A DNA stretch of 64,000 bases from assembly GCF_932294415.1 (NCBI RefSeq), contig NC_065535.1, positions 14,155,282 to 14,219,281 of the forward strand. The letters run 5' to 3'. A program made the translations under genes and the position numbers. This stretch comes from Quercus robur (Eukaryota > Streptophyta > Magnoliopsida > Fagales > Fagaceae). The notes under the pieces were generated by a model. That model saw only the letters and a list, made by a program, of their open reading frames with translations. It did not search any database and was not told the origin of the DNA. Positions 1-64,000 of the stretch are shown here, one piece after another (the first letter of the stretch is position 1; the number at the start of each line of letters is the position of its first letter).

Positions 1-591
1 AGATACTCAACTCCAGCTTATCCTCAAGGAAATGGGCAAGCCGAGGCTGTCAATAAGGTCATAGTCAATGGGCTTAAGAAGAGACTGGATGACGCCAAGG
101 GGAGATGGGTAGAAGAGCTGCCGCACATCTTATGGACTTATCGGACTACACCCCGGCGGTCAACTGGGGAGACACCTTTCGTCATGACCTATGGGGCCAA
201 GGCTGTTATCCCTCTAGAGGCGAACTTCCCAATGCTGAGGACGAACTCCTTCACCCTGGACAGTAATGATGAACTACTGGGGAAGAACCTAGATCTGATC
301 GACGAACGAAGAGAAAAGGCAATGATCCAGTTGGCCTATTACCACCAGAAGCTCAAACAGGGATATGATGCCAATGTGAGGCTTAGACCGCTAGCACCAG
401 GAGACTTAGTATTGAGAAAATTTGTGGGTGTTGCCAAGAATCCATCTTGGGGAAAGTTTGGACCTAATTGGGAAGGACCATACCGAATTACCTCAGTAGC
501 AGGAACAGGAGCATACTACCTAGAAGACTTAGATGAAAAGGCTGTACCTCGTCCATGGAATGTAAATAACCTGAGAAGGTATTATTATTAA
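1..591 (+). CDS. Ty3/gypsy integrase C-terminal part (pol 3' end, partial)
   Basis: Frame 1 is open from the first base to a TAA at 589-591, about 196 residues. It begins inside the integrase catalytic core: the segment YPQGNGQAEAVN carries the last acidic residue (E) of the DDE triad, followed by the LPHILWTYRTTPRRSTGETPF block typical of plant gypsy integrases. The C-terminal part (PGDLVLRK, then WEGPYRI) is the conserved non-specific DNA-binding tail region, and the protein ends in NLRRYYY, a common end for Tat-type polyproteins. Integrase inserts the cDNA copy of the element into the chromosome. No stop or frameshift is visible in this stretch, but the rest of pol is not in the window. 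Confidence 0.9.
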   Translation, partial: RYSTPAYPQGNGQAEAVNKVIVNGLKKRLDDAKGRWVEELPHILWTYRTTPRRSTGETPFVMTYGAKAVIPLEANFPMLRTNSFTLDSNDELLGKNLDLIDERREKAMIQLAYYHQKLKQGYDANVRLRPLAPGDLVLRKFVGVAKNPSWGKFGPNWEGPYRITSVAGTGAYYLEDLDEKAVPRPWNVNNLRRYYY

Positions 592-661
592 TAAAAGCAT
601 TTCTCTAGCTCAAATTTTAAGTCTATCATGATTATATGTCTTGCATTCTGGCAACCGTTCA

Positions 662-846
662 ACCTATGGGGAAACTAGCTACTTCAAGAAAAATCCAAGT
701 ACTAGACAGAACCAAGGTCTTGTATGGTCCTCGGACTCAAACCTATGGGGAAACTAGCTACTTCAAGAAAAGTCCGAGTACTAGATAGAACCAAGGTCTT
801 GCATGGTCCCCGGACTCAGACCTATGGGAAAACTAGCTACTTCAAG
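662..846 (+). repeat. 79-bp tandem repeat, about 2.3 copies
   Basis: The segment beginning acctatggggaaactagcta starts at 662, 741 and 820, a period of 79 bp. The first two units are complete and nearly identical; the third diverges after about 28 bases. It lies just downstream of the integrase stop. Tandem repeats in this untranslated zone are known in Tat/Ogre elements. Confidence 0.9.
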
Positions 847-1401
847 ATTCATAAAAGTCGTGAATATGGCCTAAGTACGCGCTCGGTACCTCGGATCATA
901 GACTCGGCCCCTGCCCCCTAAAAATGTGGGTAGACACAAACTAAGCGTCCCCTTAATGCTGGTGAGTTAGAATTTAAAGTTTTGATTTCAATTATGATAC
1001 GTACACACGGCAGCAATAGTGTATATATAGAACTTAAAGTTTAAATTGGTAGAATCATTTCTTTCAATTTAGAGTTCACCTTCTCTCAAACCCTTTGTCA
1101 AGCAATTCATGGACGGATGGCAACGTTTTATTACCAATTGCTTAGTTCAATTTTTTGATAATTGGGATTGTAAAGCTGTTCATGAACAAAGCCATTCTTA
1201 CCTATTCACGAGGCACAAGGTTCACAGTAATAACAATAGCAATAATGACAATAAATACATAATGTAAAGAGAAAGGGAAGGAAGGAATCTCATACATGTA
1301 GTCAAAAAATGTTAATTACAACAATTCCAAGGTCCTTAAAACAAAAAAGAACTAACTAATAAAAATTAAATTAGAGCTGATACAAAAATTGGTCGAGTCC
1401 C

Positions 1402-4002
1402 CTACTTCTTCAACTTTATCTTGGCCCCTTCCTTAAGGAGTTGAGCAGGAGTGGCCTCGGGACCCCTGGAGACATCAGACGGGGGAACGGTCTGAAGGGG
1501 CTGAACCAAGAGAGCTGGCTCCTAGGCATTAGAGGCCTGGGCACCGGCTGTAGACTGGGCAGCCTCCTAGGGCGCTTCAGGATTCAAACTTCCATTTTTT
1601 TCTGTCACCCCAGAAAGCTCACCCTCCTCAGCTGGCTCATTAGGAGTGGTTACGGCCAGAACAGCCTCAGGTCGAGCAGTCTCAGCCTCCTCTGGAGCAC
1701 TCTCAGCCTCGAAGCTGACAGGGGCGGTCTCACGGATCGCCGGAGGATAGTATACCTTCTCCACTTTGCATAGATCGGATGAAGCGTCAACCCCAGCCTG
1801 TTTGAGGGCTTCATTCCAGACCTGGGAGCAGTAGAGCCTGCATACTCCAGGGATTTAAGCCTTGAGAGTGGCCTGAGTCTCAGCCACCCCCAAGTCATAA
1901 GCCTCCTCCTCGGCTTTCTCCTTGGAGCTCTCGGCCTCCGTCCTGGAAAAATCCGCCTCTGTCTTAGCCCTCAAGGCTTCATCCCTAGCCCATTCTACAA
2001 CGCCCTTGGCCCCCTCTGCCTCGGATAGTTTCTTCTTTAAATCATCAATCTGCTCTTTGGCAATCTTCAACTGTTCCTCGGCTTCGAGTAAGTGTCTCGT
2101 CTGGTCCTCGGCCTGTCTCTAGGCGCTGGCTAGGCTTGATTCGGCACTATCCCTGGCCCTGGTCATCTCCTTCAACTCCTCCCTGGCCTTAGAGAGATCA
2201 ACCTCGGAGTTTTTGACGGTCCGCACAGCATCCACGCGCTTGTTACACTCGAGCTCCAAGGACTTGCTCTGCTCCATAGCATCCTCCTCTAACCAATAAG
2301 TGGCCTGGACGGCCTGCCAATTGAAACAAATACACGATAAGTTGGAAACCAAGGAATAAAGATCAACCGAGTCACGTGTACTAGGAACCTCACCATGCCG
2401 TGATATCTCTTAATGTTGAGAAAAACCTCCTGCCTCCTCAAATTCCCCAGCTCGGCCATGTCAGTGGGGAGCTGCAAGGACCTCTCTAGCGCGTCGGCCA
2501 CATAAGTGCCTTCACCCCCTCGGAAGTCCCTAAGGGAGGCGTTGTCCATCAACGGCTCCCCGTGGAGCATAGGGGTAGGAAGCCAAGCTTGAGGCATGGG
2601 CTGAATGTCGACCTCCTTTTCCTAGCCGTGGTGCCCAAGCTTTAATTGCTTTGAAGCTCGTGGGGCTTCATCTTCCTCCCGGGAGGAGCAAGATTTCCCC
2701 CCATCCATGAGCTCCTTGCCTTTGGCAGCCCTCTTCCTTTTTGGTTCGGCGGGCTCGAGCCGAGGGGGCAGATTCGATTGGGGGGGAGGAGGAAGTCTAG
2801 ATCGTGGAAACGATGGTTGTAGTTGGGCGGAGGACGACCTGGTCTAGGCAGGCTGAGGCTGGAGTGCAGAAGGAGGAAGCTTAGATTGTGACTTCCCCGG
2901 TGCATCCTTCCCCGGTTGGCCCTCAATCAAGTCAAACAGGCTAGTCATGGGTTTCCTCTTAAAGCCCATTTCTGCCTGAGAAGATGTCCCCACTGACAAG
3001 AGATCCGCCTTGGACAAATCGAGACAGCCCAAGTCACCAGAAGGATCCTCGGATGGACTAACTTGGTCAAACACACCAAACTTTTCCTCGGACAAACCCA
3101 AATCACCCTCGGCCTCGTCTGCTTGGTGGGATGAAGAAAAGCCTGCCAACGGGATGCCTTCTGGGACAGGAGATCCTTCGGGGATCAAAAATTCGTGCTT
3201 TACTACAACGATTTTCTGAAACCGAGGATCGTTAGCTCTGATCACGTGCTTCGGGGCGGCAAATGATTTCTGGATAGGATTGTACCCTAGGATCTTGTGA
3301 GCGGCCCTGACTTGGTTCTCAGCTTCATTTACAAAAACCGCCGCCTTGAGAATAGTCTCTAAATCTCCCCGGCTGGTCAGGTGAAAGTGCCGTTCAAAGG
3401 CATGTGGATCTGCAAAAAGAAAACACATTCACATTAGCAACCGAACGATGCAAATTATAATGGCACAAAAGATTAGCCCTCTCCTACTCTCGCTACCTCA
3501 CCTGGCTCCCCCTCCTCTGTTAGGCAATGAAGGCCATCGTGCCACTCCCCGAACACAATGAGGAAGTCCTTATTCAACCCTTTGCTGGTCTCGGGAAGGC
3601 ACTGAATAAGCCGAATCTTATCATCCCTCGTCTTCATATAGTAGGATTTACCCCTCAGGTTTTGGAGGTTGTAGCACCAGTTTATGTCGTGATGGGTTAA
3701 CCTCAAACCCATTTTCTCGTTTAGAGCATCCACACAACTCAGGACCCTAAACATGTTGGCAGCACATTGGGTGGGAGCTAGTCGGAAATGCCTAAGGCAA
3801 TCCCTCATCACTGGCCTCATAGGGATTCTCACACCACCTTCTATAAAGGCAATTAGGGGAATCACCACTTCGCCCTCATTTCTCCTAAAATGCCACTCCC
3901 CTTCCTCACAATACCTCAGACCTACATTAGGGGTATCTTATAATGGGCAATGAATTTTTCCATCGCCTCTTCGGTCTCAACCAACTTCTTTAATTTACCC
4001 AT
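1402..4002 (-). pseudogene. Antisense spliced ORF of the Tat-type element (Transposase_28-like N-terminus)
   Basis: The minus strand reads from an ATG at 4002 (MGKLKKLVETEEAMEKFIAHY). A one-base frameshift near 3930 joins it to a frame whose block IPMRPVMRDCLRHFRLAPTQ and later residues resemble the putative plant transposon/Transposase_28 family. A GT at about 3502 (after EEGEP) and TTTTTGCAG at about 3420 bound a short intron, and DPHAFERHFHLTSRGDLET follows. A proline/serine-rich acidic middle comes next, then an Ala/Glu/Lys-rich probable coiled coil (about 2070-1855), and the frame ends near 1402 (KIKLKK then TAG). In-frame stops (about 2844, 2642, 1855, 1567) and the frameshift make it non-functional. 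Its role is unknown. Such antisense ORFs are known in Tat elements; the exon borders here are inferred. Confidence 0.7.
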
Positions 4003-4539
4003 CCTTAGAAACAGCTAGAAAGACTCAGGGAAAGACAAAGGAGGGAAAGGAGTAAGAGGAAAAGAAACTTAAAAGAGAGAAAACGCGAGTTAGGGAGAGA
4101 AGAAAACTTACATAAATGAGGAAAAGCTCCTCGGACAGGCTTTTTATGCTGGAAAGAGACATGAGTTTAGCTGGAAGTTTGACTAAACTCAGGATATGTG
4201 CGCAAGAACTCTTGAGTGCAAAGGTAAAGAGACAAATTAGTTCAAATGGGTATTTATACCTCCCATTAAAAGTAACTGTACGGGTTTTCCCTCCCATAAA
4301 GGTAAGAAAAGCTCCACCGTTAGATTACCATCGCACCGTTGAACGTGGGGAGCATAGAGCTGCCAGAATTTAATGAAGACGTGCTTCATATACCAAGATG
4401 CCAGGAACATGCCTCAGACAAGCGAAGAGGCTCTGGCATTGATGAAGGACAAGACTTGACAAGCCATGACAAAGGCCCGAGGTCACCAAAACCCTCCTCT
4501 CCGTCCGAGGAGCCGGACAGCAGGATTTTGAAGGGCTAT

Positions 4540-5337
4540 TGTGGGGCCAAAGAATTTGACAACCCTAGCCCACTTTATACTGAGCCCAAGACCCACGCCG
4601 AGGAGGGAGAAATGGCCAAGGACGAACAAAGAAAGCCCAAATAGCCTAGAAACGTTGCCGAGGACGATCCTGCTCTCGGCATCCCAAATCCCAGGAGGAA
4701 AGAACAGCACACCGGCAAAGGCAGCCTCCTAGAGCGCCCCTAGGAGAAGGACAAGTACAGTAGGATACCCATGGGCGTATGGTGTAGGAACAATTCAAGG
4801 AGAAACTGTCACCTCCTCATTGAATGCACCCAACTAATGTTCTAGCCACATTAATAAGGAAATGACCCCTGAACAGTGCGGTCTTGGTTGCCGCAACTCA
4901 CAAAGGGTTTGGGAAGGTGGCTGATGGGACAAGCACTCAAGTAATGACCTGCATGATCAACAGGTGGAGGGCCAAGATCGACTGGAAAGAAGTATATAAT
5001 GTGAGAGACCCTCCAAGAATCAAAAATCAGAAAGGGGAGGCAAATAAAGAAAAAAGAAAGGAGAAGACAGTAGCAATTTGCATGACTTTGTAAACCTTTG
5101 TAACCTAGTACTGAAGAAAGAAGAAGGAACACTAAGTTCCTCGGACGAAGCGCCCGAGGACACAATTTCATGCTTTAGTCCGTATCCTTGTTATCCAATC
5201 CATACATAACCGTGTCTAATTGTTGTAACCCTGACTAAGACCTAGTTCTTAAATCCATTCTCTACAAATTTATTGTATTGGGCTAGTTGGGCTTGAGACC
5301 ACTCATCCAACAGAAGAAGTGCTCGAACCCAGTCCCT

Positions 5338-5340
<3 letters not shown>
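4540..5340 (+). mobile_element. Probable 3' LTR of the first Tat-type element
   Basis: It starts TGTGGGGCC right after a purine-rich ttttgaagggctat that fits a polypurine tract, and ends CCCTACA, giving the usual TG...CA ends over 801 bp. A TATA-like tatataatg lies near 4992, as expected for an LTR promoter. The partner LTR is outside the window, so the limits are inferred from these signals only. Confidence 0.7.

Positions 5341-5385
<45 letters not shown>
5341..5385. repeat. (AT)n microsatellite
   Basis: About 22 AT units directly abut the end of the LTR at 5340. The element may have inserted beside or into an AT microsatellite, or slippage has expanded the junction. Confidence 0.95.
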
Positions 5386-5391
<6 letters not shown>

Positions 5392-5649
5392 TACATTGCA
5401 CTTATAATGTAAATTTATATTGTAAACACATAAAAATTGGTAAATATTGTACACAATTGCAAAATTTGTACAGTTTTTTTTTTTTTTTTTTGCAAATGTA
5501 TATAATATTTGCTACTTTTTGTGTGTATACAATGTAAGCTTACATTACAAGTAAAAAAGTAAACATATAAAGATCCTTTAAAAGAAAAAGAAAAAGAAAA
5601 TGAGGAAAAAGGCAAGTTACTAAACCAAAAATACTATTCATAACACTAT

Positions 5650-6565
5650 TCATGAGCCTACTCGCTCTTTTTATATATAGAAAAAAAGAGCACAAATCGA
5701 TGACTGAAAATAAAAAATAAAAAATAAAAAGCGATGAACAATGCATATTGAACAAATCAAAAGTACTGTAGTTTTTACACATTCACCCAACAAGTGTCAC
5801 AACATTTTTACAAAACATTTATTTTCAACTATGGTTGGTCACAGTTTCATATTTTATTATTTTATTTTGACTTATAAGAAATTGACACCTCAATAATTGT
5901 GAAAATATTATGAAATTTTTTGTGTCAGTATAACAATATATGTGCAGGTTCTCATAAATATTTAAAAGAAAAAAAAATTACAAACGGAAGACTGAAAAAA
6001 AAAATTTAATAAAATGTAGCTACAGTGCCACTTGAACAAACCAAAGTGGAACTGTAGCAACTGTTCAAAACTTAGGAGGAAAAAATGGCTCACTGCACCA
6101 AAAGGGGCATTGTAGAGGCATTGCTTCTTTTTATATAGTTAGTAGAAAAAAGAGCACAAATCGATGACTAAAAGAGAAAAAACAAAAACAAAAAAAAGTA
6201 CGTTTTGAACAAACCAAAAAGTATTGTAGCTTTTACACATTCACCTAACAAGTATTACAACAATTTCACAAAACATTTATTTTCAGTTGTAGTTGGTCAA
6301 AATTTCATATTTTATTTTGACTTATAAGAAATTGACACCTCAATAATTGTAAAAATATTGTGAAATTTGTTGTGTCAGTATAACAATATATATAAAAGGA
6401 AAAAAAGTTCAAACGGAAGACTCACAAAAAAAAGAAGCTATAGCTAATGTAACTACAATGCCGCTTGGTACTGTAGCTACTGTTCAAAAAAAAAAAAGAC
6501 AAAGTGGCTCAATAAACCAAAATGGCACTGTAGAGGCATTGCCTCTTTTTATATAGTTAATAGAA
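5650..6565. repeat. Tandem duplication, unit about 460 bp, two copies plus a partial third
   Basis: The stretch agagcacaaatcgatgact recurs about 463 bp apart (near 5689 and 6152). The stretch ttataagaaattgacacctc recurs about 450 bp apart (near 5872 and 6321), as do the blocks around it. A third partial start, cctctttttatatagttaa, appears at about 6541. Identity is roughly 85-90% by eye, so it is not recent. No coding capacity is seen. Confidence 0.8.
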
Positions 6566-6863
6566 ATTTATTCATGGTGCAAAATAATAAAGGGTAAACT
6601 ATAAGTTCATTTAATATATTCAATTCAGGCATTCAACTGTTATATATCTTATTCAATAAAGTATTTAGGAATTACTTAATTTAGTGCATATGCGTATGTA
6701 CAAAATATATCACATAAATCCAACAAATTCAGCTAAAGACTAAAATAAACACTAATAGACTAGCCATTTGAAAATGTGTGTCTTTTGAGAACACAATTTA
6801 AAAATCACAATTAAATATTTGATTTGGGCTTTTGGGCTAAATTGTATTTGTTTGGGCAATTTT
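6566..6863. other. AT-rich intergenic DNA
   Basis: AT-rich sequence without a supportable ORF, RNA gene or repeat structure. Confidence 0.6.
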
Positions 6864-7038
6864 TGAGAAGTGTTACATTCGCAACATTTTCACAGCAATT
6901 TTACAACAAATCCTAGATAAGTAGTTTTTACTAGTTCTAATTTGAACCTACCACAGAAATCACTTTTTTGTCCACTAATAACAGCCAGTAACAACTTACT
7001 ACTTGAGATTTATTTGTGAAAATGTTGTAAAAATTGCA
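6864..7038. mobile_element. Short MITE, copy A (sister copy at 50835-51013)
   Basis: It shares with 50835-51013 the start tgagaagtgttac, the block tctaatttgaacc near the centre, and an end that is roughly the inverse of the start (tgtgaaaatgttgta). This suggests a roughly 175-bp terminal-inverted-repeat MITE. The target duplication is not clear. Confidence 0.6.
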
Positions 7039-7649
7039 TTTTTTTAAATTCTTTAGTTCAACCTTCAACAGACCAAAATTTTGGAGAGATCAAAATTTAT
7101 TTTTAATGGACTCAAATTTTTATTTAGGGTGTTCAAGTTTTTTTCAGGGTGGTCAAGATTTTTTTCTAGAGTGGTCAACAGCCCATATTAATTTAAAATT
7201 CAAAAATTTTAAGGTAATAACCCAAAAAAAAAAAAAATCAATCCTGAGTAACATGTAGAGTCGTCAGTGATTTTGGGCATAAGCTAATTCAGTTGGAAGC
7301 TTTTAAATAGAAGTTACAAGACTTAAACAACCATCCATACTTTATTGTTATGAATTGAGTGAGATATAATTTGTGTTTGCAGCAACAAAAAATTTAGGTA
7401 ATTAAGTTTAGTGTGGACATACATACCATAATGCTTCACTGTGTGATGATCAAAGGGGAGGACAAGTGGCAAAATATCATCAGAGAGGTCTATGGGTTTA
7501 GAACAAGCTTGCTTCATCATCATAGAGCTATCCTTCGAGTCCCCGAAGAAAAGTCTATAGGAATTGCCCACAAGATCTTGCTTTCTCAAGCACCTCTCTA
7601 AATATTTTGGTCTTAACCACACCCAATTCAGAATCATGCATGACAACGT
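7039..7649. other. Intergenic DNA, no gene seen
   Basis: AT-rich sequence up to the truncated LTR. The predicted frames here run into the LTR and show no recognisable domain. Confidence 0.5.
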
Positions 7650-8800
7650 TGTTGTACGGGTATGATCTCGGGCCCATTGAGCTTTAGGCCCTAGCCTTAT
7701 TGTATAGTACCTGATCCCATGTCCATTGGAGCTTTGACCTCGGTTTGGGCATTCCTTAAAGCCCAAATTGGGCCTAAATGACGTAATAGGTCCATCTTGT
7801 CTCAAACATATCAGAAACAAGCCCATGCCAGTCAAATATAACCTAATCGAGAATGTAGTTACCGAGAACAACCAATGTTCTCGGCATCCCTGTATTGTCT
7901 TGGGGAGTATCGCTACCAAATCTTCTTTTTGAGGTACGAATCAGTTCCAATGCCATTACCACCATTCCCAACAGAACACCCACTTAGAAATGATGGAATT
8001 GGACCTCCATCCACACAAGTGAGATCAGGAAGTAATCATAACACCTCCACTCACCTCAAGTTATAAATAGGAGAATAGAATGAGAAGTGGGGGTTGGCAA
8101 TTCTAAAGAGAAAACGGAGAGAAAAGAGTAACTATAACAATAGAGAGGGGAGCAACTCTGTGAGGAAAAAGAGAGGATTTCGCAAAAACAAGAGTGTGCA
8201 ACTGGGTCTCCAAGCAAAGGACCACCCATAGTAGGAAACTCAAAACCCACAATATAAATAAGTTGTGAACCCAAGTATAGATTGAGCCCGTTAAAGATAT
8301 AATTGGGTGCGCACAATTGGTGCCATCTGTGGGAATCTCCTATGTAGTTGTGGTTCTGTTGAGACTCACCCGGGGAAAATGTCTGAAGGTCGGTCGGGGA
8401 GTTATGCTGAAAGTGGTTCTGCGAGATCCTCTCGGGGATCTACTTGGCGAGAAAGAAGGCAAAAGAGGCATGAAGATAGGGAGCATGAGTAGGAGGAATA
8501 GCAGTCTTGCCTTGAAGAAGGGTCGTATCAAACACACCGAACAATATCAGGCGTGAGCACTTCGACGAGAAGGACGAGGAACTTGAACGTTTGCGTAGGT
8601 TGGTAAGAGATTTGGAGTTGGAAGCAAAAGGTAGGCGTCGGAGGAGGGATCGCGAAGAGCGTGCAGAAAGGTCAGCTAGTGTAGGCGGACACTATGGAGA
8701 GGGGTCTCATCAATCTAGTTCCCATCAACACCGGGATCGATCAAGGGAGTATGCAAACCGAGACTCAATTTCCCCGGAAGGGCGACGACCATCTGGTCAC
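7650..8800 (+). mobile_element. Truncated LTR retrotransposon: LTR, primer-binding site and gag start
   Basis: An LTR-like segment (7650-8315) starts TGTTGTACGGG and ends GCGCACA. Directly after it, tggtgccatctgtgggaa resembles the primer-binding region of Tat-type plant elements. A gag-like leader begins at ATG 8380 (MSEGRSGSYAESGS) and continues in broken frames as a charged Arg/Glu-rich stretch (ELERLRRLVRDLELEAKGRR) to about 8800, where homology stops abruptly. In-frame stops interrupt it at about 8490 and 8548. The rest of the element is missing, so this is a 5' fragment. The target duplication cannot be tested. Confidence 0.75.
8318..8335 (+). other. Primer-binding site of the truncated element
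   Basis: The sequence tggtgccatctgtgggaa begins two bases after the CA end of the LTR, the expected position for tRNA-primed minus-strand synthesis. Confidence 0.65.
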
Positions 8801-8984
8801 ATCATTTCTCTCTTCTCTCCTACTTTTTCTCACAATTTTAGCAACATAATTGCCGATATTCACCTCTCTCCTCATGTTATTATACATATATCACAAATAA
8901 ACGGGGATATTTGCTACATAGCATGATTTAAGGAAACTACTTCATTAGTAAGCACCTCTTTAAAACTAGTTAGGAATATACCAT

Positions 8985-9625
8985 CTCAAGCTTATGAGGC
9001 TCAAGTTCAGTGAAGTTGACATGGACAAGTAATCCACATGGAACTCGAGTCTTAAAGACTCGAGTTCCATAAAGCGTAGGAGAAGAAGAAGAACTAGAAA
9101 CGAAAGAAGGAAAAGAAGAACAACCAGAAACGAAAGAAGAAAAACCACAAGAAGAAGAAGAAGAATCATGCACCAAACCCACCAACAATTACACACAAAA
9201 CCCAAAATCATAACCGACCCACCATTCAATTCCACAAAATTGACCCAAATCAAACTAGACCCACCAAGTTTTTCACCGTGAAATCCGCAATTTCACTTTC
9301 TACAAAGACCAAATTTGTTCCCCCCTCCAACAATGACCACCACACAAAAACCTTCTACAAGAAGAAGATATAAAGAAGAACCCACATGAAGAAGAAGAAA
9401 GAACCCAAACCCATAGAAGATCTGAAGAGGAACCCACATGAAGATGAAGAAAGAACCCAAACCCAGTAAAACCCATATTTTCTTTATAAAACTCAAGCCT
9501 AAAAGGCTCAAGTTCCATGTGGAACATTCTCCACGCCAGCAATCTGCTAGCACACTAAAACTTGAGTCTTAAATGCTCGAGTTTTTCACCAAACTCGAGT
9601 CTTACAAACTTGAGATGCTATTTTC
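8985..9625. repeat. Palindrome-rich repeat with ACTCGAG modules, possible diverged MULE
   Basis: The left side has atctcaag, gaggctcaagttc and actcgagtcttaaagactcg. The right side has the inverse forms aaggctcaagttcc, actcgagtcttac and cttgagatgc. The centre is a purine-rich GAAGAA tract with repeated aacccacatgaag. The arms are similar in style to the elements at 13039 and 22490, but no clean terminal repeat or target duplication was found. Confidence 0.5.
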
Positions 9626-10263
9626 CCAAATCATTTTAGAAACGTGACAGCTAATGAAATTGTTATAAAATTAATGCTAAATGCAAAAAATATTCCAAAT
9701 AAATTAAGCAATATTTAGCCAAAATATTTTCTGTATGCATTCATTTAGTATTTTGTATTTAACAAACTATCAACAAATATAGAAACAAAAAAAACAAAAA
9801 CAAAAATTATTTCTTAATACATTATAATCAATGGCGGAGCTAGTAATTTTTTCTAGAGGCCAAACTAAATATAACAAAATTATTAAGGGTTTTTTATTTA
9901 TAATTTTATATTTTTCTAATTTTTTTTAAAAAAAATCATGACATAATTCTTGATTAATTGGATATTCGATCATCTTAATCAAGAATAACATTCTAAGGAA
10001 GCAATATGTTATTTCTTCAATTCTCATCTTTGAGCCTTTTTAGATGGAAATACTTGACCTTTAAGCTCTTTTTATCTTAAATTATGCATCAATTGTGAAT
10101 AATTTTGCCTTAAAATTACTCATAATTTGATATTTAAAAATTAAATTTTATACACTAGTTATATATCCATTTAAAAAATATATAAATAATAAACTGTATG
10201 CAATCAATCAAACAATATAGATTCACATAACAAACTAAATATAAAATAAATTAATACAATAGG

Positions 10264-10300
<37 letters not shown>

Positions 10301-10775
10301 AGAGAAAGAGACCAGTGTTGATTGATTTGTGAACAGAGTTGATGCAAGTCACCAAATGAAGCCTAGAAGCAGCTAGCATTTTTTTTTTTTTTTCCTTTCT
10401 TTTAAACGACAGATTTATGTTAAAGCAATATAGCCTTTTTTTTTTATCTTATTATTTTTTTCATTAGGAGGACTGGAGGAGTACTTCTAATTGGAACTTG
10501 GAAGAGGATTCTTGATTGACAAGGAATTTGTCTTTTTTTTATTATTATCTTTTCCTTTTTGGATATTTTGCTTTTCCTTTTTGGGATATTGTTAATTTGG
10601 GAATTTTTTACCTCTCTTTCAATTTTTTAAAAAAAATTGAGAGAGAGATAAGTTATTTTTTATGGTTTTTTATTTTTATAATTGTTACATGTATATGGAA
10701 AGTTTTTTTACTTGGAAATATATTAATTTTAAAAATTATTGCACCTATTAAGAAATAGCTATTACAACCCTTTTA
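9626..10775. other. AT-rich intergenic DNA
   Basis: AT-rich, with a GA microsatellite at 10267-10298 and poly-T runs near 10380. A motif ggcggagctag at about 9833 is matched in inverse by ctagctccacc at about 12074, which could mark the ends of an older element now interrupted by the 10776-11829 insertion. No gene is seen. Confidence 0.5.
10267..10298. repeat. (GA)n microsatellite
   Basis: About 16 uninterrupted GA units. Confidence 0.95.
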
Positions 10776-11829
10776 GAGCATTCACATCCAAAGATGTAAA
10801 AAAATACCTATTTTACATCCTCAAACATTACTTTATCTATTTTACCAGTTCGTTCAACAATACAACCAACATCTCAATTCTTATTTTTACATACAACTCA
10901 ATAAAATAATATAAACTACACAATCAAATAATATAAAGTACTCTTCTCTTTCTTTCCTTCTAGTCTCTTTTTCTCTTCACCCACGACCTCAAGTATAACC
11001 AACCACCACACCCACAACCAAACTAGCCACCTCCACCACAATCAAAATCAACCTCCACCGCCATCACAATCAATATCCATCCAAAAATCAATCTCATGGC
11101 TAAAAAATAAAAAATAAAACTAAACCACAACAACCACCACCCTCATAGCCCACTACCACTACTTAAAATCCAACAACAACAACGCCACCACCAGCATCAA
11201 CAGCCACCGTTGCTAAATCCATACCCATAAACCCAAATAAAAAACAAAACAAAAACCAAATCAGAACCACAACCCACAACTACCAACCACAAAAAACACT
11301 ATACCCACCACCGTTGCACACACACCACCACCATCATCACCGAAAATACAAACAAAAACCCAAATTTAAACACAAAATCCACCGTGAAACCCACAAAACC
11401 CATAAAAAATAAATAATAAAAAAAAAAAAACCCACAATTAGAGATGGGAGGAAGGCGAAGATAAGTGAGAGGGAGGCAAAGATGAGAGAGGGAAGCAGAG
11501 GAGAGTGAGAGGGGGAGAGATGAGAAAGGTAGGCGGAGGAGAGTGAGAGAGGTGGAGATGAGAGGGAGGCTGAGATGGAGAGAAGAGTGGCAGAGGTGAG
11601 AGAGGGAGAGGCAGATGATTTGAAAGGAGGAGAGAGAAGATAATAAAATATAGTATTTTGGTTTTAACATACTCTCTACAGTAGATTGTATATTAGAAAA
11701 CCAACAATTCACAGTTGCTTAAAAAAAATAGCAATTTATACCCGAATAAACTTGATTTTTGGGATGTTGGTTGGTAAAATAGCAACTGGAGGGTTTTTTA
11801 CACCCTCCTCACTCTCAATGCTAATGCTC
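10776..11829. mobile_element. PIF/Harbinger-like non-autonomous element
   Basis: The left end gagcattcacatcc and the right end (inverse gagcattagcattg) form terminal inverted repeats, and both ends are bounded by TTA (10773-10775 and 11830-11832), the 3-bp target duplication of PIF/Harbinger elements. Subterminal parts also mirror each other (attttaccag and ccaacatctca against their inverses). The 1054-bp interior has a CCA-rich half and a GAGAGG-rich half and no transposase. Long minus-strand frames in it are low-complexity and not credible genes. Confidence 0.75.
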
Positions 11830-11832
11830 TTA

Positions 11833-13029
11833 AAGAGGAATAGTTATTCTTCATTTTGAAGATTATTTATTCATAGGAATAACTATGAATAGCTAAACCA
11901 TAACTATTAATAAAAACATAACCAAACTAAAGAATAGCTAAAAATCATAGAAATAACTATTACATTACATTATCTATTACAGTCTACTAAACATGCTCTT
12001 AGGAATATACGAGTATTGATAATAAAAATTTTAAAAAGTCCCCGGGGGGGGGGGGGGGGGGGGTGGCCCCCCGCTAGCTCCACCTTTGCGCCGACTCACC
12101 AAGATAGAGGTGTAACAAATCAACCACTTCCCATAGACATTCTAGTATGCATTTCTCTTGGATAATAGATTAAGTTTGCATATTTATAATATTATTAGAA
12201 AGCATTAGCATACTTATTTTGAGTTAATTCATGCATTTTATATTTAGTTTTGGAATAATGTTGAATAATTAATTTTGAGCTTGATTGAATTTTAATGCGT
12301 GAATTTGTCTTTTGTAAGAGAATGGAATTAAATAAGTGAATTTGTGCAAAGAAGAAGACTAATAGATTTTACTTTTACAAGGGTCATAATGAAAGTCAAA
12401 ATAGGTCCACCCAATGAAATTTGAGTCTAATTAGAGTAAGGAATCAAAAGAAATTTGCACCAAATCCAAGTCTAATTCGGACTAGGATTCTAGCTTACAC
12501 ACTAGTTAGTTTTGGGTATAACTTTCGGCTCAGATATCCAATCAAGATAATTCAAGTTGAGTTGGGAATGTAACTTAAAGGGCTACAACTTTGTAGTTTA
12601 CCAAAAGTCCAAATTCTAACATTAAATGGGCCAAAAACGTTGGTTAATTTAAGCCTAAAAACCTGTGATTTTCTCCAAACGGGAATTCAACTTGTAATAA
12701 GATTCCTTAGCCTATTTAAAGGCACTTTAGGGGAAAATTTGGAGGAGAGCTGCCATAGAACTTAATTTAGGTTATCTTAAAATTTCTTTACAGTTTTTAG
12801 AGTTTTATTTGTGTTATGACATGCTAAAAGCCTTATTAAGGCAAGGGGTGAAACCCAACTTTTATTAGTAAGTTCTTAACAATTATTTTATGGTTTTAAT
12901 GCTTATTTTATATATATATATATAATATATATATAATATATTTTTTATTCATATTCTATCAATATCTTTTGTGTGCATATTCTATTATAATTCTCCCTAA
13001 AACTTGTTTCCATTCTCTCATTGACCACT
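11833..13029. other. Intergenic DNA with a 20-base poly-G run
   Basis: It holds a run of 20 G at 12044-12063 next to ctagctccacc, and short AT repeats at about 12910-12945. No gene is seen. Confidence 0.6.
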
Positions 13030-13038
13030 CATGATTAT

Positions 13039-13418
13039 TGGCCAAAATGACCAAATACCACTGTTGGCCAAAATTATTAGTGTTTTATCACTATTTGAGA
13101 AATATTTAGCAATATACCACTTTTTGAAACTCAAGTTCAAGAAATTCGAGTCTGACATGGAACTCGAGTTTCCAAAACTCGAGTTCCATAAAAAATGCTG
13201 CTACCATGGATTATTTGAATTAAAAATGCAATGAGAAATTGAAACTCGAGTTCCATAAAAAATGCCGCTAACATGGATTATTTGAATTAAAAAATGCAAT
13301 GAGAAACTCGAGTTTCATAAAGTCGAATTTTAAGAAGGTGGTAAATTGCTAAGTATTTCTTAAACAGTGATAAAACACTACCAATTTTGGCAAACCGTAG
13401 TATTTGGCCATTTTGGCC
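13039..13418. mobile_element. Mutator-like MITE with 9-bp target duplication
   Basis: About 90 bp at the left end (ggccaaaatgaccaaatacc and onward) is repeated in inverse at the right end with roughly 85-90% identity. The element is flanked by catgattat at 13030-13038 and 13419-13427, the 9-bp target duplication typical of Mutator-like elements. The interior holds two direct copies of a module with actcgagttccataaaaaatg. It has no coding capacity. Confidence 0.85.
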
Positions 13419-13427
13419 CATGATTAT

Positions 13428-14171
13428 CCCACCCTTTTTTTTTTTAAAGCTCATCTCTAACTTATTAATATCAGTCATCTCATTAAAGGTGGAATAATAC
13501 CTCGAACTTGCGCTAACCTGACCCACTCTAACCCAACACAAATTTTCCTCATCTCGAAGCACGGGACGAGGCACCCCTAATCTAACCCCCACCATATCAT
13601 CCATGAGAAAGTGGATAACCAATTTAGGAATTACCAAAGAGAAAAGGGGAGGACATAGCAAATAAAAGGGATTGATAATAAATTGATGAACCAAAATAGA
13701 ATTGACAACCTTGTCTTATGTATACACTGCTTTCTATGTTTCATTAAGTTTTCATCTGTATTCATGGCAAAGCCAGACCCATAATAACAAAGTAACTTGT
13801 GAAACAACTTAAGGGCATTTACTTGCTCGAGTTCTTGCAAACCAAATAACAGAAAATGTACTCACTTTAAGGAAAACAAGTCTGTTTTCTAGAGTCTAGA
13901 CTATGATTAATTTTCTATAAACCTTTCCCCTCAAAAACTACTAGAGTGAGTGAGGAGCTTAATAGTAATCAGCCGCTTAGTATCAAAGCTAAAATACTAA
14001 GAATTAGAACACCTGTCAAAACATCAATATGCATGCAATGCAAGAATTGCAATTGCCTAACAGTCTACCACATATGTATGTAAATATGGTACAACTTAAA
14101 AAGTTGAGTTAAAATTCTTTTGCTTTTGCTGCCTTTCCACAATTCTTGATCCCTTATAATAGTCAGCTGTC
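13428..14171. other. Intergenic / 3' flank of the ARID-HMG gene
   Basis: The minus-strand frames here (13287-13840) show no recognisable domain. The part next to 14172 is probably the 3' untranslated region of the minus-strand gene. No convincing polyadenylation signal could be fixed. Confidence 0.5.
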
Positions 14172-16704
14172 TCAACTTCCAAGTTCCATGGTCTGACTGA
14201 TCATTTTCTCTTTGTACTCTTTCAATTCTCTCTTATATCGTTCTTTGTCTTTCAACCCAATGTTCTGGTAAACCTATAATAAGGAAACAACAATCCTGTT
14301 AATAATCAATTTGCAAATCTTAAGTACTCACTACTCATCACTCTTGTTAATCTCTAAAGGAAAACTACAGATAATCTTTAGGAAGAAGCCCCTATCATTT
14401 TAACAACTTGCTGATTTTTCTTGATTGGTAAGATATATATTTTCATTCTACCAAAAGATGAAAATGATTCCACCCAAAGGACACAACCCATAAAAGGTTT
14501 GCATTGTATCGTTGAGATTACCATCCTTTCTTCAGCGCTGAGGTTGCTCCATGACTCGCCAATCATCTTTGTGAACTCCCTTTCTCTGTTTGGGTACAAA
14601 GACTTGAGCTTGTAATGCTTCTCGGCAAAGAAAAAGTTATAGCCACTCCTATTGGGTTTTGGATAATTGGGGTCTCCCCTTCTTCTACTTCTTCTCCTCC
14701 TCTGACCAGAATGGCGACGTTTGGAGGTGTATGGTACAATGGCACTGTTAGAGTCTGGAATTGAGGTAGAAGAATCTGGCTGCTCCGGATGATAAAGTAC
14801 TCCTTTAAGAATCTCAGAGCCCAATTTCACAGACACCAAGTAACCACAATCGCATTTTCCTTCAATTGTTCCAATAGCTGAGAAGCATGAAGTGCCTGTA
14901 CAAGATGGTGGGAAAAGGTGAGACAAAGAAGCTTAATTCCTATACACACTTAATACTGTGATTTCCCATTACGGTTCATGGTAAAAAAAAAATCATATTT
15001 ACTAGTAATTTTTTCATAATTAGTCCATATTATTATTTGCTAATTGATACTTAGAACAGTCGCAATGAAATAGTACCATTGTATTTATTTTGCTCTCATC
15101 ACAATTAGGAGAAACAAACCCTCTCTTAAGTTACGGAAAGCAATGGCATTTAATCATATCAAACACCTAAAAATTGGACTATAGAGTTGAAAGATATGGA
15201 CTCATCAACGGCTATTAAGGCTGCCAAACTGGCCTTAAACGTTTACAATATGATGAAAAATAAAAACGTTTACAAGACAAGACAACCACCACATATTTTA
15301 GTTGGTATAAGATAGTAGCAGCGGGACCCCCATTAAAAGGGAGACTAATAGGAAATCACTTAAATTTACATTAACATCAAACATATCATAATCTAAATGG
15401 CAACCATATATTCTTCTTGGTAATTGAATAGCAACCATATAATGGCAATCCATTTGGTGCCTCAAAAGATTCATTGACTTGTACATCAATTAAGCATAAA
15501 CATAACATTTTGTGGCAGAGAAATCAAAACAAACAGCTATATATACGTGTGGTGTGGTTGAAACTCACTTTATCCTCTACTTTCAAAAAGTGAAATAAAG
15601 AGAAAGGAATAAAAATACAAGAAAATAGGCAAGGAATAATTTTTTTTTTTATTTTAAATATTACCTTCATTAAGTGGTTCTGGACCTTCTGGATGATCAT
15701 TAGTTTTTTTGGGGGAATATTCTACTAGAGCCAATTCAGGTCTCCACGAAGGGTTGCTAGCAGGAAAAGAAACTGCAAACATATATATAAAATTGGACCC
15801 ATATTTTACCAACAAAAAAAAAAAAAAAAGGAAGCAACACCATAAAGAACCAGAAGGAAAAAAAGAAGAGGCAATAATCAGTGTCCAAAGACAAAGATCA
15901 AGGAACAATGCAACCATTAAACAAAGAAAACGAAAGAAACAGGAGAGACAAAAACAATAATTTACCTGTTGGAGTAAACACTGGACCTTGTAGCTTAAAG
16001 AAGTAAACTTGTTCATAATGGTAAAGAAGACTAAAGTAGTGTTTCCTCAATACAAAAGAAGCGCTTGTTGTTGTTGCAGAGAACCTGAAAATATTACCCA
16101 CTTCTCTCCATTTCTTCTCCGCAACAACCTAAGTAGAAATTCATAACGTATCCATGGTATAAGAATATACATAAAGGATTTTACATACGAAAAAAGATTA
16201 GGTAACAAAGCCAAACCTTCTCATAGCCACCCCTCTTTGTAACCTCTACATAAAGAATATGCAAATCTAGCTCCTTCCCACCAATCACAGGAATCCTTAA
16301 AATACAACAGTGAAACAAAAAAAAAAAAAGATTAAAAAAAGAACACAAACACAAGAATCAAACATGAAATACAAGTACAGCATAAACGTTAAACTAAAAT
16401 AAAAATGGAAGAAAATGTTTTTTTATTCCACATAAATCCCACGATTAAACATCACATACTGTTCTATCTATAATATAATAATCAATGTGCAAATCCCCTT
16501 TAAAATAATAGTGTTCAATGAAAAAAAAATGAAGTCTAAAAAAAAAACTTACATAAATTTGGTTGTCATCATAAAATGGAAGCGCCTGAGAGTGTCCCAG
16601 AAGACAGTAGGGTCTTTGACAACATCTTCATGGGAAGCAAGTGGAGCAGGATAATTCTTACCCTCCACCACATTCGAGCTCTTTGTTCTCGCCACCGGCG
16701 ACAT
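14172..16704 (-). CDS. ARID-HMG box DNA-binding protein (HMGB9/HMGB10-like)
   Basis: Nuclear architectural/transcription factor of the plant ARID-HMG family. Six exons fit GT-AG rules with conserved phase: 16704-16553, 16295-16217, 16128-15966, 15772-15665, 14895-14522 and 14273-14172, giving about 325 residues; Arabidopsis HMGB9 and HMGB10 are close to this length. ATG at 16704 gives [20 protein letters not shown]. Exons 1-3 carry the ARID/BRIGHT domain (about residues 25-125; FWDTLRRFH, then [19 protein letters not shown]). A basic RRRRSRRR stretch (about 232-239) precedes the HMG box (about 242-315; [14 protein letters not shown], then the exon 6 part [17 protein letters not shown]). The ARID domain prefers AT-rich DNA and the HMG box bends DNA. 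No disabling change is seen. Exon borders are inferred from reading frame and splice sites. Confidence 0.88.
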
Positions 16705-18009
16705 TTTTCACGGTGGCCGGAGAAAGCAAAGTTGAAAAGTCTGAGAGAGTGAGAGACAGTGAGATAAATTAATGAATTGTTAATAAAGAAACATGATTTC
16801 CAAGATAAGATAGTAATTAAGGTACAGTGGAAGTCACATACATATGTTAAGGCCAAGAAAAAAAAATGTATGACCTAAGCAAAAATAAAAAAATTAAAGA
16901 AGAGGTTTGGACGCGTGGGAGGTAACGGTTACACAAGCTTGGCTTTTTCTGCAATTTTTGAAAAGAATGACCAATTACTGTACGAAGTCCTAGTGTTTAT
17001 TTAATTTTTTCACAGGGCTATAGTTCATAATTACACGCTTTAGCTAACACTCTTTCTCGTGCCAATCGAAGCCGACTGACATTTCTGCAACTGTATGAAC
17101 TGTTATACACATAACATTACTCTCTCTTTCACTTTCTCTGTCTCTCCAAACGTTGACATGCACTTGGGTTTCTTCTTCTGTTGATGTCTGAAACGTATCT
17201 TTAGAGTACATTTGGTATTAGATATCTGAAGAGACTTTAAAGGGTGGGTTGTTATAGAGTACACTCGAGTGTATTACTGAGTATATAAAGGTACGGAAGG
17301 TTATCTCATATAGTCATATCTGTATCTTAAGCTTCCGCTTGGGTGAAAGGCTCTGTTTGGACGCTACTTAGTGAGTTCTTTGGTTTCTCTTTTATCTGGT
17401 TTGTTTGGGTGGATCATGTTTTTATCCAACAAAACATGTTTTAGCCTCCCGTATATAAGCGTCACTGGGTGGCTTCAGATCTCTGACACAGACAATGTTT
17501 TTGTTTATATTTTCTGCATGTATACTTTTTGCTGACTTGGGAAATTCACATGTATGATGTATGTACTTTGTAAATCTGAAAGGGATTGCAAATTTTATAC
17601 CACAAAATTAATAAATTTAAAAAAAAAATTAAGTAGAAAGAAGAAGATACAATAAAACTAGCCACACATTTAATTAATTAATGTGTTAAATTGTGATTCA
17701 TGCAAGATAAAAATAGTACCAATGGTATAATCATGTGAAGAGAAATTACTTTTATCATAAGTTGACAAGTCAACACATGTAAAATTGAATGTTATAGCCA
17801 TCAGGTTGTTTTAAACTGGGTGTGGAATTATAGCCTGAATTACGATACAATTAAAAGAGAATCTAAAACCAATGGTTATTCTTGTTGACCATATTTGGTC
17901 TTTGTTAGATCAACTCAATGCATTATAATTGTATTTGACTTATTTCTTTTTGTCACCTGTAAAAAAGTTTATTAATAATTATAATAGACTTAAATTAATG
18001 ATGTCTATT
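16705..18009. other. Upstream region of the ARID-HMG gene
   Basis: It holds the presumed 5' untranslated region and promoter of the minus-strand gene, including a GA-rich leader directly before the ATG, then AT-rich DNA. No other gene is seen up to the LINE. Confidence 0.5.
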
Positions 18010-21000
18010 CCATGGGTCGACTACTCAACGGAAGAGGAAAAATTTCATAAAGGGTTTAAATGATGATAATGGTGTTTGGCACAAGGATGAGGAGTTCTTT
18101 TCGGGTTTGTTAAATGACTATTACTCTCGGCTATTTTCATCCTCAAATCCTCATGATTTTGATCGTATTTTGGATGGGGTTGATGAAGTAGTGACTGATG
18201 AAATGAGGGCAGATCTGGCCCGTCCTTACACAACTGAGGAAGTGAATGCAGCTATCAAGGAAATGGCACCATTAAAGGTCCTTGGCCCAGATGGGATGTG
18301 GCCATTATTTTATCAAACCTACTGGACTGATGTTGGAACAGATGTTCATCAAGCTGTCTTGTCAAGTTTAAACTCAGGTCCTATCTTGAAATCAATAAAT
18401 CACACTTTCATCACTTTGATCCCTAAAGTGAATAGCTCGGAAAAAGTTTATGATTTTTGTCCTATTAGTCTTTGCAATGTGATTTATAAGATTGTGAGTA
18501 AGGTGATTGCAAACCGTCTTAAACCTTTGCTTAATTCTATTATTTTAGAAACTCAGAGTGCTTTTACTACTAATAGATTGATTACAGATAACATCTTAAT
18601 AGCTTTTGAACCTTTGCATCACATGAAGACTAATTGTACAGGGAAGAAGGGCTTTATAGCACTTAAGTTGGATATGAGTAAGGTTTGTGATAGAGTGGAG
18701 TGGATTTTCCTTGAAAAAATCCTTTTGAAGTTAGGTTTTCAAGCTTCTTGGGTGGCTTTGATTATGGAGTGTATAACCACTGTTTCTTATTTCATTCTAG
18801 TAAATGGAGAGCCGAAGGGTATGATTTCCCCCTCTAGGGGTTTGAGGCAGGGCAATCCCCTGTCGCCTTATTTATTTTTGTTTTGTGCAGAATTCTATTT
18901 TTAGAAAAGCAACAATGAAGGGTGACATAGAGGGATTTTCTGTGTGTAGGAATGGGCCAAAAGTTACTCACCTATTTTTTGCAGATGATTGTCTTTTATT
19001 TTGCAGATCCACCTTGGAGGAATGTCAGAAATTTCAGGAGCTATTGGCCTATTATGAGGTGGCGTCAGGCCAAATGATAAATAAGGAGAAAACCACTCTA
19101 TTCTTTAGCAAGAACACTGATGAACAAACATAGGAAGCTATTAAAGTTTCTCTTAATGTACTAGCAATACAAAATATGAGAAAAATTTGGGCCTTCCTTT
19201 GTTTATTCGTAGAGAGAAGAAAGCTTGCTTCACTAATGTGAAAGAGCGGATCTGGGCAATAATGCAAGGGTGGAAAGAGAAGCTTCTGTCACAAGCTGGT
19301 AAGGAAGTTATGATAAAGGCAGTCATCCAATCAATTCCTACTTACTCGATGAGTGTATTTAAATTGCCGGTTAGTTTGTGTAAGGAAATAGAAACAATGA
19401 TTCAACAATTTGGTGGGGACAAGGTGACTCAAAAAAGATTCATTGGGTTAAATGAAGTTCTTTGTGCTCATCAAAATCTGTTGGAGGGATGGGTTTTCAA
19501 GATATTCAAAACTTCAATAATGCCTTACTAACCAAACAGGTGTGGAGATTAATTCCCCAGAAAGATACGCTTCACTATAAGGTTTTTTGTGCGAAGTTTT
19601 TTCCCAATGGGAGTATTATTGATGCCCCTATTCATCCAAAGTGCTCTTATACATGAAGGAGTATATTGCAAGCACGCAAGCACAGGAGGTTATAGAGAAC
19701 GATGCTATCTGGCGGGTCGGGAGTGGTCAGATGATTGATGTGTGGAAACATAGATGGCTCCCTAATCCTAGTTACAACAAGATTGTATCTCCAAGAGCAA
19801 ATTCCACTGTTAATTGAGTTAGTGAATTGTTCTACTCCAATACAAGAATCTGGGATCCTGGCAAATTGGAGAGCAATTTTTACCCTTAGGAAGCTGATAT
19901 GGTGTGCAAGATTCAGGTGAGTGAGGCGTGTAATGAGGATTTGCTGGTATGGCCTCTGATTGCGGATGGAAATTATAGTGTTAGGAGTGCGTATCACTTG
20001 TTAGCTTCAACAGAGGCAAGCATTGCACCGAGCTCTTCCACACCAATAGACCAGTGGTGCTTATGGAAGAGTATTTGGAAGATTCGGACTCCTAATAAAA
20101 TCAAACATTTCCTTTGGCGTGCAGTCAAAGATTCACTTCCAATGAAACATGTAAGGTTGAATTTATTCAACCATCTAATTGGCTTTATTCCGTGCCAAAT
20201 TTGCTTGTAATTCAGCATTTAGTAACCCTGTATTTAGGTGGGATTGTTGTAAGGGTAGTGAGTGAGATAGTGTGAAGATTGCTCAAGAGTGTGCAAGAAA
20301 ACAGAGTGTCGCGGCTGGGACTCGCGGCTGGACTCGCGGCTTCAACCCGCCAGAAGATGCACACGTGCCAAGCATGCTGGAAGATGAACAGTCATGCTAG
20401 CTGGAGCACTACAGGACAAAACAGGACAACTGGCCATACGGTTAACTCGCGACTGGAACTCGCGACTTAGTCAAGCCGCGAGGTCAAGCCGCGAGCCACC
20501 CCTGTTTTGGAAAAACCTGACGTTTCGCATTCCACTCCTCTTCAGTATAAATACCCTTTTAACCCACGATTGAAAGAGAGCTTCCAGAGAGAATTTTGAG
20601 AGAGAAACCCTAAAGAAAAACAAGATTGTTTCACACACAATCCCTACCTTAGAGTCTCATCAAAATCCCTCACTCTCTTCCTCTCCATTGTAAAAACCTT
20701 GAGAGGCATTATACCAAACCTGGTTCTCACCATTATCATCTCTGTGAGACAGTCGTTTGGAGTTCTGGGAAGCAGTTAGGAAGGAGCCAATCTTCATTGG
20801 TTGATGCTACGGTGTAGTAGCGGAATCCGGAAAGCTAGAAAAGAAAAAGGTTCGGCGCAACCTCGTTGGAGCAAGAAGCTTGGAGGGCTTAGGTGCACTG
20901 GGTAGATTAGGCTTGGAGGGTCTATTGCTGTCCTTGTATCCCAACTGTATTTTCTAGTGGATTGATTACCGCTTGGAGGGCGGCGGAGAGGTTTTTCGCC

Positions 21001-22128
21001 GAGGTCTTCGGTTTCCTCTTCGATAACACATCGGGTGTTATCTTTGTGTTTGCATCTTCCTTCCTCTCTATCTTTGCCTTTATTTTATCTGCTGTGGTTT
21101 CTTTTTGTTATGGCTTAGATAGTTGTTTAACCAATTTCATATTATAGCATGTGTTAAGTTTCCGCACACTAGTTGTTTGACATATTGCTTGAGTTGGTTA
21201 AGTTGTTTTTGGGGGTCTAAACGTTCAAAGGTGTTTTTGTACACGTTTTTGAACTTTCAAAACAAATCTAAGAGCTCGACATATTCCAATAGATGAGACA
21301 TGTGATTTGTGTGATGATCATCAAGAAACTCTGCTACATAGCCTCTGGTTGTGCGATCATGCACATTTTGTTTGGAAGTCAGACCCAGGTTTTGCTCCTC
21401 TGTATCAGAAACAATATAGGGAGTTTGAGGATTTGGTGGAGGAGGTGATGCACAGGGGCTCAGCTTATCGGGTTGCACTTTTCTCACCATAGCTTAGTGC
21501 TTGTGGCAGCACCGGAACAGGCTTAGAGAGAACCAACTAACTTGGCAGCTTCATGAACTGGGGGAATCGTGCTAAGGATCTAGTCTTGGAGTATCTCAAT
21601 GTGAAGAAACAGTCTACTCGGGCTGTAACTCGACCTGCTGGGGTTCGCTAGACTCCTCCAGCGGAGCAGAATTATAAGGGTAACTTTAATGCTACATTTT
21701 TAATGCTTTGGGTTGTGCAAGTATTGGAGTTGTCTTTCACGATCACATTGGAAATATTATCGCTACTTTGAGTCAAAAGATCCCATTGGTTCAGTCCATG
21801 GAATTGGCGGAGGCTTTGGCGGCGAGACGTGCAGTAGTGTTTGCCAAGGAGTTGAGCTTGTTCAATGTGGAAATAAAGGGAGACTGCTCAGGGGTGATCA
21901 AAGCCTTGACTGATCCAAGAAGATGCAGCACTTTGTTTGGTCATGTGATAGATGAGAGTCAAAGTTTAGGCGCTACTCTTCAATATTGCAAGTTCTAGCA
22001 TGTTCAAAGGGAAGGAAATAGATTAGCTCACGCCTTAGCTGGAAGAGCAGCTTTTAGTTTACGCCACGAAGAAAAATAAATACATGTCTAAAATTGAAGT
22101 TCTCGTGATTTCAGCAATTAAAAAAAAA
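18010..22128 (+). pseudogene. Dead L1-type LINE (RT, zinc-finger and RNase H-like parts), interrupted by an LTR
   Basis: This is a 5'-truncated plant non-LTR retrotransposon. The RT domain runs from about 18107 (NDYYSRLFSS, then FITLIPKV and LRQGNPLSPYLF). The first catalytic region reads LDMSKVCDRVEW, where AYDRVEW is usual. A frameshift near 18890 leads to HLFFADDCLLF with the catalytic DD at about 18985. More frameshifts occur near 19140 and 19500. The zf-RVT region (about 19930-20205, RTPNKIKHFLWRAV) is split by the insertion at 20206-21264 and resumes at about 21275 (ETCDLCDDHQETLLHSLW). An RNase H-like end follows (GVVFHDHIGNIIAT at about 21730; ELAEALAARRAV) with a stop at 21996. A short A tail sits at about 22118-22128. 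No endonuclease part remains. Confidence 0.88.
20206..21264 (+). mobile_element. Copia-like (solo) LTR inserted in the LINE
   Basis: It interrupts the LINE zinc-finger region, whose coding sequence stops at 20205 and resumes after 21264. It starts TGTAATTCAG and ends CAAAACA. It has a TATA-like tataaatacc at about 20547 and a conserved-looking region (gcttggagggtct; ggcggagaggtttttcgccg) of a kind I associate with plant Copia LTRs. No internal retrotransposon domains are present, so it is a solo LTR or LTR fragment. A clean 5-bp target duplication is not visible (aaatt against aatct or aaatc, depending on offset). Confidence 0.7.
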
Positions 22129-22489
22129 GATTGACATATCAATGGAATATGACGTATCTATAATAACTAATAACATTGTTTTTTTTTTTTTTTTTTAACT
22201 CAATATTGTATGTTGTTTTATCTAACCTTGTCTTTGAAAAAATAACATTGTATGTTGGATCAGGCGTTTTGCTTTGCTCCATCTGTGCGTCTGTGTTTTT
22301 TTAGTAGGTCTCGTAGATACTGTTCATGGATCCCTAAAAGTCAACAAAATACAGATTTCTAGGTAAATTTAGGTCCCACAACACTATTCACATTTTTAAA
22401 AATTATTTTGCTACAATGCTTTTAGCAATAAATTTTTAGTTTTCAGCAAATAAGTGGTATCCAAACACACCCTAACTAGTCATTAAGTA
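22129..22489. other. Intergenic DNA with a MITE end
   Basis: Poly-T near 22180, then sequence ending ggtatccaaacacacccta that matches the termini of the GTTTGG-ended MITE at 56148. The left limit could not be set. Confidence 0.45.
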
Positions 22490-23345
22490 GGCCAAAATTG
22501 GAAATTAATACTGTTTGCCAAACAATATAATTAGTAGACATTGTTTTCAAACTATATTTTTTTACTAACATCTCAAGTTTAAAAGACTCGATTTAGGGCC
22601 TATAAATCAAGTCTCAAATACTCGGTTTCCATGGTCTGATAACTTCTGATGTGGCATTTTTTCCACGTGGTGAGTACCTGGAAATCAACTCGATTTATAA
22701 GCCCACCCTTTAACCCTACATATTCAACCTCCTTACACTACAAACCATTCACCCCACCCCACCTTCTCATCAAGCCAAAAGCCAAAGAATCCACAGCTAC
22801 CCGATCCAGCCAGACCACACCACCACCGCACCGTCGCACCAGACCCACACCGCACGACCCAGGCATCAACCCAGCGAGGTGAGGTGAGCTCTCTCTCCTC
22901 AGATTCTTTCTCTCTCTGATCTGATTTGGGTTTTCAAGTTCAGTTTTTAGTCAAAATAGAAAAACCCAGAAAAATTGTTTCATTGTTGAATAAATAGCGA
23001 ATGTGTTTCATTGTGCTGGGATTGTTGTATTTTTGGGATTTCTTAATTTTTTTTTTTTTTTTTTTTTTTTGGTATTTCTGGGAATGACTTGTACATGGGA
23101 GACTTAAGACCTAAAAATTTTTTGGCTTATAAATCGAGTCTTCGAGACTCGATTTCCAGGTGGACGCCACGTGGAAAAAACGCCACATCAAACGTGATCA
23201 GGCCATGGAAACCGAGTTTTTGAGACTCGATTTATAGGCTAAAATCGAGTCTTTAAGACCCGAGATGTTAGTAAAATATATACTTTTGAGACTGTGCTTA
23301 CTAACTATATAGTTGGGAAAATAGGCTTTATTCCCAATTTTGGCC
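22490..23345. mobile_element. Mutator-like element with 10-bp target duplication, possible Pack-MULE
   Basis: Terminal inverted repeats of about 190 bp (starting ggccaaaattgg) match in inverse with about 80-85% identity. They include gtttccatgg, gatgtggc and ttttttccacgtgg. The flanks are tcattaagta at both 22480-22489 and 23346-23355. The interior (about 22690-23100) is unlike the arms: C-rich leader-like sequence, a short open frame with HRRTRPTPH, a donor-like gaggtgaggtgagc at about 22877, and a T-rich intron-like stretch. That fits capture of a gene's 5' end, but the donor gene is unknown. Confidence 0.8.
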
Positions 23346-23355
23346 TCATTAAGTA

Positions 23356-23480
23356 CCATAAATAAAAATAAAAAATAAAAAACTAATCATTAAGTATGTG
23401 AAGGCCCACTTTCAGTTAAATAGCCAATGTTCAGCAAATCGTGACTCGAGGATTGTCATTGAGAATCGAGGCTTAAATTG
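23356..23480. other. Short spacer
   Basis: AT-rich spacer between the Mutator-like element and the SINE. Nothing recognised. Confidence 0.5.
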
Positions 23481-23491
23481 TCCAATGAGCT

Positions 23492-23623
23492 TCTTTTTTT
23501 TTTTTTTTTTTTTGAGAAATAATTATAACATGCTGCTAACTCCGCAGCTCGAACCCTTACCCCCCTAGACCCCCAAGCACTTTATGCATGGGAAGGTGTC
23601 AATTCAGCTACAAGGCATTTGGC
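23492..23623 (-). mobile_element. tRNA-derived SINE
   Basis: On the minus strand it starts agccaaatgccttgtagctg. It has an A-box-like tagctgaattgaca (23597-23610) and a B-box-like ggttcgagc (23547-23555), the RNA polymerase III internal promoter, and ends in a poly-A tail (seen as T at about 23494-23513). An 11-bp target duplication tccaatgagct lies at 23481-23491 and 23624-23634. Length is about 132 bp. It is non-coding and would be mobilised by a LINE machinery. Confidence 0.88.
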
Positions 23624-23634
23624 TCCAATGAGCT

Positions 23635-23849
23635 GTTTAAATTTATCACAAGGCCTCATTGCCTTTTTTTTTCATATCAACTTTTTAGAGCCACAAAGCC
23701 TACTTCCCTTGCATATCTATTAGCTAGTAATGGCAATAGGTGAGAACAAAAAAGCTTTTTACAAACCTAAATCCTCTTAAATATTTTAAATACCAAACCA
23801 TATTAAATTTTAGGAATTATATCTCAAACACATCCCATTTATATATGAA
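23635..23849. other. AT-rich spacer
   Basis: No feature seen. Confidence 0.5.
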
Positions 23850-23854
23850 AAACT

Positions 23855-25104
23855 TGTGAGAGTGTCTTTTTCGGGATACTCAGGCCCAAGGATCCCAAGC
23901 CTGAATGAAAAGGAAAGGATTTGGTGGACCGGGCCTTGACTCACCGCAGCTAACAAGCTGTTTAAGAATCAAGTGAATGCAGAGAATACTCCTGACAACA
24001 TACAGAAAAAATGACAAACAAGGATATCGAAGAGTGCCAAAAATTAACAACGTAAGTTCAGGAAGAAAAAAAAAAGGATTAGCAAGACGATAAAAAAAGA
24101 GTGCTGTGGGGATCCTGGGAATTATGAAACAGTATTTCATTAAGACATTATCTGTTTGATTACAGAAAGTTCACTAGGACGTGATACAAGGTCCAATCAA
24201 GCTCAAAAATTGTAGCCTTGAATGGCTATTTCGGCCTTCAAAACTTGCGAAGTTTGATTCTCGTTGAATCCGAGTATGTGCCATAGTGGCCTTTACAGGA
24301 TATCGGGAAGCAGTATTCGTTTTCCCTTAGTATTTTCTTTCTGTATAGATTTTCTGATAGTTTTTCCTAGAGAATCTCTTCTTTCTTGTGTTTCTTTCTT
24401 TTTTTCTCGCTGCCTTCTTCACAACCCATCCCCTCCTTTTATAGTGGAGTTTTCTGGGCGTCCCAGGGAACCGTTGGTTCCCCTGTTTTGTTCTTTTGCA
24501 AACAGAGCATGCTCTGTCTCCATCGCCTCAGTAAGTCCCTTTTCCGTTTTCTCTCATTCTTTCCTTCTCTTGGTTCTGATTCCTTCGAAAGCTTTTGGTT
24601 GGCCATCCTCTTTGGGACGTGCTGAGGTATGCCCTTCTCGGCATCCCCATTTCTGGCGTCTTCCTCTTTTCCCTTTCTTTCCTTTTTGGGCGGAATCCTG
24701 TTCTGCCATTTTTGAAAGTCATTTGTTACCATTCTTCTTCCCTATCCTGGTTCCCCGAGGTCCTTTTCTGTCTGTGCCATTGAGAGGTCGTTCGCGTCTT
24801 TTATTTCTTGTTTTTCTTCTTCTGTCTTCTTTCTATCGATTTGTCCCAATCTTCCTTTTTATTTGTGCTTGAAGGGATCTGCGCTTATTGAGGATCCTTG
24901 CTTCTTTAAACTCTGCCGTGGTTTCTTTTTTGGACGCTTCTTCCTTTTCTGGGCTCCAGGATCCTCTGGGCCTTCCTTTTATTCCCCCATGAGTCATCCG
25001 TATCTATTGCTTTGGGCTTAGCCTGAATTTTTTCTTTTGGGCTTAACTTGTTCTTCTGTTTTGGGCTTATTTTATTATGGCCCTTTCTTTTTCAGACCTC
25101 AACA
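23855..25104 (-). repeat. 3' LTR (left copy) of the 13.8-kb element
   Basis: Plus-strand ends are TGTGAGAGTG and CCTCAACA. It aligns over its full length with 36393-37642 without visible indels. Confidence 0.95.
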
Positions 25105-25115
25105 TTTAGCCCCCC
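25105..25115 (-). other. Polypurine tract
   Basis: The minus strand reads ggggggctaaa directly before the 3' LTR start, the expected primer for plus-strand DNA synthesis. Confidence 0.75.
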
Positions 25116-25623
25116 GAGCTCGTGGGTTGCCTGAAACCCACGCGTGAGTGATTTAGGTTTCTTAAGATTTTCGTGGTATCCCCCTTTTTTTCAACTTCTA
25201 CTGGGTTCCCTTCCTCTTTACTTGGGATCCCGGCTCTTTTCTGCTGCTTTTAGTCACCTCCTTTTTGCGTGTTGTATTCCCTTACTTTTTTTGCAGCTTC
25301 CTCTTTATACGGGACGTGGCAGTTGGGTATTTGAGGTAAAACTCCTCTACCCACTTTTCTCGTTTCCCGTTATTTCTCATTAATAACTGCTGATTAATCC
25401 CTACTTCAAATTAAATTTCTTGGCAACTGGCGCGTCTTTCCATAAACTGTTTTCCCCAACTGCTATTTGCGCCTTTATTGTAGCCGTTTCATCTTATCAC
25501 TTTGCTTCTCTGAGTTTTTCACTCTTTGTGTTTCTCTTTCTTTTTCTCTTATTCTCTGTTACTCTGGTCTTCCTCCCTTTCGCACTTTCAATCTCTTTTC
25601 TTCTCATAGTGTGTGTTGTTTCC

Positions 25624-28600
25624 ATGGCTTCTTCTTCTTCTCGAAAGAGGAGAGAGCGTACTCCTAGTCCTTCTGAGGGTGAAGGTTCTTCTGGTTCTGC
25701 TCCGAGCGATTCTCACGAGGTTGCTGAACGTCCGGCCTTCCCTTTACGGGATCCTTGGTATTCTCTCAGTTTATTTTTTCCTCATATATCTCATGGTGAG
25801 GCTTCTCCATCCCCTCACGTTTGGCTATTTTCTGGCCAAGCGGGTTTCGCTGGTTCCGCCCAGGTTCCTGACCCTAGAGAGATTTTCGATCTCCAGATCA
25901 GACAAGGAATCCGAGAGGCGGTTCCTATTTTCTTTGATTTTGTTCCGGGAAAGATTCAGGGTTGGCCCATATGGGTAGACAAGGAACTATCTGATGCTGA
26001 GTTTGTGAGTCGTTTGGAGCGCGCCGGCATCCTAAAGGCAGTGGCTATTTCCAGAAACCTCGAGGGTTTCAGAGACGCCAAAGGGCTCAGGCATCTGGTA
26101 CGTCGTTGGTGTCCTTCCCTTCATACTTTTTTCTTTTCTACTGGTGAATTGACGATCACCTTGGAGGATGTGGTTAATAACTTCCTCCTCCCGGTGTTTG
26201 GTGAAGAGAATCCCTTTGATATTAACCTTTCTGGTGAGAATCTCGTGGTAGAAGAGAAATTATTTGGTCATTTTGGTGGTCGCTCCGCCTCTCCTGGTGG
26301 TAAGCCGGCTAGGATGGGGAGATGGGTGATGACCCTCTCTCGTGAAAAGGATAAGGAAGTGAGGTGGGCCGGTTTCCTGGCCTTTTGGCTTAGTAAGTTT
26401 TTGTTTAGTGAGTTCCCTGGGTACGGAGTTAAGTCTTCGTTTTTTCCGTTGGCAATCAAGTTGGCTCGAGGTACCCAGTATCCTTTGGCCCCTCTGTTTT
26501 TGGGTCATGTTTATTCTCAACTGGACCAGCTTCATGGAGATGAGGCTGAGGGTGATTCTTGTTATGTGATCACTTCATCTCTTCATTGTGCCATTCTTCA
26601 GATTTTCATGTGGGACCGTTCTGCAGCTACTTTGGCTAAGTGCAGGAATTTGAAATTTGTGAACGACAAGTTCCAAGGATCCCCCGACATAGTGAAGGGT
26701 CTTTGTGGCAATTCTACTGATGCCTTTCCCATTATTTTTCGTTGGATTAGCTTGAAAGGTGGTGGCCTCAATCTTGTGGAGTTGTTTGACCAAGCAGGGA
26801 GCTTATATTAGAGATCCCCTCGTGAGTTTGGTCCTGGCTTTGCATGTGATTCTGTGTTGTCTTCTTTTTTATCTTCTACAGGTAATACCTTTGACTTGCG
26901 CCGTGGTGATGAGGGCAGTCTGGCTTATCTTGCCTGCATTAGCCCCTCCTGGCTTCCTGTGCCTTCTTCAAGTGGCCCAAAATATACTCATTATTCAGCA
27001 CACCGGGTGCTCCGACAGTTTGGTTTTGATCAGGACATTCCGCCAGTTTTTAAGGATGTGGTGCCATCCCTTCCTTCCATGGATCCTTTCTTGAGGCTGC
27101 AGGCCTTTTCTTATTGGTCACGGAGGAGCCCCCAATTTGTAGTGCCTAACTCCCAGAGAGGAGTCTTTGCTTCTAATGGCTATACCAGTTATTGGAGAAG
27201 AGTACAAAAATCTTTTGTTGACTATGTTGGCACTGGTACAGTTCGGGAAGTCCCGAATTCTAGCATTGTTTCTGCTCCAACAGCCAATAGACGTTTATCC
27301 CTTCCTACTGCTGGGATTGTTTCTGCTGCTGCAAGCAGCAAGACTGGGTTTGCAGAGTGGCATGCCTCCAGGGGAGGTTAGGTGGCTTATGGACAGGATT
27401 TTCCTGAGACCTGGCTGGGTGATAGTCTCATCATTGGTGCTTCCTCTGGGGTGCCCATCAAAAAGGGTGCAACAGAGACAATAAGTGCTGCCACTGCTCC
27501 GAGTAGAGGTAAGGATGTCAAGTCGAAGAAAATGAAAGCTGCTGATGTTGGTGAAAGTACAGGGGGTGTGGAGATAGGCTCTGAGGCGAAAAGAAGGACA
27601 ACGGGGAAATCTCAAGTACACTTGGCATCTTAGGAAGGCAAGGATGTCAGGGAACCTTTAGTTTCAAGGACCTGGAAGAAGACCAAGGTAGAGTCTTCTT
27701 TTCCCCAGGTTCCTGTGACTGCTTCAGTCCATGGTTCTTTAGGATCCTCTGGTTTGGTATCCCAGCCTCCTTTAGGACCCTCTGGGCGTACTCGTAGTAA
27801 GCAAAAGACTTCCAGAGAATCTGTAGGGAGAGAGAGAAGGGCAAGACTTCTTTCCTTCTTCTCTCTTTTTTTTTTTTTTACCTGTTCACCTTGTTGCACT
27901 CATTTCTATTTTGCTGACGAGTGGTGATTTCCTTTGCAGTCCAAGCGCAAGTCTGATCACAAGAAGGGTAAGAGCCAATCTTCTGGAGACGACGTGGTAC
28001 GTATGTTCACCCTTCTTTTGTTCTTTCCCTTTTGTTCTGACATTGTGTTGTTAGCATTTCCTGCTGTTGCGTTTTTTCTTTTTTTTTTTTTACTTGGTAT
28101 TGCCTTCTCCGCTGCTTCTTCCTTTAGGTGGAGGTATCCCCTCCTATGACTGACAAGGTTCTGGGGGAGGAAACTATCACAGCTCTTTCTGTCGTTTTTC
28201 CTGTTATGGGGGAGGAGCCCCCTACTGATGATCCCGCTGAGGAAACCAGGCAACCGATGCAAGGTTCCCAGGATTCTCAGGATCCCAAAGCTTCTAGAAT
28301 CCCATCATCTCAAAGTCCCCATCTTGAACGCACTCCTAGTCCTATCAGGACTGTGTTTCCTCAATCCTTGTCAGATAAAGGTGCTTTGGGAGACACTCCT
28401 CTATCCAAACAAACAGGTAAACCTTGTTTCCTTGAAATAGCGTTATATTTTTTACTTTCTTTTCCAGTTTTTCTTGAATTCCTCCTTTTCCTTTTCCTTT
28501 AGGTCAAACCAATGAGAAATCTGCTCCCAGTGTTGCCTCTTCTTTAGAATCAGAGAGCTCAAAAGGTGAGTGCAAGCTGCTCCCATCGTGTTTCCTTTTT

Positions 28601-29575
28601 CTCCCCCCCCCCCCTTTTTTTTTATATGGCGAAGCCCCCTGCATCTATCCCTTCCTTTAGCCACTTTGCCATTGGTCCTTCACCTTTTCTTCAACTTGCT
28701 TTATGTTCCTTCCCAGAATCTTCGGGGAAGTCAGGAGATCAGGAAGAAGAGGTTCTGCCCCAAGAAACTGGAACCGGTTTGTTCTTCTTTTCCTCTCTTT
28801 AAAAAAACTAAATCTGTTCTTCCTTTTCTTTTTCTTCTTTCTTTTTTTTTTGAATACTGATACAAGTTTTGCAGGTTCTGAGCCTGTTATCCCTGAAGGA
28901 ATTGTGAGACCTGTTGAAGTTGCTGACCTTCATCCAGAGCAAAAGGCTGCAAGTCCTCCTGTCTCTGCAAGTGGTGACACGGCGATGGGGGATGCCTCGA
29001 AGATGGCTGCCTCAGATCTTGATTCAAGGCTTTCCTCTTTCCTGGCTCGCTTTGATCTTTTGGAATTCAACAGTTTTCCTGCCAGCCACTTTCATGTTTT
29101 TGGGTCTTCTTATGGCAGCTTCCTGCGCTTCTCTGTTCCTGTGGAAGGCCTGCCGCTGCTAGAGAGCCTGCTCAAGAGTCACGGGGATTTTACCAGCGGC
29201 TTCAGGGGAGGCGTTTTTCTAGGCAATATTTTGATGGAGTTGCTATGTGCTGTGTTGATTTCCCTAAGGAATTCCTCTGTAGATTCCTTGTCTGAAGAAA
29301 AGCTTCTGGAGTGGAGAGGGGTGGTGCAAGACCTTCTAGAGGCCAAGTTTAATTTGTCTTTTCTGCTGGATCACTTGCGTCTGCTGGCTCATATGCTGTT
29401 TCAAAGGCAATCATTCAAGAGTATAGACACTGAGATAGCTGTTGCTGAGGAAGTTTTGGCTCATGCTCACAAAGTTTTACAAGACTTGAAAGTCAAGCGG
29501 CAGAGGATCCTTTCTACTTTGGCTGTTCCTGTTATCTCTCCGGATGCCTCTCTGTTGGCCGGCCTCATTCCTTAG
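25624..29575 (+). pseudogene. Antisense seven-exon plant-mobile-domain gene inside the retrotransposon
   Basis: The plus strand, opposite to gag-pol, carries an ATG at 25624 (MASSSSRKRRERTPSPSEGE) after a pyrimidine-rich leader. Exon 1 (to about 26819) encodes a plant mobile domain (PMD, MAIN/PP7L-like): DAKGLRHLVRRWCPSLHTFF, then LTITLEDVVNNFLLPVFGEE, and a MGRWV/WAGFLAFWLS region. Likely further exons start after AG at about 26881 (NTFDLRRGDEGSLAYL), 27940, 28128, 28502, 28717 and 28875, with GT donors between. The last exon ends at a TAG at 29573-29575 and encodes a helical C-terminus (VAEEVLAHAHKVLQDLKVKR). Stops in frame at 26809, 27379 and 27631 break it. Function unknown; PMD genes occur in both transposons and host silencing factors. 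Exon borders are inferred. Confidence 0.75.
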
Positions 29576-30383
29576 CTTTTTTTTTCAGATTTTCATGAAC
29601 AATTTGGGGTTGTATAAGTTTTTTTTTTTGAACATTGCTCTGCTCTTTGCTTTCTCTTTTGTGTTTCAAAACTGCTTCTTATTTCTTAGTATGTGAATCT
29701 GCCTTTTTCCTTGGATATATATATTGTCTTTACTTTCTTGTGACTCTTTTCATTCCTGAGTCCTGGACCATGGTTTCCACAGGCTTCACTGTAAGTTCTG
29801 GTCCAGATACCTGGTAATTTATTGTGCAAGTACTGAACTGGGTACACTGGTATCCTTCTCTATGTATGTTTTTTTTTTTTGAGATACGGTCCCAGTTCAT
29901 GAACTTTGACAGGTTCCCCTTTTGCCAAGTGCTAGGCTAGGTATCCTAGATATTTTACTTTTATTCTGTGATCCTAGACCTATGCACTTGGGACTGTTTG
30001 TGGGATATCTGAAATTATTTGTGAGGTGGATCCTGGACCATATGTAAAAGGGTATTACATATTCTCCCCTTTTTTTTTTGACTCAGGTATCCTTCCTTAA
30101 ATTTATCCACATTTGGTCTTTGCAGTATTTAAAGAAAAACTTAAATGTTGAAGAAACAGGAATTTCATTAAAACATGGTCATTTTTTTTTTTAAGGAACA
30201 AAGAAAAAATCTTTTGGTGCAGCATTGACCACAAAGTGTCAATCTATCACATGTTCCTGAACAAAATTATCTTAGACCAGAATTCTTGATAAAGGCTGAA
30301 AAATAAAAAGACAAAAATAAAAAGAACTTAACAGATAATGAAGCTGGTGAAAGGACCCTGAGGTACTGGGGATCCCCTTGTCT
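29576..30383. other. Non-coding spacer between the antisense gene and pol 3' end
   Basis: It lies between the converging ends of the plus-strand antisense gene and the minus-strand integrase. It is T-rich with several poly-T runs (29619, 29870, 30070, 30183). Phrases such as tcctggacca and ggtatcctt recur. No ORF is credible. Confidence 0.6.
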
Positions 30384-31801
30384 TTATGCATAGTATTGCT
30401 TCAGCCATTTCCCGTTTATGGGCTCTGTCAGGACTGTTCCATCTTCTTTGGCAAGGTAATAATATCCACTTTCATGAGCTGCATTGATGATGTAGGGTCC
30501 TTCCCATTTTGGGGTGAACTTGGAAGGCCCTGGCAGGTTCCTCCTCACGTGCTCCGCCATCCTTAGCACTAATTGCCCTTTGGTGAACACTCTTGGGCGT
30601 ACTGCTTGTGCATATGCTCTGGTCATTCTTTGCTGGTATCTTTGGCTCCTTTTCTTGGCCAGTTCTCTTTCTTTTTCTACTCCTTCCAGATCTACTAGCC
30701 TCTTTTCATTGCTTGCGTCCTCACTTTCTCCCTGATTTTCCTCGAGAACTACCCTTGGTGTAGGAATGATTAACTCCACAGGGCTGATGGCTTCTGTTCC
30801 ATAAACCAGGGAGAATGGGGAGAATCCTGTGGCTGTCTTTACAGAGCTCCTACATGCCCAAAGCACATCTACCAGATGGTCACTCCATTTTCCTCCATAC
30901 TCATGCTTCATTTTCTTAAGGATTTTTAATATTACCCTATTAGTAGCTTCAGCTTGGCCGTTTCCTTGTGGGTAGTATGGGGTAGATCTTCCATGCTTGA
31001 TGTGGTATGCTTCAGTTAATCCCTTCACATCTTTGTTTATGAATGGGGTTCCATTGTCGCTGATCAATCTTCTGGGGATCCCGAACCTTGTAATGATATG
31101 GTCTCGAATGAAATTTGCTACAGCTGCTCCAGTAGCTTTTTTCAAAGGGATGGCCTCTACCCATTTTGTAAAGTACTCCGTGGCTGCCAGGATCCATATA
31201 TAACCATTGGATAGAGGATTTATGGGCCCTTGAGATCGAGTCCCCAAGTATGAAAAGGCCATGGCGTCGTCATATCCTGTAGGACATTTGGGTGAGTGTG
31301 AATTGCATCTCCTAGGACTTGGCAAGCATGACATGTTTTGACCAGCTCCTCAGAGTCTCTTTTCATCGTTGGCCAGTAATACCCCAACAACAGTAACTGC
31401 TTGTACAGCCTTCTCTTCCCTGGGTGACTTCCGCAATCTCCAGAGTGCACCTCTCTGACTACTTCTCTAACTTCCTTTGGTCCCAGGCACCTGAGGGGAT
31501 CCCTATGGTATCCTTTTTTGAACAAAATGTCGTTCTGCAAGAAATACCTGCACGCTAGTTTTTTGAGCTTGTGGGCCAGTTCCTTGTCGGTTGGCAGGAT
31601 CCCCCGAGCCAGGTATCCTATGAAAGGAACCCGCCAATCTTCTGCAATAAACACCGCGTAGCATTCTTCTTTATCGATTGCCAAACGACATTCCTTGCAT
31701 TTCCCCTGTATGATTGCTGCTTCCTTGTCCATATCTGGCCAGTAATACCCCATGCGTTGCATCCTTCTGTATAGGCTGACTTTTTCTGCAACTCCACATG
31801 C
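30384..31801 (-). CDS. Integrase region of the 13.8-kb element (frameshifted)
   Basis: Read from the in-frame TAA at 31804 down to a stop at 30384. It contains an HHCC-type zinc-binding region (SGDCGSHPGKRRLYKQ, then TCHACQV) and the DDE core: D in GLDLKGP (about 31230), D in ISDNGTPF (about 31060) and E in YYPQGNGQAEAT (about 30960). The C-terminal part WEGPYIINAA is followed by the final KWLKQYYA. A one-base shift near 31225, just after the first catalytic Asp, separates the two open pieces (31762-31220 and 31334-30384). An earlier repeat-like YYWPDMDKEA segment at about 31745 resembles YYWPTMKRDS at about 31380. Confidence 0.9.
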
Positions 31802-33979
31802 TTAGGCGTGTAATTCTTCTAGTTTCAACTTTCCTTCCTTCTCGGTGATACATCTGGACAGTATTCTTCCTGGCAGTCTTCTATACAATTCTCCTTCTAT
31901 CTGAGTGTAATCCATTAGTTCTTTGATGTTCCCTCTAGGGCTCGCCTCTTTCATCCTTTCTTTGACTTCGTCCCTCCAGTCCCACTGTTTGGATTCCCCG
32001 GGGTACATCCCTTGGAGGATCCTTACAATAGAATGTTCCTGCCTTCCTATTTTTATCAGCGTATCCCTCCCATTAAATGGTATTTGGGATCCCAGGGTGG
32101 CGAGAGCATCTGCAAACCTGTTTTCACTTCTTTGAGTGTATTCTATGCTGAAGGTTTGAAATTCCAACTCCAGCCTTTGTGCCCAAGTCCTGTAGGCTGC
32201 TAAGCTTTGTTCCCGTAATGCAAAGTCACCTTTCACTTGGGAGACTACAAGATTAGAATCTCCCAGCACTCTCATATGTTTCACTCCTATACTGAGTGCT
32301 ATAGTCAACCTAGTTAAGTATGCCTCATACTCAGCTGCATTATTAGAGCATGAGAAACCAAGCTTGAAAGACAGGGGCATGATATCCCCATTTTCACAGC
32401 TTAGTACAATTCCTACCCCATTTGAAGTTGCTGTAGCTGACCCGTCAAACCTCATGGTCCATTTCTTCCCTGGGATCTCCATCACTGCTACCTCACCAGG
32501 GATTTCTTCGCTCAGTGGGCCTTCTTCCTTTCCTGGGAATTGAGCTAGCAAATCTGCTATGGCCTGGTTCTTGACAGCCTTGGGAGTTCTTATACCTATA
32601 TCATATTGTGAGAGCAACACTAGCCATTGTGCTATTCTTCCCGTGAGAAGGGGCTGGTGCAGGAGTGCTTTTATGGGGTGGGACTTGGTTACCAAGAGGA
32701 TTTGGTGAGCTGAGAAGTACCTCTTCAACCTTTGGGATGCATAAACGATTACTAGGCAGGCTTTCTCTATTCTGGGGTACCTGGTCTCGGTATCCTTGAG
32801 TGTTCTGCTTACATAATATATGGGCTGCTCATTTCCTTGGTCATCTTCTTGTGCCAGTAAAGCTCCTATTGCCTGAGAGTTTGATGCTAAGTATAGCAAC
32901 AGAGGTCGCCCACGTACTGGTGCCTGGAGGGTGGGCAGATGGTTCATAATGCCCTGAATTCTTTGAAAAGCTTCCTGCTGCTCTGTTCCCCAGGTAAATT
33001 CATTTCCCTTTTTCAATAGTTTGGATAGGCCTGCTGTAGCTGAGGCTAAACCAGGCACAAACCTCCTGATATAGGAGACCCTTCCCAGGAAGCTTTTGAG
33101 TTCCCTAACAGTAGTTGGTCTTCTCATCGTGGCAATAGCTGTGGCCTTGGCTGGGTCCACGCTTATGCCTTTGTGATGTACCAGGAAAACAAGGAACTTT
33201 CCAGCAGACACTCCAAAGGCGCACTTCATGGGGTTCATACGTAACTTGTATTTCCTGCATCTTTCAAAGACTTGCTCAAGTACTTGGAAATGTCATGTTC
33301 TGGTTTTTGACTTGACCACAATATCGTCTACATAATCTTCCATCTCCTCATGCATCATGTCATGGAAAATGGCTATCATGGTCCGTTGATACGTAGCCCC
33401 CGCATTTTTGAGGCCAAAGGGCATTACAGTGTAGTAAAAGTTCCCAATCGGAGTTCTGAATGCCGTCTTCTCTGCATCTTTGGCTGCCATGCGGATTTGG
33501 TTGTATCCACTGTACCCATCCATAAACGAGAACATTGAGTTTCCTGCAGCTGAATCTACAAGGAGGTCGATATTGGGCAAGGGGAACTCATCTTTAGGAC
33601 ATGCCTTGTTCAGGTTGCGAAAGTCTACACAGCAGCGGATTTGACCATTTTTCTTCTTCACAGGTACAATGTTGGAAAGCCATTTTGGGTGTTGGATGGG
33701 TTTGATAAAACCAGCTGTTAGTAATTTCTTGACCTCTTGGACTATTTGAGCTTCTACCTCAGTGTGGAAGACCCTAGCTGGTTGGACTACTGGCCTCATC
33801 CCCGGGTCCACATTAAGAGAATGGACTACCAACTTCGGGTCTAGACCAGGCATCTCATCATAGGTCCATGCAAACACATCTCTGTATTTTTGAAGTAAAG
33901 TTACCAGTTGTTCTCTTTCTTGAGCCACCAATTGACTGCTAATGAAAACAGGTTTTCGGGATCCTGGTTCTGTTCCCAA
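31802..33979 (-). CDS. Reverse transcriptase and RNase H of the 13.8-kb element (stop-interrupted)
   Basis: RT copies the element RNA into DNA; RNase H removes the template. RT begins after the linker and shows CCVDFRNLNKACPKDEFPLP, FMDGYSGYNQI, VMPFGLKNAGATYQRTM and the catalytic YVDD at 33334-33323. An in-frame TGA at 33295-33293 falls shortly after YVDD, and the same frame then continues as NPMKCAFGVSAGKFL. The RT connection (SFLGRVSYIRRFVPGLA) and an RNase H fold (RFDGSATATSNGVGIVL with the first Asp; NNAAEYEAYL; LGDSNLVVSQV) follow, and the frame ends at TAA 31804-31802. The domain order fits Tat-type pol with a second, archaeal-type RNase H, as the RFDGSA...NNAAEYEA signature suggests. 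Confidence 0.92.
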
Positions 33980-34165
33980 GTCTACTTCCTTTAGTTCTTC
34001 CTCAGGCTAAATCTGGGCCTCCTTAACTGGTTCTTTTGGGATTTCTTCTTGGGCCATCATGCAGCTTGGTGGTCCGGGACCTTCCTGCACAATGCATTCG
34101 GGTCCCGCGCACCTTCACAAACGATAAATTAGCCTTCCCCCAGGTTCCCGCACCACCACACATTC

Positions 34166-35371
34166 TCAGGATCCTGAAGAGCTGGGCTCCCTCTTTTGTC
34201 TTTTTCTTTCTAAAAGGTTTATCAGGTCACGAGTGCCCCTTCCTCCTTCTTCTTCTTCTAGGATAGGTGCCCCCGGGGTGGGGTTCTCATCATCTGGCTC
34301 CAACTCATCATAAAACATCGTTTCTGCAAAGTTCACTTCTCCCTGGCTGAAAGGATTATGATTGGCAGGGATCCTTATGGGCCTCCCATTCAGTCTCCCT
34401 TTAATGCATTGATGGAATGTGGATGGAATAAGGCGATGTTTATGAAGCCACGGGCGTCCCAGCAACACGTGATAAGAAACTTCTGCATTGATCACATGAA
34501 ACCTTGTCAAAGCTACTATTGGCCCTACCCTTAAGGCTAGTTGCACGTATCCTTCTGTTGATTCCACCGATCCTCCAAATCCTGTTATTTCCATGGGGGC
34601 CCCCAGGATCCTTCTGTCAACTAAGCCAACAGCTTCCAGGGTACTTAAGGCAATGAGGTTGAGTGATGCCCCCGTATCCACCAGTGCTCTTCTGACTTGA
34701 ACACCGTTTATGGTGGCCATGAGATAAAGGGGTCTACGGTGGTCTGGGTGCTCAATCTCCATGTCTTCATCAGTGAAGGTTATTGCATTGGTTGTTTCTA
34801 GGAAAGCTCGACTAGCATGTGACTCAGCTGTAAAGCATTCCATCCCTGAATCTGCTGCTATGCTCATGAGAGACTCTGTGGCCACCCTTCTTGCTTCTGG
34901 TCCGAATCCTAATTGATTGAATAGTGACCTGAACTTAGGATTCTTCTGGAGGGTTCTGACTGTGCTCGGGTGGAAGGATCCTTCAGATTCTCCTGCTTCT
35001 GCCGGGTTCCCATGTATTACTACTGCTACCACCCCTTTTCCTTTGTGGTTAGGCAAGGGGTTCCTCTGCACTTCTGGCTCCTTCTGAGTGAGTTCTAAGG
35101 TTCCTTCTCTCAACTTTTTGTGGAAGAGCCTGCAAAGGGTCCAGCAGTCCTTAGTGGAGTGCTTCACATAATTATGGATTCTGCAAAATAAAGGATTCTT
35201 CCTTTCTTCTTCGGTTGGTGGCCTGGACACAGTGAATGGCCTGACAACCCCATCTCCAATCCATTTGTCTAGGACATGGCTTAACTCTTCAGCTGTGCAT
35301 GGGATCACCGGTGGTTCCTCAAACACCTTCCCATCTGGTCTCTTCCTTTTCTCTCCTGCTGATGCTGTCAT
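34166..35371 (-). CDS. Gag C-terminus and aspartic protease of the 13.8-kb element
   Basis: A 401-residue open segment, in frame with gag upstream (after TAA 35377-35375) and RT downstream. It has a cysteine/histidine stretch CRIHNYVKHSTKDC (about residues 62-75), a zinc-knuckle-like nucleic-acid-binding motif. The retroviral-type aspartic protease follows (about 230-330), with active site ALVDTGASLNLI and the second conserved region SYHVLLGRPWLH. The protease cuts the polyprotein. The open segment ends at TGA 34168-34166. Two more in-frame stops (34117-34115 and 34009-34007) lie before RT. Confidence 0.9.
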   Translation of the reverse strand: MTASAGEKRKRPDGKVFEEPPVIPCTAEELSHVLDKWIGDGVVRPFTVSRPPTEEERKNPLFCRIHNYVKHSTKDCWTLCRLFHKKLREGTLELTQKEPEVQRNPLPNHKGKGVVAVVIHGNPAEAGESEGSFHPSTVRTLQKNPKFRSLFNQLGFGPEARRVATESLMSIAADSGMECFTAESHASRAFLETTNAITFTDEDMEIEHPDHRRPLYLMATINGVQVRRALVDTGASLNLIALSTLEAVGLVDRRILGAPMEITGFGGSVESTEGYVQLALRVGPIVALTRFHVINAEVSYHVLLGRPWLHKHRLIPSTFHQCIKGRLNGRPIRIPANHNPFSQGEVNFAETMFYDELEPDDENPTPGAPILEEEEGGRGTRDLINLLERKRQKREPSSSGS

Positions 35372-35374
35372 AGC

Positions 35375-36331
35375 TTAGGACGCGGACAGCCTTTTTGTTC
35401 TCATGGTTTGCGCCGTCCTTCTGGTTCTCTGTAGCAGGTCAGCAAACTGTGTGATACATAAATTTTCAAGGTTGAGTCTGTAATCAAAAAGCATGTTGGC
35501 TATACAGGTTTCCACGAGCTCCTTTTCTTCATGGTCTCCATAGCAGTCTAGGGACACATCTTCGAATCTTTTAATAAATTGAATTGGATCTTCTCCAGGT
35601 CTCTGCCTCACCATTTGCAGGTTCTGGAAAGTGATTTTGTCTTCACCAGGGTAATATTTGGCGCAGAATTTTTCCATCATCTCATCCCAGGTCTTGATGG
35701 ACCCGGGTCTCAGCGTGGTGTACCAAGTGTATGCCCTATCCACTAAGGATTTGGCAAATTCCCTTAGACATAATTCTTTGTCTCCTGCATAGGGGCCCAT
35801 AGTGTGGACAAACCTGCTCACATGTTCCACGGCACTTCCATTCCTCCCATCGAAAGGATGGAACTTTGGGGGTTCGTATCCCTTAGGATATGGTTTGCCA
35901 AGAAGTTCTGGAGGGAACGGGGGATCCCGAGAGAATTGCTTGGGGATCCCTGAGAGTTTTTCCCTTTCTTGCTCCAGGAGGGCATTGACGTCTGCCAGTG
36001 TCAAGTATTGAGGGTTGGCTCTTCCTCCCACTACTGACCCTCCTTCCGGCTGTGTCCCATCTTGGTGGCCAGTAGGGGGAATATTGTCTCTGATTTCCTG
36101 TGTCCTGCCTTCTTTGAGAAGACGAACTTCTTGCTCCAGATCCTTTAACATTGTTGTCATCCTGGCCATTAGGTCTGGTTCCTGCCTTGCGTGTCTTTGT
36201 TCTGACACAACCTCCTGTTCCACCAAGGGTATCCCACCTCCTTACCTGGAGACTTCCTCGTTTTCTCCTACAGGCTCAGAGGCCGTAGGTGGCACATTAG
36301 TTCCTTTGCTGTTTCTTTGTCTTGGAGGCAT
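35375..36331 (-). CDS. Gag of the 13.8-kb element (one internal stop)
   Basis: The likely start is ATG 36331 (MPPRQRNSKGTNVPP), about 40 bp downstream of the primer-binding site. An in-frame TAA at 36244-36242 interrupts it, after which the frame is open from 36241 to 35378. The capsid-like Retrotrans_gag domain (LREFAKSLVDRAYTWYTTLR, WDEMMEKFCAKYYPGED, LQMVRQRPGEDPIQFIKRFE) spans the second half. Gag builds the particle that packages element RNA. Without the upstream piece, a start at 36226 would give 283 residues. Confidence 0.9.
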
Positions 36332-36370
36332 TCTCTGTGAAGGGATTGTTTCTTCCTTCTTCTTTGCCCA

Positions 36371-36389
36371 GTCCCCAGTGGAGTCGCCA
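36371..36389 (-). other. Primer-binding site of the 13.8-kb element
   Basis: The minus strand reads tggcgactccactggggac, three bases inside the 5' LTR. It has the TGGCGACTC form common in Tat/Ogre elements. Confidence 0.8.
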
Positions 36390-36392
36390 AAA

Positions 36393-37642
36393 TGTGAGAG
36401 TGTCTTTTTCGGGATACTCAGGCCCAAGGATCCCGAGCCTGAATGAAAAGGAAAGGATTTGGCGGACCGGGCCTTGACTCACCGCAGCTAACAAGCTGTT
36501 TAAGAATCAAGTGAATGCAGAGAATACTCCTGACAACATACAGAAAAAATGACAAACAAGGATATCGAAAAGTGCCAAAAATTAACAACGTAAGTTCAGG
36601 AAGAAAAAAAAAAGGATTAGCAAGACGATAAAAAAAGAGTGCTGTGGGGATCCTGGGAATTATGAAACAGTATTTCATTAAGACATTATCTGTTTGATTA
36701 CAGAAAGCTCACTAGGACGTGATACAAGGTCCAATCAAGCTCAAAAATTGCAGCCTTGAATGACTATTTCAGCCTTCAAAACTTGCGAAGTTTGATTCTC
36801 GTTGAATCCGAGTATGTGCCATAGTGGCCTTTACAGGATATCGGGAAGCAGTATTCGTTTTCCCTTAGTATTTTCTTTCTGCATAGATTTTCTGATAGTT
36901 TTTCCTAGAGAATCTCTTTTTTCTTGTGTTTCTTTCTTTTTTTCTCGCTGCCTTCTTCACAACCCATCCCCTCCTTTTATAGTGGAGTTTTCTGGGCGTC
37001 CCGGGGAACCATTGGTTCCCCTGTTTTGTTCTTTTGCAAACAGAGCATGCTCTGTCTCCATCGCCTCAGTAAGTCCCTTTTCCGTTTTCTCTCATTCTTT
37101 CCTTCTCTTGGTTCTGATTCCTTCGAAAGCTTTTGGTTGGCCATCCTCTTTGGGACGTGCTGAGGTATGCCCTTCTCGGCATCCCCATTTCTGGCGTCTT
37201 CCTCTTTTCCCTTTCTTTCCTTTTTGGGCGAAATCCTGTTCTGTCATTTTTGAAAGTCATTTGTTATCATTCTTCTTCCCTGTCCTGGTTCCCCGAGGTC
37301 CTTTTCTGTCTGTGCCATTGAGAGGTCGCTCGCGTCTTTTATTTCTTGTTTTTCTTCTTCTGTCTTCTTTCTATCGATTTGTCCCAATCTTCCTTTTTAT
37401 TTGTGCTTGAAGGGATCTGCGCTTATTGAGGATCCTTGCTTCTTTACACTCTGCCGTGGTTTCTTTTTTGGACACTTCTTCCTTTTCTGGGCTCCAGGAT
37501 CCTCTGGGCCTTCCTTTTATTCCCCCATGAGTCATCCGTATCTATTGCTTTGGGCTTAGCATGAATTTTTTCTTTTGGGCTTGACTTGTTCTTCTGTTTT
37601 GGGCTTATTTTATTATGGCCCTTTCTTTTTCAGACCTCAACA
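36393..37642 (-). repeat. 5' LTR (right copy) of the 13.8-kb element
   Basis: Full-length match to 23855-25104. On the minus strand it starts TGTTGAGGTC and ends CTCTCACA. Confidence 0.95.
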
Positions 37643-37647
37643 AAACT

Positions 37648-37863
37648 CAAACTCATAAAAAATCCACATGTTATCTTATCATTAGAAGGGTCAAAAAAGT
37701 CTAATCAAGCAGTCTAAATAAACCTTTTAAACACTATTTAATAAATTTTAAATATTAATAAGCACTTTTAGACTAAATCAAAATTTTAAAATTCAAAACG
37801 AATCGGCCAATTGAATCTATACGATCGTCCATCAATCACTAGACATGTCTGATCATATTAAAA

Positions 37864-37894
<31 letters not shown>

Positions 37895-38293
37895 TTTGAG
37901 AACCAACTAAAATCGAGAACCTGGTTGGATTGAAATTGAAGGATTAGTTCTCACAAATCTGACAAAGCCAAATGCTACTCAGCACCATCGTTCAACATCT
38001 CCATTTATCATCTTCATTAATGATTCTAATTTCTAACTACCACAAACAAAATCTTCCTTGCCACTCACCAAGAATCTGTTTGACGTTGCCAAAGCAGTTG
38101 CTCAACTTTATAATCTCTCATTTCTCTTATTGGTTCCCTCTTTGAATTTTCTCTCTACTTTCTTTCTTTTCTATAATTTATGGATAAAATTCGGATGAAA
38201 AAAAAAAAAAAAGGAATGAGAAAAAAGAAAAAGAAATAAGAAATATAATTTAATATTTAATATTGTGGTAGTATTCCGCGTCTTTTATAGGTG
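37648..38293. other. AT-rich intergenic DNA
   Basis: It contains an (AT)n run at about 37872-37896 and a poly-A at about 38199-38212. No gene is seen. Confidence 0.6.
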
Positions 38294-38298
38294 AGTAA

Positions 38299-38969
38299 TG
38301 TAGGGACACGATTTTTAACGACCCAAGGTTGACGTTGGGCTCGTGTGTAAAGGGCCCGAACAATATGATTTGTAGAGAGTGGGTTTGGAAAGGCCTGCCT
38401 TTGGGCGCTGGGTTTCGGTCTGGTCCCGGTTTCATGAGCAATCATACAAAGATAGGTTTGGACTGTATAGCTGAGCCTTGCATCAATGTAGTTTGAAAGG
38501 TTTGACTCCTCGGAATTAGTCCGAGGAGCATTACATTCTCTCCATTCCTCCTTTTTCTTCCTCCTTTCTCCGGGGGCCTTCCCTCCTCCCCTTCTTTCTC
38601 CTCTTTTTTTCCATTTTATACTAGTATTCGATTTCCCTTCTTCATCTACGTGTCAGTTTCTCCTTGTTTGGGGCAGTTACTCGTCCTATCAATCTTCACG
38701 TCAGAGTGGTTGGGAAAAGCTGGATAGCATGGTATGGGGTATGGATTTGTCAGGTGCTGGGCTCCACGTTATGGTGTTGGCAGCTTTCTAGCTTGTACTG
38801 CTCTTGTACTGCGTTTGTCCTTTTCTTCAAGCGTTTTGTGAGCCGTTGAGCGTGAGGTTGTCCTCGGCTATATTATTGGGCCATCAAGGGGTTCTCCTCA
38901 TACCTCCTCGGCTTGGGCTTTGGGCCATTAATGTGAAGTGGGCCGGGATTCCAAATTTCAGGCCCCACA
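38299..38969. mobile_element. Solo LTR with target duplication agtaa
   Basis: The 671-bp segment starts TGTAGGGACACG and ends GGCCCCACA. It is flanked by agtaa at 38294-38298 and 38970-38974. It has no internal coding, so it is best read as a solo LTR left by recombination between two LTRs. The superfamily is not certain; the phrases ctcctcggaattagtccgag and cctcggcttggg resemble the first Tat-type element in style. Orientation is uncertain. Confidence 0.88.
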
Positions 38970-38974
38970 AGTAA

Positions 38975-39606
38975 TTATTAAATACTTCATGAGTAATATT
39001 TCTTCATCTTATTTAATAGTGGGTTCCGTTAATTAAATTTAGACTAAAATTTTTTTTGGCATTTGAATTTTTATGTTATTTTCATTTTGGCACTTCACAT
39101 TTTAGAATTTATATTTTGGCCCATCATGTTTGAATCAATTTTCTTATTGGCCTAACCCTCTATTTCTGTTAGTAATCTAACAATCCATAATTTGTTTTTG
39201 CTACCTACAACAATAAAAATTTTGCGTTCCACAACATTTTAGAGTTAGCATTTCATGAAATAGTTAAATATAGAGGGACATAATGGTCTAATAACTAATG
39301 AAAAATATACTATATGGCCAAATGAAAATAAAATTAAATATGAATGGTCAAATTAAAAGTTTTGACATGTAAATGAAAACAATCATAAACTTTACGTGTT
39401 AAAACCCTACTTTAGTCTTAAATCTATGGTTGGAGCCTCCATTAATGTGAGACTACTATTGGATATTGAATAATTTTCCTTTTTAAGAATCCATTAATAT
39501 AGTGCAAATTATATTTATGAAACATTAATTTCATCACATTAGCATTTATTTATGGCCAATTAATTAATATCCATATTAAAGCTAATATAATAAAAATTCA
39601 TTATGA

Positions 39607-39640
<34 letters not shown>

Positions 39641-41241
39641 TTTATACAAGATAAAAATTTCACTCTAATATAATTTAAGTGTATATGTATATAAAACTCT
39701 ATCTCGGAAACTAAAACTCCAGCCTTTACCCCCACACCCTACAAATACTAATACTTGTGGAGTGGTGCGCGGTGGTAAATCCATTTTCAAATGAAAACCT
39801 TTGGGCAATGCCACATTAATTTCTTGTACAAATGACATGGTATTTTTTTTAATTTATTTGATATGGACATCGTAATTGATCTATGGGTCAGCTTACAATT
39901 TCACTGTTATAGCGAACAAGTAAAAAAAAAAAAAAAAAAGACGATAAATATGAAACTGCAAAAGCATCATACTAGTTCTATTAACGGGTTTTAGAGCACC
40001 TAGTTATCATCATCCAGTTTTGTTCGATCTACGATGAATAAAATATTGTAGCTTAGATTTCTCAAAATTTAGTGAATTTACCCATCAATTGTGAGTCATA
40101 TTTATTATATAATTATATATCAAATATTTTTATGAAAAATTAGCATTACTAAAAAAAGAAAAAGAACTACACTTCTAACTTTGAGTTTCTCAAAAAAAAA
40201 AAAAAAACTTTTTGAGTCTCCAACAACAAATCAATACCAAAACTACTTAGGGATTGTTTGGTATTAATATTCAAACAACAATTTTCAGTATTTAAACAAT
40301 AATAACAATTTACTGAACAACGATACTAAAAATTTCCCACCAAACAAGCCCTTATCCATATAATACAAGTCATTTGCATCTAAAAAAATTAAAACTAAAA
40401 GAAAAAACTAAATTATTAACAAATATGTTTTAAGGTTTTCAAAATTGTTTAAAGTTTACAGAGTCACATCACAAGTGTGCAGAGTCACAGGTATTGTCTA
40501 ACGTGATCATCATGAATCCAAAAAATCCAAAACAAAACAATCCCAAAGGTCGCTAGAAAGCCCTAATATTCTTCTAGTATTATCATTTGTATTTTTAAAA
40601 ATACATGTGAAAAATAAAATGTGTACAAATACATTTAATACAGTTTAAAAACCTGTTCACCAAATACATTTAATTTACGGATGAAAAATAAATATATATT
40701 TATAATACTTCAAAAATACACAATAATTTCCCCCAAACTAAAAACATAAATCAAATACCCCATAAATCACTTAGACATTTCCATCTAGCCCGAGTATATT
40801 AAAGTGGCCTGAGACCCATATGAGAGAAAAAATATTTGATCTAGAATTGTAGGGCTTTACCCCTGAGGGAGCCCTTCCAGAAATTCTCGAAGGCCTGGGC
40901 TGAACCCAGGCCTAAGAGGGGGTTTGGAAATAGTTTTCAACCAGCAATAGACGCGTCTCGGTTAGAACCTCACGGACTGCGTCATTGCCCCAAGCGCAAA
41001 GATGGTTGGTTATGTCTCACCCATCTAATTTTATAGTCCTCAGTTACCTCCGCTACCTAATCTATTAGCGATGTGGGATTCTAGTTCTCACCTCAAACCA
41101 TGCTGGTTCTGACTTTTGAGTACCCCTTCACAAAAACGTGGCCTGAAAGTGAAAAAAGGCTCAGTGGGATGTTTAGGAAGAACCGTAACGTTCTCATCAA
41201 ACATCCTTTTGGATCTGAATGATTTATTTGAATGATGGGCG
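38975..41241. other. Intergenic DNA upstream of the PPR gene
   Basis: AT-rich. It holds a (TA)n run at about 39616-39640, a possible foldback at about 39050-39400, a small GTTTGG-ended inverted-repeat segment at about 40249-40353, and a perfect 9-bp-arm hairpin (aggcctggg / cccaggcct) at 40891-40913. The PPR promoter should lie in the last few hundred bases; no clear TATA box was found. Confidence 0.5.
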
Positions 41242-43068
41242 ATGGTAAAAGCAGCTCTCTCCTACATTTCTCATTGCCCTTTGGTTCTATACAAACTCTT
41301 CACACACAGAAAAATCCACAACGCTCTTTTCCCTCAAGAACCACTCGTTTCCGCTCTCATTCTTGTTTTAAACTCTTGCTCTTCTATTTCATACTGCCGG
41401 GCAATTCATGCCCGCGTAATCAAATCTGTGGATTATAGCGATGGGTTTATTGGTGATCAGTTGGTGTCTAAGTACGTTAAATTTGGAGGTGCAGAAGATG
41501 CACAGAAGTTGTTTGATGAAATGCCGCACAAGGATGTGGTCTCCTGGAATTCTTTAATTTCTGGGTTCTCGCAAATGGGGTGTATTGGTAAATGCCTAAG
41601 TACACTTTTTAGGATGAAATTTGAGATGGGAATGAAACCTAATGAGGTCACACTTTTATCTGTAATCAGTGCCTGTACTGATTTTGTAGTACTAGATGTA
41701 GGCAAGTACATTCATGGGTATGCACTGAAGTTAGGAATATTGTTGGAAACTAAGGTTGGCAACTCTCTCGTTAGTATGTATGGGAAGTCCGGGTATTTAG
41801 ATGCAGCTTGTCGATTATTTGAGGCAATGCCTATTAGGAATATTGTTTCATGGAATTCAATGGTTATGATTTATAAACAAAATGGGTTTGCGGAGGAGGC
41901 GGTTAGTTGTTTTAGTTTGATGAGAATGGCTGGAGTTGAGCCTGATGAAGGTACTATTGTGGTCTTGCTTCAGGCTTGTGAAGATTTAGGTGTAGGAAAA
42001 CTAGCAGAGGGCGTTCATGGTTTAATCCTTTGTTATGGTATCAATGCAAATGGAAGAATTTTGACTGTGCTTTCGAATTTGTATGCAAAGTTGGGGAGAT
42101 TAGACACATCATGGAAGGTTTTCAGAGAGATGCTTAGTCCGGACAGAGTAGCTTGGACAGCCATGCTTGCTGGCTACGCTGTGCACGGGCATGGAAAGAA
42201 AGCAATGGAGATCTTTGAAAGCATGATTAAGGAAGGCTTGGAGCCTGATCATGTTACCTTCACACATCTGTTAAATGCTTGTAGCCATTCAGGGTTTGTC
42301 AAGGAGGGAAAGTATTACTTCAAGATCATGTCTGAAGTATATGGAATTGTACCCAGATTGGATCACTATTCATGCATGGTTGATCTTCTTGGTCGCTCTG
42401 GTCTTCTGAATGATGCTTATGAGCTGATTATACACATGCCAATGGAACCTAATTCTGGTGTCTGGGGAGCCCTCCTTGGTGCTTGTCGGGTTTATGGTAA
42501 CATTGAGCTGGGAAAAGAAGTTGCAGAGCGACTAATTGCTTTAGACCCGTCAGATCCCAGAAACTATATCATGCTTTCAAATATTTATTGTGCTGCTGGT
42601 CTATGGAGAGATGCTTCACAGGTGAGGACTTTGATGAAGGATAGAGGTCTCATCAGAACATCTGGATGCAGTTTTGTTGAACATGGAAACAAAATCCATC
42701 GCTTTGTAGCTGGTGATCGATCTCACCCTGAGTGGGAGAAGATATATGTAAAGTTGGAAGAACTGATCGAAAAGGTTCGGAGGGCTGGATTTGTGTCTAA
42801 AACTGAATTTGTTCTACATGATGTTGAAGAGGAGATTAAAGAGGATATGATCAATAAACACAGTGAGAAGCTAGCCATTGCATTTGGGCTTTTGGTGACC
42901 AATGCAGGCATGCCGTTAATTATAACAAAGAATCTTAGAATATGCGGTGACTGTCACAGCACTGCAAAGTTCATATCACTGGTTGAGAAGCGTACTATCA
43001 TAATACGAGATCCAAAGCGATTTCACCACTTTGACAATGGACTCTGCTCTTGTGGTGACTATTGGTGA
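41242..43068 (+). CDS. DYW-class pentatricopeptide repeat protein, predicted organelle RNA editing factor
   Basis: Single-exon, 608 residues, no stops. PPR proteins of the PLS class bind organelle transcripts one base per repeat, and the DYW domain is the cytidine deaminase for C-to-U editing. Repeats run from about residue 35 to 405 (KDVVSWNSLISGFSQMG, NIVSWNSMVMIYKQNG, DRVAWTAMLAGYAVHGHGKK). The E region follows (about 407-510; GVWGALLGACRVYGNIELG). The DYW domain (about 515-608) has HSEKLAIAFGLL with the catalytic H540 and E542, the zinc ligands in CGDCH (568-572) and the terminal GDYW. The length and order resemble Arabidopsis At5g40410, as I recall it. The N-terminus (about 1-30) is basic and hydrophobic, compatible with a mitochondrial or plastid presequence. 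An overlapping start at 41232 is in another frame and is not used. Confidence 0.93.
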   Translation: MVKAALSYISHCPLVLYKLFTHRKIHNALFPQEPLVSALILVLNSCSSISYCRAIHARVIKSVDYSDGFIGDQLVSKYVKFGGAEDAQKLFDEMPHKDVVSWNSLISGFSQMGCIGKCLSTLFRMKFEMGMKPNEVTLLSVISACTDFVVLDVGKYIHGYALKLGILLETKVGNSLVSMYGKSGYLDAACRLFEAMPIRNIVSWNSMVMIYKQNGFAEEAVSCFSLMRMAGVEPDEGTIVVLLQACEDLGVGKLAEGVHGLILCYGINANGRILTVLSNLYAKLGRLDTSWKVFREMLSPDRVAWTAMLAGYAVHGHGKKAMEIFESMIKEGLEPDHVTFTHLLNACSHSGFVKEGKYYFKIMSEVYGIVPRLDHYSCMVDLLGRSGLLNDAYELIIHMPMEPNSGVWGALLGACRVYGNIELGKEVAERLIALDPSDPRNYIMLSNIYCAAGLWRDASQVRTLMKDRGLIRTSGCSFVEHGNKIHRFVAGDRSHPEWEKIYVKLEELIEKVRRAGFVSKTEFVLHDVEEEIKEDMINKHSEKLAIAFGLLVTNAGMPLIITKNLRICGDCHSTAKFISLVEKRTIIIRDPKRFHHFDNGLCSCGDYW

Positions 43069-44440
43069 TACTCTCCTTTATTGCATGATTTACAAATTAC
43101 ATCGTGACTGTCGTGTAACGATCACTGAAATGCACAAAACTTTTGTCTATGACAAGTATTGCTTGGCTATATATACACGAAATCAAATTTTTTACAATGA
43201 TTACATTTTAATTGGATTAAAATTAGAAGATGCTAGCTACCAGTCCAGGCTAATGATTTAACAAAATAGAATAGCCCAAATAGAACTAAATTTGATTTTC
43301 CTTTTCTTGACAGTGCCCTAGATGCATATGTTGAAAGGAATGAGCAATGCCAAATAGATGGCACAAGATTCTGTTGGTATTCGTTTACATCTTCATGTGA
43401 AGGAAGTGGCTCAAATGCACTGGGTAACTGATCCTAAAGAATAACTGTGTTGGGTGACATTGAAGGTCATTTGAAAAATATGGCAAAAATGTCTTTCAGA
43501 TGGGACATAAAACTAACAGGTTTCCTCCTCCCTAGCCAGAGGAAGGCTTGGGTGGCTACTCTTTCTGACGGTAACAACAATTTCTATTGCAAACAAGCAT
43601 TATTCAGTGCTGTGTTTACACTTGATCTGTAGGTCTATCCCAAAACTCCGTCCACCATCTTGCTCAGCAAGTCAAACTTAAAATTGAGCTCCAAATGCGC
43701 AAGGCAATCATCCTCCGTCACCTCAATTTCATGCACCCCTAATTCCTCCAAGAAAATTGTAACTACATGATGAGCGGTTATTTCAAACAGTGCTTCCACT
43801 TTGGTTGTCACCTTATTATTCTCTGCTTGTCGTTGAATCTTCAAATCCTTCTCCAGTGACAACCAAGTGTGGTACCCTGTTCTGTTTTCCATCCATCTCG
43901 ATTAATTAGCATGTTGTCATTGAATCTTCCCACTACGTAGAGCAGGTAAGGCCCAAACAAGATACCTATGCACAAGTTTAATTGTGTGTTTGTGTAACGG
44001 TCAGGTGACCAAAATATATTGAAGTTCATGTAGGATTAATCCTAACCTTTACATACATATTTAAGGTTCTTTGTAAGTTGTAACATATACAGCTGCTAAG
44101 GGCTTTTTCTATGAACATAAGGCCGTCAAGCGGAATCTTCTATCCTTTTTTCTCTCTCTCTCTTGTGCTTCTCCACATATGTTTTATATTTTCTTTCTTT
44201 AGATTTAAACAGACTGGACCCAAGTTAAATCTCCTTCGATCTAACTTCTCTTGCTTATGAAATGGGCATTAATGTGAATTTCTGAATCAGACACTTAGCA
44301 ATACGCCTTGTCCTTGTGTCCATGAAAGTAAAACACCACATCATCTCTTGGTGTGGGTGAGTGTGTTTCAAACTTTTTTTTTCTCTTTCTCTGTTGCTTG
44401 TCCTACATTGATTAGGAGTGGACCACCTTCAATGAATTTT
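43069..44440. other. Intergenic DNA downstream of the PPR gene
   Basis: It contains the unrecognised open frame at 43635-43892 (listed separately) and AT-rich sequence. No other gene is supported. Confidence 0.5.
43635..44029 (-). other. Unrecognised possible gene fragment
   Basis: Two overlapping minus-strand frames (44029-43841 and 43892-43635) have balanced amino-acid composition, unlike the surrounding low-complexity DNA. Examples are RFNDNMLINRDGWKTE and EITAHHVVTIFLEELGVHEI, the latter followed by EVTEDDCLAHLEL. They could be an exon or a decayed fragment of a host gene. I do not recognise the family. No splice structure or start could be fixed. Confidence 0.3.
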
Positions 44441-45091
44441 AGGGTCCGTTTGATTGGGTGAAACAGACAAAATGGAAAATAAAGAAGAGAAAACTAATTT
44501 TATGGGTGTTTGATTGGAGAGAAGTAAAGGATGAAAAATTGTTAGGGCCCAGGTGTTTTCTCCCTTGGCCCACAAATATTTTATCACTTCAATTTGGAGA
44601 GAAAATAAAAGAAAGAAGAATAGTTGCAATCAATGACTGAATTATCCTCCTCTCCTCATTTTATGTGTTGGGATATTAATAACTTCTTCTTCTTTTTTTC
44701 TTTTTTCCTGAGCATGAATGCGTGATTGACCCTTTTTTTTTTTTGTGCGTGATACAACATACAAGTTGTTGTCTTTTGTTTCTCTCCTTTCTTTTTTCTT
44801 TTTTTGGTTTAACTAGACGTAATTTTTTAAAAAAAATGGCATGATTTTTCTTTTTTCAATAAATTTGGGTGATTGCCTTTTTTTGTCACTTTTTTGTTAT
44901 AATTGGGCATTATTTTTAATAAGAGCATATGAGTAAATTTATACAAAATCATCTTTTCCATCCCTCCACTTTTTCACCCCAACCAAACACAAATTAGGGA
45001 AATTAAAATCTCTTCTATTCTCCTACTTTTCTATCCATTCCTTATTTTCTATCCTTTCACCTTTCCACTCCTTCAACCAAACAGAATCTTA
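44441..45091. mobile_element. GTTTGG-ended MITE, first of an adjacent pair
   Basis: The left end agggtccgtttgattgggtg and the right end (inverse agattctgtttggttgaagg) are imperfect inverted repeats, with repeated subterminal phrases such as gtgtttgattgg and gtgtttggttgg. It is non-coding. The target duplication is unclear, partly because a related copy abuts its right side. Confidence 0.55.
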
Positions 45092-45092
45092 A

Positions 45093-45609
45093 GGGTTCGT
45101 TTGGTTAAAAGAATAGAAAAGTGAGAGGATAGAAAATTAGTGGGAGGATAGAAAAGATTTGGTTTTCCCTCATGTGTGTTTGGTTGGAGAGATGAAAAAC
45201 TCTTTTATTTGGTTGAAAAGAAAAGTGGGAAGATTGAAAATGTAGTTTATGTAAATTACTATTATGTCCTTATTACATAATATATAAGAAATTGATTTAT
45301 TTATACTCATTAAATAATATAAAAATTAACACAAATACATATAAATTTATATTATTTTTCTTTATTATTATATATAATATAAAATTTATGGGCAACAAAA
45401 ATTGTACTATGCGTTAACTTTGTTGAGAAGACATTCTCAAAAAAAAAAATGAGGACAAGGCAAAAAAAAAAAAAGAACAAAAAAAAAAGAGAAGATGAAT
45501 ATCGTACGAACTTATACTTGAACTTGGGCTGGAAAAGACAATAAAAACAAAAAATTAACAAGAAAACAATAGATTAATACAACAGAATGTGGAATAGAAT
45601 GTGGACAAG

Positions 45610-45655
<46 letters not shown>

Positions 45656-45960
45656 GAAGAAGAGAAGCTGAGTTCACTGTTGCTGTGAAGAGGCTAATGA
45701 GACAAGGATTAATGATCAAGTTAGGAGATGGGAAAGTGAGAGGGGGTTAGTGAGGGCAATAAAAAGTTAGAGTATTTTTGTCACATCGTATGCCTCAATA
45801 TTTTCACCTCTCTTTTCTCTCCATTTTGGAGAGGAAAGTTTTGTACGGACCCAAATGGAAAATGTCTGGGCTTTACATAAAAGTTTTACTTCCTCCCTCT
45901 CAAACAAACAACACACAAACTTATTTTCTCTCCAAAAATTTTCATCCAACCTACTTCACG
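45093..45960. mobile_element. GTTTGG-ended MITE, second copy of the family found at 50561
   Basis: Its first 250 bp closely match 50561-50820 (gaaaattagtgggaggatag; gtgtgtttggttggagag; gtactcattaaataat-like end). It contains a 42-base poly-A at 45612-45653. The right limit is approximate. Confidence 0.55.
45612..45653. repeat. Poly-A run of 42
   Basis: Uninterrupted A tract after caaggc. A similar shorter phrase aggacaaggcaaaaaaa at about 45453 suggests local duplication. Confidence 0.95.
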
Positions 45961-46387
45961 ACATATGTTGACTTCAACTTATTCCTATCATGGTGCATGT
46001 AAAACATAATAGTTTTGCTTTGGGCCTTTGCTTCTTTTATTTATTTATTTTTTCTTCTCTTTCCGGCCCATTTGGATCTAATTATAATAATCATTTGCTT
46101 TAGGCCTTTGCTTCTTTTTTTCTTCTCTTTCCTGCCCATTTGGATCTAATTAGAATAATAAAAATTAATGATTAAATTATACTTTTGACCATTGATGTCT
46201 AGGGTTGTTTTAATATTGGCTCTTTATGTTTGGTTTTATTTTCATGTTGGCCATAGTCTATCTCCATTATTAGTTTGATTGTTAAGTGTCAAATGGGTTC
46301 TTATTCATTAACACACATTACCGTATAATGTTAGGTGTCGCCATAAGCCATGTCACCCATAAGCTTGGACAAGGAAGAAAAAAAGAG
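45961..46387. other. Intergenic DNA with a short direct repeat
   Basis: The phrase gctttgggcctttgcttc recurs at about 46017 and 46098 (gctttaggcctttgcttc), each followed by cccatttggatctaatta, a small tandem duplication of about 80 bp. No gene is seen. Confidence 0.6.
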
Positions 46388-46788
46388 GGTAAATTGCATA
46401 TTACACCCTTAAAGTTTAGAGGTGATTGGATTTTACACCCTGAAATTTTAGAATTTGGATTTTACCCCCTAAAGTTTGGGGTGCTTGGATTTTACACCCT
46501 GATGTTTCAGAACTTGAATTTTACCCCCCCCCCTAAAGTTTAGGGTTGTTTGGATTTTACACCCTCAAATTCTGAAATTTTAGGGTATAAAATCTAAACA
46601 CCCCAAAACTTTAGGGAGTAAAATCCAAACACTTCCAAAATATAGGGGGTAAAATCTAAATTTTGAAACTTTAAGATGTAAAATCTAAACATCACAAAAC
46701 TTTAAAGGATAAAATCCAAATTCTGAAACTTCAGGGTGTAAAATCCAATCACTCCCAAACTTTAAGTGTGTAATTTGCAATTTACCCA
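46388..46788. mobile_element. Foldback (long inverted repeat) element
   Basis: The left arm (gggtaaattgcatattacac...) contains repeated ggattttacaccctgaa-like units. The right arm is the inverse (taaaatccaaattctgaaac... up to gtaatttgcaatttaccc). The whole 400 bp could fold on itself. The flanks are A-rich on both sides, so the target duplication is ambiguous. Non-coding. Confidence 0.75.
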
Positions 46789-48535
46789 AAAAAAAAAAAA
46801 ACCAAAATCTAATAAATAACTCTTATCAGTCACCCTCTCACTCTTCCTTCTTTCTCTATGCCTTCTTCAACTAGAGAACATTAGATCTTTGGTCATCCCA
46901 CTAGCAACCCAAAGGTTTACAACCCTCCCTGCAACCACTAACAAACCAAACTTTCTGATTCACAATTCCCCACAACTTGAAACAACAAAACTCCTATTGT
47001 CATTTTTTTTGCAAAAAATATACAAGTTTAACGCAAAGCAATGCCTGACTCTCTTTGGGCCCATTACACATATATTTTATCATATATTATTCTCTTATAC
47101 GTGGGCCAACTCCCAAGTCCATGTAGATTAATATATGGATTTATGGGAATGTGATTCGAAGGGTAAGGTTGGGGCAATTTTGGTTTTTCCATTGGCCCAA
47201 AACATAGATTTTGCTAAAATAAGTTAGGATCACTTGAAAAATCTATGAACCCATAAAATGAATCATGTATCGGCTACTTTCATGCAAATAATATCTTGCA
47301 TGTGATTGAAGGTGCAACTTGATCCATTTTTAGCCTGAAGGCCCTAAACACATGTTACTTTAATGATTTCTAAAAGGGTTTGTCTTATTTAGCAAGTTCC
47401 CTAGCTGCCAATTTGGCCTAGAGGGTTCAACTAATCAAATGTAGTCAACGAATTTCCTAAATCATAACTAAACCAACTCATCCCATTATCCAAACTAAAA
47501 CAATTACGTAGCTTACCATCTATTTAGCAACATAGCAGCTAAAAGCTTAAATCTCATAAACGAAATTGGACCTTAGGGACTTGCTGTAAAGGCTTTTCAT
47601 CAAACCTTACATTAATAAAATCCAAATTCTGAAACTTTAGAGTGTAAAATCCAATCACTCCCAAACTTTAAGTGTGAAATTTGCAATTTACCAAAAAAAA
47701 AAAAAAAAAAAAAAAAGAAAACCAAAATCTAATAAATAACTCTTATCAATAACCCTCTCACTCTTCCTTCTTTCTCTATGCCTTCTTCAACTGGAGAACA
47801 TTAGATCTTTGGTCATCCCACTAGCAACCCAAAGGTTTACAACCCTCCCTGCAATCACTAACAAACCAAACTTTCTGATTCACAATTCCCCACAACTTGA
47901 AACAACAAAACTCCTACTGTCATTTTTTTTGCAAAAAATATACAAGTTTAACGCAAAGCAACGCCCGACTCTCTTTGGGCCCGTTACACATATATTTTAT
48001 CATATATTATTCTCTTATACGTGGGCCAACTCCCAAGTCCATGTAGATTAATATATGGATTTATGGGAATGTGATTCGAAGGGTAAGATTGGGGCAATTT
48101 TGGTTTTTCCATTGGCCCAAAACATAGATTTTGCTAAAATAAGTTAGGATCACTTGAAAAATCTATAAACCCATAAAATGAATCATGTATCGGCTACTTT
48201 CATGCAAATAATATCTTGCATGTGACTGAAGGTGCAACTTGATCCATTTTTAGCCTGAAGGCCCTAAACACATGTTGATTTAATGATTTCTAAAGGGGTT
48301 TGTCTTATTTAGCAAGTTCCCTAGCTACCAATTTGGCCTAGAGGGTTCAACTAATCAAATGTAGTCAACGAATTTCCCAAATCATAACTAAACCAACTCA
48401 TCCCATTATCCAAACTAAAGCAATTACGTAGCTTACCATCTATTTAGCAACATAGCAGCTAAAAGCTTAAATCCCATAAACGAAATTAGACCTTAGGGAC
48501 TTGCTGTAAAGGCTTTTCATCAAACCTTACATTAA
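46709..48535. repeat. Tandem duplication, unit about 910-920 bp, two copies
   Basis: Copy 1 (about 46709-47614) and copy 2 (about 47615-48535) align end to end with about 97-98% identity by eye. The main length difference is a poly-A tract (14 against 24 A). Both begin aaaatccaaattctgaaact, inside the right arm of the foldback element, and end caaaccttacattaa. Each holds the same 80-codon frame (46889 and 47809), which has no recognisable domain and is not proposed as a gene. Confidence 0.92.
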
Positions 48536-48865
48536 CAACACAGTCTTCATATTGAGATCAGATGCAATATTTAGGTATTATACCTGATGTAATAGCAATG
48601 AACGGTTAAGAATGAAAGTTGCAAAAAATAACTTTCAATCTCAACTATTAATTAAAAAATTACTAAAAATGAGTAAAAAGTTAAAGTTAAAAAGTTAAAA
48701 ATGTAAAAATATTTGTGAACGAAGTGGTGTAATTGCATGGTCACCTGATCTCAATCTCACAGTCTTCTATCTCAACCACCATAAGAGTTGCAGAAATCAT
48801 GGTCTTTCTCTCTCTTTTACTTGACAACTGAAAAGTATTGTGAATTTTGGACGTTGCTCTCATTT

Positions 48866-50357
48866 AGGGGTTGTTTGGATTTCATGTTTTTCATCACTCA
48901 TCACTCTGTTTTCATCACCCATAACTCAAAACTAGTGAGTCTCATGGCAGGAGGGTTTATTTGGATTTGTTTTCAGTTTTTGTTTCCATCACTCACTTCT
49001 CTGATTTTTGAGTGATGAATTAGCAAAACTGAAAACACATTTTGGGTGTTTTCAAGTTATGAAAACTGAGTTTCCATGGCATTTTGGTAAATAAACAGAC
49101 ATGGTTGGGACCCACGGTCAGAGGGAAGTCACACCAAGCACAACTTTTGATGGCATGAGCAACGGCTCTCTTCATCAAGCTTAGAACAATCACTCCATCT
49201 TCATACACTACAACTCAAACATAAAGAAGCCTCTGCCTTGCCCTCACCTCCTCACACACGCACTCACCGAGCCCACCTCAGCCAATTGCGCCGACCCGAC
49301 CTCAGAAATGCAGTTCTTCACGTGCCGCTGCACCGATCTTCCCCACCGACCTCTTTCTCAATTTTTTCACCACCCTATACTCCAATACACACTATCACAA
49401 CACATCGAAACATATAAACCTTAAACCATTGTCTTCTTGGTAAAAAGAAGACAACCATCTATAATACTATTGTTCAAACAGGATTGAGCTATTCTCTTTT
49501 AATATTACTTCAGCAATTAAAAATTCCAACAAAATATAAACAACCCATAAAATCTTTAATAGATTCAAAGCCTCAAAGCTACTTAAACCATCTATTTGAA
49601 TTGGTTTACTTAAACTGATGAGAAATCAAATATTTTCAAAAAAACGATATAATATTAGCCAAACAAAAAAACATAATCAAATTGAAGCTAAACCAACATA
49701 TGGGCAAGCATAATAATATCATATAAACAAAAAATAAATCAAAAAAACTTCTCCTTTATTATTTTCTCAGCAACCAAACAAGAAGGAAAAATGAAGGCCA
49801 ACACAATTTCAAGCTAAAAGCAAAAGATTTCTCAAAACCCAAATGCCAAAAACATAAATCAGATCCATTCACAAGGTGAGAGAGTACAAAAAGGGATGAA
49901 GTAGCACCGTTACACGTTGGAGGAGATCGTCCGTGACAAATCAAGGAAATTGGTCATGTTTCTTCACACTTCGTCAACGCCGCTGGGTCACGATGGAGGA
50001 GATCGCGTCGCTGCTACATGTCTGAGGAGATCAAGCGACCTTGGTGACGGTGGAGATCAGCACTCAGGTCCAAGCTTCTTCTATTTTAGTTGGGCTCATC
50101 TCTAGTTTTGGGAGAGTAACAAAGCTGAAGGGCTGAAGGAGAAATGAATAGTGAAGAAAATGAAATGAAATGAGGGTAAGGCGGGTAGGCTAGTAGAACT
50201 CACTAACATGGTGATCAAGTATGGGTCCCACAGAAAGTACAAATTTTTGAGTTATAAGAAGTTGGAAATAGTGTGTCAAACGTGCCAATCATAGGAAGTT
50301 GGGGTATTTTATGTGATGAGTGATGAGTGAGGACATTTTTAAAACCAAACAGCCTTT
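48866..50357. mobile_element. Putative hAT-like non-autonomous element
   Basis: The left end ggggttgtttggatttcatg with catcactcatcact and the right end (inverse aggctgtttggttttaaaaa with ctcactcatcactcatcaca) form subterminal inverted repeats. The interior is AT-rich plus a segment near 49910-50080 with ggaggagatcg repeats. No transposase was found and no clear target duplication is visible, so the class is tentative. Confidence 0.5.
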
Positions 50358-50560
50358 ATTTTTCACATTTCTTGAATTTGAGGAGTCCCATTTTATTTAG
50401 CATTTTCACAAATAGACCCAAGAAGAGAAAGAAAAGAAGAGAGAATTACCGAAAAAGGAAAAGAGAATTACTATCATGAAAAAGGGGCGACACAATCAAA
50501 GAAAAACGAGTTTGTGGTCACGAAATTTGATGGTGGCAGTGAAAATTGATGGCTACACTA
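50358..50560. other. Short spacer
   Basis: No feature seen. Confidence 0.4.
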
Positions 50561-51505
50561 AGTGTCTGTTTGGTTGGAGGAGTGAAAAAGTGGGAGGATG
50601 AAAAATTAGTGGGAGGATAGAAAATATTTAGTTTTCCCTCGTGTGTGTTTGGTTGGAGAGGTGAAAAAGTAGAAGGGTGGAAAACTTTTTTGTTTGGTTG
50701 AAAAGAAAAGTGGGAAAATAGAAAATGTAGTTTATATAAATTGATTACTATACCCTTGTTACATAATAGGTAAGAAATAGATTTATTTGTACTCATTAAA
50801 TAATATAAAATTTACCAACGATTATATTTTTTAATGAGAAGTGTTACGTCCACAACATTTTTCGCAATACTTTCACAACAAAATTTATGTGGAAAGTTAT
50901 TACTAATTCTAATTTGAACCCACTACTGAAATTATTTTTTTACTTACCAATATTAACTAATACCAATCTACTACTTAAAATTTATTGTGAAAATATTGTA
51001 GTAACATTTCTCAATTAGTATTTTTTATTTATTATATTATTTCTCCTTTCTCAGCCTTCATTTTATCCATTCTTTTTTTTTTTCCTTCTTTTTCTCCTCC
51101 ACACACGTTGTCCTTATCTCCATTCCCCTTCTTTTATTTTCTTTGTCTTCCTCATTCAAGAAAGTTGTAGGCGTAGCTCCAGCTCTCATTCTCTCTTTTT
51201 TTTCTCCGGCGCTCTCTCTCTCTCTCTGTGTCTCATTTTTTTTTTTTTTTTTTACTTGATTCCAAAACAGGGCATTTTCATAAAAGTGCTGTGAGAGCAC
51301 TTTTCTCTCCAGCATTTCCTCCCGATTTGGGAGGATGAATTTTGTGGGCTCGGGAGAGAAAATTTTCTCCCAGGTTTTCCTTCCTCCCTATTTTCCTTAT
51401 TTTGCCAAACAATGGAAAACATTGTTTTCCACCCTATTTTCCTCTTTATGTTTTCCATCCTCCCTAAATTCACTCCAACCAAACACAGTGTAAGACAAAT
51501 TTGCC
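50561..51505. mobile_element. GTTTGG-ended MITE with a nested MITE
   Basis: The left end gtgtctgtttggttggagga and the right end (inverse cactgtgtttggttggagtg) are inverted repeats, both next to TAAG. Related to 45093. It is interrupted by the MITE copy at 50835-51013. It includes poly-T and CT-rich tracts around 51180-51255. Non-coding. Confidence 0.6.
50835..51013. mobile_element. Short MITE, copy B (sister of 6864-7038)
   Basis: Terminal inverted repeats tgagaagtgttac / gtaacatttctca bound a 179-bp AT-rich element. Inserted in the GTTTGG-ended element. Confidence 0.7.
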
Positions 51506-51663
51506 TTAATTTATTCTTCATACTTCTTGAAAATTGGCCTTTTTTCTCCACCCTATTTTCCTCCTTATATTTTCCATCCTCCCTAAATTCACTCTAACCA
51601 AACACAGTGTAAGACAAATTTGCCTTAATTTATTCTTCATACTTCTTGAACATTGGCTTTTTT
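51426..51663. repeat. 119-bp tandem duplication
   Basis: The block beginning accctattttcctc starts at 51431 and 51550 and includes aaacacagtgtaagacaaat in both copies. It duplicates the right end of the MITE plus flanking DNA. Confidence 0.92.
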
Positions 51664-52776
51664 TCTTGTCAGTCCTCTTCAACTTGTCTTTTACAATTTC
51701 TCAATCACATCTCATAAGAAATGTATCTCTATTTCAACAACTAAGATTTTTTTTTAAAAATTGTTTTTAAAGACTAATATTATATAAACTTGTTCATTTT
51801 TATTATTATTGAGTTAATAAATTTTTATTAATTCTTATATAAACTTATATCTCAATTTATGTGAGAAAAGTTCTACATCTGCTTTTAACATCCAAATTCA
51901 TTTATGGTCTGTTTGGATGACATGGATTTAGATTTGAATTTGGATTTGGATTTGGAATTGAGGGAGCCCAAATTCAAATTCTTATATAAACTTATATCTG
52001 TCTCTCTTGATATATAACTTTTTAGTTGTTAATAACTTTAGAATAATTTTTTAGTTTGTGATTTGAATGTTGTGAAAAAAAAAAAAAAAAAAACACTCAT
52101 TCATTTGGGTGTCCTTTTTAGTTGATATAAAACATTTTAGTTGTCAATAGCTGGCCATGTATTTTTTAAGTTGGCTATGAATAAAAAATTTTAATCATCA
52201 TCTTGTCAATTGGATTATTAATATTACCTAATGTATTTAAAATTAAAATATAAAATGATTAAGAAAAATAATAATTAAAAATATATTTTATTGATCTTAA
52301 ATCTAAATTCAAATCTAAATCCAAATTTACCTATACAAATAATGAAATTTCAAATGATGAATTTCAAATCCTTAATTGTTTAAAAAGACCCAAACAAAGA
52401 ATTTCAAAATTAAAAAATTTCAAATCAAAATATTTTAAATCAATGGATTTCAAATTCAAATTTAAATTTAAATGTTGCCATTCAAACACATCCTTAACAA
52501 AATTGGTAACATCCAAGAATTTTCCATCTCATTACCTCCAAAAAGAAAAATCCGAGAATGTTATTAACGTGCCTTGGCTATCAATAATATTCTGCCTGTA
52601 CAGACCACAATGATGTGCTTTGGAATGAGAGCAGTCAGAGTATTTTTGTTCCCCCAAGACATCTTCAGATTTGCTCGTTTCCCTATCAGCTCACGTCTTT
52701 TAGCAACAGACGCTGTATATGAACAGCCCATCTAATTGTTGTCAGGTATATTTAAAATCAATAAAAGCATGCAGCA
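51664..52776. other. AT-rich intergenic DNA with another GTTTGG inverted-repeat segment
   Basis: From about 51906 (ggtctgtttggatgacatgg, with gaatttgg repeats) to about 52495 (inverse ggatgtgtttgaatggcaac) the sequence is bounded by imperfect inverted repeats and filled with short aaattcaaat phrases. No gene is seen. Confidence 0.5.
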
Positions 52777-52848
52777 GGGCATTTGGTCTAGTGGTATGAT
52801 TCTCGCTTTGGGTGCGAGAGGTCCCGAGTTCGATTCTCGGAATGCCCC
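52777..52848 (+). tRNA. tRNA-Pro (anticodon UGG)
   Basis: The 72-nt sequence folds as a cloverleaf: acceptor GGGCATT / AATGCCC with discriminator C, D arm in TGGTCTAGTGGTATGAT, anticodon stem CTCGC / GCGAG around loop TTTGGGT (anticodon TGG), and T arm with GAGTTCGATTCTCG. The D-arm and T-arm contain the internal polymerase III A and B boxes. T-rich tttttattttt starts about 18 bp downstream and can terminate transcription. No intron. It looks functional. Confidence 0.97.
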
Positions 52849-54189
52849 AAATTATGTGATGATTTTTATTTTTGAAATTACACACTTTAGTGGTTATTAA
52901 TCATTAATTAAATCCTTCTGATATAAACCTTTTTCTCAATCAAGCTCTTGAAGACTTCAATACAATGCTGGTCCAGTTTCACTTTGTTTCCTTGTAATTG
53001 AAAGAGTCACATCACAGTTCACACCATCATACTATTCAACAATATAATTAAAACGTCTTATCGTTTTCTTCATAAAAACTTTAATCCTGCACCACCAGTG
53101 AGAATTTAGCCTATCTATTATTATATTTGTTGTATGAGAAACGTTTTCTACTGATGGTCCAGGTCTATCCCATCATTTTGACGTTACCTCCAACGTAATG
53201 GTAATGCCTGTTTAAGCATGAAACACTATGGCCATCTATATGTGCCAATCAATATGTTTGCGTTGTTGGATCAACTTTGACTGATTGTAATGAACCCATT
53301 ATCCATCATTTTTTTAAGAAAATCTTTGAATAATTGCTCATAAAGTTACAAACTTACAATTAGTTAATTACTTGAACCTTCTCAGTCCTTTCCTTGATTG
53401 AACAGGATACCTCAACGCTAATTATCCATTACATAATTTACATTAGACTTTTAGACACAAAATATAAATAAAAAAAGCCTCAACTACGACAGATTCCAAC
53501 ACGCCAAACTGCTAGAAATTACAACCACAAAAGCCCCAAGCAAAAGGCTAACAGGCAACAGCAACATCTACTATGACAACACCAAAATTACACACCACAC
53601 CTAAACAACTAGCAACAAGAGCGGTAACACAAACACATCAGAACAGCCTAAACACAAAAATGAATTTAACTACAATCTATGTCTCTTTCCGTGGAAAAAG
53701 ATTCTTATCCTTTTCTAGTTTCTACTAGGGAAAAAAAAAATTGATGCCTACACATCCTACGCACACATTATTTCTCTAAACTTGTTAAATTTTCCCCTCA
53801 TTGACTTCCTTGCCAACAAAGCCCCCAAAATACACTTCGCTTATCAATTAAGAAAACAATCCTAACTCAACTCACTAATTAGATTAATAATTCAATGTTC
53901 AAACTCATTTTCAGTGAAATCAATGAGTTGGGATCGATTGGTTAGGTTGATGTAGAAATTAAGACTCACAGATCAAACGGTCCAGATTAATATTGAAGAT
54001 TCCAAACAAAATGAAAGTAGACCCACAGGTGTCATGTAGCAACGATACCAGTAGCACTGTAGCACCGAGTTGTACAATCCAAAACGGTAGATGCTTGAGA
54101 ATATGCTCTCTATATACCATCCCCATCTTTTAACCAAAAGCCCAATTGGATAAGCCACAGGCCACTGCTTTCGAACCCATTGACGGTTG
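52849..54189. other. Intergenic DNA
   Basis: AT-rich DNA with no credible ORF or repeat structure. The last part is the upstream region of the CRAL-TRIO-like gene. Confidence 0.5.
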
Positions 54190-54197
54190 TATATAAA
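54190..54197 (+). promoter_or_regulatory. TATA box of the CRAL-TRIO-like gene
   Basis: The sequence tatataaa lies about 125 bp upstream of the ATG at 54321. It would place the transcript start at about 54225, with a CT-rich leader (ctctctctctacctc) before the ATG. Confidence 0.6.
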
Positions 54198-54320
54198 GTA
54201 TAAACTCTCACTCATTTAAAACTCCTATCAATGTCGCATTCCCTCTCAAAACCAAACAAACCGCCAACTCCTCCTTAATTAGCTTTTAATCTCTCTCTCT
54301 ACCTCTAAAACCTTTCAACC

Positions 54321-55429
54321 ATGACTTCTCCATTAAAACTCTCCCCATCTGATCAGGAACACCTTATCGATAAGCTCCAAGTTTTCAAGATCCATGGTCG
54401 AGATAAACGTGGCCGTAAGGTCCTTTGCATAATCGGAAAGCTCTTCCCAGGTAATAAGAAACCTCGTCGTCAATTGGGTTCTTTGTCTGAATTAGAATTA
54501 CTTTTTTTTTTTTTTTAAAGAGTGTGTTTGTATAAGCTGAAAACTGTGTAAAAGTTAGTTATGGAGAGTTCTGATTACAAAACTCGCTCTTTTAAACTCC
54601 CCCAAACATCTAAACAAACGGACCCTAGATTAGGTTTCTTGATTGTGTTCCCTTTGTGATTTTATTTCAGCTCGGCTAGTGAGTACTGAGGTCTTGAACA
54701 AGTATTTGGAGGAGAAAATTTTCGCTAACTTAAAGGACAAGCCATTCTCAGTGGTGTATGTGAACACGGGTGTACAAAGAAACGAAAACTTTCCTGGAAT
54801 CTCGACCCTACGATCAATATACGATGCTATTCCGATCACCGTTAGAGATAATCTCGAGGCGGTTTACTTTGTACACCCAGGTCTACAGTCCCGTCTCTTC
54901 CTTGCCACTTTTGGTCGTTTCATTTTCACTGGAGGGTAAGAATAAAAGATTCTCTTCTAAAGTCAATAACCCATATGGCCCATTTTTATTCTTTTCATGT
55001 CACTGACAAAAATGAAAGAAAAAAAAGCTTCTTACTGCTAAGCTTTTGATTGCTGTGCATTAATAATTATGTTTCCATATCCACGCGTTTTGGTTTTGTT
55101 TTTAGTTATTTAATTAAGGGTTGGTGCGGAAAGTACTTAGCTTTAGCTAGCGTGCTGGACGGTTCAATGAATAGTTTTGACCTTGAGTTGTGTGCAAAAA
55201 CAGGATGTACAGGAAGCTTCAATACGTAAACAGGGTTGAGTTTCTGTGGGACCATGTGAGGAGGAACGAGATTGAGTTTGAGATACCAGAATTTGTGTTT
55301 GATCATGATGAAGAGCTGGAGCACCGTCCGATGATGGAGTATGGGTTAGAGGGCGATCATCGTAGAGCCTACGGTACACCCTCGGTGGACTCTGCAGTGT
55401 CTATGTATTCCATGAGGTGCATTGCATGA
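54321..55429 (+). CDS. Divergent CRAL-TRIO (SEC14-like) domain protein
   Basis: Three exons with GT-AG borders and matching phase: 54321-54450, 54671-54935 and 55204-55429, giving 206 residues. ATG 54321 starts MTSPLKLSPSDQEHLIDKLQ. KIHGRDKRGRKVLCIIGKLFP, then PFSVVYVNTGVQRNENFPGI and DNLEAVYFVHPGLQSRLFLA, fit the divergent CRAL-TRIO / GDAP2-like fold (about residues 20-165). The last exon adds an acidic tail (EFVFDHDEELEHRP). The family resembles small Arabidopsis SEC14-related proteins such as At4g35750, from memory. The fold binds hydrophobic ligands or small GTPase regulators; the substrate here is unknown. No defect is seen. Confidence 0.88.
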
Positions 55430-56147
55430 GCATGAATGGTGTTCGTGTTGAACAAGGGTGGGTGTGTTGTGAATAGTGTCCTCTCGTTTTTTCTTTGGGT
55501 TTGGTTTGTTTGATTTAGGAGACTTTCGGGGGTTTTTGTCATGTTGTACAAAGAATGCCGTGTAAGTAAAACGAAGGTTGAAAAATCATAGTTTTTTTTT
55601 TTTTTTAAATAACACACAAACATATAACAACACGCCAATTTCAGAACTGTCAACTCCAGAACTGCTAGCGGCAGTCAGAGGAAAAAACAAGCTTAATACT
55701 GAAAATGACTTTCTTCTTTGGGTTTTAATGAATCAAAGCACAAAAACTTCTTAGCATCTTTAATTGACTATGCAAAAGTAAAATGTTCTCTATAATAGAG
55801 AATGAATCCAAAAAACATCACTTCAATGAATTTTCTATATCCAACAATGTTTTTGGCTCATGAATAGTAGCTCATCAAGTCTAATGATCAGTTTAATGGG
55901 TTATTGTTCATTCTTCAATTTTTTTTTCTATTATAATAATCAGGTATTGAATAAAAAAATGTTGGAAGATGTGTAGTTGTTAAAAAAAGAATAAATAATG
56001 AATGAAGAAATAATATTTAAATGAAATAGAGAATGAGATAAAAAATCTGTTGAAAAGTGTATTTAAAAAAGTGGGTAGATATCGGTAAAAGTTACTGTTC
56101 ATTCTCCAAACAGTACAAAAATTTGATGAATTTACTGAAGATACTCT
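55430..56147. other. 3' flank of the CRAL-TRIO-like gene and AT-rich DNA
   Basis: Includes the likely 3' untranslated region. No gene seen. Confidence 0.5.
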
Positions 56148-56443
56148 TAGTGTGTGTTTGGATAGAACTTATTTTGCTGAAAACTGAAAACTAAAAACAC
56201 TGTAGCAAAATAATTTTTAAATGTGTGAATAGTGCTGTGGGACCCATTTTTAATGAAAAAATTGATAAAAAATGAAATTTGTGGGTCCGTGAACAGTGCA
56301 CATGTGCACTGTTCACTGCAGGAAGTTAACACTTAACCGCAATACTCCAAAAACGCGTGAAAATCAAAAAAAAAAAAAAGGAACAAAAACGCAGAGTAGA
56401 AAACGCAGCCGTGAATAAGTTGGATCCAAACATGCTATTAGTA
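56148..56443. mobile_element. GTTTGG-ended MITE
   Basis: The left end tagtgtgtgtttggatagaa and the right end (inverse aatagcatgtttggatccaa) are inverted repeats followed on both sides by cttatt. The interior holds ctgaaaactgaaaac, cactgttcactg and a palindromic gtgcacatgtgcac. It is related to the sequence ending at about 22474. The target duplication is uncertain. Confidence 0.7.
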
Positions 56444-56608
56444 AAGACCTAGCATAAGTAGTAGCACTAAATTAATTGTTATCTCAATGAGCAACCTCTC
56501 AATTCATATCCCCGGGCACTCTTTAACCACCACCTCAAAAATAAAAGAGAAAAAGAATGGTAGTCAAACAAAAAGATGTAAGAAGAAAAAATATCTAAGC
56601 AACCTCTC

Positions 56609-56610
<2 letters not shown>

Positions 56611-56667
<57 letters not shown>
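56611..56667. repeat. (CT)n microsatellite
   Basis: About 28 CT units. Confidence 0.97.
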
Positions 56668-56669
<2 letters not shown>

Positions 56670-57337
56670 TTTTGAATGTTTTAAAATTAAGGAGATAAGA
56701 AAAGAATATTGATATCTTACTATTCTTTTCCTTTTTTTTAGGATTTTAAAAAAAAATTAAGGCGAGAATGAGAAGGAATGATAAATGAAAATTATATATT
56801 TTTCTTTGGTTAAATTTAAATCATTAAACATAATAATAAGAGAGATCATCATCTAATACATATCTAAGTGAAATTCACTTCAAAAATACATTAAAAAAGA
56901 AAAAGAAAAAAAAATGATAGACAAAAGTAAAAAATGATAATTATACTATTTTAATAATAATTCAGAAAGTGTTTAAACTATAAGTATATACCATCTTTTA
57001 ATAATTAAAAAAATTTATGTGCTGTATCAAAAAAAATTATGTGCATACCAAAAGTCATTGGGATAACACTAATTATTATTTCACAATCTGGAATAAGAAA
57101 TGTTCTACACAATGTTTTTGGTTTTACATTAGATAATTACATTTTACATACGATAGGAAAGAGTATGAATACTGTTCATTGTAAAACAATCATAACCCCA
57201 GAGAAAATGTTTAATTCTAGAATCCACAACAATTATTCTTGACTTTTAAGCATTGTTGTCATCGTAATCCCACTAAGTCATTCTTAAATAGAAAATATTA
57301 TCAATTTAATTGAATAAATTCTTATAAACTGATGTAA

Positions 57338-57374
<37 letters not shown>

Positions 57375-57525
57375 ATTTTTATCACATCAGCAAGATAACA
57401 AATAAATTTTATATCTACTTTTTATTTTGTGTATACAAGTTAACAAATTGGTTTGTTAAACTTATGTAATAAAATTTGTTGTAGACATATTGTCATTATT
57501 TTTAAACATGTAAAAACAAACAATA
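56668..57525. other. AT-rich intergenic DNA with a (TA)n run
   Basis: A TA microsatellite lies at 57341-57371. No gene is seen. Confidence 0.6.
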
Positions 57526-60500
57526 ATTTTTTTTTTTGGTGAAAAGGATGCTTTCATTAAAAACTAAGAAACAGATACAAATCTATCAAAAGTCACCCAT
57601 GCATTGTCTAAACTGAGTAATAAGGAAACCTCAATAAGGGGGTCTAAATACACTACAAAATCTTGTGGGAGAAGAGCACCCCTTCTAGCAAGGGCATCCG
57701 CGCATTTATTAGCTTCCCGGAAGCAATGTTGGACACGAACCATGGGAATTTGTCAAAGCCCAACCTTGCAGTCACTAAGGAGAGCACCGTAGCTATTGGA
57801 TTGACCATCATCCTTCTTCAATAGATCCATAAGCAGCTGCGCATCAAGTTCCACAATCAAGTTCCACAATCACAACAGGGAGTTTTAGGGAGATGCAAAG
57901 CCTGATACCGTCCCTTAAAGCCCATAATTCAACTGCAACACTAGTGGTGCAGCCAACAACCCTTACATACCCTTTAACCTAAAGACCTTTGTCATCTCCA
58001 ATTAAGCCTCCTCCATCAGACAGACCTGGGTTGCCGAGAGAAGAGCCATCGGAGTTAAGCTTATGCCAATTTAACGACGGTTTAATCTAGCTAACTTTAA
58101 TGGAAGTTTTGGCATGGATTTGTTTCCCATTGGACCCGATGAAAGCAAATTTTGTGGCTTTCGCAATAACATCAGTTATTAAATTACATGGTTGCCTTTC
58201 ATTTCGAAAAATAACACTATTACGCTGAATCCACAAGGACCAAATACCAAAGGAAAAAATAGTTCCCCAGCTAATATTAGATAATGAGGAGACCCAAAAG
58301 CAACAACAATTGAGCCGAAGCCAATCCTTCAAGCTAGACCCGTAGAAGAGAGAAGCAGACAAAGGGGGGGCTAGGGAGTTCCAAAAAACTTGGGCTTCTC
58401 GGCAATACCTAAGAGCATGAGAAATGGTTTCAATACCATCATTACATAGGGGACACATATCAGGTATATTCAATCCCCTGGTAGAGAGCACTCCACGGAC
58501 CAGTATGCTTTGGAGGAAGCATTGCCATATAAAACGGTAAAACACTGAATTTTAAGGATGATACTCACCTTCCAAATCCATTCACCATTAAAAGATACAG
58601 AGGACCAGCCCTCATCTTCCAAGCAAGCCAATTTGTAAGCTTCTTTAAGGTCAAAATTCCCACTAGAAAAGGAACGCCAAATAATGTGTTTAGCACTTGA
58701 AGCCATAAATGAAATAGGAGTAGCTTTAATTTCCTGCATCAGGGAGGGAAAAGGATAAGTTTTGCCAATTCCAACCTAAATAATTAACCACATCCTTCAA
58801 TAAAAGTCCATCCTCTTCATGATTAAGAGGCCCAACAATTTGGTTTCTAAGAGTGCCCTTATCCATCCTTTTGTCATGCCATAACGACAAATTACTATCC
58901 CTTCCGTCAGCCCATTTAGTCCCCTTTTTAAAAACCTTCTCACCCTTTCTGATTGCTAACCATGTGGAAGAGCACGACTTGCTCCTGGTGTTGAGATTAA
59001 GAACTCTCCTAGGGGAGCAATATTTCTGAAAAAGGACTCTTGCCCAAATGGAAGTGTTTTCGCATATGCCAATTAAGCTTGGCTAATAAGGCAATATTTT
59101 TTTTCCTTTGCTACTTGAATTCCTAAGCCACCTTCTTTCTTCGACCTTGTGATCTTTTTCCAACTAATCAAATGGATCTTTTTCTTGGATTCCGTTGATC
59201 CCCATAGGAAATTTCAGCTGGTTTTATCCACGCTGCTAAGAATCTTTGAAGGAAGGGCCACACATTGCATGGCATAGTTAGGAATGGTAGTTGTCACGGC
59301 TTAGGTAAGGACCATCCGACCCACAAAGGAGAGGAGGTTTGCTTTCCATCCAGCAAGGTAATTTGCATCTGCTTTATAATGTACCCAAAATCTTGATTTA
59401 TATTCGAATGTTTGATTGGGAAGCCCAAGTATTTACCAAGAAAAAGGGTAGACCGGAATCCCAATATCTCACACAAATCAGCCCTAGTGTCCACAGCCAC
59501 ATTAGGAGAGAAAAATACTTTGGATTTTTCATGACTCACCTTTTGCCCCGAGAGACTGCAAAAGGTGTCAAGTGCATCCTTAAAAGCCATGTAGTTCTTG
59601 CGGCCTGCTTTCACAAATAAGACCAAATTGTCCACAAAAAAGAGATGGGAAAAAGCTAAGCTTCCTTGGGATGCCTTGACTGGATTCCACAAATTAGCAC
59701 TGCATTTTTCCGATATCCCCAACTTCCATACAAAGAATAAATAGGTAAGGAGAGAGAGGGTCCCCTTGGCAAATACCCCTAGACGGATGAAAAGGTTCAA
59801 GAGCTCCTCCATTGAAAAGAATGGATATCGAGGGTGTAGACACACAGCTCATGATAAGAGAAATCAGCTGGGTCAGGAACCTGAAGAGGTTCAGGGTGTC
59901 CCTTATGAACCTCCATTCGAGGCGGTCATAAGTTTTTTCATGTTCTATCTTTATTGCCATAAGACCATGCCTTCCTTTTTTCCTAAACATAGTATGAATA
60001 ATCTCTTGGATGATAATAGCATTATCAATGCCTTTCCTTCCCGAAACAAAAGCAGCTTGCAGCAGAGACACCAAATCAGTGAGCAAAGGCCTGATCCTGG
60101 CCACAATGACCTTTGAAACAATCTTATACACAGTGCTGCAAAGGCTAATAGGATGGAAATTGTTGAAGGATTCTAGGTTTTTGCACTTATGAAGGTTTGG
60201 TTGAGGTATTCTGGGACCTTGGCAGAGGAAAAGATTTTCTTAATTTATTCTCTAACTGAATCTCCAACCAATAGCCAAAACCTTTGAAAAAATCTCGCAT
60301 GAAGTCCATCAGGTCCCGGAGCTTTGAAAGCTTTTAAGGCCCAAAAACCGACCTTAATTTCCTCATTAGAAACAGGGCAAGTAATCTTAACAGCATCTTC
60401 CTCCCTTATGCAAGCTTGCCAAAAATGAGGATCCTTGGGGGAAAAGGTGGAGTAGCTGTGGCTAGATGAAAATAATTCAATAAAGCCAAGCCTCAAGAAG

Positions 60501-62957
60501 TCGGCTATATCCCTTTCCCCATGAATCCAGTTCCCAGCTCGGTCTTTTATACATGATATGTGGTTCCTTCTCCTCCGAATAAGGGCTAAAGTGTGAAAAA
60601 AAAAAAGTGTTTCTATCCCCCTCAACTAGCCAAGTAATACGTGCTTTCATAGCCCAGAACTCCTCTTCAAGTTTAGATACCTCATTAAGTTCCGCTTTAA
60701 GGTCCTTCTTTAAACCAACCAGGAAATCATTTGCATTCCTTGATAGGGCTAGCTGCACACCCTTGAGTCTAGCAATAATTCTTTTCTTTCGGTAAAATAA
60801 ATTTCTAAAAACATTTTTATTCCATTCTTTCGCTTTCGTCTCAAAATTAGAGATTGCTTATGACAGAACAGTAGGGCTCATCCAAGCATCTCTAACTAAA
60901 GCAGGAAAGGTTGAGTGAGACAACCACATTGGTTGAAGAGTAATGCCTTGATTCCTAGCCATACTCAGCAACACAAGGCAATGATCTAAATGAGACCTTT
61001 CCAAGTGTCTAACATAAGCTTCAGGGTAACGACCATTCCAGTTAGCATTAACAGAGAACCTATCAATTCTCTCCTAAATGAGTCCAATCAACAGTTTGTT
61101 ATTGGACCACGTGTAGCGAGGTCCTGAATAGCCAATGTCAATCATCCTACAAGCATCCAAGCACTCTTGAAACCGAAGGGCTTTATTGATGTTAACTGGT
61201 CTTCCCCCGAATTTGTCTTCTCCCATAAGCACTTCATTAAAGTCACCAACAATTACCTAAGAAAGGGAATGGAGACCCGAAATAGCTTCCAAATTTTCCT
61301 ATAGGAGGTGTCTTTCAACATACCTTGGACTAGCATAGATGGCAGACAAAAGCCAGGGATTATTGGAATAGCTTGGAGTGACCACTACATGAATTTCTTG
61401 CTCTGTTGAGGATAGTTCAGCTATATCCACTTGAGCAGAGTCTCATAGAAGCCATAACCCCCTAGTCAGACCAATGGTGTTAGCAAAAATAGCCCCATCA
61501 AGGGGTAATCTGTCAACAATTCCTTTGGCTCTCTCGCCACTAGTTTTTGTTTCAGAAATAATCATAATAGCAGGGGATTAAGAGCTGACCATACCAGTCA
61601 CAATACTACGAAAATTGGGGTTAAGAGCACCCCGATAATTCCAAATTAATATATTCATTATAGAATTGATAAAAAGGAATTTAACAACACAAGAGGGAAT
61701 AAGGATATCACCTCCTTTATCAGGTTGCATTACTTCCATTAAGGCATCCATGCCCCTCATTTGCTCTGCTGGACTGAGAGTATCACTCTCTATTGAGGCA
61801 TCTATGCCCCCCATCTGCTCTGAGTTTGAATCATCTTCAATCGGCCCCATCTTCCTTGGTCGAAACTTAGGATCTATTTGCCTCAAAGGGTAATTAGAGG
61901 TGGCAGAAACAACTTCAAGGTTGAATGATTGAGCACCCTCCTTTACTCCGCTGTCCAAATCCATATATCCCTCCACAACTATAGCTTTGCAAGAATCTCC
62001 CATGGAAGAAGAAGAACCTCCTACCTTGAACTCCTTAAAGGTTGTGTTTGAAATTTATGTGGTTCTGAGGAAACTTTGCTTAGTTGTGGCCTCAATAGGA
62101 GGGCCGAATGGTTTGGTACCTACCACTTTCCACGTGGGTGTAGGCTTCGAGCTGCCACCCACTAAGCTCAAGGATTCTCGGCTTTACTTTTTCACATTTT
62201 GACCATGGGATGCCTTTCTCTCCTTAAACGTTGAATTCACGTAACTGGACTTTTCAATATGATGGGGCTCCACTGAGTTATCTACACAGGGGGCACAATT
62301 GTCTAAAAGGTCATTGGGCTTTCACTTTCCCTCACTGTTACTAATCTCTACTTTGTCAAGACCCAATGTGTGGCTGAGAGGGCTACTAGCATTTTGCTTT
62401 ATAGGATTATGGGCCAAGGATCCCAAATGGGAAGGTCGAGCTTGGTCTTTCAACACCCTTTTAAACTGTTGCCTCTTTCATGTAACAAGGACCCAAGGTC
62501 CAAAGCCTTCAGTGTCTTGTGCAGTGCACTCTTTAGTGCCTTGACTTTTGCTCTCTTCGCCATTCCTATCTTCCGCCAGTGAAGTTCTGATCATGTAACG
62601 ACAGGTCTCAACCTTATGCCCCACCCGTCCATAATCAAAACACAAGGAGCCAATCCCCTCATACTGGATTCGCTGGTCTATCCCTCCAAACTTGAGAAGT
62701 CTTACTATAGGCTTATCCAAGCTAACTTGCACACACAACTTTGCAAAACATCCTCTGGATTCCACCACCGTGTGTGTATCGATCCTCAGAATAAGTCCTA
62801 TGGCCTCTCCTATTTCCCTCAACACCGAATGATCATAATACTCTATAGGTAATTTAGGGAGGCAAATCCATATTGCTACTTGATGATGCACAGAAAATCA
62901 GTAGGCTGAATGCTCCGGGCTTCAATGGGCTAATGGTTGCTTGGAAGGCCTGAAAAG
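57526..62957 (-). pseudogene. Dead L1-type LINE, nearly complete
   Basis: The minus strand carries, in order: a DUF4283/CCHC-type ORF1-like region (about 62890-62478; AIWICLPKLPIEYYD, then CFDYGRVGHKVETC, where the knuckle has lost a Cys); a linker to about 61578; decayed endonuclease sequence (about 61550-60850); an RT N-terminal part (VSKLEEEFWAMKARITWLVE at about 60690); RT (MYKIVSKVIVARIRPLL at 60131; CQGDPLSPYLF at about 59755; FFVDNLVLFV at about 59640, where FADD is expected, so a catalytic Asp is changed); zf-RVT (MCPLCNDGIETISHALRYC at about 58455); and an RNase H-like end (about 58080-57590). A poly-A tail is seen as T at about 57527-57537. Frameshifts and stops are frequent. A possible target duplication aaacaaaca lies at 57514-57522 and 62958-62966. 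Confidence 0.88.
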
Positions 62958-63357
62958 AAACAAACACAAGATCAAAGGTGACCGGGGTGAACCGGCCAAG
63001 AACCCTCCGATGCTTAAGTTAGTCTTTGTGTTTTGGAAACTCAGGAATTCCCAACTTTTATGTAATAGTGAAAAAACCTCTCTCTTATCTTGCATGGATG
63101 AGTCTTTATATAGTAGGCCTTATAGCGGTTACTTGTTTAGTAACCGCCCCAATATTCATGGAGATTCCGAAGATTCAGACTCAACTCCCACAACTGCTAT
63201 AGCAGTTAGAATAAGAAGTCTTATCTTCTATAACTGCCATAGCGATGAAGAAGATAAAATAGTAACGCGTGGTCTGAATTACAAGCTGGTGTAGACAAAT
63301 CCATCTTCGGAATTTTTCCTAAGTGTTGGGAGATTGTCTAGGTCACTTCGTGAGCTA
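62958..63357. other. LTR-like sequence of unknown family
   Basis: Phrases such as ggtgaaccggccaagaaccc and tccgatgcttaagttagtc, followed by a TATA-like tttatatagtagg at about 63110, look like U3/promoter sequence of a plant LTR read on the plus strand. It runs directly into the minisatellite, and its partner lies outside the window, so the assignment is tentative. Confidence 0.4.
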
Positions 63358-64000
63358 GACGACCCTTACGGTCTTGGATGACCTTTCCGGTCCTGGATGA
63401 CCCTTCTGGTTGTGGACGACCCTTCTGGTCGTGGACGACCCTTCTGGTCTTGGACGACCTCCCTGGTCATGGACGACCTTTCTGGTCTTGGACGACTCTT
63501 TTGGTCTTGGACGACCTCTCTGGTCATGGACGACCTCTCTGGTCATGGACGACCCTTATGGTCTTGGACGACCATTCTGGTCTTGGACGACCATTCTGGT
63601 CTTGGATGACCCGAACGACCTTCCGGGTCTTGGACGACCCTTCTGGTCTTGGACGACTCTTCTGGTCGTGGACGACCCTTCTGGTCTTGGACGACCTCCC
63701 TGGTCATGGACGACCTTTCTGGTCTTGGACGACCCTTGTGGTCTTGGACGACCCTTTTGGTCTTGGACGACCTCTCTGGTCATGGACGACCTCTCTGGTC
63801 TTGGACGACCCTTATGGTCTTGGACGACCTTCCGGGTCTTGGATTACCCGAACGACCTTCCGGGTCTTGGACGACCCTTCGGGTCTTGGACGACTCTTCT
63901 GGTCGTGGACGACCCTTCTGGTCTTGGACGACCTCCCTGGTCATGGACGACCTTTCTGGTCTTGGACGACCCTTGTGGTCTTGGACGACCATTTTGGTCT
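63358..64000. repeat. 19-bp minisatellite with 237-bp higher-order period, continues past the window
   Basis: About 34 units of a 19-bp motif (consensus gacgacccttctggtcttg) fill the end of the window. Variants form a higher-order pattern: the series starting gactcttctggtcgtgg at 63655 recurs at 63892, 237 bp later. A shorter irregular unit, gaacgaccttccgggtc, appears at about 63614 and 63852. Long frames exist on both strands because the unit contains few stops; 19 is not a multiple of 3, so a protein repeat would have a 57-bp period. No coding function is claimed. Confidence 0.95.

Follow-up and report, generated by a model that had tools for sequence, protein, structure and literature searches.

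The window, 64,000 nucleotides of Quercus robur DNA, contains a complete Ty3/gypsy element on its minus strand (23855-37642), and on the opposite strand of this element a gene that lies between pol and the 3' LTR and runs from an ATG at 25624 to a stop codon ending at 29575 (Table 1). The element ends in TG..CA and has AGTTT as its TSD, and its two LTRs of 1250 bp each are 98.4% identical, with no gaps and 20 differences, 18 of which are transitions. The primer binding site presumably resembles tRNA-Arg, and a primer binding site antisense to tRNA-Arg is a mark of Ogre elements. Searching the literature with its letters gave nothing useful among the matches listed.

The second RNase H domain (RVT_3) lies after RT_RNaseH and before Integrase_H2C2 and rve, which is the Tat order. 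The Tat lineage is recognized by a second RNase H, flanked in Ogre and Retand by RNase H and integrase (PMC6317226), and by both the domain and its placement the present element belongs to this lineage. Ogre elements furthermore have an intron sited between the protease and RT frames; the frame gap found here measures 159 bp (34165-34007), as compared to a published Ogre average of 274 (PMC6317226). The RT-integrase frame is broken by in-frame stops, and the end of integrase is in another frame, after one frame change. As such, the gag-pol of this insertion is broken, and the copy of the element has decayed.

Outside the element, about 500 bp from the 3' LTR, we observed a MITE-like inverted repeat of about 200 bp, the arms of which (22483-22686 and 23151-23352) are 81% identical. 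Pieces of a LINE-type element are present on the plus strand (18002-20210 and 21690-21998), with RVT_1, zf-RVT and RVT_3 in separate ORFs. The minus strand carries HMG-box matches (PF09011 and PF00505) at 14378-14932, which are therefore probably part of a host gene exon.

The plus-strand gene and pol are arranged tail-to-tail, with 808 bp between the stop codon and the end of the pol frame at 30384. A frame-keeping model joins six exons into 1122 codons, with three in-frame stops that are all located in exon 1. The 1122-residue product would consist of an N-terminal plant mobile domain (PMD), a basic tail, a mildly acidic linker (27 acidic vs 17 basic residues within 734-890), and a nearly all-helical C-terminal domain. 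Much of this agrees with the original prediction, which had named a minus-oriented Ty3/gypsy element, now confirmed by the two LTRs, the TSD and the minus-strand pol, as well as a plus-strand gene with the same limits, a PMD in its first exon, further exons that keep frame downstream of it, and an end just short of the 3' end of pol. The tail, predicted to be acidic and helical, is indeed helical in a model of the last domain, while its acidity is only mild.

Table 1. Positions in the window of the plus-strand gene and of the parts of the Ty3/gypsy element that carries it.
Feature	Position	Strand	Basis
Exon 1: MASSSS start, PMD (PF10536), basic tail, all three stops	25624..27822 (or to 27840)	+	
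Intron 1: GT at 27823, or GC-AG intron from 27841	27823..27939	+	equivalent intron in three groups of relatives
Exon 2	27940..27996	+	acceptor: Quercus suber model; donor: splice consensus and frame
Exon 3	28128..28416	+	start: Lithocarpus P0130; exon 3-4 junction: Lithocarpus P0202
Exon 4	28503..28565	+	Lithocarpus P0202
Exon 5	28717..28776	+	acceptor: splice consensus and frame only; donor side: Quercus robur P0100
Exon 6: helical domain, weakly PEARLI-4-like, stop codon	28875..29575	+	homologs, structure model, weak PF05278
3' LTR (1250 bp)	23855..25104	-	LTR identity, TSD, TG..CA ends
Polypurine tract, sense GGGGGGCTAAA, adjoining the 3' LTR	25105..25115	-	read at expected place
RT, RNase H, second RNase H (RVT_3), integrase zinc-binding domain and core	30384..34006	-	ORFs, profile matches
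Protease/RT frame gap, about 160 bp, positioned like the Ogre intron	34007..34165	-	ORFs
Protease part; gag frame resumed past one in-frame stop	34166..35374	-	ORFs and profile match
gag (PF03732)	35375..36241	-	profile match
Primer binding site, sense TGGCGACTCCACTGGGGACT	36370..36389	-	read at expected place
5' LTR	36393..37642	-	LTR identity, TSD, ends

Splice junctions among relatives of the gene

Out of 15 raw ORFs (jgi, ena), 14 belong to three groups of relatives and stop soon after one common place, and annotated Fagus proteins of the same three groups jump at that place to a sequence resembling exon 2. This jump is consistent with a phase-0 intron, the phase being deduced from the residues. 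Exon 1 in the window ends at a like place, after a GRTRSK motif that is common to two of the three groups. Further downstream, Quercus suber P0293 uses the acceptor of exon 2 from a different donor, and Lithocarpus P0130 joins exon 3 at its acceptor, also from another donor and with exon 2 skipped. The junction between exons 3 and 4 is present in Lithocarpus P0202, together with the end of exon 4 and with exon 5 skipped, and Quercus robur P0100 matches the junction between exons 5 and 6 exactly. Single junctions of the predicted structure are supported by gene models of Quercus, Lithocarpus and Fagus, and all six exons together occur in none of the models P0293, P0130, P0202 and P0100.

Three splice sites are less certain, namely the intron 1 donor, the intron 4 acceptor and, for some relatives, the intron 5 acceptor. 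Use of the GC-AG donor at 27841 would lengthen exon 1 by six codons, and the residues between the GT at 27823 and this GC donor are kept in close relatives. The end of intron 4 is read as coding by five close relatives (P0099, P0100, P0130, P0165 and P0217), among them the gene models P0100, P0130 and P0217, and exon 5 may therefore start earlier. On the plus strand, an open stretch in the same frame begins with an ATG at 28626 and takes up this end of the intron (28626-28716), possibly as an alternative start or part of a longer exon 5. As for intron 5, the entry into exon 6 seems to lie a few codons before the acceptor of P0100 in both P0130 and P0202.

Could the introns exist only in gene prediction, the locus being made up of two ORFs, one for the PMD and one for the C-terminal part, that are never spliced together? 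Raw ORFs in the databases run into introns or start within them, P0099 reading through the intron between exons 5 and 6, and gene models conflict at some junctions, all of which would fit two unspliced ORFs. However, models from Quercus, Lithocarpus and Fagus each back at least one junction of the same frame-keeping model, and we consider the absence of splicing improbable.

The C-terminal domain and protein-level constraint

Exon 6 has 317 homologs, and the best 120 of these 317 have identities of 66-95%. Identity is concentrated in the core of the exon-6 block (residues 56-181), with a mean of 87% vs 56% for the linker (residues 1-50), and the core is the more identical part in 50 out of 50 usable homologs among the best 120 of 317. 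Of the 97 homologs found with exon 1, 65 also cover 60% or more of residues 946-1075, the core of the C-terminal domain, and related proteins have the same two-domain layout. As judged from protein data alone, the gene shows protein-level constraint. A structure model of the exon-6 block has a pLDDT above 80 over residues 51-210, and is composed of helices throughout, the last of which is long, apart from a single short hairpin. A comparison of this domain with solved structures gave no convincing relative. The match to PF05278 (PEARLI-4) reaches 26.6 bits, below the cut-off of 29.9; the same profile is found at an E of 0.001 or better in 25 of 46 aligned members, and the database lists it for some of the exon-6 homologs.

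The introns, in turn, had been expected to be free to vary, and this expectation is weakly borne out in two relatives, P0298 and P0302. In the comparison of intron 1, 2 of the 11 aligned relatives stay in frame all the way between exons 1 and 2. For P0298, 46/61 are identical in the exon-1 tail (3/64 unaligned), 13/31 in the intron (2/33 unaligned) and 14/19 in exon 2; for P0302, the corresponding values are 32/52 (12/64 unaligned), 13/20 (13/33 unaligned) and 15/19. Intron 1 aligns less fully than the exons in both, and in P0302 its aligned letters match at least as often as those of the exon-1 tail. This weakly suggests that intron 1 is looser than exon 2 in these two relatives.

The constraint also bears on whether the plus-strand transcript might act mainly as antisense RNA, a source, together with the genomic RNA, of double-stranded RNA or siRNA, its protein being secondary. 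Such a role has been suggested in general for antisense aORFs (PMC7264820), but constraint that follows the shape of a protein domain, together with exons that keep frame, points to a protein, and the odds for an RNA function appear to us rather poor.

The plant mobile domain and the in-frame stops of exon 1

The PMD profile PF10536 matches 25624-26808 with 95.7 bits vs a cut-off of 34.9, and the piece 26812-27378 on its own gives 24.8 bits. With the Pfam cut-off exceeded, exon 1 encodes a plant mobile domain, whereas Transposase_28, the other family for which a search of exon 1 had been proposed, is not found (PF04195 gave no match up to an E of 1 across the five antisense pieces scanned). 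The frame of exon 1 contains 3 stops, as opposed to 18 to 57 in each of the five other frames, and 1000 first-order Markov sequences of the exon contain 33 stops on average, with a minimum of 18; its openness exceeds chance.

For the homology search, the frame was read through with X at the stops, and scoring was limited to the 7993 candidates with the most words in common. A first search resulted in 97 proteins, with E down to 2e-131, of which 79 are named Fagus sylvatica, two Lithocarpus and one Hibiscus, while 15 come from jgi/ena. The named homologs point to the Fagaceae as the host family. Most of them cover much of 25660-27822 continuously, and some do so in two or three stretches. If a host PMD gene had recently been captured by this one element, as a passenger without a role, then introns and a host-like layout are indeed what one would find. 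Yet 93 of 95 exon-1 relatives are at least 59% identical, which suggests a repeat family, as do the many Fagus entries and the identities among the best exon-6 relatives mentioned above. Moreover, PMD-A clades are described as gypsy-only, A1 and A2 being gypsy-encoded (Ikeda et al. 2017, PMC5418596), and a PMD is carried by 57% of Ogre elements, in a study that sought ORFs of at least 250 codons (Neumann et al. 2019, PMC6317226). A recent capture is therefore something we regard as very unlikely.

An alignment with at least 5 codons on both sides of a stop was counted as crossing it. The first stop (26809-26811) is crossed by 93 of the 97 homologs, 12 of the 93 being gapped at the codon itself, and by 31 of the 93 proteins that were new in a second search (0 gapped). 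For the second stop, these counts are 78/97 (3 gaps) and 27/93 (0 gaps), and for the third 52/97 (11 gaps) and 17/93 (0 gaps). Since relatives align across all three stops, exon 1 is a single exon with three lesions, and with these stops the present copy of the gene is broken. Furthermore, 123 proteins span 26790-26910, and as 105 of them fill at least 80% of codons 26812-26881, this stretch is coding rather than intron. The seven exons of the original prediction are accordingly replaced by six, where the extra intron near the first stop is our reconstruction of a proposal that came without an exon table. That this copy is a working seven-exon gene is barely credible, because although a GT-AG path round one stop could be drawn, it would remove residues that most relatives possess, and two more in-frame stops would stay in exon 1.

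With a mutational spectrum that is even across sites, 0.62 new stops are expected since insertion, and at least three appear in 2.7% of runs. As only 0.62 are expected, the stops may partly predate the insertion, or reflect strong site-biased change. Among the 97 proteins of the first search, no close oak-type relative has exon 1 in one uninterrupted ORF. Long uninterrupted relatives of the exon are distant (the raw ORF P0001 is 34% identical), two Lithocarpus models at 71-73% identity are without some parts, and close fragments of up to 382 aa, at 80-87% identity, cross the first stop.

A probable accessory gene and its known counterparts

Taken together, we read this locus, with a probability of roughly 70%, as an accessory protein gene of an oak-family, Tat/Ogre-like Ty3/gypsy family, placed antisense between pol and the 3' LTR. 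What had been predicted as a host-type, intron-bearing antisense PMD gene holds insofar as its junctions are matched singly in relatives, and is corrected in that this copy has six exons and is broken. In maize Grande, gene23 is antisense, with a promoter upstream of the gene and a nuclear protein as its product (review PMC7264820), and by analogy the accessory gene probably forms a second transcription unit of the element, with its own plus-strand promoter, for which the original prediction had favored a site in or near the 3' LTR. Within 24900-25623, TATAWA and CCAAT are absent, and one ACGTGGC and two initiator-like words are present. The plus-strand transcript would be spliced like a host mRNA, and its introns would survive rounds of retrotransposition, as the original prediction had reasoned, soundly in our view, since the genomic RNA is made from the complementary strand and is without these splice signals. 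The product may be a nuclear protein acting in trans on the element or its silencing, a proposal that we make tentatively. Equally tentative, if the most attractive guess, is that the PMD protein interferes with or borrows PMD-dependent silencing; the original idea that it could counter silencing is speculative, and one like it exists for MULE-borne PMDs (Ikeda et al. 2017, PMC5418596). It is rather unlikely that the full scenario applies, in which oak-family Ogre-like elements would long have kept a complete, multi-intron, host-style antisense unit, its PMD and helical protein being under selection, its introns permitted by the antisense position, and its protein evading or tuning PMD-dependent silencing.

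PMDs in such elements are known, and a variant on this theme is an intron-bearing gene on the reverse strand that has relatives in related trees. A screen across 121 angiosperm genomes found no extra domain more often than the PMD (PMC9289625), and plant LTR elements are generally without introns, with Ogre and EVADE as sense-strand exceptions (PMC12786077). Conservation of the antisense intron-bearing gene would imply that plant LTR elements are able to bring along accessory genes that undergo splicing and belong to the element itself. Ikeda et al. 2017 (PMC5418596) leave open whether host PMD silencing proteins derive from gypsy or the reverse, and intron positions common to element and host PMD genes would inform this question. 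A 2020 review (PMC7264820) urges that antisense transcripts and spliced ones be looked for in elements of this kind. A multi-exon antisense PMD gene was not found among the literature matches listed, and Steinbauerova et al. 2011, which lies outside their coverage, may describe one.

How does the accessory gene compare to systems already described? It shares the antisense location between pol and the 3' LTR with Retand, where antisense TRP28 is present in 97% of clusters (Vicient 2025, PMC11963269); unlike TRP28 (Transposase_28) it encodes a PMD, and the word 'intron' has 0 occurrences in the main text of that article. The same placement is found for Grande gene23, for which the accessible part of PMC7264820 describes neither a PMD nor splicing. 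The host proteins MAIN and MAIL1 have the PMD in common with the gene in the window, but are encoded by PMD-C clade host genes that function in silencing, and are presented as consisting of a standalone PMD, with no C-terminal domain of this sort mentioned (Ikeda et al. 2017, PMC5418596; Nicolau et al. 2020, PMC7156037). Lastly, Ogre elements resemble the present one in having a second RNase H flanked by the RNase H and integrase domains, in the frame gap between GAG-PROT and RT, and in a PMD encoded by an extra ORF, while an antisense gene divided over multiple exons, as seen here, is not described for Ogre in the accessible part of PMC6317226.
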